The notes below the pieces were generated by a model, which saw only the letters and a program-made list of their open reading frames with translations, did no database searches and was not told where the DNA came from. From Streptomyces triticagri (GTDB lineage Bacteria > Actinomycetota > Actinomycetes > Streptomycetales > Streptomycetaceae), in contig NZ_QUAK01000025.1 in NCBI RefSeq assembly GCF_003429565.1, positions 124,001 to 188,000 of the forward strand: a DNA stretch of 64,000 nt, read 5' to 3'. Within the stretch, counting starts at the first letter, position 1. Every line of letters begins with the position of its first letter. A program made the position numbers and the translations under genes. Positions 1 to 64,000 of this stretch are shown here, piece by piece.

Positions 1-1
1 C

Positions 2-400
<399 letters not shown>

Positions 401-466
401 GGCGGGACGAACCGAGCCGAGCTGAACCAGCCGCGTGGGCCCGCTGTCACGCCGTGACCTCCTGGG

Positions 467-1372
467 TCACGCCGTAATGTCCTTCGCCGTGAAGCGGGCC
501 CACGCGGCCGACCCGAAGACCGCCGCGTAGATCAGCTGCAGCCGCAGATTGCTCAGCAGATCGTCCCAGTGGACCGGTTCCCGCATCAGGTCCGCGAAGG
601 ACAGCCAGTGATGCGAGAACAGATACGGATGCAGCGCGTCCAACTGCGGGATCGTGTCCAGGATCTGCACGGCGATGAGCAGTCCGACGGTGGTCGCCAT
701 GGCCGCGATCCCGCTGTTGGTCAGTGTGGAGACGAAGAGCCCGAGGGCCGCGAGTCCGATCAGTGAGGCCGCCACCACCAGGGCGATGAGCAGCGCCCGC
801 CACAGCCCTTCGGACAGGCTGATCCGGGTCCCCGAGATGGTGGTGAGCTCGCCCAGCGGGAAGAGCAGCGCCCCGACGATCAGCGCGGAGACCGCCACCG
901 TCAGGGTCGCGACCAGGCAGAACGCCAGCGTGGCCGCGTACTTGGCGAGCAGCAGCCTGCTGCGTCCCGCGGGCGCGACAAGCAGATAGCGCAAGGTGCC
1001 CGCGCTCGCCTCGCCCGCGATGCCGTCCCCGGCGACCACGCCGACGGCCATCGGCAGGAAGAACGGCAGCGTGGCGGCGAGCGCGGTGAAGACCAGGAAC
1101 AGTCCGTTGTTGGTGATCTGCGCGATGAACGCGGGCCCCTGCCCCGCGCCGCCGCCCGCCGAACCCCCGTCGCCCGTCTCGATCTTGACGGCGATGCCGA
1201 CCAGTACCGGTACGGCGGCGAGCACGCCGAGCAGGGCGAGCGTGCGCCAGCGCCGGAAGGTCGTGGTGACCTCGGAGCGGAAGAGTCCGAGCGTCCAGAA
1301 CCAGCGGCGCACCCCGGGGTCGCCCGCGGCCGCCGGCCCGCCGGCATAGGCCGCCGTGTCAGCCCGTGACAT
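467..1372 (-). CDS. ABC transporter permease, ABC-2 type
   Basis: A 301-residue integral membrane protein with about six hydrophobic segments: one near residues 45-62, and the rest spread between about 85 and 265. The N-terminal 30 residues are cytoplasmic. A large loop follows the first segment, as in ABC-2 type exporters that pair with a separate ATPase. Its ATG lies inside the 3' end of the ATPase gene (14-base overlap), with a GGAGGG ribosome site also inside that gene, so the two are translationally coupled. The family exports drugs, lipids or peptides; the substrate cannot be read from sequence. Confidence 0.85.
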   Translation of the reverse strand: MSRADTAAYAGGPAAAGDPGVRRWFWTLGLFRSEVTTTFRRWRTLALLGVLAAVPVLVGIAVKIETGDGGSAGGGAGQGPAFIAQITNNGLFLVFTALAATLPFFLPMAVGVVAGDGIAGEASAGTLRYLLVAPAGRSRLLLAKYAATLAFCLVATLTVAVSALIVGALLFPLGELTTISGTRISLSEGLWRALLIALVVAASLIGLAALGLFVSTLTNSGIAAMATTVGLLIAVQILDTIPQLDALHPYLFSHHWLSFADLMREPVHWDDLLSNLRLQLIYAAVFGSAAWARFTAKDITA

Positions 1373-2360
1373 CGAAGCCCTCCCCCGTCAACTGCATGAA
1401 CACGTCCTCGAGAGAGGCTCGTTCGAGTCCGAAGCCGCGCACCCGCACACCCGCGCCGACCAGCGCCGCGGTCAGCTCGGCCAGGTCACCGTCGGGCGGC
1501 GGGTCCCCGGTGACCCGGTCGCCGGACTCCACGGCGATGCCGGTCACGCCGTTCTCCTTCAGTACGCGCACGGCGTCGCCCGGATCGGGCGTACTGACCG
1601 CGAGCCGGCCGCGGGCGGTCGCCGCGAGGTCCTCGACCGGGCCCTGGGTGACGAGCCGGCCCTTGGCCATCACGGCGGCGTGCGTACACACCTGTTCGAT
1701 CTCGTCGAGGAGGTGGGAGGAGAGAAAGACGGTGGTGCCGTCCCGGGCCAACTCCCGTACCAGGGTGCGGATCTCGCGCATGCCCTGCGGGTCGAGGCCG
1801 TTCGTCGGTTCGTCCAGTACGAGCAGGCGGCGCGGGGTGAGCAGGGCGGCGGCCAGGCCGAGGCGCTGCTTCATGCCGAGCGAGTACGCCTTCGCCCGCT
1901 TGCCGGCCGCGGCGGTCAGGCCCACGCGGTCGAGTGCGGCCGCCACCCGGGCCTTGCGGGTGCGCGGGTCGGCCGTCGGGTCGGCGCTGTCGTAGCGCAC
2001 CAGATTGTCCCGGCCGGACAGGTGGCCGTACAGGGCAGGGCCCTCGATCAGCGCGCCGACCTGCGGAAGGACGGTGCGGGCCGCGTCCGGCATCCGGTGT
2101 CCGAGCACCCGGACGGTGCCTGCGCCGGGGTCGATGAGGCCCATCAGCATGCGGATGGTGGTGGTCTTGCCGGAGCCGTTCGGGCCGAGGAAGCCGAAGA
2201 CGCTGCCGGCGGGCACGGACAGGTCCAGCCGGTCGACGGCCAGTTGCCCGCCATACCGCTTGCTGAGCCCGCGCGTCTCGATCACCGGTGCCGCGTCGGG
2301 CGACGCTCCGGCGCCGGCCGACACGTCCGCCTCGGGCGTGCTGCCCGGACTCCCCGTCAA
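1359..2360 (-). CDS. ABC transporter ATP-binding protein
   Basis: ATPase subunit partnering the overlapping permease. It has a Walker A GPNGSGKTT at about residue 60, an LGMKQRLGL signature, a Walker B LLVLDEPTNGLD and a switch His in SSHLLDE. The domain type is that of drug or lipid exporters of the ABC-2 class. I chose the TTG at 2360 because GGGGAGAG lies just upstream; an in-frame GTG at 2414 would add 18 residues that resemble no ABC ATPase. The C-terminal 90 residues form the accessory domain common in this class. It is preceded by a LolA-like gene 93 bases upstream, likely in one transcript. Confidence 0.88.
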   Translation of the reverse strand: MTGSPGSTPEADVSAGAGASPDAAPVIETRGLSKRYGGQLAVDRLDLSVPAGSVFGFLGPNGSGKTTTIRMLMGLIDPGAGTVRVLGHRMPDAARTVLPQVGALIEGPALYGHLSGRDNLVRYDSADPTADPRTRKARVAAALDRVGLTAAAGKRAKAYSLGMKQRLGLAAALLTPRRLLVLDEPTNGLDPQGMREIRTLVRELARDGTTVFLSSHLLDEIEQVCTHAAVMAKGRLVTQGPVEDLAATARGRLAVSTPDPGDAVRVLKENGVTGIAVESGDRVTGDPPPDGDLAELTAALVGAGVRVRGFGLERASLEDVFMQLTGEGFDVTG

Positions 2361-2453
2361 TGCTCTCCCCTGTCTCGCACACCCCGAGCCGAAGCCGAAA
2401 CCCCGCGCAGGCACCCCCGAAGGGGCACCCGCACGGGGTGGAGACGGGCCGGG

Positions 2454-3674
2454 CTACTTCGCCGCGTTCGCCGCCTTGACCAGGGTGGCCTTGTCGACCG
2501 CCCCGGCGTAGACCTTGCCGTCCTCGGTGATCAGCGCGTTCACCAGGCGGGTCGAGAACACCGTGCCCTTGCCGAAGTCGCCCTTGACCTGGTCGCCGAG
2601 CGCGGAGAGTAGCTTGTCCGCCTCCGGCGGGACGTCCCCGGACGCGGAGCCGGACGTCGGCAGCGGAGCGCCGGTGTCGAAGGTGGCGATCGAGCTCCAG
2701 CCCTCCCCGATGACGTTCATGCCCTCGAGTCCCTCGAGGTCTTCCAGGCCCTCGGGCCGGGGGCCCTTGTCGCCCTTGTGCTCCTTGCCGGCCTCGTCCG
2801 CCTCGGTGACCTTCGTGCCCTTGTTCGGCTTGAAGTCGAAGGTCTTCGCGTCGGGCTCGGCGAAGTCGACGTCGGTGAAGCCCGCGTCGATCGCCGCCTT
2901 GCCGCCGCTGCTCGGATTGAGCGTGAACTTCAGCGGCACGCCGTTGTCCGCGTCCACCGCGATACGGATCGAGCCGATCGTCGAACCGGACTGCTTGGGC
3001 TTGATCAGCAGCTGGTAAGCATCGCGCCCCGCGACCTTCGCGGTGCCGTCGACGGTCACCGACGTGGTGTCGTCGACCGCCTTCAGTGCCTCCTCGGCGA
3101 ACTCCTTCGGGGTGGCGCCCCCGAGCTTGTCCTCGCCCTCGGCCTTGCCCTTGCCGTGCGCACCCTTCTCGGCCTCGGCGTGGAACGCCTCGTCGGAGCC
3201 GCTGTCGTACGCCCAGACGTCGTCGCCGTTGTGGATCAGGCTGTACTCGGAGGTGTCGTCGACGATGGACAGCTTCTGCTTGTCCGGGCCGTCGGCCGCG
3301 ACGCGCAGTGTGTGCGTGCCGGAGGCCAGCTCCATCAGGCGGGACTGCGGATCGGCGGAGGAGTCCCCGCCCTCGCCGCCCGGGGCAAGCGAGGACATCG
3401 CGTCGCCGAAGGCGGGAATCCCCAGGTCGGTGCTGATCTTGACGCTGCCGGACAGCTGCTCTGTGTCGGAAGCGGCGATCTTCTCGACGAGCTCCTCGGC
3501 AGTGATCTTGGGCAGATCGGGATCACCGGAGTCGGCGAGCGCCGGGACCAGCCCGATGGTCGCCGCCGCCACTCCGGCCACCGCGACCGGGACGACGTAG
3601 CGGGTGGCCTTGCGGCGCCCCGTGCCGTGGTCGTCGGCCTCCTCGGTGGTCCTTGACGTTTCGTACGGTGCCAT
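2454..3674 (-). CDS. LolA-like secreted or membrane-anchored protein (outer-membrane-lipoprotein-carrier fold)
   Basis: A 406-residue protein with one hydrophobic segment at about residues 27-48 (YVVPVAVAGVAAATIGLVPALA). It looks like an uncleaved anchor or a signal peptide following a charged 25-residue N-terminus. The rest is hydrophilic and rich in Gly, Asp and Lys, with beta-strand-like stretches (TLRVAADGPDKQKLSIVDD; AYQLLIKPKQ) typical of the LolA/DUF2092 family. Actinobacteria lack the Gram-negative Lol system, so a lipid- or signal-binding role on the cell surface is only a guess. The ATG at 3674 has GGAGG at good spacing; an upstream in-frame start at 3728 lacks one. It lies upstream of the ABC exporter genes on the same strand. 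Confidence 0.75.
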   Translation of the reverse strand: MAPYETSRTTEEADDHGTGRRKATRYVVPVAVAGVAAATIGLVPALADSGDPDLPKITAEELVEKIAASDTEQLSGSVKISTDLGIPAFGDAMSSLAPGGEGGDSSADPQSRLMELASGTHTLRVAADGPDKQKLSIVDDTSEYSLIHNGDDVWAYDSGSDEAFHAEAEKGAHGKGKAEGEDKLGGATPKEFAEEALKAVDDTTSVTVDGTAKVAGRDAYQLLIKPKQSGSTIGSIRIAVDADNGVPLKFTLNPSSGGKAAIDAGFTDVDFAEPDAKTFDFKPNKGTKVTEADEAGKEHKGDKGPRPEGLEDLEGLEGMNVIGEGWSSIATFDTGAPLPTSGSASGDVPPEADKLLSALGDQVKGDFGKGTVFSTRLVNALITEDGKVYAGAVDKATLVKAANAAK

Positions 3675-3930
3675 GTGTGCCTTCCTCCGTGCTCGGCGGC
3701 GGCCTCTCCCTTGCGCGCACTCGTCCACCCTGCGCCGCCATTGTCACCCGGATTGGTAAGGGGTGGGTGTCTCTATCCGACCAAATCGGCCACCCGGAAG
3801 CGTCAGCCCCCGGGATCAACTCCCTGTACACCTACGGGATGACACCCTCGGCCCGTACTTCCCCCGAACAGCAGCGCCACCGGCAGACCTGCCGCCCTCG
3901 ACCCCTAAGGGTGCAGCACCCTGCGGAGGG

Positions 3931-4941
3931 TCACCCCGCCCGGTGCACCACCGCGTCGCACAGCTCGATCAGGCACAGCTTGGCGTCGCACTCGGGCAGC
4001 GGGGCCAGGGTGGCGCGGGCCTCCTCCGCATAGCGGATGGTGTCGCGCCGGGCCTGCTCGAGGGCCGGGTGGGCGCGCAGACCGGCCAGGGCCTCCGCAT
4101 GCCGGGCGTCATCGGTGAGATCGCCGTCGAGCAGCTCGCAGAGCGCCACGTCCTCGGGTCGGCCGTGGGCCGCGGCCTGCGCCCGCAGATGCAGTACGGG
4201 CAGGGTCGGGATGCCCTCGCGCAGATCGGTGCCGGGCGTCTTGCCGGACTCGTGCGAGTCGGAGGCGATGTCCAGTACGTCGTCGGCGAGCTGGAAGGCG
4301 ACGCCGAGCCGCTCGCCGTACTGGGTGAGGACGTCCACCACCGTCTCGTCGGCGCCGGACATCATCGCGCCGAAGCGGCCGGCGACGGCGATCAGGGAGC
4401 CGGTCTTGCCGCCGATCACATCCAGATAGTGGTCGACCGGGTCGCGGCCGTCCCGCGGTCCCGCCGTCTCCAGGATCTGGCCGGTCACCAGGCGTTCGAA
4501 GGCCTCGGCCTGGATGCGTACGGCCTCGGGCCCGAGGTCGGCCAGGATGTGCGAGGCGCGGGCGAAGAGGAAGTCGCCGGTGAGCACGGCGACCGAGTTG
4601 CCCCAGCTGACATTGGCGCTGGGCACTCCGCGGCGCACGTCCGCCTCGTCCATCACGTCGTCGTGGTACAGCGTCGCGAGATGGGTGAGCTCCACGACGA
4701 CCGCGGAGGGGACGATGCCCGGCGCGTACGGATCGCCGAACTGGGAGGCCAGCATCACAAGGAGGGGACGGAAACGCTTGCCCCCTGCACGCACCAGATG
4801 CTGGGCCGCCTCCGTGATGAAGGGGACCTCGCTCTTGGTGGCCTCGAGCAGACCTTCCTCGACAGCTGTGAGGCCCGCCTGGACATCGGCTTCGAGGGCC
4901 TGGTCCCGCACGCTCAGCCCGAACGGCCCGACGACGGTCAC
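3931..4941 (-). CDS. trans-polyprenyl diphosphate synthase
   Basis: Chain-elongating prenyltransferase of 336 residues. The first Asp-rich motif is DDVMDEAD, about residue 85, and the second is FQLADDVLD, about residue 210. RAGGKRFRP and GKTGSL, which bind isopentenyl diphosphate and the allylic substrate, are also present. Bacterial relatives make the C40-C50 diphosphate used for the menaquinone side chain, which fits the menaquinone and complex I genes elsewhere in the window. Start chosen at GTG 4941, preceded by AGGAG at 8 bases; an in-frame ATG at 4977 has no such site. Product chain length cannot be read reliably. Confidence 0.9.
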   Translation of the reverse strand: MTVVGPFGLSVRDQALEADVQAGLTAVEEGLLEATKSEVPFITEAAQHLVRAGGKRFRPLLVMLASQFGDPYAPGIVPSAVVVELTHLATLYHDDVMDEADVRRGVPSANVSWGNSVAVLTGDFLFARASHILADLGPEAVRIQAEAFERLVTGQILETAGPRDGRDPVDHYLDVIGGKTGSLIAVAGRFGAMMSGADETVVDVLTQYGERLGVAFQLADDVLDIASDSHESGKTPGTDLREGIPTLPVLHLRAQAAAHGRPEDVALCELLDGDLTDDARHAEALAGLRAHPALEQARRDTIRYAEEARATLAPLPECDAKLCLIELCDAVVHRAG

Positions 4942-5222
4942 GAGGGGTTCTCCTGTCTGCTGGCTGCCTGCTGACAACTCGAGCTTGCTGACAACTCAAA
5001 GTCGCATCGCATGTGGTTCACCTACGCGTCATCGCACGTAGATCACACACGCGATGCAGCGGTTTGTCGATGTGTCGCTGCCATCAATCGACTCAGCGTA
5101 TCCGGTCGCGTTTCGATCATGGCGAGCACCTGTCCGACTCGGGCACCCGGCCAGCCCGGGCGGGGTCCGGGCACCACCGGTATGTTCGGATCAACCGGAA
5201 CCCCACGACTGGAGCCGAATCC

Positions 5223-6725
5223 TTGTCCCGCACCGCCCCCGAGGCCACGCCCCCGACGGAACCGGAACCTGGTGACGACACCGCCTTCTTCGGGCAGCCG
5301 CGGGGACTGCTGACCCTCTCCGGTCTCGAGGTGTGGGAACGCTTCTCGTTCCTGGGGATGCAGGCGATCCTCGTCCTCTACTTCGCGGACAAGGTCGCCA
5401 ACGGCGGCATGGGCATGGACCCGGGCACCGCCGCCTCGGTCTCCGCCGCGTACGGCACGCTGGTGTATCTGGTGTCGGTCGGTGGCGGCTGGCTCGCCGA
5501 CCGCATCCTCGGCTCGTACCGCGCCGTGCTGTGGGGCGGCATCCTGATCGCCTGCGGGCACTACGCGATGGCCGTGCCCACCGACGCGATGACCTGGGTC
5601 GGACTCGGTCTGATCAGCGCCGGCACCGGACTGCTCAAGCCCAATGTGGCCAGCATGGTCGGCAAGCTCTACCGCACCGAGGACGAGCGCCGCGACGCCG
5701 GCTTCGCGCTGTACTACATGGGCATCAACATCGGTGCCTTCCTCGGCCCGCTGATCACCGGCTGGCTCGGCGACCACCGGGGTTGGCACTGGGGCTTCTC
5801 GGCGGCCGCGATCGGCATGACCTTCGGCCTCATCCAGTACGTGGCCGGGCGCCGGCACCTGGCGGGACGCAAGGCGGCCGCCGAGTACGCGCTGCCGCCG
5901 GACGCGATGCGCCGGGCCGTGCTGTGGATGGTCGCCGGCGCCGTCGGCTTCGCCGTACTCGCCGGGCTGCTCGCCGCGGTCGGCTGGCTGACCATGGACC
6001 GCTTCGTCGACCTGCTCACCCTGATCTCGGTGCTCGCACCCGTCGTGTACTTCGCCGTGATGTTCAGGAGCCCCCGGGTCAGCCGCGAGGAACGCGGGCG
6101 GCTGCGGCCCTATGTGGTGCTGTTCCTGGCCTCGGTGGCGTTCAACTTCATCCTGTTCCAGGCGTATTCGACGATGATGCTGCTCGCCGCGTCCAACGCG
6201 CGCAGCGACATCCTCGGCTTCGACTTCCCCGCCAGCTGGTACGCCTCGGCGCTCGGCGCCTTCGAGGTGCTGCTCGCGCCCGTGGTGGCCGGGCTCTGGG
6301 TCAAGATGGGCCGGAGCCAGCCGCACGCCTCCAACAAGATCGCGTACGGCGTGATCCTCGGCGGGCTGTCGTTCATGTTGATGGCGCTGCCCACCTCGGG
6401 GCACGACAGCGACACGTACAAGATGGCCGCCTGGTGGATCGTCGGCTCGTATCTGCTGCTCGGGCTCGGTGACATCCTCGTCGAGACCTCCGGCATGTCG
6501 GCCACCACGAAGCTCGCGCCGCAGGCCTTCGCCAGTCAGACCATGGCGCTCTGGTTCCTGTCCCTCGCGCTCGCCAACGGCATCCAGGCCCAGGTGGTGA
6601 AGCTCTACGACGACGTCTCGCACCCCATGTACTTCGGCGTGAACGGCGCGATCGCGGTCGCCGTGGGCCTCGCCGTGATCGCCGCCGCACCCTGGCTGCG
6701 CCGCACCATGCATCCCGTCCACTGA
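5223..6725 (+). CDS. POT/PTR family proton-dependent oligopeptide transporter
   Basis: A 500-residue 12-14 helix major facilitator of the peptide transporter family. It carries the N-terminal LSGLEVWERFSFLGMQAI block (with the ExxER-type proton-coupling motif in variant form), GGWLADRILGSYRAVLWG in the loop between helices 2 and 3, and GINIGAFLGPLI in helix 5. It imports di- and tripeptides in symport with protons. I start it at TTG 5223, which has GGAG nine bases upstream; the longer in-frame extension to 5013 is uncharacteristic. The next gene, a CocE hydrolase able to act on peptides or esters, begins 29 bases downstream and may share the transcript. Confidence 0.9.
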   Translation: MSRTAPEATPPTEPEPGDDTAFFGQPRGLLTLSGLEVWERFSFLGMQAILVLYFADKVANGGMGMDPGTAASVSAAYGTLVYLVSVGGGWLADRILGSYRAVLWGGILIACGHYAMAVPTDAMTWVGLGLISAGTGLLKPNVASMVGKLYRTEDERRDAGFALYYMGINIGAFLGPLITGWLGDHRGWHWGFSAAAIGMTFGLIQYVAGRRHLAGRKAAAEYALPPDAMRRAVLWMVAGAVGFAVLAGLLAAVGWLTMDRFVDLLTLISVLAPVVYFAVMFRSPRVSREERGRLRPYVVLFLASVAFNFILFQAYSTMMLLAASNARSDILGFDFPASWYASALGAFEVLLAPVVAGLWVKMGRSQPHASNKIAYGVILGGLSFMLMALPTSGHDSDTYKMAAWWIVGSYLLLGLGDILVETSGMSATTKLAPQAFASQTMALWFLSLALANGIQAQVVKLYDDVSHPMYFGVNGAIAVAVGLAVIAAAPWLRRTMHPVH

Positions 6726-6754
6726 GCTCCCCCACGGTCCACAGAGGTATCCCC

Positions 6755-8794
6755 ATGCGCATCCGCACCGACTTCCCGTACGAGACGACGCACGAGGACA
6801 TTCGGATTCCGCTTCCCGACGGAACTCGGTTGTACGCCCGGATCTGGCGGCCGGTCACCGACGAACCCGTGCCCGTACTGCTCGAATATCTGCCGTACCG
6901 GCTGAGCGACTGGACCGCGCCGCGCGACGCCCAGCGCCACCCCTGGTACGCGGGGCACGGCTACGCCTCGGTGCGCGTCGATGTGCGCGGACACGGCAAC
7001 TCCGAGGGCATGCCGGGCGACGAGTACGACGCGACCGAGCTGGACGACGGGGTCGCGGTCGTCAACTGGCTGGCCCAGCAGCCCTGGAGCACCGGCAAGG
7101 TCGGCATGTTCGGCATCTCCTGGGGCGGCTTCAACTCGCTGCAGATCGCCGCGCTCGCGCCCGAGGCCCTGAAGGCGATCGTCACCGTATGCTCGGCGGA
7201 CGACCGCTACGACAACGACGTGCACTACATGGGTGGTTCGGTGCTCGCCGTGGACATGCACGCCTGGGCGGCGACCATGCTCGCCTTCGTGTCCCGGCCG
7301 CCGGACCCCGCCTTCGTCGGCGACGGCTGGCGGCAGATGTGGACGGACCGGCTTGAGGCCGTCGACCCGTTCATCCACACCTGGCTCGCCCACCAGACCC
7401 GGGACGCCTACTGGCGGCACGGCAGCGTCTGCGAGGACTACTCGGCGATCAAGGCCGCGGTCCTCGCGGTCGGCGGCTGGCACGACCCGTACCGGGACAC
7501 CGTGCTCCGCCTGGTCGAGCATCTGCCCGGGCCCGTACGGGGGTTGATCGGGCCCTGGTCGCACCAGTATCCGGACCGCGGGCTTCCGCCGGGTCCTGCG
7601 ATCGGCTTCCTGCAGGAGACGCTGCGCTGGTGGGACCAGCACCTCAAGGGCGAGGACACCGGGGTCATGCACGAGCCCAGGCTGCGCGCCTGGATCAGCG
7701 AACCGCACCGGCCCGCCACGGTCCATCCGGAGCTCGCGGGCCGCTGGGTCGGCGAACCGGCGCTCCCCTCCCCCGGCATCACCGCCACCCCGCTCGGCCT
7801 GGACTCCGAGCTCGGCACCGACACCCCGGGCGGTGCGCACGGCGAGGCGAGCCTGGTCCCGGTGCGCTCGCCGCAGCACACCGGGGTGGACGCGGGCCGG
7901 TTCTTCCCGTTCGGCAACGACGCGGACCTGCCGCCGGACCAGCGCGAGGAGGACGGGCGTTCGGTCTGCTTCGACTCGGCGCCGCTCGGCCGGTCGGTGG
8001 AGATCCTGGGCCGGCCGAAACTGCGGCTGCGGCTGCGCAGCGAGGTGCCGCGCGGACAGGTGATCGCCCGGCTCTGCGAGGTCGACGCGGACGGTGCCTC
8101 CACCCTGATCACCCGGGGCGTGCTCAACCTCAACGCCCGCCTCGGCCGCGACCGGGTCGTCACCTGGGACCCGGGGACCACGGAGGACGTCGAGTTCGAA
8201 CTGAACGGCATCGGCCACCGCTTCGCGCCCGGCAGCCGCATCCGGCTCGCGCTCTCCTCCGCGTACTGGCCGTGGATCTGGCCGGCGCCGGACGCCGACG
8301 GCTGGAGCGTGGACGTCACCGAGTCCACCTTCGAGCTGCCGGTACGGGACGCGGAGCACGAGGACGACTTCGCCATCGCCTTCGAGGAACCGGAGCAGTC
8401 CGAGCCGCTCGGCGTCGTCTCCCCCGAGACCCTGGACGCGCCACGGCCGGAGCGTCTGGTGGTACGGGACGTGGCGGCCGGCACCTGGCGGCTGGAGGTC
8501 GACCCGCGCTACGGCGGCACCCGGATCTATCCGGACGGCCTGGAATTCACCGAGGACGCCCTGGAGACGTACGAGATCCAGGAGGCGGACCCGCTGAGCG
8601 CCCGCACCCGGTCCGACTGGACGATCCGGCTGCACCGGCCCGAGCTCGGCTGGGACGCGCGGGTGCAGTCGCGCTCCGAAATCACCTGCGACGACACGCA
8701 CTTCGTCGCCTCGAACGAGGTGGTGTGCCGGGACGGCGAAGAGGTCGTCTTCCACCGCAGCTGGGAGAAGCGGATTCCGCGTACGGCGGGGTGA
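6755..8794 (+). CDS. CocE/NonD family alpha/beta hydrolase (X-Pro dipeptidyl-peptidase-like)
   Basis: A 679-residue cytoplasmic hydrolase. The nucleophile elbow is GISWGG with the Ser at about residue 127, in a block close to the family pattern. A PepX C-terminal jelly-roll domain follows from about residue 340 (FDSAPLGRSVEILGRPKLRLRL through RIRLALSSAYWPWIWP). The last 130 residues are an additional tail with beta-strand character. Family members are cocaine esterases, glutaryl-7-ACA acylases and X-prolyl dipeptidases, so substrate class is uncertain. Position 29 bases after a peptide transporter favours a peptide or amide substrate, an inference only. No signal peptide is visible. Confidence 0.85.
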   Translation: MRIRTDFPYETTHEDIRIPLPDGTRLYARIWRPVTDEPVPVLLEYLPYRLSDWTAPRDAQRHPWYAGHGYASVRVDVRGHGNSEGMPGDEYDATELDDGVAVVNWLAQQPWSTGKVGMFGISWGGFNSLQIAALAPEALKAIVTVCSADDRYDNDVHYMGGSVLAVDMHAWAATMLAFVSRPPDPAFVGDGWRQMWTDRLEAVDPFIHTWLAHQTRDAYWRHGSVCEDYSAIKAAVLAVGGWHDPYRDTVLRLVEHLPGPVRGLIGPWSHQYPDRGLPPGPAIGFLQETLRWWDQHLKGEDTGVMHEPRLRAWISEPHRPATVHPELAGRWVGEPALPSPGITATPLGLDSELGTDTPGGAHGEASLVPVRSPQHTGVDAGRFFPFGNDADLPPDQREEDGRSVCFDSAPLGRSVEILGRPKLRLRLRSEVPRGQVIARLCEVDADGASTLITRGVLNLNARLGRDRVVTWDPGTTEDVEFELNGIGHRFAPGSRIRLALSSAYWPWIWPAPDADGWSVDVTESTFELPVRDAEHEDDFAIAFEEPEQSEPLGVVSPETLDAPRPERLVVRDVAAGTWRLEVDPRYGGTRIYPDGLEFTEDALETYEIQEADPLSARTRSDWTIRLHRPELGWDARVQSRSEITCDDTHFVASNEVVCRDGEEVVFHRSWEKRIPRTAG

Positions 8795-9043
8795 GCGGAG
8801 CCCGGGTGGCCGGGTGACCGGGTGACCGGGGGTCGGTGGCCGTCGGCACGCCGGCGCCCGGAAGGGACCGCAGGCCGGCCGATGTGTTCCTGCCCGTCGA
8901 AGCCCCGGGCCTCCCCGGGCCTGGGTGCCGGTCACGCTGCCGGCCGAGGCGTGCGCGGCCTCGAGCTTCGGGGGTACCGGGAGCCGGTGGACGGCAGCGG
9001 TACGGGCCTGAGGACGCAGTCGGCACGACGCGCACCCATGTCT

Positions 9044-9059
9044 GCGGCCCGAGGGCCGC
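9044..9059 (-). terminator. weak hairpin after the HAD phosphatase gene
   Basis: A 7-bp perfect inverted repeat (GCGGCCC / GGGCCGC) lies 9 bases beyond the stop of the HAD gene in the 274-base gap between convergent genes. There is no T-run, as is common for streptomycete terminators. The rest of the gap (8795-9043) holds only short GC-rich repeats such as CCGGGTGACCGGGTGACC and no convincing gene. Confidence 0.35.
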
Positions 9060-9068
9060 CGTCGCGGC

Positions 9069-9875
9069 TCAGTCGAAGAGGCGTTCCAGGACCGCCGCGA
9101 CTCCGTCGTCCTCGTTGGAGGTGGTGATCTCGTCGGCCACCGCCTTGAGTTCGGGGTGGGCGTTGGCCATGGCGACGCCGTGGCCCGCCCAGTGGAACAT
9201 CGGGATGTCGTTGGGCATGTCGCCGAAGGCGATGGTGTCGGCCGGGCGCACCGCGAGACAGCCCGCGGCGAGGGCGAGCCCGGAGGCCTTGGTCACGCCG
9301 AGCGGCTGCAGTTCGACCGTGCCGGGACCGGCCATGGTCACGGTGACCAGGCCCTCGGCGGCACCGCCGGCCGCGGCGGCCAACGCGTCGTCGGACAGAT
9401 GCGGGTGGCGCATCAGGACCTTGTTGATGGGCTCCGCCCACAGCTCGGACCGGCCGCTCACCCGGACCGCGGGCAGGGTGGGGTGCGGCGACTGGTAGCC
9501 CGGCTCGAAGAGCATCAGGCCGTCCGTGCCGTCCTGGTTGACCGCCGCGAAGACCTCGCCCACCTCGGCCTCGATCTTGCCGAGCGCGACGTCCGCGAGC
9601 TCCCGGTCCAGGGTCAGCGAGCTGACCATCGCGTGCGTGTCCGCGTCGTAGACCTGGGCGCCCTGACCGCACACGGCCAGGCCCCGGTAGTCCAGTTCGA
9701 GCAGCAGATGCCGTACGTGCGGGACGGGCCGGCCGGTGACCACGACGTGCCGGGCGCCGCCGGCGGCCGCCCTGGCGAGGGCGGCCCGGGAGCGCGGGGA
9801 GACGGTGTCGCTGCGCTGCAGAAGAGTGCCGTCCAGATCGGTGGCGATCAGCGCGGGGGCGGGTGGGGTGGACAT
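9069..9875 (-). CDS. HAD superfamily Cof-type phosphatase
   Basis: A 268-residue cytosolic phosphatase of HAD subclass IIB. Motif I is DLDGTLL at residues 13-19, with the nucleophile Asp13. Motif II is the Thr of VVTGRP, and motif IV is FGDMPNDIPMF at about residues 217-227. A Cof cap domain lies between about residues 85 and 185. Family members dephosphorylate sugar phosphates, pyridoxal phosphate or flavin nucleotides; the substrate is unknown here. It stands alone: a plus-strand gene converges on it and a candidate promoter palindrome lies 57 bases upstream. Confidence 0.88.
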   Translation of the reverse strand: MSTPPAPALIATDLDGTLLQRSDTVSPRSRAALARAAAGGARHVVVTGRPVPHVRHLLLELDYRGLAVCGQGAQVYDADTHAMVSSLTLDRELADVALGKIEAEVGEVFAAVNQDGTDGLMLFEPGYQSPHPTLPAVRVSGRSELWAEPINKVLMRHPHLSDDALAAAAGGAAEGLVTVTMAGPGTVELQPLGVTKASGLALAAGCLAVRPADTIAFGDMPNDIPMFHWAGHGVAMANAHPELKAVADEITTSNEDDGVAAVLERLFD

Positions 9876-9931
9876 GGCCCACAGGATACGGAGAGCCGAA
9901 CAAACCCCGGAAAACCGGGTGTTGGCCGCCG

Positions 9932-9950
9932 TGTGACTACTAGAGTCACA
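9932..9950. promoter_or_regulatory. inverted repeat upstream of the HAD gene (candidate operator)
   Basis: TGTGACT and AGTCACA form perfect 7-bp arms around a 5-base centre (ACTAG), 57 bases upstream of the HAD gene start. Read on the minus strand the centre gives TCTAGTAG, which could overlap a -10 element. A protein-binding site is an inference from the symmetry alone. Confidence 0.4.
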
Positions 9951-10000
9951 GGAGCCTCTGCCGTCACTCGCGTGGCGCGGTGCGGGTATGGAACGCCAGG

Positions 10001-11227
10001 TCAGGGGTGGGCGGCCGCGAGCTGCCGGGCCAGGCGCGGCGAGGCGTAGGACGTGCCGCAGACGAACCGCATCACCGGGCCGTACGACGCGGCGGCCGGC
10101 AGGCCGGTGAAGTACAGGCCGGGGACGGACGAGCGGTAGCCCGCGCCGAGACGTGGGGTGCCGCGGCTGGTGGCCAGGCCGGCGCGGACCTCATGGCCGA
10201 GCCAGTCGAGGGCGGCCAGGTCGACCCGGTAACCGGTGGCCGCGATCACGTGGTCGGCGGTGAGCTCCCCCGTCGTACCGTCCTCGGTGCGTGCGGCGAG
10301 GACCGGGCGGCCGGCGCTGCTCGTCACGCCCTCGATCCCGCGGACCGTACTGACCTGCACCGCGCCCTCGAACCTCTCGCGCAGCCACCAGGCACCGAGC
10401 GGACCGAGGATCCGGTGCACGAAGTGGTGGCGCACTCCGGCGGGCAGGCACCGGTACAGGCCCGCGTGATGACTGATCGCGTACAGCGACCAGGCGCGGC
10501 CGAACGGCGACCGGGGCCGCAGCCGCGGCTGCCGCGAGGGCGGCCCGCCGAACCCGGGCACCGTACGGGACACGATCCGCACCCTGGCCCCCGCCTCGGC
10601 CGCGAGCACGGCGCTCTCCAGGGCGGACTGCCCGGCCCCGACGACGATCAGGTCCCGCCCGGCGAAGGACGCGAGATCGCTGTGCTGCGAGCTGCGCGAG
10701 ACCCCGGCCGCCGGCGGTACGGCCCCGCCGGCCGGGGCTTCCTCGGCCAGTCCGGGCGGCAGATGTGCGGCACCGGTCAGCCCCGTCGCGACGACCACGG
10801 CCCGTGCGGTGAACTGCTCGCCCGAGTCCAGCTTCAGGACGAAGCCGGCCGCCGCGGTGGCACCCCTCCCTGCCGCCGGAGCCCGGTCCACGGCCACCAC
10901 CCGCACCTGCTCCAGGTCCGGCACCAGCCGCTCGGCGAACCACAGCCCGTACCGTACGAACGTCTCGACCGGCACGATGTCCTCGTCGGTCACAAGGCGG
11001 GGGATCCCCGCGGCGTCGCAGTAGTCGATCAGGCGGTGGCCCCGCTGGGGTGCGTCGATGTCGGAGGCCGCGGGCGTCGACTTGAGGAGCATCCCGGCGG
11101 GCATGCGGGACCGCCAGCTGACCATCGGATCGCCGAACACGCGCACGGGTATGCCGAGCGCGCGCAGATGCGCCGCGGTGGACAGGCCGTAGGGGCCTGC
11201 CCCGATCACTGCTACCGGGTGTGCCAT
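10001..11227 (-). CDS. FAD-dependent oxidoreductase, flavin monooxygenase-like
   Basis: A 408-residue two-dinucleotide-domain flavoprotein. The FAD-binding motif VIGAGPYGLS is at residues 7-16, and a second Rossmann motif VVGAGQSALESAV is near residue 200 for NAD(P)H. ATGYRVDLAALDWL near residue 325 resembles the late ATG motif of flavin monooxygenases. It probably oxygenates a nitrogen or sulfur atom, or hydroxylates an amino-acid-like substrate. The ATG at 11227 has GGAGGGG upstream; a TTG three bases earlier is less likely. It follows the ATP-grasp gene by 61 bases on the same strand, so the two probably act on one product. Confidence 0.82.
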   Translation of the reverse strand: MAHPVAVIGAGPYGLSTAAHLRALGIPVRVFGDPMVSWRSRMPAGMLLKSTPAASDIDAPQRGHRLIDYCDAAGIPRLVTDEDIVPVETFVRYGLWFAERLVPDLEQVRVVAVDRAPAAGRGATAAAGFVLKLDSGEQFTARAVVVATGLTGAAHLPPGLAEEAPAGGAVPPAAGVSRSSQHSDLASFAGRDLIVVGAGQSALESAVLAAEAGARVRIVSRTVPGFGGPPSRQPRLRPRSPFGRAWSLYAISHHAGLYRCLPAGVRHHFVHRILGPLGAWWLRERFEGAVQVSTVRGIEGVTSSAGRPVLAARTEDGTTGELTADHVIAATGYRVDLAALDWLGHEVRAGLATSRGTPRLGAGYRSSVPGLYFTGLPAAASYGPVMRFVCGTSYASPRLARQLAAAHP

Positions 11228-11288
11228 CAAGTCCCCCTCCAGGACGGCTGCTTGTCCGCCGGACCACCGGTGCCCCGCCCGTGGTCCG

Positions 11289-12622
11289 CTACCTCCCGCG
11301 TCCGCGCCAGAAGCGCCACAGGTGGCCGAGTCCGGGCAGCAGGAAGCGGATCAGCATCGCGAGGCCCGGTGCCGGGTCGTCGCGGGCCAGCCAGGCGAAC
11401 TCGGTGCCGGGGGCGCGGGCGGCCGGGTGATGGTCCGCGTGGGCCGCCGGGCGCCGGTCCACGGGTGCGGTCGCGGAAGGCCGGCGCCCGAGCGCGGGAG
11501 ACCGGCGGGGCGCGGGGCGGGCGTGCGGGGTGGTGTACTCGCTGTGGCGGTAGGCGAGTCGGGCGGGCAGATCGATGTTCTCCACCAGGAATCTGCGCCC
11601 CGCGCGCTGCTCGCCCGCCGGGACGGCGCGGCCGGTCAGATGCAGATGCTGGGCCCGCACCACGTCGACGCCCGACTCGTTCTCGAAGAGGCGGAACTGC
11701 GCGCCCATCCGCGGATTGAAGTCGAGCAGCTTGTACCGGCCGTCCCGGCGGTCCAGGCGCAGGTCCAGATCGACGATGCCGCTGAAGCCGAGCTGCTTGG
11801 CGAAGTGCGTGGCCAGCTCGGCCAGTTCGGGATTGTCCACCACGCAGGCGCTCGCCGTCATCCCGGCGTGCGGCGGCCACGAACGGATCTTCACCCCGGT
11901 GAACAGGGCGAGCGGCGCCGACTCCTCGTCGAAATAGGCGTGCACGATCCAGTCCTCCGCATCCCGGAGCGGCAGATACTCCTGCAGGATCACCCCGGGG
12001 TGCGGGCCCCAGGAGCGGGCCAGGGCGAGGAGTTGACCGGGGCCGTCCACCCGGGTCGTGCCGTGCACCGCCGGATGCCTGCGACGCTCGAACGCCGCCC
12101 TGTTCTTCGCCACCACCGGGAAGCGCGCGCCGGCCGCGAACTCCGCCACCTCCGCGTACGAATCGGGGAACGCGGCCCGCGGCGACGGCACCCCGTGCGC
12201 CACGCAGAGCGCGTGCAGGTCCTGCTTGCTGGCGAGGCGCCGCGGCAGCGCCGGCTCGGTGGCGGGGAACAGGAAGCGGTCCCCCAACTCCCCCTGATGC
12301 TCGGCGATGAGCACCGCGGCCTCTTCGTCGGTCGGGATCAGGACGGTCCGCCGGCCGATACGACGTCCTGCCCGCACCAGCCCCTCGACGAGGACCGCGG
12401 GATCCTCGGTCCCGGTGGTCGGCCAGACGAAGGCGCGCTCCAGATGCCGGGAGAGCGCCGCCGGCGTCCAACGGTCCTCCGTGATGGCATACATCGGCAC
12501 CCCGAGCCGGCCCAGGCTGCGGATCGCCCCGACCCCCCGTGGTGCAGCGGATAGCCGCCGAACTTGACGATCAGACCGGGCACTTCGCGGTCCGGCACCA
12601 CCGGCATGCTGCTGCTTGGCAT
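11289..12622 (-). CDS. ATP-grasp ligase gene interrupted by an apparent -1 frameshift
   Basis: ATP-grasp carboxylate-amine ligase. From about 12540 down, one frame reads VGAIRSLGRLGVPMYAITEDRW and continues through VVAKNRAAF, EYLPLRDAEDWIVHAYF, GIVDLDLRLDRRDGRYKLLDFNPRMGAQFRLFENESG, the last holding the metal-binding Asp/Asn residues. The natural N-terminus (MPSSSMPVVPDREVPGLIVKFGGYPLHHGG, starting at ATG 12622 after GGGGGA) lies in another frame. The two join at the 6-base G-run 12533-12538: one more G would restore about 444 continuous codons. The open frame running up to 12695 supplies only meaningless residues before VGAIRS. This is either a homopolymer sequencing error or a real inactivating mutation. 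The C-terminal 90 residues are Arg/Pro/Ala-rich. Confidence 0.75.
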
Positions 12623-12803
12623 GTGTCCCCCCTGACGCGGCGTCCGTCCCCCTGGCCGCGTCCCCCGCAAACGACGCTAAGGCGGAATAGAACACTCCAG
12701 CAAGATTTTTCCGGACATTACGAACTCTTTATCCAGTGCCGGGACGGGCGGGGGCACTTGTAACGTGTGATCCACCTGACGAAGGAAAGTGAGGCAGCGT
12801 CCC

Positions 12804-14027
12804 ATGCCCGAGCAGACCCCGCTCGACCTTCCCGAGGGCGACCCCTTCGGCCCGCACAACCTTCCGTACGGCGTATTCTCCCTGGCTGACGAGCGGGACC
12901 GGAGGGTGGGTGTACGGCTCGGCTCGCACGTCCTGGACGCCGGTGCGGCCGCGCACGCGCTCGGCTCCCCGTACGCCTCGCTGCTCGCCCAGCCGTCGCT
13001 CGCACCGCTGCTCGCGGCCGGGCGCCAGACCTGGCGCGATGTGCGGCGGGCGCTGACCGCCTGGGTGACCGTGCCGGCCCACCGGGAGGTGGTCGAGCCG
13101 CTCTTCGAGCCGCTCTCGGCGGTACGTCTGCACCTCCCCTTCGATGTCGCCGACTACGTCGACTTCTATGCGTCCGAGAATCACGCGACCAACTTGGGCC
13201 GCCTCTTCCGCCCTGATTCGGAACCACTCCTTCCCAACTGGAAGCATCTGCCGGTCGGTTACCACGGCCGCGCCGGGACGGTCGTGGTCTCGGGCACCGA
13301 CGTCGTACGGCCCTCGGGGCAGCGCAAGGCGCCATACGCGACGGAGCCGACCTTCGGGCCGTCGACGAAGCTCGACATCGAGACGGAGATCGGCTTCGTG
13401 GTCGGTGCGCCGTCCGAACTCGGCACTCCGGTGCCGCTGTCCGGCTTCCGTGACCACGTCTTCGGGCTCTGCCTGCTCAACGACTGGTCGGCCCGCGACA
13501 TCCAGCCCTGGGAGCAGGTGCCGCTCGGGCCGCACACCGCGAAGTCCTTCGCGACGTCGGTGTCCGCCTGGGTCACGCCGCTCGAGGCGCTCGACGCGGC
13601 CCGGGTCGCGCCGCCCGTGCGGGACGTCCAGCCGCTGCCGTATCTGGACGACACCAAGGCGGAGGAGCCCGGCGGTTACGACATCCGGATCACTGTGGCC
13701 CTGAACGGAGAGGTGATCTCCGAGCCTCCTTTCGCGGGGATGTACTGGACGGGGGCGCAGATGCTGGCGCATATGACGGTGGCCGGGGCGTCGTTGCGCA
13801 CGGGCGATCTGTACGGGTCGGGGACGATCAGTGGGCCCGAGCGACGGCAGCGGGGGTCGCTGATCGAGCTGACCTGGAACGGGGCGGAGGCGCTTGCGCT
13901 TGCGAGTGGAGAGCGGAGGTTTCTGGTGGATGGGGACGAGGTCACGATGACGGCGTGGGCGCCGGGGCCCGATGGGACGAAGGTGGGGCTGGGGTCGGTC
14001 AGCGGGAGGATTCGGGCGGCGGTTTGA
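12804..14027 (+). CDS. fahA: fumarylacetoacetase
   Basis: Last enzyme of tyrosine/homogentisate breakdown, cleaving fumarylacetoacetate to fumarate and acetoacetate. The 407-residue protein shows DYVDFYASENHATNLGRLFR at about residue 115 (the metal-binding Asp and catalytic His region), LPVGYHGRAGTVVVSG, KLDIETEIGFVVG with the metal-binding Glu pair, FGLCLLNDWSARDIQPWE, and GSGTISGP near the C-terminus, all hallmarks of the family. Start at ATG 12804; an in-frame codon at 12789 is less likely. It stands alone, divergent from the ATP-grasp gene across 181 bases, and no other homogentisate gene is in the window. Confidence 0.95.
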   Translation: MPEQTPLDLPEGDPFGPHNLPYGVFSLADERDRRVGVRLGSHVLDAGAAAHALGSPYASLLAQPSLAPLLAAGRQTWRDVRRALTAWVTVPAHREVVEPLFEPLSAVRLHLPFDVADYVDFYASENHATNLGRLFRPDSEPLLPNWKHLPVGYHGRAGTVVVSGTDVVRPSGQRKAPYATEPTFGPSTKLDIETEIGFVVGAPSELGTPVPLSGFRDHVFGLCLLNDWSARDIQPWEQVPLGPHTAKSFATSVSAWVTPLEALDAARVAPPVRDVQPLPYLDDTKAEEPGGYDIRITVALNGEVISEPPFAGMYWTGAQMLAHMTVAGASLRTGDLYGSGTISGPERRQRGSLIELTWNGAEALALASGERRFLVDGDEVTMTAWAPGPDGTKVGLGSVSGRIRAAV

Positions 14028-14049
14028 GTTGTGGTCGGTTTCTCAGGCG

Positions 14050-14157
14050 CCGGCGCCTGGGGCGCCTTGTCCTCAATCGCCGGACGGGCTTGAAATTCGC
14101 CCTGGCGGGCTCGTCCTCAAGCGCCGGACCGGCTGAAAGATGTCCTCAGTCGCCGGA
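14050..14157. repeat. recQ-flanking intergenic repeat block, copy A
   Basis: Three degenerate units built on TCCTCAAnCGCCGGACGGGCT follow one another after the fah stop, each able to form a small hairpin. The block GCCTTGTCCTCAA...CGCCGGA recurs with about nine-tenths identity at 16246-16357 on the other side of recQ, in the same orientation. Such units are common between streptomycete genes. The last unit runs into recQ and supplies its final codons and stop. Confidence 0.8.
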
Positions 14158-16128
14158 GGACGGGCTTGAGGTGGTCGCGCTGGGAGTCGTCGGGGGCGGG
14201 ATTTCCGCCAGGACCCTGAGGACCGCCTCTCCGTAGTTGGCGAGTTTCTTTTCGCCGAGGCCTGGGATCTGGGCCAGTTGGGAGAGGTCCGTGGGGACCG
14301 TCGTGGCGATTTCGCGGAGGGTGGCGTCGTGGAAGATGACGTAGGCCGGGACGCCCTGTTCGCGGGATTGTTCGGCGCGCCAGGTGCGTAGGGCCTCGAA
14401 GAGAGGGAGCGCCTCCTCGGAGAGGTCCACCGGCGGCTTGCGGTCGCCCTTCGCCGGGCGCTCCGCCTTGGCGCGGCCGGCGGGGCGCTTGGGCTCCTTG
14501 CGCATCAGGACCTCTCGCTCCCGGCCAAGCACCGTCGCGCTCGCGTCGGTGAGCACCAGGGTGCCGTACTCGCCCTCCACCGAGGCGAGGCCCTGCGCCA
14601 GCAACTGGCGGACCACGCTGCGCCATTCAGCCTCGGAGAGCTCCTCGCCGATCCCGAAGACCGACAGCTGGTCGTGGTCGAACTGGATGACCTTCGCCGT
14701 CTTCCGTCCGAGCAGGATGTCCACGATCTGCCCCGTGCCGAACTTCTGACCGCGCTCCCGCTTCAGTCGCACCACCGTGGAGAGGACCTTCTGTGCGGCG
14801 ACCGTGCCGTCCCAGGTCTCGGGCGGGGTGAGACAGGTGTCGCAGTTGCCGCAGTGGTCGCCGGAGGCCTCCTGGCCGAAGTACGCGAGGAGTTGGGAGC
14901 GGCGGCAGGCGACCGTCTCGCACAGGGCGAGCATCGCGTCCAGGTGGGAGGCGGCCCGCCGGCGGAACGCCTCGTCCCCCTCGCCGCTCTGGATCAGCTT
15001 GCGCTGCTGGACGACGTCCTGCAGTCCGTACGCCATCCACGCCGTGGACGGCAGGCCGTCCCGGCCCGCGCGGCCGGTCTCCTGGTAGTAACCCTCCACC
15101 GATTTCGGCAGGTCGAGGTGGGCGACGAAGCGGACGTCCGGCTTGTCGATGCCCATGCCGAAGGCGATCGTGGCGACCACGACGAGGCCCTCCTCGCGCA
15201 GGAAGCGGGCCTGGTGGCGGGCTCGCGTCGCGGCGTCGAGGCCGGCGTGGTACGGGACCGCCGCGATGCCGTTCCGCTCAAGGAACTCGGCTGTCTTCTC
15301 GACCGAGTTGCGCGAGAGGCAGTAGACGATGCCGGCGTCGCCCTCGTGCTCCTCGCGGAGGAAGCGGAGCAGCTGCTTCTTGGGGTCGTCCTTGCCGACG
15401 ATCCGGTACTGGATGTTGGGACGGTCGAAGCTGGCCTCGAAGTGGCGGGCCTCCGGCATGCCGAGCCGCTCGGTGATCTCGCGGTGGGTGGCCCTGGTCG
15501 CGGTCGCGGTCAGGGCGATACGCGGTACGTCCGGCCAGCGCTCGCCGAGGACCGCGAGGGCCAGGTAGTCCGGGCGGAAGTCGTGGCCCCACTGGGCGAC
15601 GCAGTGCGCCTCGTCGATCGCGAAGACGGAGACCTTGCCGCGGGAGAGCAGGTCGAGGGTGCCCTGCATGCGCAGGCGCTCCGGTGCGAGATAGAGGACG
15701 TCGAGCTCGCCCGCGACGAACTCGGCCTCCACGAGGCGGCGGTCCTCGAAGTCCTGGGTGGAGTTGATGAAGCCGGCCCGCACGCCGAGTGCTCTGAGGG
15801 CGTCCACCTGGTCCTGCATCAGGGCGATGAGCGGGGAGACGACGACGCCGGTGCCCGGTCTGACCAGGGCGGGGATCTGGTAGCAGAGGGATTTGCCGCC
15901 GCCGGTCGGCATGAGGACGACGGCGTCGCCTCCGCTCACCACGTGGTCGATGACGGCCTGCTGCTCGCCGCGGAAGGTGTCGTAGCCGAAGACTCGGCGG
16001 AGGGTGGTCAGGGCGGTGGTCCTGGCGGACCCGGTGGCGAGGTTTTGTGCTGCGGCGGTGTCGTCGTGCGGGGGGCCTTCGGCCCGGGGTGTCTCTGCTG
16101 TTTCTTGCTGCACTGTGGCACCGTCCAT
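14146..16128 (-). CDS. recQ: RecQ family ATP-dependent DNA helicase
   Basis: A 3'-5' helicase of 660 residues that unwinds recombination and replication intermediates. Motif I is [11 protein letters not shown] at about residue 68, motif II is the DEAH box in [17 protein letters not shown] at about residue 165, motif III is TATATR, and motif VI is [10 protein letters not shown]. These are followed by a zinc-binding region (CxxCDTC), a winged helix and an HRDC domain from about residue 580 ([16 protein letters not shown]). The ATG at 16128 has GGGGAC upstream; the open frame continues a further 145 codons, but that part is translated repeat DNA. The last codons, PSSGD-stop, are encoded by the flanking repeat unit. 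Confidence 0.95.
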
Positions 16129-16245
16129 TGTTCTGTCCCCCGTGGGTCGTGTTTCTGACTCGACCGCCACGATAGGCTCCGCCGGGATCAGGGGGGTTTG
16201 GTTGTCCACAGGCACCGGGGTGCGGTCATATTTGTTGTCCTCCAG

Positions 16246-16357
16246 CCCCGGCGCTGGGCGCCTTGTCCTCAAACGCCGGACGGGCTGGATATTCGCCCTG
16301 GCGGGCTCGTCCTCAAGCGCCGGACAGGCTGAATAAAAGATGTCCTCAAACGCCGGA
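16246..16357. repeat. recQ-flanking intergenic repeat block, copy B
   Basis: Second copy of the block at 14050-14157, in the same orientation, again with three TCCTCAAnCGCCGGAC units and the spacer ATTCGCCCTGGCGGGCTCG between units one and two. It lies 118 bases upstream of the recQ start. Differences from copy A are scattered substitutions and a 3-base insertion before AAAGATGTCC. Confidence 0.8.
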
Positions 16358-16360
16358 CAG

Positions 16361-16420
16361 GCTTGGAATGGACGGGCTTGGAATGGACGGGCTTGGAGTG
16401 GACGGGCTTGGAGTGGACGG
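16361..16420. repeat. 15-bp tandem repeat, four copies
   Basis: Four head-to-tail copies of GCTTGGAATGGACGG (two with A and two with G at position 8) directly follow repeat block B and lead into a degenerate fifth copy. It appears to have arisen by expansion of the end of a block B unit. Open frames across it encode only reiterated peptides and are not genes. Confidence 0.85.
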
Positions 16421-16451
16421 GCTGGACATGGCCGCCTGGCAGGCTGATGAA

Positions 16452-16481
16452 CCCCCCGCCCCCAATTCAAGGGGCGGGGGG
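16452..16481 (-). terminator. terminator of the nuo operon
   Basis: CCCCCCGCCCC and GGGGCGGGGGG form an 11-bp perfect GC stem with an 8-base loop, 20 bases beyond the nuoN stop. No T-run follows on the minus strand, usual for this genus. Confidence 0.7.
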
Positions 16482-16501
16482 CGGGGGAGGTGGTGGCGGG
16501 A

Positions 16502-18151
16502 TCAGCGGGCGAAGACTGATGCCTGGCCCGCCAGATCCAGGAAGTACTGGGGCGCCACCCCAAGGACCACCGTGACCGCGACTCCGACGGCGATCGCCGT
16601 CATCGTCAAGGGGGAGGCCACGGCCACCGTCGGGCCCTCCGGCTTCGGTTCGCTGAAGAACATCAGGACGATCACGCGGATGTAGAAGAACGCCGCGATC
16701 GCGGACGAGATGACGCCGATGATGACCAGCGCCCCGGCCCCGCCCTCGGCCGCCGCCTTGAACACCGCGAACTTCCCGGCGAAGCCGCTGGTCAGCGGGA
16801 TGCCGGCGAAGGCGAGCAGGAAGACCGCGAAGACCGCGGCCACCATCGGCGAGCGCCGCCCGAGCCCGGCCCACTTCGACAGGTGCGTGGCCTCGCCGCC
16901 CGCGTCCCGTACCAGCGTGACCACGGCGAAGGCGCCGATCGTCACGAAGGAGTACGCCCCCAGGTAGAACAGCACCGAGGAGATGCCGTCCGGAGAGGTC
17001 GCGATCACACCGGCGAGGATGAAGCCGGCGTGCGCGATCGAGGAGTACGCGAGCAGGCGCTTGATGTCGGTCTGGGTGATGGCGACGATCGCGCCGAGCA
17101 ACATGGTGATGATCGCGACGCCCCACATCACCGGCCGCCAGTCCCAGCGCAGGCCCGGCAGGACGACGTAGAGCAGCCGGAGCAGCGCGCCGAAGGCCGC
17201 GACCTTCGTGGCCGCCGCCATGAAGCCGGTGACCGGTGTCGGCGCACCCTGGTAGACGTCGGGGGTCCACATGTGGAACGGCACGGCGCCGACCTTGAAG
17301 AGCAGCCCCATCAGGATCATCGCCGCGCCGATCAGGAGCAGCACGTCGTTGCCCATGGTCTGGGCGAGCACCGGGTCGATGTCCTGGATGGTGCCGTCGA
17401 CGACCTCGGCGATGCCCGCGTAGTTGACGGTGCCCGCGTACCCGTAGAGGAGCGCGACGCCGAACAGCAGGAAGGCCGAGGAGAAGGCGCCGAGCAGGAA
17501 GTACTTGACCGCGGCCTCCTGCGACATGAGGCGCTTGCGGCGGGCCAGCGCGCAGAGCAGGTACAGCGGCAGCGAGAAGACCTCGAGGGCGATGAACAGG
17601 GTGAGGAGGTCGTTGGCCGCCGGGAAGACCAGCATGCCGGCGATCGCGAAGAGCACCAGCGGGAAGACCTCGGTGGTGGTGAACCCGGCCTTGACGGCGG
17701 CCTGTTCGCCTTCGCTGCCGGGCACCGCGGCACCCTGCGCGGCGAAGGAGTCGACACGGTTTCCGTGTGCCTCCGGGTCGAGCCTGCGCTCGGCGAAGGT
17801 GAACACGGAGACCAGGCCGATGAGCAGGATCGTGCCCTGCAGGAAGAGCGTCGGACCGTCGACGGCGATCGCGCCCATGGCCACGATGCCGGCCTCGGTC
17901 GTCGCGTACCCGCTGGTCGCGAGACCGACGACGGCGGCGAAGGACGCCACCAGGGCGACCACGGTCAGGAACAGCTGGGCGTGGTAGCGCGCCCGGCGCG
18001 GCACGAAGGCCTCGAGCAGGATGCCCAGGACCGCCGCACCGACGATGATCAGTACGGGAGCGAGCTGGCCGTACTCGATGTGCGGGGCGTCGATCTTGCC
18101 GATCGGCTCCGCCGCCGTTGTCCACAGGCTGTGGACGGCTGATGCGCTCAC
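16502..18151 (-). CDS. nuoN: NADH-quinone oxidoreductase subunit N
   Basis: Antiporter-like proton-pumping subunit of complex I, 549 residues with about 14 transmembrane helices. [17 protein letters not shown]-type sequence (here [15 protein letters not shown]) with its conserved Lys, and [26 protein letters not shown] carrying the helix-8 Lys and the broken-helix Pro, identify it. The start is GTG at 18151, overlapping the nuoM stop as GTGA, so its translation depends on nuoM. It is the last gene of the operon. A cytoplasmic-side insertion around residues 125-155 ([15 protein letters not shown]) is longer than in E. coli. Confidence 0.96.
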
Positions 18152-19758
18152 TTGGCCGCCTCCACCTCGGGCTCGGGGTCTTGCTTCTGTACGTCGGACA
18201 GCGTCTGGTCGACGGCCGGGTTCACCAGATCGGTGACCGGCTTCGGGTAGACGCCCAGGAAGATCAGCAGGGCGATCAGCGGCGCGACCACGGCCAGCTC
18301 ACGTACCCGCAGGTCGGGCATGGTGCGGACGTTCTCCTTCACCGGGCCCGTCATCGTCCGCTGGTACAGGACGAGCGTGTAGAGCGCGCCGAGGACGATG
18401 CCGACGGTGGCGATGATGCCGACCACCGGATAGCGGGCGAACGTGCCGACCAGGACCAGGAACTCGCTGACGAACGGGGCGAGTCCGGGCAGCGACAGCG
18501 TCGCGAGCGAGCCGACCAGGAAGGTGCCCGCCAGGATCGGCGCCACCTTCTGCACTCCCCCGTAGTCCGCGATCAGCCGCGAGCCGCGGCGGGTGATCAG
18601 GAAGCCGGCGACCAGCATCAGGGCGGCGGTCGAGATGCCGTGATTGACCATGTAGAGCGTCGCGCCCGACTGCCCCTGGGAGGTCATGGCGAAGATGCCC
18701 ATGATGATGAACCCGAAGTGCGAGATCGAGGCGTACGCGATCAGGCGCTTGATGTCCCGCTGGCCGACGGCGAGCAGTGCGCCGTAGACGATGCTCACCA
18801 GGGCGAGCGCCAGGATCACCGGGGTCGCCCACTCGGAGGCGTTCGGGAAGAGCTGCAGGCAGAAGCGGAGCATCGCGAAGGTGCCGACCTTGTCGACCAC
18901 CGCGGTGATCAGGACGGCGACCGGCGCGGTGGCCTCGCCCATCGCGTTCGGCAGCCAGGTGTGCAGCGGCCACAGCGGGGCCTTCACCGCGAAGGCGAAG
19001 AAGAAGCCGAGGAAGAGCAGCCGCTCGGTGTTGGTCGCCATCTCGAAGTTGCCCGCGGCGCGCGCCTCGGCGATCTCGGTCAGCGAGAAGGTGCCGCCGA
19101 CCACGTAGAGGCCGATCACCGCGGCCAGCATGATCAGGCCGCCGACCAGGTTGTAGAGGAGGAACTTCACGGCGGCGTAACTGCGTTGGGTGGCCGCCTC
19201 CTTCTCGCCGTGCGCGCCCGCCTTGTCGCCGAAGCCGCCGATGAGGAAGTACATCGGGATGAGCATGGCTTCGAACAGGATGTAGAAGAGGAAGACGTCG
19301 GTGGCGAGGAAGGAGAGGATCACCATCGCCTCGACCATCAGGATCAGTGCGAAGAATCCCTGGGTCGGGCGCCAGCGGCCGGTGGCGACACTCTCCTTGG
19401 ACTTGCCGTCGTCCTCCGGGTCGGCGTCGTGCCAGCCGGCCAGGACGACGAAGGGGACGAGCAGCGCGGTCAGGCCGAGCAGGGCCGCGCCGATGCCGTC
19501 CACGCCGAGTTCGTAGCGGACCCCGAAGTCGGCGATCCAGGCGTGTGATTCGGCCAACTGGTAGCGGTCCGCCGGGCTGTTGACGACCTTGTCGGGGTCG
19601 AAGCGGAAGACCACCACGAGCGCTGCCACCAGGGTGGCGAGCGAGAAGAGCAGGGCCATCCACTTCGCCGCGGTGCGGCGGGCCGCCGGGACGGCCGCGG
19701 TGGCGATCGCGCCGACCGCGGGGAGCGCGGCCGTCGCTGTCAGCAGAGGAAAGGACAT
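18148..19758 (-). CDS. nuoM: NADH-quinone oxidoreductase subunit M
   Basis: Second antiporter-like subunit, 536 residues with about 14 transmembrane helices. Family marks are FFALILMVEAMVILSFLATDVFLFYILFEAMLIPMYFLIG, with the helix-5 Glu needed for proton transfer, and FFFAFAVKAPLWPLHTWLPNAMGEATAPVAVLI, with the helix-7 Lys. The C-terminal tail ends in a short charged segment ([15 protein letters not shown]). It begins 4 bases after the nuoL stop and overlaps nuoN by four bases. A GAGGGCGG sequence in the nuoL 3' end can serve as ribosome site. Confidence 0.96.
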   Translation of the reverse strand: MSFPLLTATAALPAVGAIATAAVPAARRTAAKWMALLFSLATLVAALVVVFRFDPDKVVNSPADRYQLAESHAWIADFGVRYELGVDGIGAALLGLTALLVPFVVLAGWHDADPEDDGKSKESVATGRWRPTQGFFALILMVEAMVILSFLATDVFLFYILFEAMLIPMYFLIGGFGDKAGAHGEKEAATQRSYAAVKFLLYNLVGGLIMLAAVIGLYVVGGTFSLTEIAEARAAGNFEMATNTERLLFLGFFFAFAVKAPLWPLHTWLPNAMGEATAPVAVLITAVVDKVGTFAMLRFCLQLFPNASEWATPVILALALVSIVYGALLAVGQRDIKRLIAYASISHFGFIIMGIFAMTSQGQSGATLYMVNHGISTAALMLVAGFLITRRGSRLIADYGGVQKVAPILAGTFLVGSLATLSLPGLAPFVSEFLVLVGTFARYPVVGIIATVGIVLGALYTLVLYQRTMTGPVKENVRTMPDLRVRELAVVAPLIALLIFLGVYPKPVTDLVNPAVDQTLSDVQKQDPEPEVEAAK

Positions 19759-19762
19759 GGGA

Positions 19763-21661
19763 TCAGACCGCCCTCATCAGCAGGGTCGCGGCGATGAGGA
19801 TCGCCGTACCGCCGAACATCGAGACCGCGTAGCTGCGCGCGAAGCCGTTCTGCAGCCGGCGGAGCCGGCCGGAGAGTCCGCCGAAGCCGGCCGCCGTGCC
19901 GTTCACGACCCCGTCGACCAGGCTGTGGTCGACGTACACCAGGGACCGGGTCAGGTGCTCGCCGCCGCGGACGAGTACGACATGGTTGAAGTCGTCCTGG
20001 AGCAGATCGCGCCGGGCCGCCCGGGTGAGCAGCGACCCCTTGGGCGGGGTGACCGGCACCGGCCGCCGCCCGTACTGCAGATACGCGAGGCCGGCGCCGA
20101 GCAGCAGCACGACGACGGTGGACGCGGTGATGGCGGGGACGCTGATCACCGGGTGCGGGTGGTGGAACTCGGTGACGGGTTCCAGCCACTTCACGAAGGC
20201 TTCGTTGAGGCTGAACAGGCCGCCCGCGAAGACCGATCCGAAGGCGAGCACGATCATCGGGATCGTCATGGACTTCGGGGACTCGTGCGGGTGCGGTTCA
20301 TTGCCTGCCGCGTCCGGCTGCCAGCGCTTCTCGCCGAAGAAGGTCATGATCATCACGCGGGTCATGTAGAACGCGGTGATACCCGCGCCGAGCAGTGCGA
20401 CGCCGCCGAAGATCCAGCCGCGGATCCCGTCGTCGTACGCGAACGCCGCCTCGATGATCTTGTCCTTGGACCAGAAGCCGGACAGGCCCGGGAAGCCGAT
20501 GATCGCGAGATAGCCGAGGCCGAAGGTCACGAAGGTGACCGGCATGTACTTGCGCAGTCCGCCGTACTTGCGCATGTCGACCTCGTCGTTCATGCCGTGC
20601 ATCACGGAGCCCGCACCGAGGAAGAGCCCGGCCTTGAAGAAGCCGTGCGTCACCAGGTGCATGATCGCGAAGGCGTATCCGATCGGGCCGAGACCCGCCG
20701 CCATGATCATGTAGCCGATCTGTGACATCGTCGAACCGGCCAGGGCCTTCTTGATGTCGTCCTTGGCGCAACCGACGATCGCACCGAACAGCAGCGTGAC
20801 CGCACCCACGATGACGACCGCGAGTTGGGCGTCGGGCGCCGCATTGAAGATCGTGCCGGACCGGACGATCAGGTACACGCCCGCGGTGACCATGGTGGCC
20901 GCGTGGATCAGGGCCGAGACCGGAGTCGGGCCCTCCATCGCGTCCCCGAGCCAGGACTGCAGCGGCACCTGGGCCGACTTTCCGCAGGCCGCGAGCAGCA
21001 GCATCAGGCCGATCGCGGTCAGCTTGCCCTCGCCGGTCTCACCGGTCGCCTCCAGGACACCGCCGAAGGCGAAGGTCCCGAAGGTGGTGAACATCAGCAT
21101 GATCGCGATCGAGAGGCCGATGTCACCGACGCGGTTGACCAGGAAGGCCTTCTTGGCCGCGGTCGCCGCGCTCGGCTTGTGCTGCCAGAACCCGATGAGG
21201 AGGTACGAGGCGAGGCCCACACCCTCCCAACCGACGTACAGGAGGAGGTAGTTGTCGGCGATGACCAGGATCAGCATCGCCGCGAGGAACAGGTTCAGAT
21301 AGGCGAAGAAGCGGCGGCGCCGCTCGTCGTGCTCCATGTACCCCATCGAGTAGACGTGGATCAGCGAGCCCACGCCGGTGATGAGGAGCACGAACGTCAT
21401 CGACAACTGGTCGAGCTGGAAGGCGATGTCGGCCTGGAAGCCGCCCACCGGGATCCAGCTGAACAGATGCTGGTGCAGCGACCGGTCCTCGGTCGACCGG
21501 CCCAGCATGTCGACGAAAAGGCCGACCGCGATGCCGAACGAGGCGAAGGCGAGCGCCGTGCCGATCACATGGCCGACTCGGTCGAGCCGGCGTCCGCCGC
21601 ACAGCAGGACCGCCGCTCCGAGCAGAGGCGCCGCCACGAGCAGCGCAATCAGGTTCTCCAC
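19763..21661 (-). CDS. nuoL: NADH-quinone oxidoreductase subunit L
   Basis: Largest antiporter-like subunit, 632 residues. It has 16 or so transmembrane helices, including the long C-terminal lateral helix region that clamps the membrane arm. Diagnostic blocks are [18 protein letters not shown] (helix-5 Glu), [37 protein letters not shown] (helix-7 Lys and helix-8 His) and [31 protein letters not shown]. The start is GTG at 21661, 15 bases after the nuoK stop at 21677; GGAAGA lies just upstream. Complete, with no missing catalytic residue noticed. Confidence 0.96.
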
Positions 21662-21676
21662 GATTCTTCCGACCCC

Positions 21677-21976
21677 TCAGAGCTTCATCAGGCTGGCGTC
21701 GTCGACCGAGGCCGAGTGGCGGGAACGGAACAGCGACACGATGATCGCGAGCCCGACCACGACCTCGGCGGCGGCGACGACCATCGTGAAGAACGCGATG
21801 ATCTGCCCGTCGAGATTGCCGTGCATCCGGGAGAAGGCGACCAGCGCGAGGTTGCAGGCGTTGAGCATCAGCTCGACGCACATGAACAGCACGATGGCGT
21901 TCCGCCGGATCAGTACGCCGGTGGCGCCGATCGAGAACAACAGGGCCGCGAGATAGAGGTAGTTGACGGGATTCAC
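21677..21976 (-). CDS. nuoK: NADH-quinone oxidoreductase subunit K
   Basis: A 99-residue three-helix membrane subunit. The second helix block [23 protein letters not shown] contains the conserved Glu (in CVELML) required for proton pumping. The third helix carries the second family Glu in [14 protein letters not shown]. Length is normal for the family. It starts with GTG at 21976, overlapping the nuoJ stop as GTGA. Confidence 0.96.
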
Positions 21977-22839
21977 TTCGGGCCCTCCGTCTTCCCCGAT
22001 TCGCCGGCCCCGGCCGCGGTCGCCGCGCTCCGGGGGAATCCGGCCTCGTCACGTCCGAGCCGTTCCTCGGAGCGCTGCTCCAGTGCCCTGAGGTCGTCGA
22101 GCGCCTCGTCGGACACGTCCCGGATCTGGCCGCGGTCGCGCAGTGTCTGCATCACCGTGAGCTCGGACGGGGTGCCGTCCGGGAGCAGGCCGGCGATGTC
22201 CACCGCGTTGTGCCGGGCGTACACACCGGGCGCGGGCAGCGGCGGCAGATGCTTGCCCTCGCGGACCCGCTGCTCGGCCAACTCGCGCTGGGTGCGGGCG
22301 CGTTCGGTGCGCTCGCGGTGGGTGAGCACCATCGCGCCGACGGCCGCCGTGATGAGCAGCGCGCCGGTGATCTCGAAGGCGAACACGTACTTGGTGAAGA
22401 TCAGCGAGGCGAGTCCCTCGACGTTGCCCCCGGCGTTGGCCTGGGCGAGTCCGGTCGCCTCGCTCAGCGAGGCGTTGCCGATGCCGCCGACCAGGAGCAC
22501 CGCGAAGCCGAGGCCGCAGAGCGCGGCCATCCAGCGCTGGCCCTTGATGGTCTCCTTCAGTGAGTCAGCCGCCGTGACGCCGACGAGCATGACCACGAAG
22601 AGGAAGAGCATCATGATCGCGCCGGTGTAGACGACGATCTGCACGATGCCGAGGAAGTACGCGCCGTTCGCCAGATAGAACACCGCGAGGATGATCATGG
22701 TCCCGGCCAGGCAGAGCGCGCTGTGCACGGTCTTCTTCATGAACACGGTGCCCAGGGCGCCGAGCACCGCGATGGTGCCGAGCACCCAGAACTGGAAGGC
22801 CTCGCCACTGGAGGTGGTGTACGCGGCGAGCGCGGTCAT
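21973..22839 (-). CDS. nuoJ: NADH-quinone oxidoreductase subunit J
   Basis: Five-helix membrane subunit with [17 protein letters not shown], the pi-bulge helix block of the family. At 288 residues it is far longer than the roughly 185 of E. coli NuoJ. The extra 100 or so residues after the last helix (about residue 175 on) are charged and hydrophilic ([36 protein letters not shown]) and must lie in the cytoplasm; long NuoJ tails are usual in actinobacteria. ATG at 22839 overlaps the nuoI stop by four bases. Confidence 0.95.
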
Positions 22840-23483
22840 GCCTCCGCCCCCCTGCCTGCCGCCTCCGTGGCCTCCTGGCCCTGCGACTCGGCGACCTGCT
22901 GCACCGTGCCGGGCGCGGCCTCGGTCACCAGGCCCCGGTAGTAGTCCTGTTCGTCGGTGCCCGGGTAGATCGCGTGCGGGGAGTCGACCATGCCCTCCTC
23001 CAGGCCCGCGAGCAGCTGCTCCTTGGTGTAGATCAGGCTCTCGCGGCTGGAGTCGGCCAGCTCGAACTCATTGGTCATCGTGAGTGCCCGGGTGGGGCAC
23101 GCCTCGATGCACAGGCCGCACAAGATGCAGCGGGCGTAGTTGATCTGGTAGACGCGGCCGTAGCGCTCACCCGGCGAGTAGCGCTCCTCCTCGGTGTTGT
23201 CCGCGCCCTCCACGTAGATCGCGTCGGCGGGACAGGCCCAGGCGCACAGCTCGCAGCCCACGCACTTCTCCAGGCCGTCCGGGTGCCGGTTGAGCTGGTG
23301 GCGGCCGTGGAAGCGCGGAGCGGTGGTCTTCGGCTGCTCCGGGTACTGCTCGGTGAGCCGCTTCTTGAACATGGCCGAGAAGGTCACGCCGAAGCCGGCC
23401 ACCGGATTCTGGAATCCCTGCTTCTGTGTGTCCTTGGACGCAGCCTCGCGGGACTCACCGGATTTCCGGGATGACTCAGACAC
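22836..23483 (-). CDS. nuoI: NADH-quinone oxidoreductase subunit I
   Basis: Ferredoxin-like subunit carrying clusters N6a and N6b, shown by two CxxCxxCxxxCP motifs, [17 protein letters not shown] and [16 protein letters not shown]. It passes electrons from the peripheral arm toward NuoB. The 215-residue start at GTG 23483 is chosen because GGAGG sits 6 bases upstream and the gene then overlaps nuoH by 8 bases; an in-frame ATG at 23504 lies within nuoH without a site. An N-terminal 30-residue hydrophilic stretch and a C-terminal 30-residue tail exceed the E. coli length. Confidence 0.95.
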
Positions 23484-24864
23484 CGTCGGCCTCCTTTCCG
23501 TCACGGGCGCCGGGGGTCGCGGCCCCGCCTGCTGGGTCGGTACTGCCGGATCCGCCGCTGGTGACCAGCTCCCGCTCGTGGCGGGACCGGCGGCGCGGCA
23601 CGGGCGGCAACTCCTGTCCGGGCAGCGGCGGTACGGGGAATCCGCCCGCCATCGGGTCGAAGGCCGGCGCCTGTTCGGCCTCGACCGCGGCCTCCTGCTT
23701 CTCCCGCTTCTCGCGGAAGGTGTCGTACAGGAAGGAGAGGACGAGCAGCGTGAGGACGCCGCCGGCGACGTAGAGCACGATCGAGGAGAAGTCCACGTTC
23801 TCGTTGCGCATGGTGCGCACGGTCGCGACCACCATCAGCCAGACGACCGAGACCGGGATCAGGACCTTCCAGCCGAGCTTCATCAGCTGGTCGTAGCGGA
23901 CGCGGGGCAGCGTGCCGCGCAGCCAGATGAAGAAGAACAGCAGCAACTGGACCTTGAGGACGAACCAGAGCATCGGCCACCAGCCGGCGTTCGCGCCCTC
24001 CCACAGGGCCGTGACCGGATACGGGGCACGCCAGCCGCCGAGGAACAGCGTCACCGCGACCGCCGAGACGGTCACCATGTTGATGTACTCGGCCAGCATG
24101 AACATCGCGAACTTGATGGAGCTGTACTCGGTGTTGAAGCCGCCGACCAGATCGCCCTCGGACTCCGGCATGTCGAACGGGGCGCGGTTGACCTCGCCGA
24201 CCATCGTCACGATGTACAGCAGGAACGACAGCGGCAGCAGGATGATGTACCAGCGGTCCGCCTGCGCCTCCACGATCGCCGAGGTCGACATCGACCCGGA
24301 GTAGAGGAACACCGAGGCGAAGGCCGCGCCCATCGCGATCTCGTACGAGATCATCTGCGCGCAGGAGCGGAGCCCGCCGAGCAGCGGATACGTCGATCCG
24401 GACGACCAGCCGGCGAGCACGATGCCGTAGATGCCGACGGAGGCGACCGCGAGGATGTAGAGCATCGCGATCGGCAGGTCGGTGAGCTGCATCGTGGTGC
24501 GGTGGCCGAAGATCGAGATCTGGTTGTCGGCCGGGCCGAAGGGGATCACCGCGATGGCCATGAAGGCCGGCACCGCGGCGACGATCGGCGCGAGGATGTA
24601 GACCACCTTGTCGGCGCGCTTGACGACGACGTCTTCCTTGAGCATCAGCTTGATGCCGTCCGCGAGGGACTGCAGGAGGCCCCAGGGTCCGTGCCGGTTG
24701 GGGCCGATGCGCCGCTGCATCCAGGCGACGACCTTGCGCTCCCACACGATGGAGAAGAGCACGGTCACCATCAGGAAGGCGAAGCAGAAGACCGCCTTGA
24801 TCGCGACGAGCCACCAGGGGTCGCGGCCGAACATCGAGAGGTCTTCGAGGGCGAGTGCGGTCAT
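23476..24864 (-). CDS. nuoH: NADH-quinone oxidoreductase subunit H
   Basis: Membrane subunit forming most of the quinone-access chamber, 462 residues with eight helices. Marks include [60 protein letters not shown] and [24 protein letters not shown], the last rich in the acidic residues of the E-channel. A hydrophilic tail of about 80 residues after the last helix ([18 protein letters not shown]) is absent from the E. coli protein. The ATG at 24864 overlaps the nuoG stop by four bases; upstream in-frame codons belong to nuoG. Confidence 0.95.
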
Positions 24865-27362
24865 GACTGCACCTCCTGGGCCACGGCCCCGGCCACGGCC
24901 GGGCCGATGCGGACGAGTGCGCCGGGTACGGCTCCGGTGTCGGAGGCGACCCCGCCGCCCGCCGAGTTCAGCGGGAGCCACACCACGCGGTCGGGCATCT
25001 CGGTGACGCGCAGCGGGAGTTCGACGGAGCCGGCCGGTCCGGAGACGGCGAGGGTGTCGCCGTCCTTGACGCCGGCCTCGGCCGCGGTGGCGGCGGAGAG
25101 CCGGGCCACCGCCTCGTGCCGGGTGGCCGCGAGCGCCGAGTCGCCCTCCTGCAGCCGGCCCTGGTCGAGCAGCAGCCGGTGTCCGGCGAGTACGGCCTCG
25201 CCCGCGGCGGGCCGCGGCAGGTCACCACCGCCTGCCTCGGGGGCGCTCGCGCGCGCGCCGTCCCAGGCGCCGAGCCGGTCGAGTTCGCGGTGCGCCGATG
25301 CGTTGTCCGGCAGCGCCAGGTGGATGTCCATCGCGTCGGCCAGCATGTGCAGCGCACGCGCGTCGGTCGGTGCGAGCCGCCGGGTCATCTGGTCCGGCTT
25401 GAGCGCGGCCTCGAACAGCCGGGCCCTGCCCTCCCAGTTGAGGAAGGTCCCGGACTTCTCGGCGACCGCCGCGACCGGCAGGACGACGTCCGCGAGCGCG
25501 GTGACCTCGCCGGGCCGCTGTTCCAGGCTGACCACGAAGGACGCCTCGGCGAGCGCGCGCCGGGCGAGCTCCGGGTCCGGCAGGTCGGCGAGCTCGACGC
25601 CCGCGACGAGCAGTGCGCCCAGTTCGCCGGTGGCGGCGGCCTGCACGATCTGTGCGGTGTCGCGACCGTGACCGCCGGGGAGCCGGGCCACGCCCCACTG
25701 GGCCGCGACCTCGTCCCGCGCCCGCGGGTCGGTGGCCGGCCGGCCACCGGGCAGCAGCGTCGGCAGGGCGCCCACTTCGAGCGCACCGCGCTCGCCGGCC
25801 CGGCGCGGGATCCACACAAGCTCGGCGCCGGTGGCCTCCGCCGTACGCAGCACCGCGGTGAGCCCGCCCGCCACGCCCGCGAGACGTTCGCCGACCACGA
25901 TGACGGCGCCGGGTGCGCGCAGCGCCTCGGCGGCGGCCGCGCCGTCACCCTCCAGGCCGGTGTTCCCGGCGAGCGCGTCCAGCCACTCGGGCTCGGTGCC
26001 GGGGGCGGCGGGCAGCAGGGTGCCGCCCGCCTTCTCCAGACCCCGGGTGGCGAACGGGGCGATGGCGAAGGTCCGTTGGCCGCTCTTGCGGTGCGCCTTG
26101 CGCAGCCGCAGGAAGACTCCCGGGACCTCCTCCTCCGCCTCGATCCCGGCGAGGAGTACGGCCGGCGCCTTCTCCAGGGAGATGTTGGTGACCCCGGTGC
26201 CCGTCAGGTCGCGCCCGCGACCCGCGACCCGGGCCGCCAGGAAGTCGGCCTCCTCGGCGCTGTGCACCCGCGCGCGGAAGTCGATGTCGTTGGTGTCGAG
26301 GGCGATCCGGGCGAACTTGCTGTACGCGTAGGCGTCCTCGACGGTGAGGCGGCCGCCGGTGAGGACTCCGGCGCGGCCGCGTGCGGCGTTCAGACCGTTC
26401 GCCGCCGCCTCCAGGGCCTCCGGCCAACTGGCCGTCTCGAGCTCGCCGTTCTCGTTCCTTACGAGGGGGTGGGTGAGGCGGTCGCGCTGCTGGGCGTAGC
26501 GGAATGCGAAGCGCCCCTTGTCGCAGATCCACTCCTCGTTGACCTCGGGGTCGTTCTCGGCGAGGCGCCGCATGACCTTGCCGCGGCGGTGGTCGGTGCG
26601 GGTCGCGCAGCCGCTCGAGCAGTGCTCGCACACCGAGGGCGAGGAGATCAGGTCGAACGGCCGGGACCGGAAGCGGTACGCGGCCGAGGTGAGCGCGCCC
26701 ACCGGGCAGATCTGGATGGTGTTCCCGGAGAAGTACGACTCGAAGGGGTCGCCCTCGCCGGTGCCGACCTGCTGCAGCGCGCCCCGCTCGATCAGCTCGA
26801 TCATCGGGTCACCCGCGACCTGGTTGGAGAAGCGGGTGCAGCGCGCACAGAGCACACAGCGCTCACGGTCGAGCAGCACCTGTGCCGAGATCGGCACCGG
26901 CTTCTCGTACGTGCGCTTCCTGCCCTCGAAGCGGGAGTCGGCCTGGCCGTGCGACATGGCCTGGTTCTGCAGGGGGCACTCGCCGCCCTTGTCGCAGACC
27001 GGGCAGTCGAGCGGGTGGTTGATCAGCAGCAGCTCCATCACGCCCTGCTGCGCCTTCTCGGCGACCGGCGAGGTGAGGTGCGTCTTGACGACCATGCCGT
27101 CGGTGCAGGTGATGGTGCAGGAGGCCATCGGCTTGCGCTGGCCCTCCACCTCGACGATGCACTGGCGGCAGGCGCCGGCCGGGTCGAGCAGCGGGTGGTC
27201 GCAGAACCGCGGGATCTCGATGCCCAGTTGCTCGGCGGCGCGGATCACCAGGGTGCCCTTGGGGACACTGATCTCCACGCCGTCGATGGTCAGCGCGACC
27301 AGGTCCTCGGGCGGCACGGCCGCCTCGCCGCCCCCGGAGGGAGCATTCGTCGTGACCGTCAT
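24861..27362 (-). CDS. nuoG: NADH-quinone oxidoreductase subunit G
   Basis: Large iron-sulfur subunit of the peripheral arm, 833 residues. The N-terminal 2Fe-2S domain has [15 protein letters not shown] and a later Cys (cluster N1b). The His/Cys 4Fe-4S N5 region is [15 protein letters not shown] with [13 protein letters not shown] (N4). [13 protein letters not shown] through CDKGRFAF is a further Cys set, present in enzymes that keep the N7 cluster. From about residue 260 the protein is a degenerate molybdopterin-oxidoreductase domain, expected to be inactive. ATG 27362 has GGAGGTGA upstream and overlaps the nuoF stop by four bases. Confidence 0.95.
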
Positions 27363-28744
27363 GCGTTCACCTCCGTGTGCGTGTCGGCCCGGTCGCTCCA
27401 GAGGGTCGACCTGGCGGGGTCGAAGGGGCAGCCCTGGCCGGTGATGTGCTGCTCGTACTCCTCGCGGAAGTACTTGAGCGAGGAGAAGATCGGCGAGGCG
27501 GCGCCGTCGCCGAGTGCGCAGAACGACTTGCCGTTGATGTTGTCGGCGATGTCGTTCAGCTTGTCGAGGTCGGACATGACGCCCTTGCCGTCCTCGATGT
27601 CGCGCAGCAACTGCACCAGCCAGTACGTCCCTTCGCGGCAGGGCGTGCACTTGCCGCAGGACTCGTGGGCGTAGAACTCGGTCCAGCGGGTCACCGCGCG
27701 GACCACGCAGGTGGTCTCGTCGAAGCACTGCAGCGCCTTGGTGCCGAGCATCGATCCGGCGGCGCCGACGCCCTCGTAGTCAAGCGGTACGTCGAGGTGT
27801 TCGTCGGTGAACATCGGCGTGGAGGAGCCGCCCGGGGTCCAGAACTTCAGCCGGTGGCCGGGCCGCATCCCGCCGCTCATCTCGAGCAGTTGGCGCAGCG
27901 TGACGCCGAGCGGCGCCTCGAACTGGCCCGGGTTGGCGACATGTCCGCTGAGCGAGTAGAGCGTGAAGCCGGGCGACTTCTCGCTGCCCATCGAGCGGAA
28001 CCAGTCCTTGCCCTTGTTGATGATGGCGGGCACGGACGCGATGGACTCGACGTTGTTCACCACCGTGGGGCAGGCGTACAGGCCGGCGACCGCGGGGAAG
28101 GGCGGCCGCAGCCGGGGCTGGCCGCGGCGCCCTTCGAGCGAGTCGAGCAGCGCCGTCTCCTCACCGCAGATGTAGGCGCCCGCGCCCGCGTGCACGGTCA
28201 GTTCGAGGTCGAGCCCGCTGCCCAGGATGTCCTTGCCGAGGTAGCCCGCCTCGTAGGCCTCTCGTACGGCCTCGTGCAGGCGCCGCAGTACGGGGACCAC
28301 CTCGCCGCGCAGATAGATGAAGGCGTGGCTGGAGCGGATCGCGTAGCAGGCGATCACGATGCCCTCGATCAGGGAGTGCGGATTGGCGAAGAGGAGCGGG
28401 ATGTCCTTGCAGGTGCCGGGCTCGGATTCGTCCGCGTTCACCACCAGGTAGTGCGGCTTGCCGTCGCCCTGCGGGATGAACTGCCACTTCATACCGGTCG
28501 GGAAGCCGGCGCCGCCGCGGCCGCGGAGCCCTGCGTCCTTCACATAAGCGATGAGGTCGTCGGGTGACATCTCGAAGGCCTTGCGCAGTCCTTCGTACCC
28601 CTCGTGCCGGCGGTAGGTCTCGAGCGACCAGGGCCGGTCCTCGTCCCAGAAGGACGACAGGACGGGGGTGAGGAGCTTCTCGGGGCTCGACCCGGCTTCG
28701 GCCTCGGGCCGGGACGCGCCCCCGTATTCGGTGGACACGGACAT
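27359..28744 (-). CDS. nuoF: NADH-quinone oxidoreductase subunit F
   Basis: NADH- and FMN-binding subunit, 461 residues, where electrons enter complex [18 protein letters not shown] at about residue 75 binds FMN and [25 protein letters not shown] follows, and [13 protein letters not shown] with a later Cys holds cluster N3. The ATG at 28744 shares one base with the nuoE stop (TGATG) and has GGAGGGGGAG immediately upstream, so re-initiation is expected. The frame stays open further upstream but there overlaps nuoE and is not conserved sequence. Confidence 0.96.
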
Positions 28745-29595
28745 CACTCCCCCTCCTCGGAAACCGGGCCCGACGGGTGCTGCGGGTCGGAAGCCGAGGT
28801 CTGCTGTGGCGCGTCGTGGGAACTGGGGTGGTCGGCGGGGGTCTGGTCCTGCGGGGCCGAGCCGCGCGGGTGGACGACCCGGTGGTGGCCCTCGCCCTTG
28901 GCGAGCCGCAGGCCGAGCAGCGAGGCGGGACCGGCGGCGCCGGAGGCCTCGACCGCGCCGGGCCGCTCGTCGGGGAAACCGGCCAGGATGCGGGCGGTCT
29001 CCTTGAAGGTGCACAGCGGGGCGCCGCGGGTGGGCGACACCTCGCGGCCGGAGCGCAGGTCGTCGACGAGCTGCTTGGCGCTGTCCGGCGTCTGGTTGTC
29101 GAAGAACTCCCAGTTCACCATCACCACGGGCGCGAAGTCGCAGGCCGCGTTGCACTCGATGTGCTCGAGGGTGACCTTGCCGTCCTCGGTGGTCTCGCTG
29201 TTGCCGACGCCGAGGTGCTCCTGCAGCTCCTCGAAGATGGCGTCGCCGCCCATCACCGCACAGAGCGTGTTGGTGCAGACCCCGACCTGGTAGTCACCGC
29301 TCGGCTTGCGCCGGTACATGGTGTAGAAGGTCGCGACCGCGGTGACCTCGGCGGTGGTCAGTCCGAGCACATCGGCGCAGAACTGCATGCCGGTGCGGGT
29401 GACATGCCCCTCCTCGGACTGCACGAGGTGCAGCAGCGGGAGGAGCGCCGACCTGCTGTCGGGGTAGCGGGCGACGATCTCCTTGGCGTCCGCCTCCAGA
29501 CGTACGCGTACGTCGTCCGGGTAGTCGGGGGCCGGGAGCTGGGGCATGCCCAGGCTCGTCGGGCTGCCGGTGCTTGTGGGGTGTGCGTCCGTCAC
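28744..29595 (-). CDS. nuoE: NADH-quinone oxidoreductase subunit E
   Basis: Thioredoxin-like 2Fe-2S subunit (cluster N1a). The four cluster Cys are in [14 protein letters not shown] and [13 protein letters not shown]. The 283-residue product is over 100 residues longer than E. coli NuoE. The extra sequence follows [24 protein letters not shown] and is Pro/Ser/Gln/His-rich, hence probably disordered. GTG 29595 overlaps the nuoD stop as GTGA and has GGGAGG upstream. The longer open frame up to 30477 is the shadow of nuoD. Confidence 0.94.
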
Positions 29596-30914
29596 CGGTC
29601 GACGCCTCCCATCACGGGGTCGATGGATGCGACGGCGACGATGACGTCGGCGACCTGGCCGCCCTCGCACATCGCCGCCATGGCCTGCAGGTTGGTGAAG
29701 GAGGGGTCGCGGAAGTGCACCCGGTAGGGCCGGGTGCCGCCGTCCGAGGCGACGTGCACGCCGAGCTCGCCCTTGGGCGATTCGACGGCGACGTACGCCT
29801 GTCCCGGCGGGACCCGGAAGCCCTCGGTCACCAGCTTGAAGTGGTGGATCAGGGCCTCCATCGAGGTGCCCATGATGTTCTTGATGTGGTCGAGCGAATT
29901 GCCCAGACCGTCGGGGCCGAGGGCCAGTTGGGCCGGCCAGGCGATCTTCTTGTCGCCGACCATGACCGGGCCCGGCTCCAGCCGGTCGAGGCACTGCTCG
30001 ATGATGTGCAGCGACTGGCGCATCTCCTCCAGGCGGATCAGGAACCGCCCGTAGGAGTCGCAGGTCTCGGCGGTCGGCACCTCGAAGTCGTACGTCTCGT
30101 AGCCGCAGTACGGGTCGGACTTGCGCAGGTCGTGCGGGAGGCCGGTGGACCGGAGCACGGGGCCCGTCGCGCCGAGCGCCATGCAGCCGGCCAGGTCCAG
30201 ATAGCCGACGTCCTGCATGCGGCCCTTGAAGATGGGGTTGCCGGTGGCGAGCTTGTCGTAGTCGTCGAGGTTCTTCCGCATGGTCTTCAGGAACTCGCGG
30301 ACCTTGTCCACGGTCCCGGGCGGCAGGTCCTGGGCGAGTCCGCCGGGCCGGATGTACGCGTGGTTCATCCGCAGGCCGGTGATCAACTCGAAGAGGTCCA
30401 GGACGAGTTCGCGGTCCCGGAAGCCGTAGATCATGATCGTGGTGGCGCCGAGCTCCATGCCGCCGGTGGCCAGGCACACCAGGTGCGAGGAGAGCCTGTT
30501 CAGCTCCATGAGCAGGACCCGGATGATCGTCGCGCGGTCCGGGATCTCGTCCTCGATGCCGAGCAGCCGCTCGACGGCGAGGCAGTACGCCGTCTCGTTG
30601 AAGAACGGCGTCAGGTAATCCATGCGCGTGACGAAGGTGGTGCCCTGCGTCCAGGTCCGGTACTCGAGGTTCTTCTCGATGCCGGTGTGCAGATAGCCGA
30701 TGCCGCAGCGGGCCTCGGTCACCGTCTCGCCGTCGATCTCCAGGATCAGCCGGAGCACCCCGTGCGTGGACGGGTGCTGGGGGCCCATGTTGACGATGAT
30801 GCGCTCGTCGTCGGACTTGACCGCGTTCTCGACGACCTCGTCCCAGTCGCCGCCGGTGACGGTGTAGACGGTGCCCTCGGTGGTCGCCCTCGGGGTTGCG
30901 TGGGGTGTGGTCAC
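29592..30914 (-). CDS. nuoD: NADH-quinone oxidoreductase subunit D
   Basis: 49-kDa-type subunit lining the quinone site, 440 residues. [22 protein letters not shown] at about residue 40 includes the His near the quinone head group, and [21 protein letters not shown] and [20 protein letters not shown] match the family. The fold is that of NiFe-hydrogenase large subunits without the metal ligands. GTG 30914 overlaps the nuoC stop as GTGA. NuoC and NuoD are separate here, unlike the fused form of E. coli. Confidence 0.96.
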
Positions 30915-31669
30915 GAGTACGACCTCCGCTGGTCAGGAGCCGGGATCTGGGCGCCCTTGTACTCGACGGCGATGCCGCCGAGGGGGTAGTCCTTGCGCTG
31001 CGGGAAGCCCTGCCAGTCGTCCGGCATCATGATCCGGGTCAGCGCCGGGTGCCCGTCGAAGATCAGCCCGAAGAAGTCGTAGGTCTCGCGCTCGTGCCAG
31101 TCGTTGGTCGGATAGACCTCGACGAGCGAGGGCACGTGCGGATCGCTGTCCGGTGCGGAGACCTCGAGCCGGATCAGCCGGGTGTGGGTGATCGAGCGCA
31201 GGTGGTAGACGGCGTGCAGCTCGCGGCCCTTGTCGTTCGGGTAGTGCACTCCGCTGACCCCGGTGCACAGCTCGAAGCGCAGCGCCGGGTCGTCGCGCAG
31301 GGTCTTCGCCACCCGCACCAGGTGCTCGCGCGCGATGTGGAAGGTGAGCTCGTCGCGGTCGACGATCGTCTTCTCGATGGCGTTCTCGGGGAGCAGGTCC
31401 TGCTCCTCGAGGGCGCCCTCCAGCTCGTCGGCCACCTCGTCGAACCAGCCGCCGTACGGGCGGTTGGCCGGCCCCGGCAGGCGTACGGAGCGGACCAGGC
31501 CGCCGTAGCCGGAGGTGTCGCCGCCGTTGTTGGCGCCGAACATTCCGCGCTGGACGCGGATCTCCTCGCCCTGGTCGCCGCGCTGGCCCGGGAGGTTGTC
31601 CGCGCCGAGGTCCTTCTCCGGGTTCACGCCGTCGTTCGCGCCGTCGTTCGCGCCGTTCTTGTCGGTCAT
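30911..31669 (-). CDS. nuoC: NADH-quinone oxidoreductase subunit C
   Basis: 30-kDa-type subunit bridging NuoD and NuoB, 252 residues. The family signature [38 protein letters not shown] is near the C-terminus. The first 50 residues are hydrophilic and include a short internal repeat (GANDGANDG, from two 12-base units at about 31633-31656), longer than usual. ATG 31669 overlaps the nuoB stop by four bases; its ribosome site (AAGGGG) is modest, consistent with coupling to nuoB. Confidence 0.95.
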
Positions 31670-32220
31670 CGCAGCAGCCCCTTCATCTCGATGGTGGGGA
31701 GTGCCTTGAGGGCCGCCTCCTCCGCCTCGCGGGCCGCTTCCTCGGCATTCACGCCGAGCTTCGAGGTCTGGATCTTCTGGTGCAGCTTGAGAATCGCGTC
31801 CATCAGCATTTCCGGCCGCGGCGGACAACCGGGCAAATAGATGTCGACCGGGATGACATGGTCGACGCCCTGCACAATCGCGTAATTGTTGAACATGCCG
31901 CCGGAAGACGCACAAACCCCCATGGAAATGACCCACTTGGGATTCGGCATCTGGTCATAGACCTGCCGGAGCACGGGCGCCATCTTCTGGCTGACCCGGC
32001 CGGCCACGATCATCAGGTCGGCCTGGCGCGGCGATCCACGGAAGACCTCCATACCGAAGCGGGCGAGGTCGTACCGCCCGGCTCCGGTCGTCATCATCTC
32101 GATCGCACAGCAGGCGAGGCCGAACGTGGCAGGAAAGACGGACGACTTGCGCACCCATCCCGCGGCCTGCTCGACGGTCGTCAGCAGAAACCCGCTCGGC
32201 AGTTTCTCTTCAAGTCCCAT
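31666..32220 (-). CDS. nuoB: NADH-quinone oxidoreductase subunit B
   Basis: Subunit carrying the terminal cluster N2 that reduces the quinone, 184 residues. The ligands are the adjacent Cys pair in [11 protein letters not shown], the Cys in [11 protein letters not shown] and the Cys in PGCPPRPE. Complete and of typical length, with a C-terminal helical tail rich in Glu and Ala. It lies 15 bases downstream of nuoA. Codon use here is slightly less GC-rich than its neighbours (several AAT and TTC-rich stretches). Confidence 0.96.
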
Positions 32221-32235
32221 GGGTGAATCAGCCCC

Positions 32236-32595
32236 TCAGTCCCAGTCCAGGCCGCCGCGCCGCCACACATAGGCGTACGCGACGAAGACGGTGAGCACGA
32301 AGAGCAGCATCTCCACGAGCCCGAAAACCCCGAGCGCGTCAAAGGTGACGGCCCAGGGATAGAGGAAGACGATCTCGATATCGAAAATGATGAAGAGCAT
32401 CGCCGTCAGGTAGTACTTGATGGGGAATCGCCCACCGCCGGCCGGAGTCGGCGTGGGCTCGATACCGCATTCATAGGCTTCGAGCTTCGCCCGGTTGTAC
32501 CGCTTTGGACCGACAAGCGTGGCCATGACCACGGAGAAGATCGCAAAGGCGGCGCCCAGGGCTCCCAGTACGAGGATGGGCGCATACGCGTTCAC
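32236..32595 (-). CDS. nuoA: NADH-quinone oxidoreductase subunit A
   Basis: First gene of the operon: a 119-residue three-helix membrane subunit. KLEAYECGIEPTPTPAGGGRFPIKYYLTAMLFIIFDIEIVFLYPWAV contains the Cys-bearing loop whose position tracks the active/deactive transition, and the helix-2 acidic residues FDIE. Start is GTG 32595 with GGAG upstream. A Rex-type operator and a candidate -10 lie 96-134 bases upstream. Confidence 0.96.
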   Translation of the reverse strand: MNAYAPILVLGALGAAFAIFSVVMATLVGPKRYNRAKLEAYECGIEPTPTPAGGGRFPIKYYLTAMLFIIFDIEIVFLYPWAVTFDALGVFGLVEMLLFVLTVFVAYAYVWRRGGLDWD

Positions 32596-32690
32596 CGCTC
32601 CTCGCTCCTCTCAGTCGACACTGACTGCTTCGGCGGACGGACCTGCGGGCTTTCCCCCGCCCCACGAAGATCGCATCGAAGATCGCATCC

Positions 32691-32708
32691 ATGTGAGGCA
32701 GTTCACAA
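32691..32708. promoter_or_regulatory. Rex (redox repressor) operator candidate upstream of nuoA
   Basis: ATGTGAGGCAGTTCACAA matches the streptomycete Rex consensus TTGTGAAnnnnTTCACAA at every specified position except the first T and the central A (here G). Rex senses the NADH/NAD+ ratio and in S. coelicolor controls cyd and nuo genes. It lies about 96 bases upstream of the nuoA start and just downstream of the likely transcription start, where bound repressor would block elongation or initiation. Confidence 0.72.
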
Positions 32709-32723
32709 GCCCAACTGCCCCGC

Positions 32724-32729
32724 ATCCTA
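32724..32729 (-). promoter_or_regulatory. candidate -10 element of the nuo promoter
   Basis: On the minus strand this reads TAGGAT, close to the HrdB-type TAgnnT -10 element, and would place transcription start near 32717, shortly before the Rex-like site. The -35 region 17-18 bases upstream is poor (TCGCAG), so the assignment is tentative. Confidence 0.4.
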
Positions 32730-32898
32730 TGCCTGCCGGTCTGTGATCTGCGACACGGGGTACGACAACGACTTTGTGATCTCCACCACCTGACGAAGGA
32801 TCATGAAGCCGGATGAGCGGTGATCTTCGTACGCGAAGCTCCGAAGTGATCACCAGTAGTGACATCCGGGTGCGTTACCGCTGGTCGGAGCGGCGCCG

Positions 32899-32959
32899 CC
32901 CTATCAAGTAAGGGGAGCCTTACGCAAATTGGCGCTGGACATCGGCGCTTGATAGAGGG
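32899..32959. repeat. nested inverted repeat in the nuoA-NlpC intergenic region
   Basis: CCCTATCAAG (32899-32908) and CTTGATAGAGGG (32948-32959) form the outer stem. Inside it, overlapping the left arm by one base, is a second perfect inverted repeat GTAAGG-GGAG-CCTTAC (32908-32923). The two could form alternative structures in RNA or protein sites in DNA. The inner element looks like a DmdR/IdeR iron box widened by four bases and so does not fit that consensus. Confidence 0.55.
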
Positions 32960-33484
32960 CCGCGCTCACTCATGAGAGGGAGCGGGCGGGGCAGGGGTGG
33001 ACGGCAGCGGACGGCGACGGGCGACGGATGCGCCGGGGAACGGAGAGGAGCCGGGCCGACAGCGCGCGCCGCGCCCCACCGGTCCGACGGTTCGTCACCT
33101 ATGAATGCACTGCGTCCGGTTTGCCACCCCGGACACCCGGGCACGCGACCGGCAGGGCGACCCCGGGGCGTTCGCAGGGAGATGCCGGATCCCTAATGTC
33201 CGTTCCACAGGCGGCCGTTCCGTGACCCGCGCGTGACCTATGCCACGCCCTCACCGGTGAACGGACCGAGGGCTTGGCCATCGACTCGGGTCGGTGGTAA
33301 GCGGTGGGCAAATAGGGCGTAACGCGGAAAACCCGTGATCATGGCCTTGATCAGCGGTGTCCAAATTGCCCGTTACGGCGTCAATAAAGGCCGACACGCC
33401 CGGGATTCGGCCGGGAATTCAGCAACTGTGGCGCAGCACACGTTTCTTGAAGGGAACCCGCGCGCCCTGATAGCGGTTGTTCCC
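32960..33484. other. gene-free region upstream of the NlpC/P60 gene
   Basis: With 32596-32959 this makes an 889-base stretch without a credible gene between nuoA and the cell-wall hydrolase. Short open frames here have no ribosome sites and poor composition. The part from about 33300 on is less GC-rich (GGTGTCCAAATTGCCCGTTA) and probably holds the promoter and leader of the hydrolase. I looked for the c-di-AMP (ydaO) riboswitch that often precedes such genes in actinobacteria and did not find its conserved segments. Confidence 0.5.
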
Positions 33485-34300
33485 ATGTCCCACACCGCTC
33501 ACATACCCAGCCACCGGAAGCCCCGCCGCAGCGCCTCCAAGGTGGCCCTGCGCGCCGGAGTTGCCGGTGGCGTCCTCAGCACCCTCGCAGTGGCCGGTGC
33601 ATCCGGTTCGGCGAACGCGGCCGAGCCGGTGACCGAGACCGTCGAAATGCCCACGCTCACCACCGAGCTGGCCACCAAGATGGCCGCCACCGCCGACGCC
33701 ACCCAGCAGGTGGCGGACTCCATCCAGCTGCAGGCCGACCAGGACGCCGCAGCCGAGAAGGCCGCCAAGGAAGCCAAGAAGGCCAAGGCCGAGGCCGAGC
33801 GCAAGGCGGAGGCCAAGAAGAAGGCCGCCGCCGAGCGCGCCGAGAAGGCCCGCGAGGCCCGCGCCGAGCGCTCCGCCGACCGCGCGACCCTCAGCACCCA
33901 GAGCACCTCCGGCTCGTCCGCCCAGGCCTCCGCCTCCACCCCGAGCGGCAGCGTCGGCGCCGTCGTCGGCTTCATGAAGGCGCAGCTCGGCGACGCCTAC
34001 GTGATGGGCGCCTCGGGCCCCGACGCGTGGGACTGCTCCAGCCTGGTGCAGGCCGCGTACAAGCAGGCCGGCATCGACCTGCCGCGCGTCTCGCAGGACC
34101 AGTCGACCGTCGGCACCGAGGTCGGCACGTCCAACCTCCAGGTCGGCGACATCCTGTACTGGGGCGGCAAGGGCTCCGCGTACCACACCGGTGTGTACAT
34201 CGGTGACGGCCAGTACCTGGACGCCGCGAACCCGAGCAAGGGCGTCGTCATCCAGGACCTGTCCGGCTACCCGGCCTCCGGCGCGGTCCGCGTCCTGTGA
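33485..34300 (+). CDS. secreted NlpC/P60 cell-wall endopeptidase
   Basis: A 271-residue exported hydrolase. The order is a twin-Arg-free signal peptide (basic HRKPRRSASK, then a hydrophobic core, cleavage near SANAA-EP at about residue 40), a long Lys/Glu/Ala coiled coil (residues 70-130), a Ser/Thr linker and an NlpC/P60 domain from about residue 155. Catalytic Cys is in DAWDCSSLVQAAYKQAGI; the His is in YHTGVYIGDGQYLDA. It would cleave stem-peptide bonds in peptidoglycan. Start ATG 33485 lacks a clear ribosome site; GTG 33428 would add 19 residues. A strong terminator follows. Confidence 0.9.
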   Translation: MSHTAHIPSHRKPRRSASKVALRAGVAGGVLSTLAVAGASGSANAAEPVTETVEMPTLTTELATKMAATADATQQVADSIQLQADQDAAAEKAAKEAKKAKAEAERKAEAKKKAAAERAEKAREARAERSADRATLSTQSTSGSSAQASASTPSGSVGAVVGFMKAQLGDAYVMGASGPDAWDCSSLVQAAYKQAGIDLPRVSQDQSTVGTEVGTSNLQVGDILYWGGKGSAYHTGVYIGDGQYLDAANPSKGVVIQDLSGYPASGAVRVL

Positions 34301-34346
34301 CCGGCTTCCGCGTCCGCTGACGCGAACGGCCGTACGGCATCACCGA

Positions 34347-34382
34347 GGGCCCGGGGACCTACCTGATCAGGTCCCCGGGCCC
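34347..34382. terminator. strong bidirectional terminator
   Basis: GGGCCCGGGGACCT and AGGTCCCCGGGCCC form a perfect 14-bp stem around the 8-base loop ACCTGATC. It lies between the stops of the convergent NlpC/P60 gene and the membrane-protein gene at 34393 and can serve both. Confidence 0.88.
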
Positions 34383-34392
34383 CGATGCGTTC

Positions 34393-34809
34393 TCACGGCG
34401 TCCGTGGGCCGGCCTGCGGGTCGACGAGTACGCCGCGCAGCCGCCGCGGGCCGAAGACCGCACCCGCGGCGAGTACGGCGGCCGGCGCCAGGATCAGCGC
34501 CATGCCCGCCGCCCAAGTCGTCCTGCGGCGGTCGCACTTGGACTCGACGCGGTCCTGCACGATCCAGTGCGGCTCGCCCCGGTCAGGCTTCGGCAGCTCA
34601 CCGCCGGTGACGTCGAAGCTGTACGAGCGCGAGCCGCCGTCCTCACTGATCTTCCGGCTCGACCATCCCGCGTCCGCCACGGAGCTGCAGCTGACCTCCG
34701 CGTCGTTGCCGTAGAAGGTGAGCGTCGGCGACATCAGGAAGAGACACAACGCCCAGATCGCCAACAAACCCGCCAGTACGCCGCATACAACCCGTCCCCG
34801 TTTCGTCAT
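34393..34809 (-). CDS. small two-helix membrane protein, unknown function
   Basis: A 138-residue protein with a hydrophobic segment at residues 8-30 (VVCGVLAGLLAIWALCLFLM), an external loop of about 65 residues with three Cys, and a second helix near residues 98-120 (TWAAGMALILAPAAVLAAGAVF). The loop carries SSVADAGWSSRKISEDGGSRSYSFDV. No family recognised. It is followed downstream by the shared terminator and lies next to another small membrane protein in the same orientation. Confidence 0.65.
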   Translation of the reverse strand: MTKRGRVVCGVLAGLLAIWALCLFLMSPTLTFYGNDAEVSCSSVADAGWSSRKISEDGGSRSYSFDVTGGELPKPDRGEPHWIVQDRVESKCDRRRTTWAAGMALILAPAAVLAAGAVFGPRRLRGVLVDPQAGPRTP

Positions 34810-34865
34810 GCCGGGACGCTATCGCCCGTCGGCGACGGCCGGGTCGAGCTTCTGTCACGGGTCGG

Positions 34866-35117
34866 TCAGGGGCCTGCGGGCGGATGCGAGTCCGGGTCCG
34901 GGTGCCAGGCGCGGCTGCAGGCCTTGCACTCCAGCATCCCGTTGAGCCGGTTGTCGGACACGATCGTCCGGGTCCTGCCGCTGCCGCACCCGGGGCACCG
35001 GCCCCGCGCCCGATTCCACCGCTCGAGGCCGGCGGGCCGCCAGGAGTCGAGACGCGCGAGCAACCACACGACTCCGGCCACCACGACCAGACACACCACG
35101 CCTACGAACACTGCCAC
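34866..35117 (-). CDS. small membrane-anchored zinc-ribbon protein
   Basis: An 83-residue protein. An N-terminal helix (VFVGVVCLVVVAGVVWLLA) is followed by a cytosolic Cys4 ribbon: CPGCGSG with CKAC 25 residues later (LECKACSRAWHP). The rubredoxin-like knuckles imply zinc binding. Start GTG 35117 has GGGAAG upstream. Function unknown; such small anchored ribbons occur widely in streptomycetes. Confidence 0.62.
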   Translation of the reverse strand: MAVFVGVVCLVVVAGVVWLLARLDSWRPAGLERWNRARGRCPGCGSGRTRTIVSDNRLNGMLECKACSRAWHPDPDSHPPAGP

Positions 35118-35176
35118 GCTTCCCTCACCCTCGGCCTCGGCCCGACCGGGTCACCGGCCGTCTGAGGCCGCCCACG

Positions 35177-35668
35177 CTACGTTCCGCCGCCGTACGAAGG
35201 CCCGGCGAGGTCCAGTTCGGCCCATGCGGTCTTCAGGGGCGCGGGGCCCGCGGTCACGCCCCAGCGGTCGGCGAGGGCCTCGACGAGGACCAGTCCGCGC
35301 CCCGACTCGGCGTCCGGCGCCGGGGCCCGGGGCGGCGCGGGAACGCGTTCGTGCCGTGCGTCGGCGACCTCGATACGGAGGGTCGCGGGGCCGGCCCGCA
35401 GCACCAGCCGGAAGTCCCGGCCTCGGACGCGCCCGTGGGTGGCGGCATTGGCGGCGAGCTCGGCCACGATCTGCCGCGCGGGGTCCAAGGGCCAGCCCCA
35501 GGCGCGGAGTTGCTCGCCCGCGAGCAGCCGCGCGAGGCGGGCGCCGCGTGGGGTGGAGGACAGCTGTACGTAGAAGTGCAAGCGCCCGAGCGACGGGTCG
35601 GGGAGTTCGGCGGTTTCCGGATTCACGGGCTCAGCCTGATCCGCCCCGCCTACGCTCCACAGTGACAC
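35177..35668 (-). CDS. ATP-binding protein of the anti-sigma-factor kinase type (HATPase_c)
   Basis: A 163-residue GHKL-fold ATPase related to SpoIIAB/RsbW. The N box is QIVAELAANAATHG at about residues 66-79, a G1-like segment is EVADARHERVP, and the G2 box is SGRGLVLVEALADRWG at about residues 121-136. Streptomyces genomes carry dozens of these beside an XRE regulator and a DUF397 protein, the exact arrangement here: it is divergent from the XRE gene at 35797. Proposed roles include control of development or antibiotic genes; its partner cannot be deduced beyond this neighbourhood. Confidence 0.85.
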   Translation of the reverse strand: MSLWSVGGADQAEPVNPETAELPDPSLGRLHFYVQLSSTPRGARLARLLAGEQLRAWGWPLDPARQIVAELAANAATHGRVRGRDFRLVLRAGPATLRIEVADARHERVPAPPRAPAPDAESGRGLVLVEALADRWGVTAGPAPLKTAWAELDLAGPSYGGGT

Positions 35669-35705
35669 TCCGCTTGCGTACGGTGACTGTCCGGGCTCTG
35701 TCCAG

Positions 35706-35717
35706 GCCTGTACAGGC
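35706..35717. promoter_or_regulatory. palindrome between divergent HATPase and XRE genes
   Basis: GCCTGTACAGGC is a perfect 12-bp palindrome in the 128-base gap between the two divergent genes, flanked by repeated CTGTCC motifs. It is a natural candidate operator for the adjacent XRE protein; no binding evidence. Confidence 0.42.
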
Positions 35718-35796
35718 TGTCCAACCAGCCGCCCGGGTAAGGACGTCGGCGGTGCACGGCGGGGAGTTCGGCGCGGCGGCGGAAGGTACGGGCGGG

Positions 35797-36672
35797 ATGG
35801 ACAAGCGCGTTGATGTGGTGGAAGTACGGGACGAGCCCGAGGAGCCGGGCTGGGAGGTGGACCCCGAGGACGAACAGGGCGTGGCCCTGGTCACCTTCGT
35901 AGGACGCCAGTTGCGTGCGCGGCGCGAGGCGTCCGGGCTACGGGCCGCGGAGTTCGCCACGGCGATGGGCTACGGCGAGGGCCTCGTCTACAAGGTCGAG
36001 TCGGGCAAGCGGATCCCGCGCCCGGAGTACCTGGAGAAGGCGGACGAGGTCCTGGGAGCGGGCGGCGCGGTGGCGGCGATGAAGGACGACGTCGCGGAGG
36101 CGCGGTATCCGAAGAAGGTGCGGGATCTGGCGGACATGGAGGCGCGGGCCGTTGAGATCGGTGCGTACGTGGCGCACGGTCTGCACGGACTGCTCCAGAC
36201 CGAGGGGCATGCCCGCGCGCTGTTCGAGGCGCGGCGGCCGGCCTACGCGCAGGGCGAGGTGGAGCGCATGACCGCGGCCCGGACGGCACGGCAGTCGATC
36301 TTCGACCGACTCCCGGGACCGACTCTGAGCTTCGTCCAGGAGGAGTCCGCTCTACGTCGCCCCATCGGGGGCACAATGGAGTGGCGGCAACAGCTCGAAC
36401 GTCTCGTGCAGATCGGGCAGTTGCGCAACGTCACGCTCCAGGTGATGCCTACGTACCGCGAGGCTCATCCGGGGATGGACGGGAAGATCGAGCTGCTGAA
36501 GTTCCAGGACGGCACGGCGGTTGGACGTTCCGAGGGAGCCTTCAACGGCCGCCCCGTGACAGATCCCAAGCAGCTGCGGATCCTTGAGATGCGGTATGGC
36601 ATCATCCGGGCCGAGGCACTCGCCCCAGGGGAGACACTGGCCTTCATCGAGCAACTGCTGGGAGAAACATGA
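35797..36672 (+). CDS. XRE-type helix-turn-helix regulator with DUF5753 domain
   Basis: A 291-residue DNA-binding protein. An acidic N-terminus precedes an XRE helix-turn-helix at about residues 35-90 (FVGRQLRARREASGLRAAEFATAMGYGEGLVYKVESGKRIP). A C-terminal DUF5753 domain runs from about residue 115 (AVEIGAYVAHGLHGLLQTEGHARALF through LRILEMRYGIIRAEAL). This pairing, with a DUF397 gene overlapping its stop by four bases, is the standard Streptomyces module typified by BldB/WhiJ-associated proteins. The ATG at 35797 starts the conserved part; the long upstream open frame is non-coding. Confidence 0.9.
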   Translation: MDKRVDVVEVRDEPEEPGWEVDPEDEQGVALVTFVGRQLRARREASGLRAAEFATAMGYGEGLVYKVESGKRIPRPEYLEKADEVLGAGGAVAAMKDDVAEARYPKKVRDLADMEARAVEIGAYVAHGLHGLLQTEGHARALFEARRPAYAQGEVERMTAARTARQSIFDRLPGPTLSFVQEESALRRPIGGTMEWRQQLERLVQIGQLRNVTLQVMPTYREAHPGMDGKIELLKFQDGTAVGRSEGAFNGRPVTDPKQLRILEMRYGIIRAEALAPGETLAFIEQLLGET

Positions 36673-36884
36673 TTCGCGAGACCTCCGCCGGGGACTCTTC
36701 CGAACTGTCCTGGGCAAAGAGCAGCTACAGCAGCGACGGGAACGAGGGCGACTGCGTCGAGGTCGCCCGCACCCCGGACACGGTCCACATCCGCGACTCC
36801 AAGAACGCCGTGGGCCCCCACCTCACCGTGACCCCCACGACCTGGTCGGCCTTCATCACCCACGCCCACACCCACGAAGGCTGA
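36669..36884 (+). CDS. DUF397 domain protein
   Basis: A 71-residue protein consisting of one DUF397 domain: LSWAKSSYSSDGNEGDCVEVAR, then VHIRDSKNAVGPHLTVTPTTWSAFI. It overlaps the XRE stop as ATGA, so equal expression is expected. DUF397 proteins are thought to act with the adjacent XRE regulator, with an antitoxin-like or co-regulator role proposed for the WhiJ system. Full length for the family. Confidence 0.9.
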   Translation: MIRETSAGDSSELSWAKSSYSSDGNEGDCVEVARTPDTVHIRDSKNAVGPHLTVTPTTWSAFITHAHTHEG

Positions 36885-36892
36885 ACCCCACG

Positions 36893-37240
36893 ATGTTCGG
36901 TACGAGCAAAGCCGCCCCGTCCCTGACCGTACTGCGGGACGTGGACGAGATGGCGGCGGCGATCCAACAGGCCCTGGCCGACGCCTCCCCCGAGGACCGC
37001 CCGGGGCTCAAGCGAGCCGCGGAACTGCTCGCCGCAGAACAACAGTTGACCGAGGCCGAGGTCCGCACGCGGTGGGTGCGCCGCACCCTCTCCGAGGCCG
37101 GCGTCGACCCCGAGGCCGACCACGTCGCCGCGGTGAAGGCCCTCCGCCAGGCCACCCCGAACGGCCTCCGCCTCCTCGACGCCCACACCCTCGTCAAGGA
37201 AGCGGCCGCCGCCGTATCACCGCATTCGCCCCGCCCTTGA
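36893..37240 (+). CDS. conserved hypothetical protein, third gene of the XRE/DUF397 cluster
   Basis: A 115-residue, mostly alpha-helical, soluble protein starting 8 bases after the DUF397 stop. It contains a charged helical segment (PGLKRAAELLAAEQQLTEAEVRTRWVRRTLSEAG) and no Cys or membrane segment. No recognised domain. Spacing implies cotranscription with the XRE and DUF397 genes, so it may be part of the same module. No strong ribosome site is seen, which suggests translational coupling. Confidence 0.6.
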   Translation: MFGTSKAAPSLTVLRDVDEMAAAIQQALADASPEDRPGLKRAAELLAAEQQLTEAEVRTRWVRRTLSEAGVDPEADHVAAVKALRQATPNGLRLLDAHTLVKEAAAAVSPHSPRP

Positions 37241-37272
37241 CGTAAGCACCAGGCGTAGCTCGAACATGGGGC

Positions 37273-37857
37273 ATGATCCGCGATCTGTCGATGCCGCCAG
37301 TCATTCCCTCGGGTCGCATCGGCGACTCCCCCCAGCCTGTGGTGCCCGCCGCCGACGGGCTGTTCCTGCGTCCGTGGGAGGCGGCCGACGCACCGGTCTT
37401 CCTCGCGGCGTACCAGGACGACGCCATCCGTCGCTGGCACACACGCCGTCCGTCGAACGAGGCCCGCGTCCTGGAGTGGTTCAGTGCCTACCGCCGGGAC
37501 TGGGCGGCCGAGCGGGGCGGCCATTGGGCCGTCGTCGCCGGAGACGGTGCGGTCCTCGGCCGGACAGCACTGCGCGGCTGGGACTTCGGCGACGGCGCTG
37601 CCGAGCTCGCCTACTGGGTACTTCCCGCGGCCCGCGGCGCGGGGGTGGCGACCCGCGCTGTCGAGGCGCTCACGGTCTGGGCCATGGAAGAGATCGGCTT
37701 CCACCGCCTGCACCTGGACCACTCGACGCTCAACTCCGCGTCCTGCAGGGTGGCCACCAAATCCGGCTACCTGCTGGAAGGCACCAAGCGCAGCGCCGCG
37801 GTGCACGACGACGGCCGGCACGACATGCACCTGCACGCGCGCACCCGCGAGTCCTGA
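37273..37857 (+). CDS. GNAT family N-acetyltransferase
   Basis: A 194-residue acetyltransferase of the RimJ/RimL type. FLRPWEAADAPVFLAAYQDDAIRRW opens the domain at about residue 31. The acetyl-CoA loop is in LPAARGAGVATRAVEALTVWAMEEIG, where GAGVAT replaces the usual QxxGxG/A. LHLDHSTLNSASCRVATKSGYLLEGTKR is the typical Asn-containing C-terminal block. Substrate unknown: such enzymes acetylate protein N-termini, amino acids or antibiotics. It starts 33 bases after the previous gene. Confidence 0.85.
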   Translation: MIRDLSMPPVIPSGRIGDSPQPVVPAADGLFLRPWEAADAPVFLAAYQDDAIRRWHTRRPSNEARVLEWFSAYRRDWAAERGGHWAVVAGDGAVLGRTALRGWDFGDGAAELAYWVLPAARGAGVATRAVEALTVWAMEEIGFHRLHLDHSTLNSASCRVATKSGYLLEGTKRSAAVHDDGRHDMHLHARTRES

Positions 37858-37899
37858 GTCCGCCGCGTCACTGCCGGCGCGGACGCCCTCCGGCGCCCG

Positions 37900-38020
37900 G
37901 TGGCGATCTCGGTCCTGTCCGACGACACGGCCTTCGCTGAGGACCAGGCGATCGCCGACGGCCGCGCGGCGGACGAGACTGGGCGGCGATCGCCGAGCAG
38001 CAGCCGCGCTGAACGCCACC
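37900..38020 (+). pseudogene. possible remnant of a small gene
   Basis: From a GTG at 37900 one frame reads VAISVLSDDTAFAEDQAIADGRAADE, which has the feel of a ribbon-helix-helix antitoxin N-terminus. A second frame then continues as DWAAIAEQQPR-stop, ending at 38012. Joining them needs a frameshift near 37975. This is an impression from composition in a 243-base gap that otherwise holds nothing; it may be chance. Confidence 0.25.
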
Positions 38021-38100
38021 TGGCCGTACGGTCGTTGCCGTACGCAGGACGCCGCTGACCCACGCCCCACCGCCGCACCCTGGACCGCGAGGAACTCCGT

Positions 38101-38670
38101 ATGGATCATCAGGACGTCGACGCCGCCGTGGCCGAGATGCTGCGCGCGCTCGGCCCGCACACCGCCGCGGACTGGACCGTACCGGCGGGGCCGCTCGAAT
38201 GGACCTGCTGGGAGACGGCGGCGCACATCGCCCACGATCTCCTCGCCTACGCAGGGCAGTTGGCGGCGCGGCCCACCGACGCCTACCTCCCCATCGACCT
38301 GAACGTCCGCCCCACCGCCTCGCCCGCCGAACTCCTCCAGGCCGTCGCCGCCTGCGGCGGACTGCTCAGCAGCGCCCTGTCCACGGCCGACCCGACCCTG
38401 CGGGCCTGGCACTGGGGCCCGTGCGACCCCGAAGGCTTCGCGGCGATGGGCGTCGCCGAAACCCTCCTCCACACCCACGACATCGCCCAAGGCCTCTCCA
38501 TCGACTGGCTACCGCCGGCCGGTCCGAGCGCATCCGTACTCACCCGCCTCTTCCCCACCGCCCCGCCCGGGGACCGCACCCAGGTCCTCCTCTGGTCCAC
38601 CGGCCGCGGCGACCTCGACGGCCACCCCCGCCAAACGTCATGGACGTGGCAGGCCGCCCGCCCAGCCTGA
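38101..38670 (+). CDS. DinB / mycothiol-dependent maleylpyruvate isomerase-like protein
   Basis: A 189-residue protein with the four-helix DinB/MDMPI N-terminal fold. WTCWETAAHIAHDLLAYAGQLAA carries the first His at about residue 44, and MGVAETLLHTHDIAQGLSI at about residues 118-136 carries the HTHD pair. Together these make the three-His metal site of the superfamily. In actinobacteria these proteins often use mycothiol as a thiol cofactor; the substrate here is unknown. GAGGA precedes the ATG. It ends 14 bases from the convergent toxin-cassette gene. Confidence 0.78.
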   Translation: MDHQDVDAAVAEMLRALGPHTAADWTVPAGPLEWTCWETAAHIAHDLLAYAGQLAARPTDAYLPIDLNVRPTASPAELLQAVAACGGLLSSALSTADPTLRAWHWGPCDPEGFAAMGVAETLLHTHDIAQGLSIDWLPPAGPSASVLTRLFPTAPPGDRTQVLLWSTGRGDLDGHPRQTSWTWQAARPA

Positions 38671-38684
38671 CCGAGCCAACCCGC

Positions 38685-39014
38685 TCAGTCGCCCTCGAGG
38701 TGCAACTCCAGCGAAGACTCCTCGACGCACCGCTGGGCGAGCGCTCGCACCGCCGCCAAGACGGACCGCTCGGCCTCCGCCACGCCGGCGCCGACCACGA
38801 CGTCGATGTCAGCAAGCAGCTCGGGCATGTCCTGCGAGGTAAGGATCAAGTCGCCATACGGATCAACCCGATTCAACATGGGGAGATCGCATGCGCGGCA
38901 GATCCCAGCAAACACATCCGCCCCGTCCAGTACGGCATCCTCCTGCACGAGCCGCCGCCGCCTGGGACTCGACCCCGGATTACTCACCCGCTTCAGGACA
39001 ACATCGACACCCAA
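38685..39014 (-). CDS. presumed immunity protein of the toxin cassette
   Basis: A 109-residue acidic, soluble protein of no recognised family (DMPELLADIDVVVGAGVAEAERSVLAAVRALAQRC; C-terminus SLELHLEGD). It begins 28 bases after the stop of the Hint-domain toxin gene, on the same strand, exactly where polymorphic toxin loci place the cognate immunity gene. I chose TTG 39014 because GGGAGG lies 6 bases upstream; the ATG at 39053 would start inside the toxin gene without a site. The function is inferred from position and size only. Confidence 0.6.
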   Translation of the reverse strand: MGVDVVLKRVSNPGSSPRRRRLVQEDAVLDGADVFAGICRACDLPMLNRVDPYGDLILTSQDMPELLADIDVVVGAGVAEAERSVLAAVRALAQRCVEESSLELHLEGD

Positions 39015-39042
39015 AACTTTCCTCCCAGGGTAGTTCGTTCTG

Positions 39043-40554
39043 TCATGGCCCATCCGACGGGAAGGCTGTGATCACCTTGCCGTCTCGCACCACGACCCTG
39101 ATATGAAACTGTGGGTCACCACCGGCTTTCCTTCCGATAGGCGTCGAGAATTTGTGATGATAGGCCCCGTCCGAAGTCCGGCCATCAAGCGCCCGGTTGA
39201 TCATTTTCTGGATCTTCGCCTTGCTGGTCGTCTTGAATTTACTCTTGCCGGGGTACTTCTTCCGATTCACGTGCCGGTCCCAGACATGGTCCCAACGTCC
39301 CTTTGATATCGGCACCGCACAATTGCTGTTGTGAACGAGTACCGGCGCGGCACCGGCCAGCACATAGTACGTATGGATACCGGCGATGGTGAGGTCGTGG
39401 GTTGTCTGGCGTTGGGTGTAGCGGGATATCGACGTGACCGGGCGGGAGTCGCCGTCGGCCGTGCGGAGTTGGTCGCCGGGGGTGAGGGTGCCCGCGTCGG
39501 CCCAGCGGGTCTGGGTCGGGAGCCAGAACGGGTGGGTGTTGGTGGTGGTGAGGGTTTCGAGTCCCGGACTGCCGCCGCCCACGCCCGTGCCGACCGTGAG
39601 GCGGGTGAAGTGTTTGTCCTCGTGGGTGGTGATGGTGCGGGTGACCGGGCGGGCGGCCGTCCGGCCCGTGGTCGGGTCCGTGGCGAGGACCTTGTCGCCG
39701 GCGGCGATCGATTCGATGGGAATGCGGCGGCCGTCGGCCATCAGGACTGAAGTGCCGGGCAGGAAGGAGTGTTTGGGTTTGCAGGCCGTGCGCTTCTTCT
39801 TGGCCGCGGCCGCCTTCTTCTTCAGAGCCGCGGTCTTTTTCTTGAGTTTGGCTACGGTCTTCGACTGCTTGTAGAGGGAGGTGAGGCCCTTGGCTATCTT
39901 GGTGCCGTTCTTGATGATCTTCTTGCCGGTCTCGATGCCCTTCTTCGGGTTGAAGAGGTATTTCTTGACCAGTTTGAGGGGCATGCCGCCGGCCGCCATG
40001 AGGAGCGCGTTGATCACCGTCTCCGTGCAGGCCGAACCGTCGCCCTCCGTGATGCATTTGAGGGCGTCCGTGATGCCGGTCTCGTCTCCGGCGATCTTGA
40101 TGAGTTCCTCGGCGGCCTTCTTCAGGTCCTTCTTCGTGACGTCGTACTTCTTGAGGGCCTTGTCGAGTTCCGATTTGGACTTGTTGTACTCCTTCTCGGC
40201 GGCCGAGAGATTCTCGTTGCCGCCGTCGCCGTTGCCACCGCCGCCACCGTCGTCCGCCGGTTTGATGTCCGCCTTCGCGGGGTTGCTGCCGTCGCCCTTG
40301 GACGTGCCGTCGCCGTCGGCCCGGGCCGGCCCGTCGCCGCCCCCGCAACCGTCGCCGCCCGTGATCTCGCAGACCTTGGTCGAGACCGTGTCGGCGATGG
40401 TCTCGTTGATCGACGTGCCGAAGAGGGCGACCACGACGAGGGCGACGATGACGAGCAGGCCCGCGTACTCCGTCGTCGACTGGCCGCGGTCCAGGTGCTT
40501 CAGGCCCAACTGGCGGGTCAGGGAGAATCTCCGGCGCCTGCGCCGGGCGCTCAC
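39043..40554 (-). CDS. polymorphic toxin: prepilin-like leader, Hint domain, EndoU-like nuclease tip
   Basis: A 503-residue protein. Residues 1-50 are a basic stretch then RG-QSTTEYAGLLVIVALVVVALFG, a prepilin-peptidase type cleavage site with Glu at +5 as in Flp/TadE pseudopilins. A Gly/Asp linker and a Lys-rich helical region (SAAEKEYNKSKSELDKALKK) follow. Residues about 258-410 form a Hint autoprocessing domain: CKPKHSFLPGTSVLMADG at the start, TTTNTHPFWLPT, and a VLVHNS end. The last 93 residues (WDHVWDRHVNRKKYPGKSKF; FHIRVVVRDGKVITAFP) resemble EndoU-type RNase toxins. GTG 40554 overlaps the lipoprotein stop as GTGA; the longer open frame is a shadow of that gene. Confidence 0.72.
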   Translation of the reverse strand: MSARRRRRRFSLTRQLGLKHLDRGQSTTEYAGLLVIVALVVVALFGTSINETIADTVSTKVCEITGGDGCGGGDGPARADGDGTSKGDGSNPAKADIKPADDGGGGGNGDGGNENLSAAEKEYNKSKSELDKALKKYDVTKKDLKKAAEELIKIAGDETGITDALKCITEGDGSACTETVINALLMAAGGMPLKLVKKYLFNPKKGIETGKKIIKNGTKIAKGLTSLYKQSKTVAKLKKKTAALKKKAAAAKKKRTACKPKHSFLPGTSVLMADGRRIPIESIAAGDKVLATDPTTGRTAARPVTRTITTHEDKHFTRLTVGTGVGGGSPGLETLTTTNTHPFWLPTQTRWADAGTLTPGDQLRTADGDSRPVTSISRYTQRQTTHDLTIAGIHTYYVLAGAAPVLVHNSNCAVPISKGRWDHVWDRHVNRKKYPGKSKFKTTSKAKIQKMINRALDGRTSDGAYHHKFSTPIGRKAGGDPQFHIRVVVRDGKVITAFPSDGP

Positions 40555-41390
40555 GCCGTCGCGCCCGTCAGCTTGGCGATCTGGGCGTCGACCAGGCCCG
40601 TCGGGAAGTCCGTCTTCGCAGGGTCGAAGGGGTTGTACGTGAGGAACATTGCGACCGTCGAACCCGAGCGCGCGTAGACGAACTTCATCGGCATCTCCGT
40701 GCTCAGGTCCTCGGCCACCTCCTCGCCGTCCGTGAGGTCGCCGACGAGGTCGTACGCGACGGACTGGTCCGCGCCCTGCGGCGCCCGCTCCTTGTCCACC
40801 CGCGTGAAGCTCTGGTTGTCCTCGGCCTTCGCCCCCGTCGCCTCGAAGCCGTCGCCGCAGTCCGCCACCGCAACCTCGAGCGCCTCCAGCGCCTTGGCCG
40901 CCGCGGCCTCCGACTTGTACGAGGAGAGCGCGACCTGCGAACCGAGGCCCTCCTCGAGCCGCTTCGCCGCCGGGCCCATCACCGCGCGCCGCTCCGTGGC
41001 CGAAGCCCCTGCCGGGGCAACCTCGTTCAAGGTGTCGACCAGCGGCTGGCACTCGCTCCCGCTCGCCTTCATGCTGTCCGAGGTCTCCACCTCGTCCGGG
41101 CCCGGATTCTCCACCACGTAATCCTTCAACGGGCCCGTGAGATCGGCCTTCGTGACGAACAGCTCCTCCAACTCGGCGGCGGTCAGCGTGCGTTCGGCGT
41201 CGTCGGTGGCGGGCGCCGACGGCTCACCGCCGCCCTTGTCCGCGGCGGCCGGCTTCTTCGACGTACCGCCGCCGGACCCGCCGTCCCCACCCGCCCCCTC
41301 ATCACCCGATCCACAGGCGGCAACGGAGACGCCCAGAACCACCGACGCCACCGCAGCGACAGCCCCACGCCGAACGACCGACAGCTTCAT
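40551..41390 (-). CDS. lipoprotein, first gene of the toxin cassette
   Basis: A 279-residue exported lipoprotein. The signal peptide is RRGAVAAVASVVLGVSVAAC with lipidation Cys at residue 26. A Gly/Ser/Lys linker follows, then an acidic globular domain (LTAAELEELFVTKADLTGPLKDYVV; SECQPLVDTLNEVAPAGASATERRAVMG) with a second Cys pair. No named family. Its stop overlaps the toxin start as GTGA, so both are made from one transcript in fixed ratio, suggesting a role in toxin export or tethering. The ribosome site directly before this ATG is weak, whereas a perfect one lies 27 bases upstream. Confidence 0.72.
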   Translation of the reverse strand: MKLSVVRRGAVAAVASVVLGVSVAACGSGDEGAGGDGGSGGGTSKKPAAADKGGGEPSAPATDDAERTLTAAELEELFVTKADLTGPLKDYVVENPGPDEVETSDSMKASGSECQPLVDTLNEVAPAGASATERRAVMGPAAKRLEEGLGSQVALSSYKSEAAAAKALEALEVAVADCGDGFEATGAKAEDNQSFTRVDKERAPQGADQSVAYDLVGDLTDGEEVAEDLSTEMPMKFVYARSGSTVAMFLTYNPFDPAKTDFPTGLVDAQIAKLTGATA

Positions 41391-41409
41391 GAAGATCCAC
41401 CCACCCCAT
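41302..41409 (-). CDS. candidate upstream overlapping ORF, 35 codons
   Basis: An ATG at 41409, 19 bases upstream of the lipoprotein ATG and out of frame with it, follows GGAGGTGATC at 8 bases. That sequence is a full complement of the 16S rRNA 3' end. It opens 35 codons (MGWVDLHEAVGRSAW...) ending within the lipoprotein gene. It may be a leader peptide attenuating the cassette, or the strong site may simply feed the downstream ATG. No conservation data. Confidence 0.3.
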   Translation of the reverse strand: MGWVDLHEAVGRSAWGCRCGGVGGSGRLRCRLWIG

Positions 41410-41631
41410 ACCGATCACCTCCAGTGCCGCGCTATAGCAAATTTCCGAGACGGGCATATCGCCTATAGTCGCGGCACTTCAAGGCAGTTGACAGATTTAA
41501 GCATCTTCGCTCACCGATGCTTTTGCAAATCATGCCACACATGCGGCCGGCCCGGAACGCATCACGCCCCCCGTTCCACCGACCAGGTGCCGGGGAACGA
41601 GGGGCGGGTACGCCGTGGAGCGGAGGGAGGA

Positions 41632-42915
41632 TCAGGCCTTCGGCGCCACCTTCGCCAGGCCGTTGATGATGCGGTCCATCGCGTCGCCGCCCGTGGGGTC
41701 CGTGAGGTTGGCGAGCATCTTGAGGGTGAAGCGCATCAGCATGGGGTGGGTGAGACCGCGTTCCGTGGCGAGCTTCATGATCTTCGGGTTGCCGATCAGC
41801 TTCACGAAGGCGCGGCCCATCGTGTAGTAGCCGCCGTAGGTCTCCTTGAGGACCTTCGGGTAGCTCTGCAGGGCGAGTTCGCGCTGCGACGGGGTCTGGC
41901 GGGCGTGCGCCTGGACGATGACGTCCGCGGCGAGCTGCCCGGACTCCATGGCGTACGCGATGCCCTCGCCGTTGAACGGATTGACCAGGCCGCCCGCGTC
42001 GCCGACCAGGAGCAGGCCCTTGGTGTAGTGCGGCTGGCGGTTGAAGGCCATCGGCAGGGCGGCGCCGCGGATCGGCGTCGTCATGTTGTCCGGGGTGTAG
42101 CCCCAGTCCTCGGGCATCGAGGCGCACCAGGCCTTGAGGACCTCGCGCCAGTCCAACTCCCGGAATGCCTTGGAGGAGTTGAGGATGCCGAGCCCGACGT
42201 TCGACGTGCCGTCTCCCATGCCGAAGATCCAGCCGTAGCCGGGCAGCAGCCGGTCCTCGGGGCCGCGGCGGTCCCACAGCTCCAGCCAGGACTCCAGGTA
42301 GTCGTCGTCGTGCCGCGGCGAGGTGAAGTACGTGCGCACCGCGACGCCCATCGGGCGGTCCTCGCGGCGGTTGAGGCCCATCGCGAGGGAGAGCCGGGTG
42401 GAGTTGCCGTCGGCCGCGACCACGAGCGGGGCGTGGTAGGTGACCGGGGTCTTCTCCTCGCCGAGCTTGGCCTGCACGCCGGTGATGCGGCCGGTGCGGT
42501 CGTCGACGATCGGGCCGCTCACATTGCACCGCTCGTAGAGCCGCGCACCGGCCTTCTGGGCCTGCCGGGCGAGCTGCTCGTCGAAGTCGTCGCGCTTGCG
42601 GACCAGGCCGTAGTCCGGGTACGAGGCGAGCTCGGGCCAGTCGAGCTGCAGGCGGACGCCGCCGCCGATGATGCGCAGGCCCTTGTTGCGCAGCCAGCCG
42701 GCTTCCTCGGAGATGTCGATACCCATGGAGACGAGCTGCTTGGTGGCGCGCGGGGTGAGGCCGTCGCCGCAGACCTTCTCGCGCGGGAAGGCGGTCTTCT
42801 CCAGGAGCAGGACGTCCAGGCCGGCCTTCGCGAGGTAGTAGGCGGTCGTGGAACCGGCGGGACCGGCACCGACGACGATCACATCTGCGGTGTGTTCGGT
42901 GAGAGGCTCGGTCAC
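41632..42915 (-). CDS. geranylgeranyl-reductase-family flavoprotein (possible menaquinone side-chain reductase)
   Basis: A 427-residue FAD enzyme. DVIVVGAGPAGSTTAYYLAKAGLDVLLLEK at residues 11-40 binds the ADP of FAD, KVCGDGLTPRATKQL and LVVAADGNSTRLS are family blocks, and GLLLVGDAGGLVNPFNGEGIAYAMESGQLAAD at about residue 300 contacts the flavin. The family reduces isoprenoid double bonds; mycobacterial MenJ saturates one unit of the menaquinone chain. Proximity to menG, mqnC and nuo supports the same role here, by inference. It is divergent from a GNAT gene. No membrane segment is seen. Confidence 0.8.
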   Translation of the reverse strand: MTEPLTEHTADVIVVGAGPAGSTTAYYLAKAGLDVLLLEKTAFPREKVCGDGLTPRATKQLVSMGIDISEEAGWLRNKGLRIIGGGVRLQLDWPELASYPDYGLVRKRDDFDEQLARQAQKAGARLYERCNVSGPIVDDRTGRITGVQAKLGEEKTPVTYHAPLVVAADGNSTRLSLAMGLNRREDRPMGVAVRTYFTSPRHDDDYLESWLELWDRRGPEDRLLPGYGWIFGMGDGTSNVGLGILNSSKAFRELDWREVLKAWCASMPEDWGYTPDNMTTPIRGAALPMAFNRQPHYTKGLLLVGDAGGLVNPFNGEGIAYAMESGQLAADVIVQAHARQTPSQRELALQSYPKVLKETYGGYYTMGRAFVKLIGNPKIMKLATERGLTHPMLMRFTLKMLANLTDPTGGDAMDRIINGLAKVAPKA

Positions 42916-43015
42916 GGCGGGTTCTCCCCCGGTCTTGAGAATTCGGTGCCGATCAGCACGGGACCTGTGCAGTCTATGGGGGCGTACTGATCAACGATCC
43001 GAAGGGCTGCCCCGG

Positions 43016-43531
43016 ATGACCGAATCGCTTCCCGCATCGCTTCCCGCCGTGACTCTGCGCGTCCCCACCGAGGAGGACGCGTACGCCTGGCACGAGGTCT
43101 TCGACGACCCGGATGTCATGGAGTTCCACGGCGGGCCCGCGGAGCTCTCGGTCTACATGGAGCTCACCGCGCGGCAGCGGGCCAGCGACGCGCTGCACGG
43201 CTTCTGCCTGTGGACGCTGCTCGACGAGGAGGGCCGGGTGATCGGGTTCACCGGTGCGCAGCACTGGCCGCGGGACTGGGGGCCGGTGGGTGAGATCGAG
43301 ATCGGGTGGCGGCTCGCGCGGCGGGCGTGGGGGCGCGGGTACGCGACGGCGGCGGCGCGGGAGACGCTGGCCCGGCTGCGTACGGCCGGGGTGCGGGAGG
43401 TCGTCGCGATGGTCGACTCGCGCAACGAGCGGTCGGTGGCGGTGACGCGTCGGCTCGGGATGGTGCTCGGTGAGACCTTCCGGACGCCGCAGTCGCAGCG
43501 CGAGGGGTACTGCTTCCGGCTCACGCTGTGA
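43016..43531 (+). CDS. GNAT family N-acetyltransferase
   Basis: A 171-residue RimJ/RimL-type acetyltransferase. VTLRVPTEEDAYAWHEVFDDPDVMEF starts the domain, GEIEIGWRLARRAWGRGYATAAARETL is the acetyl-CoA-binding region with RAWGRGYAT, and VDSRNERSVAVTRRLGMVLGETF is the conserved Asn block before the last strand. Substrate unknown. The ATG at 43016 follows a GAAGGG sequence. It is divergent from the flavoprotein gene and convergent with the large membrane protein. Confidence 0.85.
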   Translation: MTESLPASLPAVTLRVPTEEDAYAWHEVFDDPDVMEFHGGPAELSVYMELTARQRASDALHGFCLWTLLDEEGRVIGFTGAQHWPRDWGPVGEIEIGWRLARRAWGRGYATAAARETLARLRTAGVREVVAMVDSRNERSVAVTRRLGMVLGETFRTPQSQREGYCFRLTL

Positions 43532-43555
43532 CGTGGCGGCGGGGGCGGTACGGGC

Positions 43556-46048
43556 TCAGTCCTCCAGGCGCCAGGTGTCGAGGGCCACGCGGAAGGTTTC
43601 CTCCGGGCCGTCCGCCCAGAACTCGTCGTACTCGGTCAGGTAGATGGCGTACTCGGTGCCGTTCTCGGCGACGTAGCCCTGGTCGATGGCGTGCACCGTG
43701 CGCCCGGTCTCCTTCTCGGTGAAGGTGTACTCCCACAGGGCGCCGGGGCGGCCCTGGAAGGTGTTCCGTTCCAGCTTGAGCCGGCGGTAGTCGGGCTTCT
43801 TGCGGGCCTTCTCCTCGATGGTGCGGAAGTTGTCGTAGCTGGAGACGGGGGTGTTCGGTACGACGCCGATGAGGAACTGCGCGTAGCCGGTGGTGCCGGA
43901 GTAGGTGATCTGGCCGCTGTTCTCGCCCGCCCGGCTCCAGGCCTCCGGGACGGCGAAGGAGAAGCCCGCCTGGTCGTGCAGGATGTGGTAGCCGTCGGGG
44001 GCCGTGGCGTCGTCGGTCGGTTCGCCGTCGGCGGGTCCGTCGTCGGTGGAGTCGGAGGGTGACGGGTCGTCGTCGGCCGGTTCGGTGGGGTCGTCGGTGC
44101 CGGCGGACGGGCCGGGCGATGGGCCGTCGGATGAGGTGGCGGCCGGCTTGTCGTCGCGGCCGGGCGCGGCCTTGTCGCTGCCGTTGTCGGTGAGCAGCAG
44201 GGCGCCCGCGGTCAGACCGCCGCCGATGACGAAGGCGGCCAGCAGGGTCACCGTCCACACGAACGCCTTGGACCGGGGCGGCCTGGAGGGCTCGGCGCGC
44301 CCCGCACCGAGATGGAAGGTGTTCGGGTCGTACGGATCGGCTGCGAAGAGTCCGCCCGGGTGGGGCTGCTGCCCGGGAGCGGGCGACTGATGTCCGGCGG
44401 GTACGGGCACGGGTCCGCCCGTACCCGGGGTGCCACCCTGCGGCGGGGCTCCACCCTGCGGCGGCGCAGCGCCGAAGACGCCCTGACCGGGGGCGCCCGC
44501 CACGGGCCCTCCCGCACCGGGGACGTCCGGAGGCGGAGCTTGAGGAGTCGGCCCCGCACTCGGTGCCGGCGGCACCGGCGGCACCGGCGGCGGCACGATT
44601 CCGGTCGGGCGTCCCGCCATCTGCAGCAGATACGGGCCGAGGAAGGTCGCCGCCGCGATCCAGAGCAGGCCGAAGAGCAGCGCGTCCGGCACGCTCGTGC
44701 CGACGGTCAGCCGGCCGCTCCCGCCGCCCAGGCCGCCCGCCGAACCCGAGGCGTCCAGGGACAGTCCGTCGACGGCGCAGAGCAGCAGGAAGAGTCCGAA
44801 GTAGAGCCCGGCGGACAGGAGTTGCTCGCGCCGGTCACGGGAGCGGCGCGCCGTGAGCACGCCCATCAGCACGGCGCAGAACAGGCCGAGCGCCAGGACG
44901 CCCACCACGGCCCAGGCGTTGAACTCGTCGCCGAGCGCGCCGAGGTCGAGGGTCTCGGAGTCGTATCCGCCGCCGATGCCGGAGGAGTCGCCGGTGAACT
45001 CGGCCTTGATGCCCGCACCCCAGCCGAGCGCGAGGATCATCGCGCCGATGTTGGGCAGGACGAGCAGCGAGAGCAGCAGCCCGTCCTGCTCCATGTCGTC
45101 GGCCTGTGCGAGGACGACGAATCCGACCACCGAGCACACCACGACGGCGATCAGGAGGGCCCGTACCGCGGTGCCGGCGGCGGCGAACAGGGCCCGTACG
45201 CCGGGACGTTCGACCAGCCAGCGGGTCAGGTCCGCACGGTTCAGGACCCCGACCGCGAGCAGCAGGCCGAGCACCAGTGCCCCGAGCGCGGCGAGCACCG
45301 GCGACGAGGACACCTCCACGCCCTGCACCTCGGGCTGTGCGAACAGTCCGAGTACCAGCACCCCGCCCGTCGCCACCACGGCGACCCGCACTGCCGCCTC
45401 CAGGCCCGCGGTGCCGGCCGCCGACTCGACGAGCCGGCCGCGCAGCATGCGGACGCCGATGAACAGCGCGGCCGCCCACAGCGCCGTGACGGTGAGCGGT
45501 ACGACGGACAGGCTGCCGCCGCCGCTGAGTTCGGAGCCGAGCTCGCCGAAGGACGAGCCGTAGCCGCGGCCCCCGCCGCTGACCTCGAAGCCGCCGCCGA
45601 GACCTTGCAGGAGCAGCGCGAGCGCGATCCGCAGCCGGTCGGTGAAGCCGACGACGACCTCGTCGTCCTGGCCGTACGACGGGATGGCGAGCGCCAGGGC
45701 CGCGACCAGGAGCAGTACGAGCGGCCAGGCGGCGGCCTTCGCGGAGCCGCCCCAGGGCCCGCGCATGGACCGCCCGAAGAAGGCACCGACCGGCGACGGC
45801 CCGGCGGGCGGCGGGGCGTATGCAGGTGGTGGCGGGCCCACCGGAGGTGCGGCGAGCGGAGGTGCGGGAGGCGGCGGCGCGGACGGCTTGTCCGGAGCAG
45901 GCTCGGGGGTGGCCTCCGGCGCGGCGTCGCCGGGCGGGTCCGACTCTCCCCCGTCCGCGGGCAGTTCGACCCGCTCCCGCCCGCACTTCATGCAGAACCG
46001 GGCATCGTCCGGAAACTGGGTACCGCAGGCAGGACAGTACGGAGACAA
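43556..46048 (-). CDS. large zinc-ribbon polytopic membrane protein with extracytoplasmic C-terminal domain
   Basis: An 830-residue protein in four parts. First is an N-terminal zinc ribbon, YCPACGTQFPDDARFCMKCG, followed by a Pro/Ala-rich stretch. Second is a block of about ten hydrophobic helices (residues about 105-500) separated by Gly-rich loops. Third is a Pro/Gly linker, one more helix (FVWTVTLLAAFVIGGGLTAGALLL) and a Ser/Asp/Thr-rich linker. Fourth is an external domain of about 140 residues starting ILHDQAGFSFAVPEAWSRAGE. I start it at TTG 46048, which has AGGAG seven bases upstream. Possibly a sensor or stress protein; function unknown. Confidence 0.7.
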   Translation of the reverse strand: MSPYCPACGTQFPDDARFCMKCGRERVELPADGGESDPPGDAAPEATPEPAPDKPSAPPPPAPPLAAPPVGPPPPAYAPPPAGPSPVGAFFGRSMRGPWGGSAKAAAWPLVLLLVAALALAIPSYGQDDEVVVGFTDRLRIALALLLQGLGGGFEVSGGGRGYGSSFGELGSELSGGGSLSVVPLTVTALWAAALFIGVRMLRGRLVESAAGTAGLEAAVRVAVVATGGVLVLGLFAQPEVQGVEVSSSPVLAALGALVLGLLLAVGVLNRADLTRWLVERPGVRALFAAAGTAVRALLIAVVVCSVVGFVVLAQADDMEQDGLLLSLLVLPNIGAMILALGWGAGIKAEFTGDSSGIGGGYDSETLDLGALGDEFNAWAVVGVLALGLFCAVLMGVLTARRSRDRREQLLSAGLYFGLFLLLCAVDGLSLDASGSAGGLGGGSGRLTVGTSVPDALLFGLLWIAAATFLGPYLLQMAGRPTGIVPPPVPPVPPAPSAGPTPQAPPPDVPGAGGPVAGAPGQGVFGAAPPQGGAPPQGGTPGTGGPVPVPAGHQSPAPGQQPHPGGLFAADPYDPNTFHLGAGRAEPSRPPRSKAFVWTVTLLAAFVIGGGLTAGALLLTDNGSDKAAPGRDDKPAATSSDGPSPGPSAGTDDPTEPADDDPSPSDSTDDGPADGEPTDDATAPDGYHILHDQAGFSFAVPEAWSRAGENSGQITYSGTTGYAQFLIGVVPNTPVSSYDNFRTIEEKARKKPDYRRLKLERNTFQGRPGALWEYTFTEKETGRTVHAIDQGYVAENGTEYAIYLTEYDEFWADGPEETFRVALDTWRLED

Positions 46049-46232
46049 AGGAGCGCTCCTGGCTAGGGCCGTCGGCCGGGGCCGTGGGGACGGCGGGACG
46101 GGACGACAGGACGGGTACCGCACGGCGGGTGGGGAGGAATCCGCCACACGCACGGACACATCCTGCACGGACCGTGGTTCCCGTCAACCCGGAGTGATCA
46201 GGAGCGACTCCGGCCCCGGCCACGCTCCGCGC

Positions 46233-46928
46233 TCAGACCGGCTTGAACCCCCGGTGCAGCGCGACGATCCCGCCCGTCAGATTGCGCCAGGCGACCCGGG
46301 ACCAGCCGGCCTGCCCGAGGCGCGCGGCGAGCGCGGGCTGGTCGGGCCAGTCGCGGATGGACTCGGCGAGATAGACGTACGCGTCCGGGTTGGAGGAGAC
46401 CGCGCGGGCGACCGGCGGCAGCGCACGCATCAGGTACTCGGTGTACACCGTGCGGAAGGGCGCCCAGGTCGGCTGCGAGAATTCGCTGATGACAACGCGG
46501 CCGCCGGGCCGGGTGACCCGCAGCAGTTCGCGCAGCGCGACATCGGTCTCCTGGACGTTGCGCAGTCCGAAGGAGATCGTCACCGCGTCGAACACGTCGT
46601 CGCGGAACGGCAGTCGGGTCGCGTCGCCCGCCGTGAACGGCAGATGCGGGTGCCGCGCCTTGCCGACCTGCAGCATGCCGGTGGAGAAGTCGCAGGGCAC
46701 CACGTACGAACCGGCCGCGGCGAACGGCAGCGAGGAGGTGGCGGTACCGGCGGCCAGGTCCAGGATCTTCTGCGCGGGACGCGCGTCGACGGCCTTCGCG
46801 ACCTCCTTGCGCCAGAGCCGGGACTGCCCGAGGGACAGCACGTCATTGGTGAGGTCGTATCGCTCCGCGACGTCGTCGAACATCGTGGCGACTTCGTGCG
46901 GCTGCTTGTCCAGGGATGCGCGGGTCAC
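46233..46928 (-). CDS. menG: demethylmenaquinone methyltransferase
   Basis: SAM-dependent C-methyltransferase of the UbiE/COQ5 family, converting demethylmenaquinone to menaquinone. The 231-residue protein has [32 protein letters not shown] at the start, motif [16 protein letters not shown] at about residue 56, GDATRLPF, the family segment [12 protein letters not shown], and [14 protein letters not shown]. Start GTG 46928 is preferred from the family N-terminus [12 protein letters not shown]; an ATG three codons upstream is the alternative. It lies upstream of the large membrane protein and downstream of an amidohydrolase-like gene on the same strand. Confidence 0.93.
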
Positions 46929-46987
46929 GCGTCCCATTCAAGCAGTACGGCCGCCGGGGCCGACGGCGGCCCGCTGCCGCGCACAAG

Positions 46988-47563
46988 TCAGCGCGCACGA
47001 TGGACGAGGCGACCGCCGAGCACCGTCACCAGGCAGCCGCCGTCCGGCGCGTACACCGCGAAGTCCGCCGCGCCGGACGGGGTGAGCGAGCGGGACAGCG
47101 GGCGCTCGGGTGCGACGGCGAGGCGGCGGATGCCCGAGCGCTCCGCGGCGGTGAGCACCTCCGGGCGGCGGAACGGGCCCGCGAGGGCCGTGGTCCCGGA
47201 GGCGAGCAGCCGCTGCAGCCCACGGCGGGCGCTGCCGGCCCAGCGGGTGCCGGTCAGGTCGAGGGCGGCGAGCGCGTCCCCGGTCAGCGGCGCCGTGCCG
47301 AGCACGTCGGCCTCGCGCGGGTCGGGCCAGTAGGTGTCGTCGAGCAGCGCGGGCGCGTCCGGCTCGTAGCGGCCGGGCGTGAGGATGCCGTCCCAGGTGC
47401 GGACCCTGGCCCGGTCCCCGTACTGCGCGAGCAGCTCCTCGTACGGCCCGATCGCGGCGATGCGGCTGCTGTCGACCACGAGGGCGTGCCCGTGCTCGGT
47501 CTCCGCCTCGCGCGGGTGGTCGGCGTACGGGCGGACGCCCTGCACGCGGTGGATGGTGAGCAA
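46988..47563 (-). CDS. imidazolonepropionase-like (amidohydrolase-related) protein
   Basis: A 191-residue protein resembling the beta-sandwich and an early part of amidohydrolases (LVVDSSRIAAIGPYEELLAQYG; TWDGILTPGRYEPDAPALLDD). It lacks the metal-binding HxH and later His/Asp motifs and has about half the usual length, so deaminase or hydrolase activity is doubtful. Start TTG 47563 has GAGG upstream. It lies between mqnC and menG on the same strand, 45 bases from mqnC. The position suggests a link to menaquinone synthesis, possibly structural or binding. Confidence 0.6.
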   Translation of the reverse strand: MLTIHRVQGVRPYADHPREAETEHGHALVVDSSRIAAIGPYEELLAQYGDRARVRTWDGILTPGRYEPDAPALLDDTYWPDPREADVLGTAPLTGDALAALDLTGTRWAGSARRGLQRLLASGTTALAGPFRRPEVLTAAERSGIRRLAVAPERPLSRSLTPSGAADFAVYAPDGGCLVTVLGGRLVHRAR

Positions 47564-47608
47564 CTCGGCCTCGTCGGGGGTGGTTCGGGCGCGCTACGGC
47601 GTCGACCG

Positions 47609-48862
47609 TCAGTTGGAGGCGAGCAGCTTCAGCTCGGGATGCGCCGTGCCGCCCTCCCGTCGCCCACCACCACCCTTGCCGGAGGCGCTACGCGCCGCTG
47701 TTTCACCGTCGAACGCGGTGGAGGACACGTGCGAGACGACGCGCTCGTCGACCGGGTCGTTCGCCGGGTCGTCGTGCACCACCAGGTGCTCGTAGGTGGT
47801 GGCGCGCTGCGCCGGGACACGGCCGGCCTTGCGGATCAGGTCGATGATCTCGAGGCGGTTGGAGCGGTGCTTGGCGCCGGCCGACGACACCACGTTCTCC
47901 TCCAGCATGATCGAGCCCAGGTCGTCCGCGCCGTAGTGCAGGGACAGCTGGCCGACCTCCTTGCCCGTGGTGAGCCAGGAGCCCTGGATGTGCGCCACGT
48001 TGTCCAGGAAGATGCGGGCGATCGCGATCATCCGCAGGTACTCGAAGAGGGTGGCCTGGGTGCGGCCCTTCAGATGGTTGTTCTCCGGCTGGTACGTGTA
48101 CGGGATGAAGGCGCGGAAGCCGCCCGTCCGGTCCTGTACGTCGCGAATCATGCGCAGGTGCTCGATGCGCTCGGCGTTGGTCTCGCCGGTGCCCATCAGC
48201 ATCGTGGACGTCGACTCGACGCCCAGGCCGTGCGCGATCTCCATGATCTCCAGCCAGCGCTCACCCGACTCCTTGAGCGGGGCGATCGCCTTGCGCGGCC
48301 GCGCGGGGAGCAGCTCGGCGCCGGCTCCGGCGAAGGAGTCGAGCCCGGCCGCGTGGATCCGCCGGATCGCGTCCTCGGCCGAGACCCCGGAGATACGGGC
48401 CATGTGCTCGATCTCGGAGGCGCCGAGGGAGTGGATGACCAGCTCCGGGTACGCCTTCTTGATCGCGGAGAAGTGCTCCTCGTAGTACTCCACGCCGAAG
48501 TCCGGGTGGTGGCCGCCCTGGAACATGATCTGGGTACCGCCCAGCTCGATGGTCTCCGCGCAGCGGCGCAGGATGTCGTCGAGGTCGCGGGTCCAGCCCT
48601 TGGCGGTGTCCTTGGGAGCGGCGTAGAAGGCGCAGAACTTGCACGCGGTGACGCACACGTTCGTGTAGTTGATGTTGCGCTCGATGATGTACGTCGCGAT
48701 GTCCACCGTGTCCGCGTACCGCCGCCTGCGTACCGCGTCGGCGGCGGCGCCGAGCGCGTGCAGCGGCGCCGAACGGTAGAGGTCGAGGGCCTCTTCCGGT
48801 GTGATCCGCCCGCCATCGGCGGCGCGGTCGAGAACGGACTGGAGGTCGGCCTTCTCGGTCAC
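47609..48862 (-). CDS. mqnC: cyclic dehypoxanthinyl futalosine synthase
   Basis: Radical SAM enzyme of the futalosine menaquinone pathway, cyclising dehypoxanthine futalosine to the spiro intermediate used by MqnD. The 417-residue protein has the 4Fe-4S motif CVTACKFCAFY at about residues 70-80. It also has GGTQIMFQGGHHPDFGVEYYEEHF, GAGAELLPARPRKAIAPLKES and MMGTGE-like MLMGTGETNAERIEHL, all typical of this subgroup. The last 30 residues (GKGGGGRREGGTAHPELKLLASN) are a low-complexity extension. Only mqnA and mqnC of the pathway are in this window. Confidence 0.95.
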   Translation of the reverse strand: MTEKADLQSVLDRAADGGRITPEEALDLYRSAPLHALGAAADAVRRRRYADTVDIATYIIERNINYTNVCVTACKFCAFYAAPKDTAKGWTRDLDDILRRCAETIELGGTQIMFQGGHHPDFGVEYYEEHFSAIKKAYPELVIHSLGASEIEHMARISGVSAEDAIRRIHAAGLDSFAGAGAELLPARPRKAIAPLKESGERWLEIMEIAHGLGVESTSTMLMGTGETNAERIEHLRMIRDVQDRTGGFRAFIPYTYQPENNHLKGRTQATLFEYLRMIAIARIFLDNVAHIQGSWLTTGKEVGQLSLHYGADDLGSIMLEENVVSSAGAKHRSNRLEIIDLIRKAGRVPAQRATTYEHLVVHDDPANDPVDERVVSHVSSTAFDGETAARSASGKGGGGRREGGTAHPELKLLASN

Positions 48863-48951
48863 CGGATGTCCCTTTCAGCGGGGGTGTGCAACGACCGATC
48901 CAGCGTACGCCAGGCCCGGCCGGCCGACCGGAGCGCCTCCCGCGGCCCGGA

Positions 48952-49809
48952 TCACCGACGGCCGTCGCCCTCCTCGAGGAGCCGTACGGTGCTGAGGATC
49001 TTGCGGACCGTGGCGTCGGACACCTCGTCGGGCACCCCGTGGGCGCCGATGAGGCTCCAGGACACGAAGTCGCCCTCGGCGTTCTCGAAGGCGAAGGTGG
49101 TCGCCTTGCCGTCGCTGTCGCACTTGCCCTCGGCGGGCGCTCCGGAAGAGGTGACGGTGGCGAGGCTGCCCTCGAGCCCCGACTTCGTCCGGTACGGCTC
49201 GGCCCTGCCCAGCTCGAGATGGGTGCGGTCGGGCTGGGTGTAGGCGCCGTAGACCCAGTTCTTCGCGGTGTCCTCGGCGGCCTCCGCGGTGTTCTTGGCG
49301 CCGTTGTTGCCGGTGGTGCCGGTCGAGGCGAGTTCCGTGTGCTCCTCGGTGCCGTCCTTGTCGTCGTCGGACGAGCACCACTTCGCCTTGAGTACGGCCG
49401 GACCCATCATGGCGACCAGCGGCTTCTCGTCGGGGTCGTCGTCCTCGGCGACATAGCTCACCCAGTCCGGGGACTTCACGGCCCAGGAGGGCGGCACGTC
49501 GAAGCTGATGCCGCGCTTGGCGTTGACCACCGTCTTCCAGCCGGAGATCTGGGGGCCGGAGCCGCCCTTCGTCCCCGAACGGTCGGTGTCGTCGGCGCTC
49601 ACCGAGGCCTGCGGGGTGGGCTTCCCGTCGGCCCGCCGGTCCGCGTCTCCCCCGTCGTCGCCGAGCACCAGGAAGCCGGTGACCGCGGCGGCCACCACGA
49701 CCACGGTGGCGGCGGCCACGGCGACGATCGTGGTCCGGTTGCGGGGGCTGCGCGAGGGCTCGGGCGACTGCTGTGACTGCCACATGAGCGGTGAGTCTAG
49801 ATGTGTCAT
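48952..49809 (-). CDS. membrane-anchored extracytoplasmic protein, unknown function
   Basis: A 285-residue protein. A short cytosolic N-terminus, one helix (TTIVAVAAATVVVVAAAVTGFLVL, about residues 26-50), an acidic linker, and an external domain of about 200 residues with two Cys. The domain opens GISFDVPPSWAVKSPDWVSYV, similar in pattern to FSFAVPEAWSR in the large protein at 43556-46048. The two may share an LpqN-like or LolA-like fold. Start ATG 49809 has only a weak GGA site. Divergent from the next membrane protein gene (40-base gap). Confidence 0.6.
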   Translation of the reverse strand: MTHLDSPLMWQSQQSPEPSRSPRNRTTIVAVAAATVVVVAAAVTGFLVLGDDGGDADRRADGKPTPQASVSADDTDRSGTKGGSGPQISGWKTVVNAKRGISFDVPPSWAVKSPDWVSYVAEDDDPDEKPLVAMMGPAVLKAKWCSSDDDKDGTEEHTELASTGTTGNNGAKNTAEAAEDTAKNWVYGAYTQPDRTHLELGRAEPYRTKSGLEGSLATVTSSGAPAEGKCDSDGKATTFAFENAEGDFVSWSLIGAHGVPDEVSDATVRKILSTVRLLEEGDGRR

Positions 49810-49848
49810 GATCCGGCCAGTCACAGCGACTGGAGAAGAGACCGACTC

Positions 49849-51186
49849 ATGACCACGAGCCCCGGCGGTACCTCACCCCTGCCACCCTTCCCGCCGGAAC
49901 TCCCTCACCCAGTCGGGCCGTACGGACCCCGGTACGGCCATCCGGCACCCTCGCCCACACGCTACGAACTGCTCGCCCACCGCGCCGAGGCGCTGCGCAT
50001 CCTGGTACGCCGCGACCTCTCACCGCTCCGGCTCGGCTCCGGCGCACTGCTGACCCTCGCCGCGGGCACGGCGTGGTTCTCCTTCATCGGCGCGGTGGAC
50101 GACCTGACGCGTGATCAGGGCGACGTCCCCCGGGCCGTGTTCGCCCTGATCGTCGGCGTACTGGTCACGGCAGGCTGCGCGTTGGCCCTGACACGGGGTT
50201 GGGCGGCACGCCGCCGGCGCCAACACCTCCTGTACGCCTGGGCGGCCTGGCACCAGCACCCCGCGGTCCAGGCGACCCCCGTCGCGCACGTCCCGGACAG
50301 CTCGTCGCGGGCGCCCGGCCACTACGCCCTGCGGAGCCTGTGGGTCTGCGTCGCCGCCCTCACCACGCTCTTCGGCCTGATCCTGGTGGCCCGCGGCGCG
50401 GACGAGGAACAGGCCCTGCACGCCGTGGGGTTCGGCGGTCTCGGACTGCTGCTGCTCGGGGCGGCGGCCCGCGGCACCTGGAAGGCGCTCCGGCTCGCGC
50501 AGCGGGTCCGCTTCACCGGCATCGACGAGATACCGGGGGCCGAGCACCTGTCCCGGCACACGACGACCGTGCGCGGCTCGCGGCCGCTCGGCTGGAAGTC
50601 CCTGAGGGATCCGGACACGCGGTTCGGCAGGTTCACGGCCCGTACGCCCGCGTGGGCCGTGCTCTGCGGGTCGGCGCTCCTCTCGGCCGCGGCAGCGGCG
50701 ACCGCCTTCGTCGGCGGCTACGTCCTGGCGCTCGGTGTGCTGGCCGCGCTCGTCCTGTCGGTCACCGTCGGGGCGTACGACCACCGGGGGCGGTACGCCG
50801 TGCCCGCGCTGATCGCGGGCCTGTGCATGGCCGGCTTCGGCTGGGGCGCGGGCGAGGCGCAGATCCTCGCCGACCGCGGTGTGTGGATCGACGGCGTGGT
50901 GACGGACGTACGGGTACCGAAGGGCCGGGGCTCGACCAGCTGCGGCGTACAGGACGCGGACGGCGAACCGCTCCCGCAGCGCGTCAGCTCCTGCACCGGG
51001 CGCTCGGCCGGGGACCGGATCAGGGTGATCGTGGATCCGGAGAACGACGCCGCACCGGCCCTCACCGAACCCGCCCCGGTCGGCCTGCGCACGACCGCGG
51101 CCTTCTCGGCCGTGGTGTTCGTCGCGAGCGTGACGGCGGGGATGAGCCGGGGACACCACAACCGCCGGCTTCTGCAACAGACCTGA
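49849..51186 (+). CDS. polytopic membrane protein with C-terminal DUF3592-like loop
   Basis: A 445-residue protein with a Pro-rich cytosolic N-terminus and about eight hydrophobic segments in pairs: about residues 57-75, 88-110, 155-178, 190-210, 265-290, 295-315, 322-340 and near the C-terminus. Between the last two lies an external domain of about 75 residues (GVWIDGVVTDVRVPKGRGSTSCGVQDADGE...DRIRVIVDPEND) with two Cys. It reads like a DUF3592-type beta domain. Start ATG 49849 has GGAGAAGAG upstream. Function unknown. Confidence 0.6.
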   Translation: MTTSPGGTSPLPPFPPELPHPVGPYGPRYGHPAPSPTRYELLAHRAEALRILVRRDLSPLRLGSGALLTLAAGTAWFSFIGAVDDLTRDQGDVPRAVFALIVGVLVTAGCALALTRGWAARRRRQHLLYAWAAWHQHPAVQATPVAHVPDSSSRAPGHYALRSLWVCVAALTTLFGLILVARGADEEQALHAVGFGGLGLLLLGAAARGTWKALRLAQRVRFTGIDEIPGAEHLSRHTTTVRGSRPLGWKSLRDPDTRFGRFTARTPAWAVLCGSALLSAAAAATAFVGGYVLALGVLAALVLSVTVGAYDHRGRYAVPALIAGLCMAGFGWGAGEAQILADRGVWIDGVVTDVRVPKGRGSTSCGVQDADGEPLPQRVSSCTGRSAGDRIRVIVDPENDAAPALTEPAPVGLRTTAAFSAVVFVASVTAGMSRGHHNRRLLQQT

Positions 51187-51244
51187 GCGGGCCGAGCCGT
51201 ACGCCCACCTCCCCCGCACGCCGATTCCGGCGCACACTCGACAG

Positions 51245-51979
51245 GTGGCAGCGAATCGGGAAGCGGACGCACAGCAGACGGACACGCAGCACACCGGCAC
51301 CGGCGCCGACGAGGCCGCGGCGTGGCGGGAACGGCTCGGCTGGACGCACGGCCTCACGGCGGACGACCCGGCGGCACGCACCACGGCCCTGACCCGCCTG
51401 ACCGAATCCCGCCACCACATCGAGGAGGCCCTCGAGGAGCTGAACGGGATGTGGCGGCGGAAGTCGCCGCCGGGTTCCACCCGGCACTACCGGGAGACGG
51501 AGCTGACGCGGGCGAGCGTCAACTACGCGGAGGCCAGGAGCCGTTCACTGCCCGAAGGGCTCTGGGACCGGCCACCCGGCACGGACATCACCACCTGGCC
51601 CGGCCTGCCCTACGCACTCCGCTTCCTGGAGTGGGAGGCGAAGCACCCGCAGGAGTGGACGCGCCTGGCGAAGGCCTGGGGCACCAAGGAACGCCTGCTC
51701 AGGGACCTGGCCGCCGCACACCACGACGAGACGGTCACCGCACGACTCACCGACCTGGTCGAGCGGATCGTCGCCCGCCCGTACCGCTGCAAGGATCTCG
51801 AGTACGTACGGATCGCCCGGGCCGTCGACAGCGACGAGCTGCGCCGCCGGCTCGCAGCCGCCACCGAATCGGAACACTCCTGGGCACGGCAGCACGGCGC
51901 GTACGTCCTGTGGATGCTGGATCATCCATCGGTGCCCAACACCCGCCATTCCTGGCGGACTTGGCTCGCACAGGAGTGA
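51245..51979 (+). CDS. hypothetical soluble helical protein
   Basis: A 244-residue protein, charged and alpha-helical throughout (ALTRLTESRHHIEEALEELNGMWRRK; LLRDLAAAHHDETVTARLTDLVERIVARPYRCKDLEYVRIARAVDSDELRRRLAAATE), Trp-rich, with one Cys, no signal peptide and no known domain recognised. HEAT-like helical repeats are conceivable near the C-terminus. GTG 51245 is the first start; no good ribosome site precedes it, so a later start is possible. It follows the membrane protein by 58 bases on the same strand. Confidence 0.5.
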   Translation: MAANREADAQQTDTQHTGTGADEAAAWRERLGWTHGLTADDPAARTTALTRLTESRHHIEEALEELNGMWRRKSPPGSTRHYRETELTRASVNYAEARSRSLPEGLWDRPPGTDITTWPGLPYALRFLEWEAKHPQEWTRLAKAWGTKERLLRDLAAAHHDETVTARLTDLVERIVARPYRCKDLEYVRIARAVDSDELRRRLAAATESEHSWARQHGAYVLWMLDHPSVPNTRHSWRTWLAQE

Positions 51980-51997
51980 ACGGGCCGGCGGGTCGCC

Positions 51998-53806
51998 TCA
52001 GTTCTGCTTGGTCAGGCGGGCCGTCGGATTGCCGGCCTTCGGGTCCTTGAGGGCGTACGTCAGGCCGTCGTCGCCGACTCGGGTGAGGGTGACGGTCCCG
52101 GTGTTCGGGGAACAGCGGGAGTCCTTCTTGTCCGCCGGAGTGCCGGTCGCGACGAGCTGCTTCTCCGATACGGACTTGAGCTCGAGGATGTCGGTGCAGG
52201 TGCTGGCTCCGAGTTCGTCCGTCATCGCTGCGGTGCCGATCCGCTCGCCCTTCTTTCCCTGGCTCACGACCACCTTCATGGTGCCGGCGGGAAGCTTCCT
52301 GCCGAGGGCGTCCGCAGTCGCGTTGCCCTCCCAAGTCCCCAGGTACGCCGCCGGAATCGGCCCGGATCCACCGCCGCTGGGCTCCGCGTCGCTGGGTTCG
52401 CCCGAGGGCTCGTTCGTCGGTTGGTCCGTCGGTTTGTCGGAAGCCCCACTGCCCGGGGGGTCACCGGCCTGGTCCTGACCCCCTCCCCCGCCACTGCCCG
52501 GCAGCAGGTCGAACATGAACGCCGAGCCGAGCGTGACGGCGGCCAGCGCACCGGCCACCGCGAGCGCGACCGTGCAACTCACCTTGCGGCCACGGCCGTC
52601 GGAGTCCCGGGCGGACCCGGCCGCGACGGAGACGGACAGCTTGCCGGGCCCGGTCTGCGTCGCCGCTCCCGGCTCGGCGTGCGCGGCGGCCGGTGCGTCC
52701 TGCCCTCCGCCGGTCTCGGTCCGCGGGTGGCCCCCGGTCGCGGGGTCACCGCCCGCGCCGACGGCCGGCCCTTGGGCGTACGACGGATCGGGCGGCCCGA
52801 ACATGCCGCCGGCCGGGGCGGCGGAACCCCTCGTACCGCCGTCGGAACCCCCGGCCACGGACGCGTTGGTGAACGGCACCGGCCCCGACGGCTCGTCCCC
52901 TGTCGCCTCCAGGTCGAGGAGGCTGACCGCGCTGCGGCTGACCTGCTCCACCAGCGGTGCCGGCAGCCAGCCGGAGGCGGCGAGGGCGGCCGCGCCGTCG
53001 GGGGCGAGCCGGGACGCGACCTCCTGCGGGGTGGGCCGGTCCGCCGGGTTCTTGGCCAGGCAGGCGGCGATCAAGGCGTGCAGATCGTCGTCGGGCAGGG
53101 AGAGTTCGGGCTCCTCGTGGACGACCTTGTAGAGCAACGCGGCCGACGAGTCACCGGCGAACGGCGCCCCGCCCGTGGCCGCGTACGCCAGCACCGCACC
53201 CAGCGAGAAGACGTCGGCCGCCCCGGTGACGCCCTTGCCGAGGATCTGCTCGGGCGACATGTATCCGGGCGAGCCGATCGAGACGCCGGTCGAGGTCAGC
53301 GAGGCGGTGCCGTCGGTGGCCCGGGCGATCCCGAAGTCGATCAGGCGTGGGCCGTCCAGGGACAGCAGGACGTTCGACGGCTTCACGTCGCGGTGCACCA
53401 GGCCGAGTCCGTGCACCGCCGCGAGGGACTCGCCGAGCCCCGCCCCGAGCACCCGCACCGAGTGCTCCGGCAGCGCGCGCAGCGGCCCGCGCTCGCCGAC
53501 CGCGCGCGACAGGGCGGGCCCGGCGACATAACCGGTGGCCACCCAGGGCACCGAGGCCTCCGGATCCGCGTCCAGCACGGGCGCCGTCCAGGCGCCGCCG
53601 ACCCGGCGGGCCGCGTCGACCTCGCGCCGGAAGCGCTCGCGGAACTCCTCGTCGAGCGCGAAGTGCGGGTGCACGACCTTGACCGCGACCGTGCGCCCGC
53701 CGCTGCTGCGGCCCAGATAGACGCGGCCCATGCCGCCCGCGCCGAGCCGGCCGAGCAGACGGTAGGGACCGATGACGGTCGGTTCACCGGCTTCGAGCGG
53801 CTGCAT
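51998..53806 (-). CDS. receptor-type serine/threonine protein kinase
   Basis: A 602-residue Hanks-type kinase. The glycine loop is LGAGGMGRVYLG at about residues 21-32, the ATP Lys is in VAVKVV, the catalytic loop is HRDVKPSNV, and the Mg loop is DFGIARA. IGSPGYMSPEQILG closes the activation segment. A Pro/Gly/Ala-rich juxtamembrane stretch follows residue 290, then one helix (TVALAVAGALAAVTLGSAFMF, about residues 430-450), a Ser/Pro/Glu linker and an external domain of about 110 residues with two Cys. There are no PASTA repeats, so the ligand differs from PknB. ATG 53806 has GAGG upstream. Confidence 0.92.
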   Translation of the reverse strand: MQPLEAGEPTVIGPYRLLGRLGAGGMGRVYLGRSSGGRTVAVKVVHPHFALDEEFRERFRREVDAARRVGGAWTAPVLDADPEASVPWVATGYVAGPALSRAVGERGPLRALPEHSVRVLGAGLGESLAAVHGLGLVHRDVKPSNVLLSLDGPRLIDFGIARATDGTASLTSTGVSIGSPGYMSPEQILGKGVTGAADVFSLGAVLAYAATGGAPFAGDSSAALLYKVVHEEPELSLPDDDLHALIAACLAKNPADRPTPQEVASRLAPDGAAALAASGWLPAPLVEQVSRSAVSLLDLEATGDEPSGPVPFTNASVAGGSDGGTRGSAAPAGGMFGPPDPSYAQGPAVGAGGDPATGGHPRTETGGGQDAPAAAHAEPGAATQTGPGKLSVSVAAGSARDSDGRGRKVSCTVALAVAGALAAVTLGSAFMFDLLPGSGGGGGQDQAGDPPGSGASDKPTDQPTNEPSGEPSDAEPSGGGSGPIPAAYLGTWEGNATADALGRKLPAGTMKVVVSQGKKGERIGTAAMTDELGASTCTDILELKSVSEKQLVATGTPADKKDSRCSPNTGTVTLTRVGDDGLTYALKDPKAGNPTARLTKQN

Positions 53807-53928
53807 GACGTGGTGCCTCCCCCTGGAACTGCGCGTACAGGGAGCGTAGGCGCTGTACGGCACGGGATCACGGGGTGGTCGGCCGGGAAAGTACGGGAGG
53901 GCCCCGTCGGGAAGACCGAGCCGTACCG

Positions 53929-54789
<861 letters not shown>

Positions 54790-54958
54790 CTAGCCCCTTC
54801 GCCGCCGGATGCGACCTCGGGGTACCGAACAGTCGCTTGGCCAGGGCATTCCGTACGGTCTTCAAGCTTCCGGGTGACGTGATCTTGCCCTCTATCCCTT
54901 TCCAGTGACTGCGTGCTAGGCTCGCCGCAAGTTGCAGTTTGGTTTCCCTTGCAGTACA

Positions 54959-54998
54959 GAGCCTGCGGAGCATGTGACCGCAGGCTCTCGTCGTTTTC
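54959..54998 (+). promoter_or_regulatory. leader hairpin of the cold-shock gene
   Basis: GAGCCTGCGG and CCGCAGGCTC form a perfect 10-bp stem with a 9-base loop, followed by TCGTCGTTTTC. It lies about 75 bases before the csp start and has the shape of an intrinsic terminator in the leader, so attenuation or temperature-dependent refolding is possible. A further imperfect stem, CCTTTGGCCCAAGG at 55050-55063, touches the AGGAGG ribosome site. Confidence 0.6.
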
Positions 54999-55071
54999 AG
55001 ACTTTTACGAATGTGCTTGACACGCGTGCAGGTTCTGGAGCAGGGCAACCCTTTGGCCCAAGGAGGGCTTT

Positions 55072-55275
55072 ATGGCTACCGGAACCGTGAAGTGGTTCAA
55101 CGCTGAAAAGGGCTTTGGCTTCATCGCCCAGGAAGGCGGCGGCCCGGATGTCTTTGTCCACTACTCCGCGATCAACGCGTCCGGCTTCCGCTCCCTCGAG
55201 GAGAACCAGGCCGTGACCTTCGACGTTACGCAGGGCCCGAAGGGCCCGCAGGCGGAGAACGTCACCCCGGCCTGA
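55072..55275 (+). CDS. cold-shock domain protein
   Basis: A 67-residue single-domain RNA chaperone. RNP1 is KGFGFI and RNP2 is VFVHY, within the classic order [43 protein letters not shown]. It binds single-stranded RNA and DNA and melts structure in mRNA at low temperature or during growth. AAGGAGG lies six bases before the ATG. A structured leader precedes it and a 17-bp terminator follows, so it is monocistronic. Confidence 0.97.
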
Positions 55276-55328
55276 CCCGGAAAACCGGCCCGGCCGGTTC
55301 TCTGATCCGGAACGGATAGCAGTACCCA

Positions 55329-55364
55329 AGGAGCCCTTCCCCGCCTCGGCGGGGAAGGGCTCCT
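55329..55364 (+). terminator. terminator of the cold-shock gene
   Basis: AGGAGCCCTTCCCCGCC and its complement form a 17-bp perfect stem, with a tight loop that in practice would open to CCTCGG, 53 bases after the csp stop. GCCTTTG follows. It lies ahead of the convergent hydrolase gene ending at 55444. Confidence 0.9.
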
Positions 55365-55443
55365 GCCTTTGATCCAGCACCTCCGGCCCGTCCCGAGGAA
55401 AGACCAGGAGTATGGAGGGTGAACTTCCGCTTTCCTTGCGGAT

Positions 55444-57003
55444 CTACGAATCCGAACCCTCGTCCGCCCCGCAGGATGCCCCGGTACGCGGCACATTTCC
55501 GTACATCAGATAGTCGTTGACCTTCTGGTGCACGCATTTCGAGGACATGTAGCCGGTGTGGCCCTCGCCCCGGTTGTCGATGACGACGGCCGCGTCGCCG
55601 AGCCGTCCGGCGGTCTCCTCCGTCCACCGGTACGGGGTCGCCGGGTCTCCGCGGGTACCGACCAGGACGATCTTCGGGGTGTCCACGTCGTGGATCTTGC
55701 GGATGTAGTCGGTGCCCTTGGGCATCCCGGCGCAGCTGATCACGCTCTGCAGCCGGGACGGGCCGAAGACGGCCGACGCCTCGGTGTACTCCTTGAGGAG
55801 CTTGCCGGAGGTCTCCTCGGCCTCGAGCTGGGCGGCGGTCGGGCGGTCGGGGTCGTCGGCGCAGTTCACGGTGACGAGTGCGGTCGTCTCGTTGTCGGAG
55901 GGGATCTTGTCCGCGGCGAGCTTCGGTGACTGTGCCGGGACGCGCTGCCCCTGCCCGGAGTCCTGGTCCTGCTGCGCCGGTACCGAGCCGGTGAGGCGGA
56001 GCAGCGGTGTCGGGTCGCCCTCGCTGCCGAGGGCGCCGAGCGCCTGCGAGAGGTACGGCCACATGGCGCGCTGGTAGAGCGCGGCACCGATCGAGTTGAC
56101 CAGGTCGTCGCCGCTGAACTGCAGTCCGTCGGCGGTCTCCAGGGGCTTGTTGTTCAGCCCGTCGACCAGCTTGTCCATGGTCTCGCGGGCGGTGCGGGCG
56201 TCGTCGCCGAGTACGCAGCCCGCGTTGGCGGTGCACCAGGTGATGAAGTCGTCCAGGGCAGTCTGCTGGCCCTCCGCGCTGATCAGCCCCTGCTCGACCA
56301 GCGGCTCCACGAGGGTGTCCACCCCGTCGAGCGCCATCCGGCCGACCTTCTTCGGGAACTGTGCCGCGTAGACCGCACCGAGCCGGGTGCCGTAGGAGAA
56401 ACCCAGGTAGGTGAGCTTCTTGTCGCCGAGTGCGGCTCGCATGACGTCCATGTCGCGGGAGACGTTCACCGTGCCCATGTGCTCGAGGACCGGTCCGGAG
56501 AGCTTCTTGCACTGCTCGTACGCCGCGCGCAGGTATTCGATCTCCGCCCGGACGCCGTCGTCGGTGGGCTCGGGGAGGCCCTCGCCGTCGCCGCAGGTGA
56601 CCGGGGAGCTCTGGCCGACTCCGCGCGGGTCGAAGCCCACCACGTCGTACTCGTCGGTGAGATCGCCGAGCGGCTTGGCGAGGTCGGCGATGCCGGAGAC
56701 GCCGGGGCCGCCCGGTCCGCCGAAGTTGACCAGGACCGAGCCCTTCGGCTTCGTGGAGGCCGGGATGCGGCCGACGGCCAGCTTCACGGTGCCCTTGTCC
56801 GGGGCGGAGTAGTCGAGCGGGACGGTGACCGTGCCGCATCGCATGTCCTTCGGGGCGTCCGACAGATCGCAGGCGCCCCATTCGATCTTCTGCTGGTAGA
56901 AGCGGGCCAGGTCCGGATCGTCCTCGGCGGCGGCCAGGGCGGGTGCCCCGGCCGCGAGCAGACCGAGGGCGGCGGCTCCCGCTATCGCACCTCGTACGCG
57001 CAT
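55444..57003 (-). CDS. secreted alpha/beta hydrolase, tripeptidyl aminopeptidase (TAP) type
   Basis: A 519-residue exported peptidase. The signal peptide is RVRGAIAGAAALGLLAAGAPALAAAE. The alpha/beta hydrolase domain has the oxyanion segment NFGGPGGPGVSGI, FDPRGVGQSSPVTC, and the nucleophile LGFSYGTRLGAVYA at about residue 215. The TAP-like C-terminal domain (TPKIVLVGTRGDPATPYRW; GEGHTGYMSSKCV) supplies the Asp and His. Family members remove N-terminal peptides from secreted proteins. ATG 57003 has GGAGAG upstream; the open frame beyond it has no signal character. Confidence 0.9.
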   Translation of the reverse strand: MRVRGAIAGAAALGLLAAGAPALAAAEDDPDLARFYQQKIEWGACDLSDAPKDMRCGTVTVPLDYSAPDKGTVKLAVGRIPASTKPKGSVLVNFGGPGGPGVSGIADLAKPLGDLTDEYDVVGFDPRGVGQSSPVTCGDGEGLPEPTDDGVRAEIEYLRAAYEQCKKLSGPVLEHMGTVNVSRDMDVMRAALGDKKLTYLGFSYGTRLGAVYAAQFPKKVGRMALDGVDTLVEPLVEQGLISAEGQQTALDDFITWCTANAGCVLGDDARTARETMDKLVDGLNNKPLETADGLQFSGDDLVNSIGAALYQRAMWPYLSQALGALGSEGDPTPLLRLTGSVPAQQDQDSGQGQRVPAQSPKLAADKIPSDNETTALVTVNCADDPDRPTAAQLEAEETSGKLLKEYTEASAVFGPSRLQSVISCAGMPKGTDYIRKIHDVDTPKIVLVGTRGDPATPYRWTEETAGRLGDAAVVIDNRGEGHTGYMSSKCVHQKVNDYLMYGNVPRTGASCGADEGSDS

Positions 57004-57115
57004 GGCAGCTCTCCCTGGGGAACGGGAACGTGCCCCTCGGATCACGATAGGGGCGACCTTCGGGTGCCGCCTGTTCACGCTGTGTGGTCACCGGGCGGGT
57101 GCGCGCCGCCCGCGG

Positions 57116-59008
57116 TCACGCACCGTACAGAGCGTCGATCTCCTTGGCGAAGTCCCGCTCGATCTCCGTGCGTTTCAGTTTCAGGGACGGGGTGAGGTGG
57201 CCGCCCTCCTCGGTGAAGTCCCCGGGCAGGACGGTGAATTCGCGGATCGACTCGGCGCGCGAGACCAGCTTGTTGGCGTCGTCGACCGCCCGCTGCAGGG
57301 TCTCACGCAGCTCCGGGTCCCGCGCGAGCTCCTCGGCGGGCATCCCGTCCTTCTTGCGCATCCGCAGCCAGTGGTCGATGCCGTCGGGTTCCAGCGTGAG
57401 CAGCGCGGTGATGTACGGGCGGTCGTCACCGACGACCATGCACTGGCCGATCAGCGGGTGGGCGCGCAGCCAGTCCTCGAGCGGGGCGGGTGCGACGTTC
57501 TTGCCGCCGGTGGTGATGAGGATGTCCTTCTTGCGGCCGGTGATGCTGAGATAGCCGTCCTCGTCGAGGGTTCCGATGTCGCCGGTCGCGAACCAGGTGT
57601 CGTACGCGGGGACCGCGGCGCCGAGCTCCGGGTCCCAGTAGCCGCTGAAGACCTGGTTGCCGCGGAGCAGCACCTCGCCGTCGGCGCCGATCCGTACGCC
57701 GGTGCCGGGCAGCGGCCATCCGACCGTGCCGAGCCGGGGCCGCAGCGGCGGGGTGACGGTGGCGGCGGCGGTGGTCTCGGTGAGTCCGTACCCCTCGTAG
57801 ATCTGGATGCCGGCGCCGGCGTAGAAGGCGGCGAGCCGGCGGCCGAGCGGTGAGCCGCCGCAGATCGCGTACCGGACGCGGCCGCCGAGTGCGGCCCGGA
57901 TGCGCCGGTAGACCAGCGGGTCGTAGAGCGCGCGGGCGGCCCGCAGCGCGAGACCGGGGCCGGGTCCGGTGCCGTGCTGCCGTGCCTCGACGGCCTCGCC
58001 GTAGCTGCGGGCGATGCGGGCCGCGCGGTCGAAGGAGGCGGCGCGGCCGAGCTTCTCCGCGGTGGCGCGGCCGGTGTTGTAGACCTTCTCCAGGACGTAC
58101 GGGATGGCCAGCAGGAAGGTCGGGCGGAAGCCGGCGAGATCGGCGAGCAGGTCCTCGGTCTTGATGCTCGGGGCGTGGCCGAGGCGTACCCGGGCGCGCA
58201 GACAGCCGATCGCGACCATCCGTCCGAAGACGTGCGACAGGGGCAGGAAGAGCAGGGTCGAAGCGGGCTCCCTGGACAGCGACTTGAACACCGGGTGCAG
58301 GAGTTCGATGGCGTTGTCGACCTCGGCGAAGAAATTGCCGTGGCTGAGCACACAGCCCTTGGGGCGGCCGGTGGTGCCCGAGGTGTAGATGAGGGTGGCG
58401 ATGCTGTCGGGGGTGAGGGCTGCGCGGCGCTCGTCCAGTGCGGCGTCCGGTGTGCCGGCGCCCGATTCGGCGACACCGCCCAGGTCTTCGAAGGTCCACA
58501 GATGCAGCAGGTCCGGGATGCGGTCGCGCTCCGGGCCGAGGGCCGCGGACTGGCCGCGGGTCTCCACGACGAGGGCGCGGGCGCCGGAGTTCTGCAGGAT
58601 CCAGCGGGTCTGGAAGGACGAGGAGGTCGGGTACACCGGGACGGTGACCAGGCCCGCCGCCCAGGCCGCGAAGTCGACCAGGGTCCACTCGTACGTCGTA
58701 CGGGCCATGATCGCGAGGCGGTCGCCGGGTTCCAGGCCCTGTGCGATCAACCCCTGGGCGAGGGCGCGGACTTCGGCCGCGAAGGCCGCCGCGGTGACGT
58801 CACGCCAGTGGCCGGTCGCGTCCTTGCGGCTGAGTACGGGCTCGTTTGGGGCCTCGGCCGCATTGGTGAACGGGATGTCGGCGAGCGACCCCTGGCCGAC
58901 GGTCCCGGCGAGCGGCGGTACGGACACCTCCCGCACCTGCCCGTCTGTCCTGACCGTGTGCGGCTCGACGAGCGAGGGCGGCGGCGGGTTGGGCGTCCTG
59001 CGGGACAT
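57116..59008 (-). CDS. long-chain acyl-CoA synthetase (AMP-forming)
   Basis: A 630-residue adenylate-forming ligase that activates fatty acids to acyl-CoA. The P-loop-like motif is LIYTSGTTGRPKGCVLSH at about residue 185, the A5 motif is YGLTETTAA, the A7 motif is YDTWFATGDIG, then GYLSITGRKKDILITTGGKNVAP with the hinge, and a C-terminal Lys in LTPSLKLKRTEIERDF. The A-domain arrangement is that of the FadD15/long-chain group. It starts 80 bases downstream of the thiolase gene on the same strand, so one fatty-acid transcript is likely. ATG 59008 has GGAG upstream. Confidence 0.9.
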   Translation of the reverse strand: MSRRTPNPPPPSLVEPHTVRTDGQVREVSVPPLAGTVGQGSLADIPFTNAAEAPNEPVLSRKDATGHWRDVTAAAFAAEVRALAQGLIAQGLEPGDRLAIMARTTYEWTLVDFAAWAAGLVTVPVYPTSSSFQTRWILQNSGARALVVETRGQSAALGPERDRIPDLLHLWTFEDLGGVAESGAGTPDAALDERRAALTPDSIATLIYTSGTTGRPKGCVLSHGNFFAEVDNAIELLHPVFKSLSREPASTLLFLPLSHVFGRMVAIGCLRARVRLGHAPSIKTEDLLADLAGFRPTFLLAIPYVLEKVYNTGRATAEKLGRAASFDRAARIARSYGEAVEARQHGTGPGPGLALRAARALYDPLVYRRIRAALGGRVRYAICGGSPLGRRLAAFYAGAGIQIYEGYGLTETTAAATVTPPLRPRLGTVGWPLPGTGVRIGADGEVLLRGNQVFSGYWDPELGAAVPAYDTWFATGDIGTLDEDGYLSITGRKKDILITTGGKNVAPAPLEDWLRAHPLIGQCMVVGDDRPYITALLTLEPDGIDHWLRMRKKDGMPAEELARDPELRETLQRAVDDANKLVSRAESIREFTVLPGDFTEEGGHLTPSLKLKRTEIERDFAKEIDALYGA

Positions 59009-59088
59009 GGCGGCTCCGTGTGGGCAGGGGATGAGGGTGCGGTGCGGGCGGCGGCGCGGGTGGTGCGGGTGAGCAACAGCCGTACGGC

Positions 59089-60399
59089 TCAGGCGCGTTC
59101 GAGGATCGCCGTCACCCCCTGGCCGCCGGCCGCGCAGACGGAGATCAGGCCGCGGGCCGGGCCCTCGCGCTCGGCGAGCAGCTTGGCGAGGGTCGCGACG
59201 ATGCGGGCGCCGGTCGCCGCGAAGGGGTGTCCGGTGGCGAGCGAGGAGCCCGCGACATTCAGCCGGTCGCGGTCCACGGTGCCGATCCCGCGCTTCTCCC
59301 AGGCCGCGAGGGTGGCGAGCACCTGGGACGCGAAGGCCTCGTGCACCTCGATCAGATCGAAGTCCGCCAGGGTGAGCCCGGCCCGCTCCAGCATCCGCGG
59401 CACCGCGTACGCGGGCGCCATCAACAGCCCGTCCTCGCCGTCCCGTACATCGCCCTCGACGAAGTCCACGGCGGCCGTCTCGCACTCGGTGAGATACGCG
59501 AGCGGGGTGTGGCCGTGCTCGGCGGCCCACTCCTCACTGGCGAGCAGCACGGTGGCGGCGCCGTCGGTCAGCGGGGTCGAATTGCCCGCCGTCATCGTGG
59601 GGTTCGTGCCGCCGACGCCGAACACCGGCTTCAAGGAGCCGAGTTTCTGCACTGTCGAGCCGGGGCGCAGATTGTGGTCGCGTGCGAGGCCGTTGAAGGG
59701 CACCACGAGGTCGGTGAAGAAGCCTCGCTCGTACGCGTCGAAGAGCCGGCGGTGGCTCGCGGCGGCCAGCTCGTCCTGCTCCTCGCGGGTCACGCCCCAC
59801 TTCAGGGCGGTGACCGCGGCGTGCTCGCCCATCGAAAGCCCGGTCCTGGGCTCGGAGTTGCGCGGGATGTCCGGTACCAGGTGGCCTGGGCGGATCTTGG
59901 CGAGCGCCTTGAGCCGGGCGCCCGTGCTCTTCGCGCGGCGGGCCTCGAGGAGGATGCGGCGCAGGGCGTCGTTGATGCCGAGCGGGGCGTCGCTCGCGGT
60001 ATCGGCGCCGCCGGCGATCGCACTGTCGAGCCGGCCGAGGGCGATCTTGTCGGCGGCGGCGATCACGGCCTGCAGGCCGGTGCCGCAGGCCTGTTGGATG
60101 TCGTAGGCCGGCGTGCGGGGATCGAGGGCGGAGCCGAGGACCGTCTCGCGGGCCAGATTGAAGTCGCGGCTGTGCTTGAGCACGGCGCCGGCCACGAACT
60201 CGCCCACCGGCTTCCCGCGCAGCCCGAAGCGGTCGGCGAGGCCGTCCAGGGCGGCGGTCAGCATGTCCTGGTTGGACGCGGTGGCGTACGGGCCGTCGGC
60301 GCGCGCGAAGGGGATGCGGCTGCCGCCGACGACGGCCACCCGCTTGACGGTTGCCGCCGGGCGTTCCGCTGCCGCCGTCTTTCCACCGGATGTCGTCAT
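59089..60399 (-). CDS. acetyl-CoA C-acyltransferase (thiolase, FadA2/FadI-like)
   Basis: A 436-residue thiolase. The nucleophile Cys is in DIQQACGTGLQAVIAAAD at about residue 105. The His pair is in the late VHEAFASQV and GHPFAATGARIVATL, and the C-terminal Cys is in SVCAAGGQGV, a complete active site. It cleaves 3-ketoacyl-CoA in beta-oxidation or condenses acetyl-CoA. It is divergent from a FabG4-like reductase across 72 bases, the order seen for fadA2-fabG4 in mycobacteria. ATG 60399 has AGGAG upstream; a TTACTCCGAAGTAA operator lies 32 bases before it. Confidence 0.92.
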   Translation of the reverse strand: MTTSGGKTAAAERPAATVKRVAVVGGSRIPFARADGPYATASNQDMLTAALDGLADRFGLRGKPVGEFVAGAVLKHSRDFNLARETVLGSALDPRTPAYDIQQACGTGLQAVIAAADKIALGRLDSAIAGGADTASDAPLGINDALRRILLEARRAKSTGARLKALAKIRPGHLVPDIPRNSEPRTGLSMGEHAAVTALKWGVTREEQDELAAASHRRLFDAYERGFFTDLVVPFNGLARDHNLRPGSTVQKLGSLKPVFGVGGTNPTMTAGNSTPLTDGAATVLLASEEWAAEHGHTPLAYLTECETAAVDFVEGDVRDGEDGLLMAPAYAVPRMLERAGLTLADFDLIEVHEAFASQVLATLAAWEKRGIGTVDRDRLNVAGSSLATGHPFAATGARIVATLAKLLAEREGPARGLISVCAAGGQGVTAILERA

Positions 60400-60430
60400 C
60401 TCTCGACCAGCTCCTGACCCTTGAGTAACC

Positions 60431-60444
60431 TTACTCCGAAGTAA
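60431..60444. promoter_or_regulatory. TetR operator candidate, site 1 (thiolase | reductase divergent promoter)
   Basis: TTACTCCGAAGTAA has 4-bp TTAC/GTAA arms and matches the site before the tetR gene at 63362 in 12 of 14 positions. It also overlaps GAGTAACCTTACTC (60423-60436), a second symmetric element in the same spot. It is placed to control both divergent genes. Confidence 0.6.
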
Positions 60445-60471
60445 ATCTACGACCGCGCAGGGAGTCGGACA

Positions 60472-61800
60472 ATGGCGGACCGCTATCTGAACTTCACCGG
60501 CACAGGACCCGGCCGTTTCCTGACGGGGAAGTTCGGACTCCCGCAGCCCGTCGCCCTGCACCGCTGGTCGGCCGAACGGCCTTCCCTGGAAGGGCCGTTG
60601 CTGCATCTCACCGCGGGCGGCACGCCGGCCGACGGCCTGCCCGGCGTACTGGACCGGACGGGCCTGCAGCGGACCACCGACCCCGCCGCGGCCCCGCGCC
60701 CCGCCGCCGTCGTGGTGGACGCCGTCTCCGTCGCGACCGCCGAAGGACTCGCCGGCGTGCACGCCGCACTGCACCCCGTGGTGCGGTCCGTGGCGCGCGG
60801 CGGCCGGGTGATCGTACTCGGTGCCCCTCCGTCGGCGGACGACCACCACCAGGCCGCCGCCCAGCAGGCGCTCGAAGGGTTCGTCCGGTCGCTCGGCAAG
60901 GAGATCGGGGGCGGGCGCACGGTGACCCTGGTACGCCTGACCTCGGCGGATGCGGCCGAGTCGACGCTGCGCTTCCTGCTCTCGCCCAAGTCGGCGTACC
61001 TCAGCGGGCAGGTGATCTCGGTGGCGGGCGGGGAGCTTCCCGCCGAGGACCCGGGCGCCCCCGACGACCGCCCGCTGTCCGGCCGTACCGCCCTGGTGAC
61101 CGGCGCCGCGCGCGGGATCGGTGCCGCCGTCGCCGAGACCCTGGCCCGGGACGGCGCCCGGCTCGTGCTGCTCGACGTCCCCGCGGCCGAGGAAGATCTG
61201 AACCGCCTCGCGGACCGCCTCGGCGGCACCGCGCTTCCGCTCGACATCACCGCCGACGACGCCGGCGAGATCATCGTCGCCGCGCTCCCCGACGGCCTCG
61301 ACATCCTGGTCCACAACGCGGGCATCACCCGCGACCGCAGACTCGCCAACATGCCTGCCGAGCGCTGGAGTTCGGTGCTGCGGGTGAACCTGGACAGCGT
61401 CCTGCGCACCACCGACGCCCTGCTCAAGGCCGGCACCCTGCGCCGCGGCGGCCGTATCGTCGCCACCGCGTCCATCGCCGGCATCGCGGGCAACACCGGA
61501 CAGACCAACTACGCGGCGAGCAAGGCCGGAATCATCGGCCTGGTGCACTCGCTCGCCCCGCGCGCACTCGCCGAGCACGGCGTCACGGTCAACGCGGTCG
61601 CGCCCGGCTTCATCGAGACGAAGATGACGGCCGCGGTCCCGCTGTTCATCCGCGAGGCCGGCCGCCGGATGAACTCCCTTGCCCAGGGCGGACTTCCGGT
61701 CGACGTCGCCGAGACCACCGCCTGGTTCGCCGCCCCGGGGTCGGGCGCGGTCAACGGCCAGGTGGTCCGGGTCTGCGGCCAGAGCCTCCTGGGGGCCTGA
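60472..61800 (+). CDS. high-molecular-weight 3-oxoacyl-ACP/CoA reductase (FabG4-like)
   Basis: A 442-residue two-domain short-chain dehydrogenase. The N-terminal flavodoxin-like domain (to about residue 195) has lost its cofactor glycines. The C-terminal domain has TGAARGIGAAVAETLA at about residues 208-223, LVHNAGITRDR, SIAGIAGNTGQTNYAASKAG with the Ser-Tyr-Lys catalytic set, and APGFIETKMT. Mycobacterial FabG4 has this architecture and reduces ketoacyl-CoA with NADH. It is divergent from a thiolase and followed after 2 bases by a MaoC dehydratase, giving a three-step fatty acyl cycle. Confidence 0.9.
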   Translation: MADRYLNFTGTGPGRFLTGKFGLPQPVALHRWSAERPSLEGPLLHLTAGGTPADGLPGVLDRTGLQRTTDPAAAPRPAAVVVDAVSVATAEGLAGVHAALHPVVRSVARGGRVIVLGAPPSADDHHQAAAQQALEGFVRSLGKEIGGGRTVTLVRLTSADAAESTLRFLLSPKSAYLSGQVISVAGGELPAEDPGAPDDRPLSGRTALVTGAARGIGAAVAETLARDGARLVLLDVPAAEEDLNRLADRLGGTALPLDITADDAGEIIVAALPDGLDILVHNAGITRDRRLANMPAERWSSVLRVNLDSVLRTTDALLKAGTLRRGGRIVATASIAGIAGNTGQTNYAASKAGIIGLVHSLAPRALAEHGVTVNAVAPGFIETKMTAAVPLFIREAGRRMNSLAQGGLPVDVAETTAWFAAPGSGAVNGQVVRVCGQSLLGA

Positions 61801-61802
61801 GC

Positions 61803-62660
61803 ATGACGACCGTACGTCTCGGATCGGCGCCCCGGCTCACCCCGCTGCTCGCCCGCGGCGCACTCCTGTCCCCCCTGAAGCGGCCGGCCGCCGCCGAGGG
61901 CGTGCCCGGCGGGCGGCTCGTCCTCGCGGATGCCGCCATCGACCGCGGGCGGCTGGCCTCGTACGCCCGGATCTGCGGATTCGCCGCGGACGGTCCGCTG
62001 CCCGTGACGTATCCGCACATCCTCGGATTCCCGCTCGCGATGCGCCTGATGGCCGCGCGGGCCTTCCCGCTGCCGGTGCTCGGCCTGGTGCACACCACGC
62101 TCGACATCACACAGCACCGCTCCCTCGACCCGGCCGAGCGCCCGGAGATCACCGTCTACGCCGACGGGCTCGTCCCGCACCGCCGGGGCACCGAGGCGAT
62201 CCTGGTCACCGAGGCCCGGGTGGACGGCACCAAGGTGTGGGAGTCACGCAGCCGCTATCTGGCACGGCACCGCGTCGACCGCTCCCCGGCCACGGAAGGC
62301 GGCACCCCGGACCGGCCCGACGGCCTCACCACCGTGACCGAGTGGCAGCTGCCCGCCGACCTCGGCCGCCGCTACGGCGCCGCCTCCGGCGACCGCAACC
62401 CGATCCATCTGCACCCGCTGACGGCCCGGCTGCTCGGCTTCCCGCGCGCCATCGCGCACGGCATGTGGACGGTCGCCCGCTGCCTCGCGGAGTACGGCAG
62501 CGACGGGCAGGTGCGGATCGGCGCCGGCTTCCGGGCGCCGGTCCTGCTGCCCGGCACCGTCACCTACGCGGCCGGGGCCGGCGCCTTCGCGCTGTGCACC
62601 CCGGCAGCCGCCGGGCGCCCGGAGCGCCTGCATCTCACGGGCCTGGTCGAGCGGGGGTGA
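61803..62660 (+). CDS. MaoC-type (R)-hydratase, HtdX-like
   Basis: A 285-residue double-hotdog 3-hydroxyacyl thioester dehydratase. The C-terminal hotdog carries the hydratase-2 motif in RRYGAASGDRNPIHLHPLTARLLGFPRAIAHGMW at about residues 196-229, with catalytic Asp and His. The N-terminal hotdog (PVTYPHILGFPLAMRLMA) is non-catalytic. With the reductase and thiolase it supplies the dehydration step in acyl-chain elongation or oxidation. It begins 2 bases after the reductase stop, so translation is coupled. HtdX is the mycobacterial counterpart in the same gene order, by comparison from memory. Confidence 0.87.
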   Translation: MTTVRLGSAPRLTPLLARGALLSPLKRPAAAEGVPGGRLVLADAAIDRGRLASYARICGFAADGPLPVTYPHILGFPLAMRLMAARAFPLPVLGLVHTTLDITQHRSLDPAERPEITVYADGLVPHRRGTEAILVTEARVDGTKVWESRSRYLARHRVDRSPATEGGTPDRPDGLTTVTEWQLPADLGRRYGAASGDRNPIHLHPLTARLLGFPRAIAHGMWTVARCLAEYGSDGQVRIGAGFRAPVLLPGTVTYAAGAGAFALCTPAAAGRPERLHLTGLVERG

Positions 62661-62690
62661 GGGCCGAACCCGGCTCAATGCAGCGGGAGT

Positions 62691-63335
62691 TCACCTCGAA
62701 GGAGGCGACCAGGACTTCCCGTCCATCAGATTGCCGAGACCCGACCAGGCGAAGTTCATCAGCGTCGCCGCGGCCTCCTTGGCGGTGACGCCCGAGGCGG
62801 CGTTCGCCCACACGGCGAGCGCCTCCGCGGCGCCCACCAGGGCCTCCGCCAGACCCGCCACATCCTGCTCGGGGAGCAGCGGATTGTCGTGCGCCTCGCG
62901 CGCCGCCTCGGCGATGAGCAGCGTGACGAAGGCCACGATCTCCTCGCGCATCACGGCGATCTCTGCGGCGAACGGCTCGCCGTGCGTCCGCGCCTGGCTG
63001 TGCAACACCGCCCAGGCATCGGGCCGTTCGGCAGTGTGGGTGAAGAACGCCCGGAGCCCCGCCCAGAGTTGCCGGTCGGCCGGCTCGCCCGGCGTGACAC
63101 CGCCGCGGACCGCGTCCACCAGGGCCGCAGCCTCCCGCCTGATGCAGGCGGTGAACAGCTCTTCCTTGGAGTTCAGATACAGATAGACCAGCGGTTTCGA
63201 CACCCCGGCGAGCTCCGCGATCTCGTCCATCGACGCCGCCCGGTACCCGCGCTGTCCGAAGACGCGCACCGCCGCGTCCATCATCTGCTGCTCCCGTACG
63301 GCACGCGGCATCCGCTTGCCCTTCACAGCCCCCAC
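62691..63335 (-). CDS. TetR family transcriptional repressor
   Basis: A 214-residue regulator. The DNA-binding helix-turn-helix is at residues 10-58 (RAVREQQMMDAAVRVFGQRGYRAASMDEIAELAGVSKPLVYLYLNSKEELF), followed by a TetR ligand domain. Start GTG 63335 has GGAGGG upstream. It is convergent with the dehydratase gene. TTACTCCGTGGTAA lies 27 bases upstream, nearly identical to the site in the thiolase | reductase promoter, so it likely represses itself and that locus until a fatty acyl-CoA binds. The ligand is an inference. Confidence 0.9.
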   Translation of the reverse strand: MGAVKGKRMPRAVREQQMMDAAVRVFGQRGYRAASMDEIAELAGVSKPLVYLYLNSKEELFTACIRREAAALVDAVRGGVTPGEPADRQLWAGLRAFFTHTAERPDAWAVLHSQARTHGEPFAAEIAVMREEIVAFVTLLIAEAAREAHDNPLLPEQDVAGLAEALVGAAEALAVWANAASGVTAKEAAATLMNFAWSGLGNLMDGKSWSPPSR

Positions 63336-63361
63336 GCCGGTCGCCCTCCCGATCCGCCCAT

Positions 63362-63375
63362 TTACTCCGTGGTAA
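63362..63375. promoter_or_regulatory. TetR operator candidate, site 2 (tetR promoter)
   Basis: TTACTCCGTGGTAA, same TTACTCCG and GTAA elements and spacing as site 1 at 60431-60444, 27 bases before the tetR start codon. Autoregulation is expected from its place. Confidence 0.6.
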
Positions 63376-63423
63376 GCCTACGTCTCGGCCCCCGGCGGCC
63401 GGACGCTGCCGCCGGGAACGACG

Positions 63424-63461
63424 GACGGCCGCGCTCCCCGGACGGGAGGAGCGCGGCCGTC
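63424..63461 (-). terminator. terminator after the symporter gene
   Basis: GACGGCCGCGCTCC and GGAGCGCGGCCGTC form a 14-bp perfect stem with a 10-base loop, 34 bases beyond the symporter stop on the minus strand. It separates that gene from tetR. Confidence 0.82.
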
Positions 63462-63495
63462 GAGCGCCGGACGGATCCGGGCGGACCCGGACGGG

Positions 63496-64000
63496 TCAGG
63501 CGGTGGCGGGAGCGGGGACCGCCTTCGAGTCGCTCGTGGCCGAGTCGGTGTCGAAGTCGTCGACCGGGGACGCGGTGGCGGAGTCGTACGCGTCCTTGTC
63601 GAGGATGTTCTCGCGGGCCGCGACGATCACCGGGACCAGGGCCTGACCGGCGACGTTGGTCGCGGTGCGCATCATGTCCAGGATCGGGTCGACGGCGAGC
63701 AGCAGGCCCACGCCCTCCAGCGGAAGGCCGAGCGTCGACAGGGTCAGGGTCAGCATGACCGTGGCACCGGTCAGACCCGCGGTGGCCGCCGAGCCGACGA
63801 CCGAGACGAACGCGATGAGCAGGTACTCCTTGATGCCCAGCTGCACATCGAAGATCTCGGCGACGAAGATCGCGGCGATCGCCGGGTAGATCGCGGCGCA
63901 GCCGTCCATCTTGGTGGTGGCGCCGAACGGCACCGCGAAGGAGGTGTAGTTCTTCGGAACGCCGAGCCGCTCGGTGACCCGCTGGGTGACCGGCATGGTG
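63496..64000 (-). CDS. dicarboxylate/amino acid:cation symporter (DAACS family), C-terminal part
   Basis: The last 167 codons of a sodium- or proton-coupled dicarboxylate carrier; the frame is open through the window edge. The hairpin and helix-8 block TSFAVPFGATTKMDGCAAIYPAIAAIFVAEIF and the NMDGT-like coupling region in variant form are present. ILDMMRTATNVAGQALVPVIVAA is the helix-8 substrate-binding block with the Asp that contacts the substrate amino or carboxyl groups. The last 35 residues are an acidic cytosolic tail. Relatives import C4-dicarboxylates, glutamate or aspartate; the N-terminal helices are outside the window. Confidence 0.9.
   Translation of the reverse strand, partial: TMPVTQRVTERLGVPKNYTSFAVPFGATTKMDGCAAIYPAIAAIFVAEIFDVQLGIKEYLLIAFVSVVGSAATAGLTGATVMLTLTLSTLGLPLEGVGLLLAVDPILDMMRTATNVAGQALVPVIVAARENILDKDAYDSATASPVDDFDTDSATSDSKAVPAPATA

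Follow-up and report, generated by a model that had tools for sequence, protein, structure and literature searches.

A probable Rex operator with a single perfect half-site ahead of the complex I operon in Streptomyces triticagri and its family

Introduction

What controls the complex I (nuo) operon of Streptomyces triticagri, and is the 18-bp palindrome in front of its first gene an operator of Rex? In Streptomyces avermitilis, the binding of Rex to the nuoA1 promoter was demonstrated by gel shift, ChIP, and footprinting (Liu et al. 2017, PMC5355995). The footprint protected 27 nt (−42 to −16) containing TTGTGACCTGCTTCACAT, and the nuoA1 transcript was higher after deletion of rex (PMC5355995). 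Published Rex targets of that species include rex, cydA1, nuoA1, atpI, wblE, ndh2, and ectABC, and the confirmed ones carry 1 to 3 mismatches (PMC5355995). Here, a 64-kb stretch of S. triticagri DNA (64,000 nucleotides, referred to as the window) was analysed together with the rest of the genome and the nuoA loci of related bacteria.

Position and match of the operator

The features at the centre of the question were as follows.

32691–32708, minus strand: Rex operator, assigned from sequence, chance level, and conservation; the orthologous site was footprinted in S. avermitilis (PMC5355995)
32236–32595, minus strand: nuoA (GTG start), first gene of the operon (PF00507, E 2.5e-36)
16502–32595, minus strand: nuoA to nuoN, 14 complex I genes, assigned from Pfam complex I families and gene order

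The letters at 32691–32708 are ATGTGAGGCAGTTCACAA, which read TTGTGAACTGCCTCACAT on the nuo strand, and the operator starts 113 bases upstream of the nuoA GTG (32595). The Rex operator is an 18-bp inverted repeat with the consensus TTGTGAANNNNTTCACAA, from which the site differed at two of the 14 defined positions, having A in place of T at position 1 and G in place of A at position 7. Position 1 is the outermost and position 7 the innermost base of a half-site, and both mismatches fell in the same half. The first-pass annotation had described a near-consensus Rex site at this place, deviating in the first base and in one central base. The site itself was confirmed with exactly these two deviations; the second base does differ, but it belongs to the half-site and not to the free spacer.

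No other site with three or fewer mismatches was present in the window. Dinucleotide shuffles of the window gave 0.18 such sites on average, with at least one in 16 of 100 shuffles. The probability of a site with two or fewer mismatches in the 890-bp intergenic region was 0.00035 under a first-order Markov model. The operator is at the same time a perfect TGTGA-N6-TCACA palindrome of the Crp type.

Fourteen nuo genes follow on the same strand from 32595 to 16502, in agreement with the annotated operon, and were named by their order and their Pfam matches. No operator was present at nuoA2, in a second complex I cluster about 13 kb to the left of the window, where the best site in the 4 kb read had 5 mismatches. 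An Rfam scan of 30000–36000 yielded no family at the gathering score. Published work describes an antisense RNA, conserved among streptomycetes, that lies across from nuoE and nuoF (PMC3765725), genes found at 27359–29592 in the window, and, within the S. venezuelae operon, a site for RsrR ahead of nuoH (PMC5015018).

Rex and its other sites in the genome

A Rex regulon needs a rex gene in the same genome, and one was found. The domains PF06971 and PF02629 occurred in one protein, which scored 390.6 bits against the NCBIfam Rex equivalog (cut-off 226) and matched eight solved chains at E 1e-10 or better, seven of them named Rex and one an AT-rich DNA-binding protein. A Rex site with one mismatch lay about 120 bp before the DNA-binding domain of this protein.

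In the 7.47-Mb genome, 10 sites had two or fewer mismatches, compared with 1 for the reversed control pattern. Nine of the 10 preceded rex, cydA, a putative ndh (two sites), an aldehyde-dehydrogenase-family gene, a putative atpI, a WhiB gene, a putative ectA, and nuoA; the rex site and one ndh site fell inside over-long mechanical open reading frames. The first-pass annotation had proposed a search for further sites near cyd and ndh, and such sites are present here before cydA and the putative ndh. The ndh gene encodes a pyridine-nucleotide oxidoreductase of the general family Pyr_redox_2, which we take to be a type II NADH dehydrogenase. The putative EctA is a GNAT acetyltransferase of the general family Acetyltransf_1. 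The putative AtpI (145 aa) had no Pfam match and was placed from its sequence and neighbour gene, an assignment that we partly presume.

A site with a single mismatch (G000:C235:440-457, L010) lay 20 bp before the aldehyde-dehydrogenase-family gene, whose product we take to resemble the N-terminal half of AdhE. This site is absent from the table of putative Rex targets of S. avermitilis (PMC5355995). The tenth site, with two mismatches (G000:C118:3830-3847, L012), was 52 bp before a gene for a 268-aa protein with a Pfam TPR match below cut-off. The 18-mers of rex, cydA, and the WhiB gene were identical to the S. avermitilis rex, cydA1, and wblE sites (PMC5355995).

Conservation of the operator

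The comparison covered 173 distinct nuoA loci of the family, 123 from Streptomyces and 50 from other genera. Left out were eight loci identical to others and the two copies of the window itself (L013 and L148), and the class-level loci and L236 were kept separate; in the Streptomyces group of 122 rows, L200 stood with the other genera. The operator was present in all 173 loci, in the promoter region of a respiratory gene and conserved together with that gene.

Just two 18-mers covered all 80 related loci that matched best among 589, a set biased to near relatives. The pattern TTGTGANCTGCNTCACAT occurred in 283 of 295 Streptomyces genomes and its reversed control in none, the place before nuoA being read for the fetched loci. 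Among the 12 genomes lacking the pattern, 11 have nuoA, each with a two-mismatch variant, and one (79% complete) gave no nuoA. The operator was also found in 50 of the 50 loci read from other genera of the family (G315, with nuoA split between contigs, was left out). In the class, nuoA was found in 58 of 60 sampled genomes, and 30 of the loci were read, 4 of them from Streptomyces. In the remaining 26, all outside the family, a site with two or fewer mismatches within 500 bp occurred in 3, so the link between Rex and nuo looks local to the lineage.

Many Streptomyces loci had a second operator-like site between nuoA and the divergent gene, with three or fewer mismatches in 25 of 122 rows and with four in 65. 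Seventy-two of these 90 second sites lie 305–329 bp upstream of the operator. The window was without such a site (best, 6 mismatches).

The 18-mer is thus best read, with a probability of roughly 0.93, as the operator of Rex at nuoA-N and an orthologue of the S. avermitilis site. Three findings support this reading: the genome encodes Rex, the operator persists across the family, and in S. avermitilis the corresponding site is bound by Rex and associated with repression. The site is very probably a genuine Rex binding site ahead of complex I genes. For this strain, we infer the binding of Rex, its release by NADH at the nuo site, the use of both promoters described below, and the tuning of the operator.

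Promoters and a proposed mechanism

Upstream and downstream of the operator, the following promoter features were placed.

32776–32789, minus strand: box 1, GTGGTGGAGATCAC, GTG-N8-CAC, 33 bp upstream of box 2; 173 of 173 loci
32743–32756, minus strand: box 2, GTGTCGCAGATCAC, GTG-N8-CAC, overlapping the P1 −35 region; 173 of 173 loci
32724–32729, minus strand: −10 of a proposed upstream promoter, P1, TAGGAT; TARGAT stands exactly 27 nt after the box 2 GTG in 171 of 173 loci
32679–32684, minus strand: candidate −10 of a proposed downstream promoter, P2, GATCTT; its −35 would be TTGTGA of the operator, which fits the published S. avermitilis start (PMC5355995)
32666–32675, minus strand: expected P2 start, deduced by analogy with the footprint in S. 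avermitilis (−42 to −16, PMC5355995)

The operator lies between the candidate −10 (TAGGAT, 32729–32724) and the nuoA GTG at 32595, as the first-pass annotation had it. This −10 and a start near 32717 are supported by the 27-nt spacing, the two exceptions among 173 loci having TAGCAT and TAGTAT in the same place. The distance from the P1 −10 to the operator varied from 16 to 24. A scan of 32500–33500 for consensus sigma-70 promoters found nothing.

In S. avermitilis, the nuoA1 start lies downstream of the operator, which puts the operator over the −35 (PMC5355995). A candidate −10 suited to such a start was present here, since 114 of the 122 Streptomyces rows had GATCTT, and GATCTN stood at the same distance (+24) in 140 of 173 loci. 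One operator may serve both promoters, P1 and P2, and this would reconcile the upstream −10 with the published start. Directly after the operator, a 12-bp unit, GATGCGATCTTC, occurs twice in tandem (32666–32689), which doubles the GATCTT of P2 in this genome.

In the proposed mechanism, Rex would occupy the operator when NADH is low and nuo transcription would be lowered; as NADH rises, Rex would leave. The operator would extend from about +10 to +27 of P1, where bound Rex could block an initiating or leaving polymerase. At P2 it would cover the −35, so that Rex would prevent the binding of polymerase there.

The first-pass annotation had predicted that all of the nuo genes are repressed or released with NADH level, linking expression to respiratory state. 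Repression by Rex is backed by the Rex gene, the family-wide operator, the binding in S. avermitilis, and the derepression in its rex deletion, but strong redox control is not. In S. avermitilis, release by NADH was shown on a cydA1 probe and not on nuo, and under oxygen limitation nuoA1 rose slightly and then fell, alike in the wild type and the rex mutant (PMC5355995). Because release was shown only on cydA1 and nuoA1 was hardly induced, to the same degree without Rex, the redox switch at nuo is probably weaker than the earlier wording suggested. In S. coelicolor, SCO4568 (NuoG), a product of the operon SCO4562-75, is counted in the RegPrecise Rex regulon (PMC7244524). It was the sole deviant among 12 Rex-regulon proteins in a two-species proteome comparison (PMC7244524), which is counted against the main reading.

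Upstream boxes and alternative readings

A 16-mer at box 2, CGTGTCGCAGATCACA, was invariant in 161 of 173 loci, and the spacing between boxes 1 and 2 was 33 bp in 160 loci, 34 in 8, and 32 in 5. In all 173 loci the operator had the perfect TGTGA-N6-TCACA form; the pattern used to locate it already demanded these bases, but none of the loci fell outside that pattern. The GATCAC motif occurs at 32846–32851, 32820–32825, 32776–32781, and 32743–32748, the first two outside any GTG-N8-CAC box.

These boxes raise the possibility that the operator is the third member of a Crp/GlxR-type array, at which a cAMP-receptor protein or a relative shares the site with Rex or competes for it. Such joint control would add to the Rex reading; Crp on box 2, in the P1 −35 region, would repress. 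The operator has the perfect Crp form and boxes 1 and 2 the looser GTG-N8-CAC form, each kept in all 173 loci. The probability of three GTG-N8-CAC motifs within 100 bp was 0.0001 in shuffles, and a Poisson estimate for two extra motifs beside the operator was 0.0005. In Mycobacterium smegmatis, which is reported to have no Rex homologue (PMC7739888), deletion of crp1 raised nuo transcripts 7- to 14-fold, the Crp motif being TGTGA-N6-TCACA (PMC12713383). A CRP/FNR-family protein is also encoded in the S. triticagri genome.

Several observations weigh against it. The Crp motif of S. coelicolor is GTG(N)6GNCAC (PMC10033298, citing Gao 2012), and the G of this motif is A in boxes 1 and 2 and C in the window operator; with A for G, the boxes fit only the looser GlxR form. 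The CRP/FNR-family protein scored 100.6 bits with the NCBIfam CRP model, below the cut-off of 266. The GTG-N8-CAC form also fits all 10 best Rex sites of the genome, so the fit of the operator by itself says little. Data on Crp binding at Streptomyces nuo were not found in the literature searched. Taken together, joint control appears a real possibility that falls somewhat short of even odds.

As controls, the upstream regions of two other Rex targets were read for the same motif. The motif of the operator stood alone in 28 of 30 cydA regions, with one more in the other 2, while the atpI regions had one further GTG-N8-CAC in 26 of 30, two in 3, and none in 1. In the 29 atpI regions with an extra motif (among L267–L296), the distance from it down to the Rex operator was nearly always about 46 bp. 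In this genome, rex likewise has a further GTG-N8-CAC, at a similar distance.

Rex alone might use boxes 1 and 2 as extra half-sites and form a multi-site repression complex. Both boxes retain TCACA, which is TGTGA reversed, in all 173 loci, and S. avermitilis Rex contacts lone half-sites at cydA1 and aveR (PMC5355995). This arrangement is nevertheless unlikely, since the far-side GTG of each box, which half-site use would not need, is also kept in all 173 loci, and the only protected region reported at nuoA1 was the 27 nt around the operator (PMC5355995). It is highly improbable that the palindrome arose by chance or belongs to an unrelated regulator, with Rex inactive on nuo here: this would suit the two mismatches and the indirect evidence for Rex action in this strain, but it disagrees with the conservation, the chance level, and the footprint of Rex on the orthologous site (PMC5355995).

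Half-site grading at nuo, cydA, and atpI

Under the preferred reading, that of a Rex operator, its imperfect match is itself a constant feature. Exactly one perfect TGTGAA half was present in 173 of 173 nuo operators, with two mismatches in 172 loci and one in the remaining locus. The inner symmetric positions were A..C in 92 loci, C..T in 72, A..G in 8, and A..A in 1. The form with both halves perfect and a CTGC spacer was found in 0 of 295 genomes, other spacers being covered by the 173 loci only. A form with neither half perfect occurred in one genome of 295 (G107), as an additional site on the opposite strand, almost 500 bp away from nuoA (L236, 1501–1518), which nearly copies the nuo operator. 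The nuoA-side operator of that genome (1118–1135) keeps the rule of one perfect half.

The operators of cydA and atpI were graded in the same way, from 30 loci each out of 41 and 40 genomes with a match. Both halves were perfect in all 30 cydA operators read, whereas none of the 30 atpI operators had a perfect half. It seems from these sequences that Rex meets fixed operator grades specific to the target: two perfect halves at cydA, one at nuo, and none at atpI. The single perfect half-site would make repression at nuo weaker and more readily relieved than at cydA. From the constancy of the grade, we infer selection for intermediate operator strength at nuo, to which common descent also contributes.

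The perfect half lies on opposite sides in different loci. On a quick nuoA-C tree (173 rows), parsimony required 4 switches from one form to the other. When the loci with the swapped form were constrained to one clade, the AU p was 0.07, and 0.59 without L116 and L090, the constrained tree then being better than the free tree. A single origin of the swap was considered; parsimony counts 4 changes, yet the AU test does not reject one clade. The number of independent swaps may be anywhere from 1 to 4.

A description of the half-site rule or of the box array at Streptomyces nuo was not found in the literature searched, which does not prove that there is none. PMC7674942 makes no mention of nuo or NADH dehydrogenase. 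What looks new is an operator kept just short of perfect, set within a rigid promoter that also contains two other conserved boxes. A broader proposal can be put forward. The complex I promoter of Streptomycetaceae would be a rigid structure (box 1, 33 bp, box 2, 27 nt, TARGAT) controlled jointly by a Crp-family cAMP receptor and Rex. The operator would be the third Crp-type box, held by selection at one perfect half, and the total mismatch would have been kept when the perfect half switched sides in part of the genus. The strength of repression would then be fixed at a conserved level that differs from those of cydA (two) and atpI (none). As a whole, this proposal is tentative and rather doubtful.

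If the fixed operator grades hold across the genus, graded redox control would be an evolved setting. A conserved array of boxes at the main entry into respiration suggests that carbon or cAMP signals and NADH signals may converge on one promoter. The genus in which they may do so is one of antibiotic producers, and oxygen supply affects antibiotic yield in Streptomyces (PMC5355995). The operator as such is ordinary in the genus and well supported; what merits further attention is its conserved sub-maximal match, together with the rigid array of boxes.

Comparison with known systems

The control of nuo in M. smegmatis shares the TGTGA-N6-TCACA motif with the promoter studied here, and its authors suggest that Crp1 represses the complex I operon (PMC12713383). 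Higher nuo expression on lowering of cAMP is also reported for M. smegmatis (PMC9293780). The mycobacterial case differs in that M. smegmatis is reported to lack Rex (PMC7739888), and the action of Crp at Streptomyces nuo is only putative.

The cydA operator is bound by the same protein through the same motif, and in S. avermitilis the cydA site, too, follows closely on a start, with −3 to +25 protected (PMC5355995). Unlike the nuo operator, it has two perfect TGTGAA halves, and in 28 of 30 regions no further GTG-N8-CAC was found within 160 bp.

The closest counterpart is the nuoA1-N1 operator of S. avermitilis. It belongs to the same operon, lies upstream of nuoA, and is the same 18-mer except for two symmetric inner positions (TTGTGACCTGCTTCACAT vs TTGTGAACTGCCTCACAT), but its perfect half-site is on the opposite side. 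Furthermore, the nuoA1 start lies downstream of the operator, whereas conservation here favours an additional upstream start. The link between Rex and complex I is already known, and what the present site adds to it is one more strain and, through the conservation, the family.
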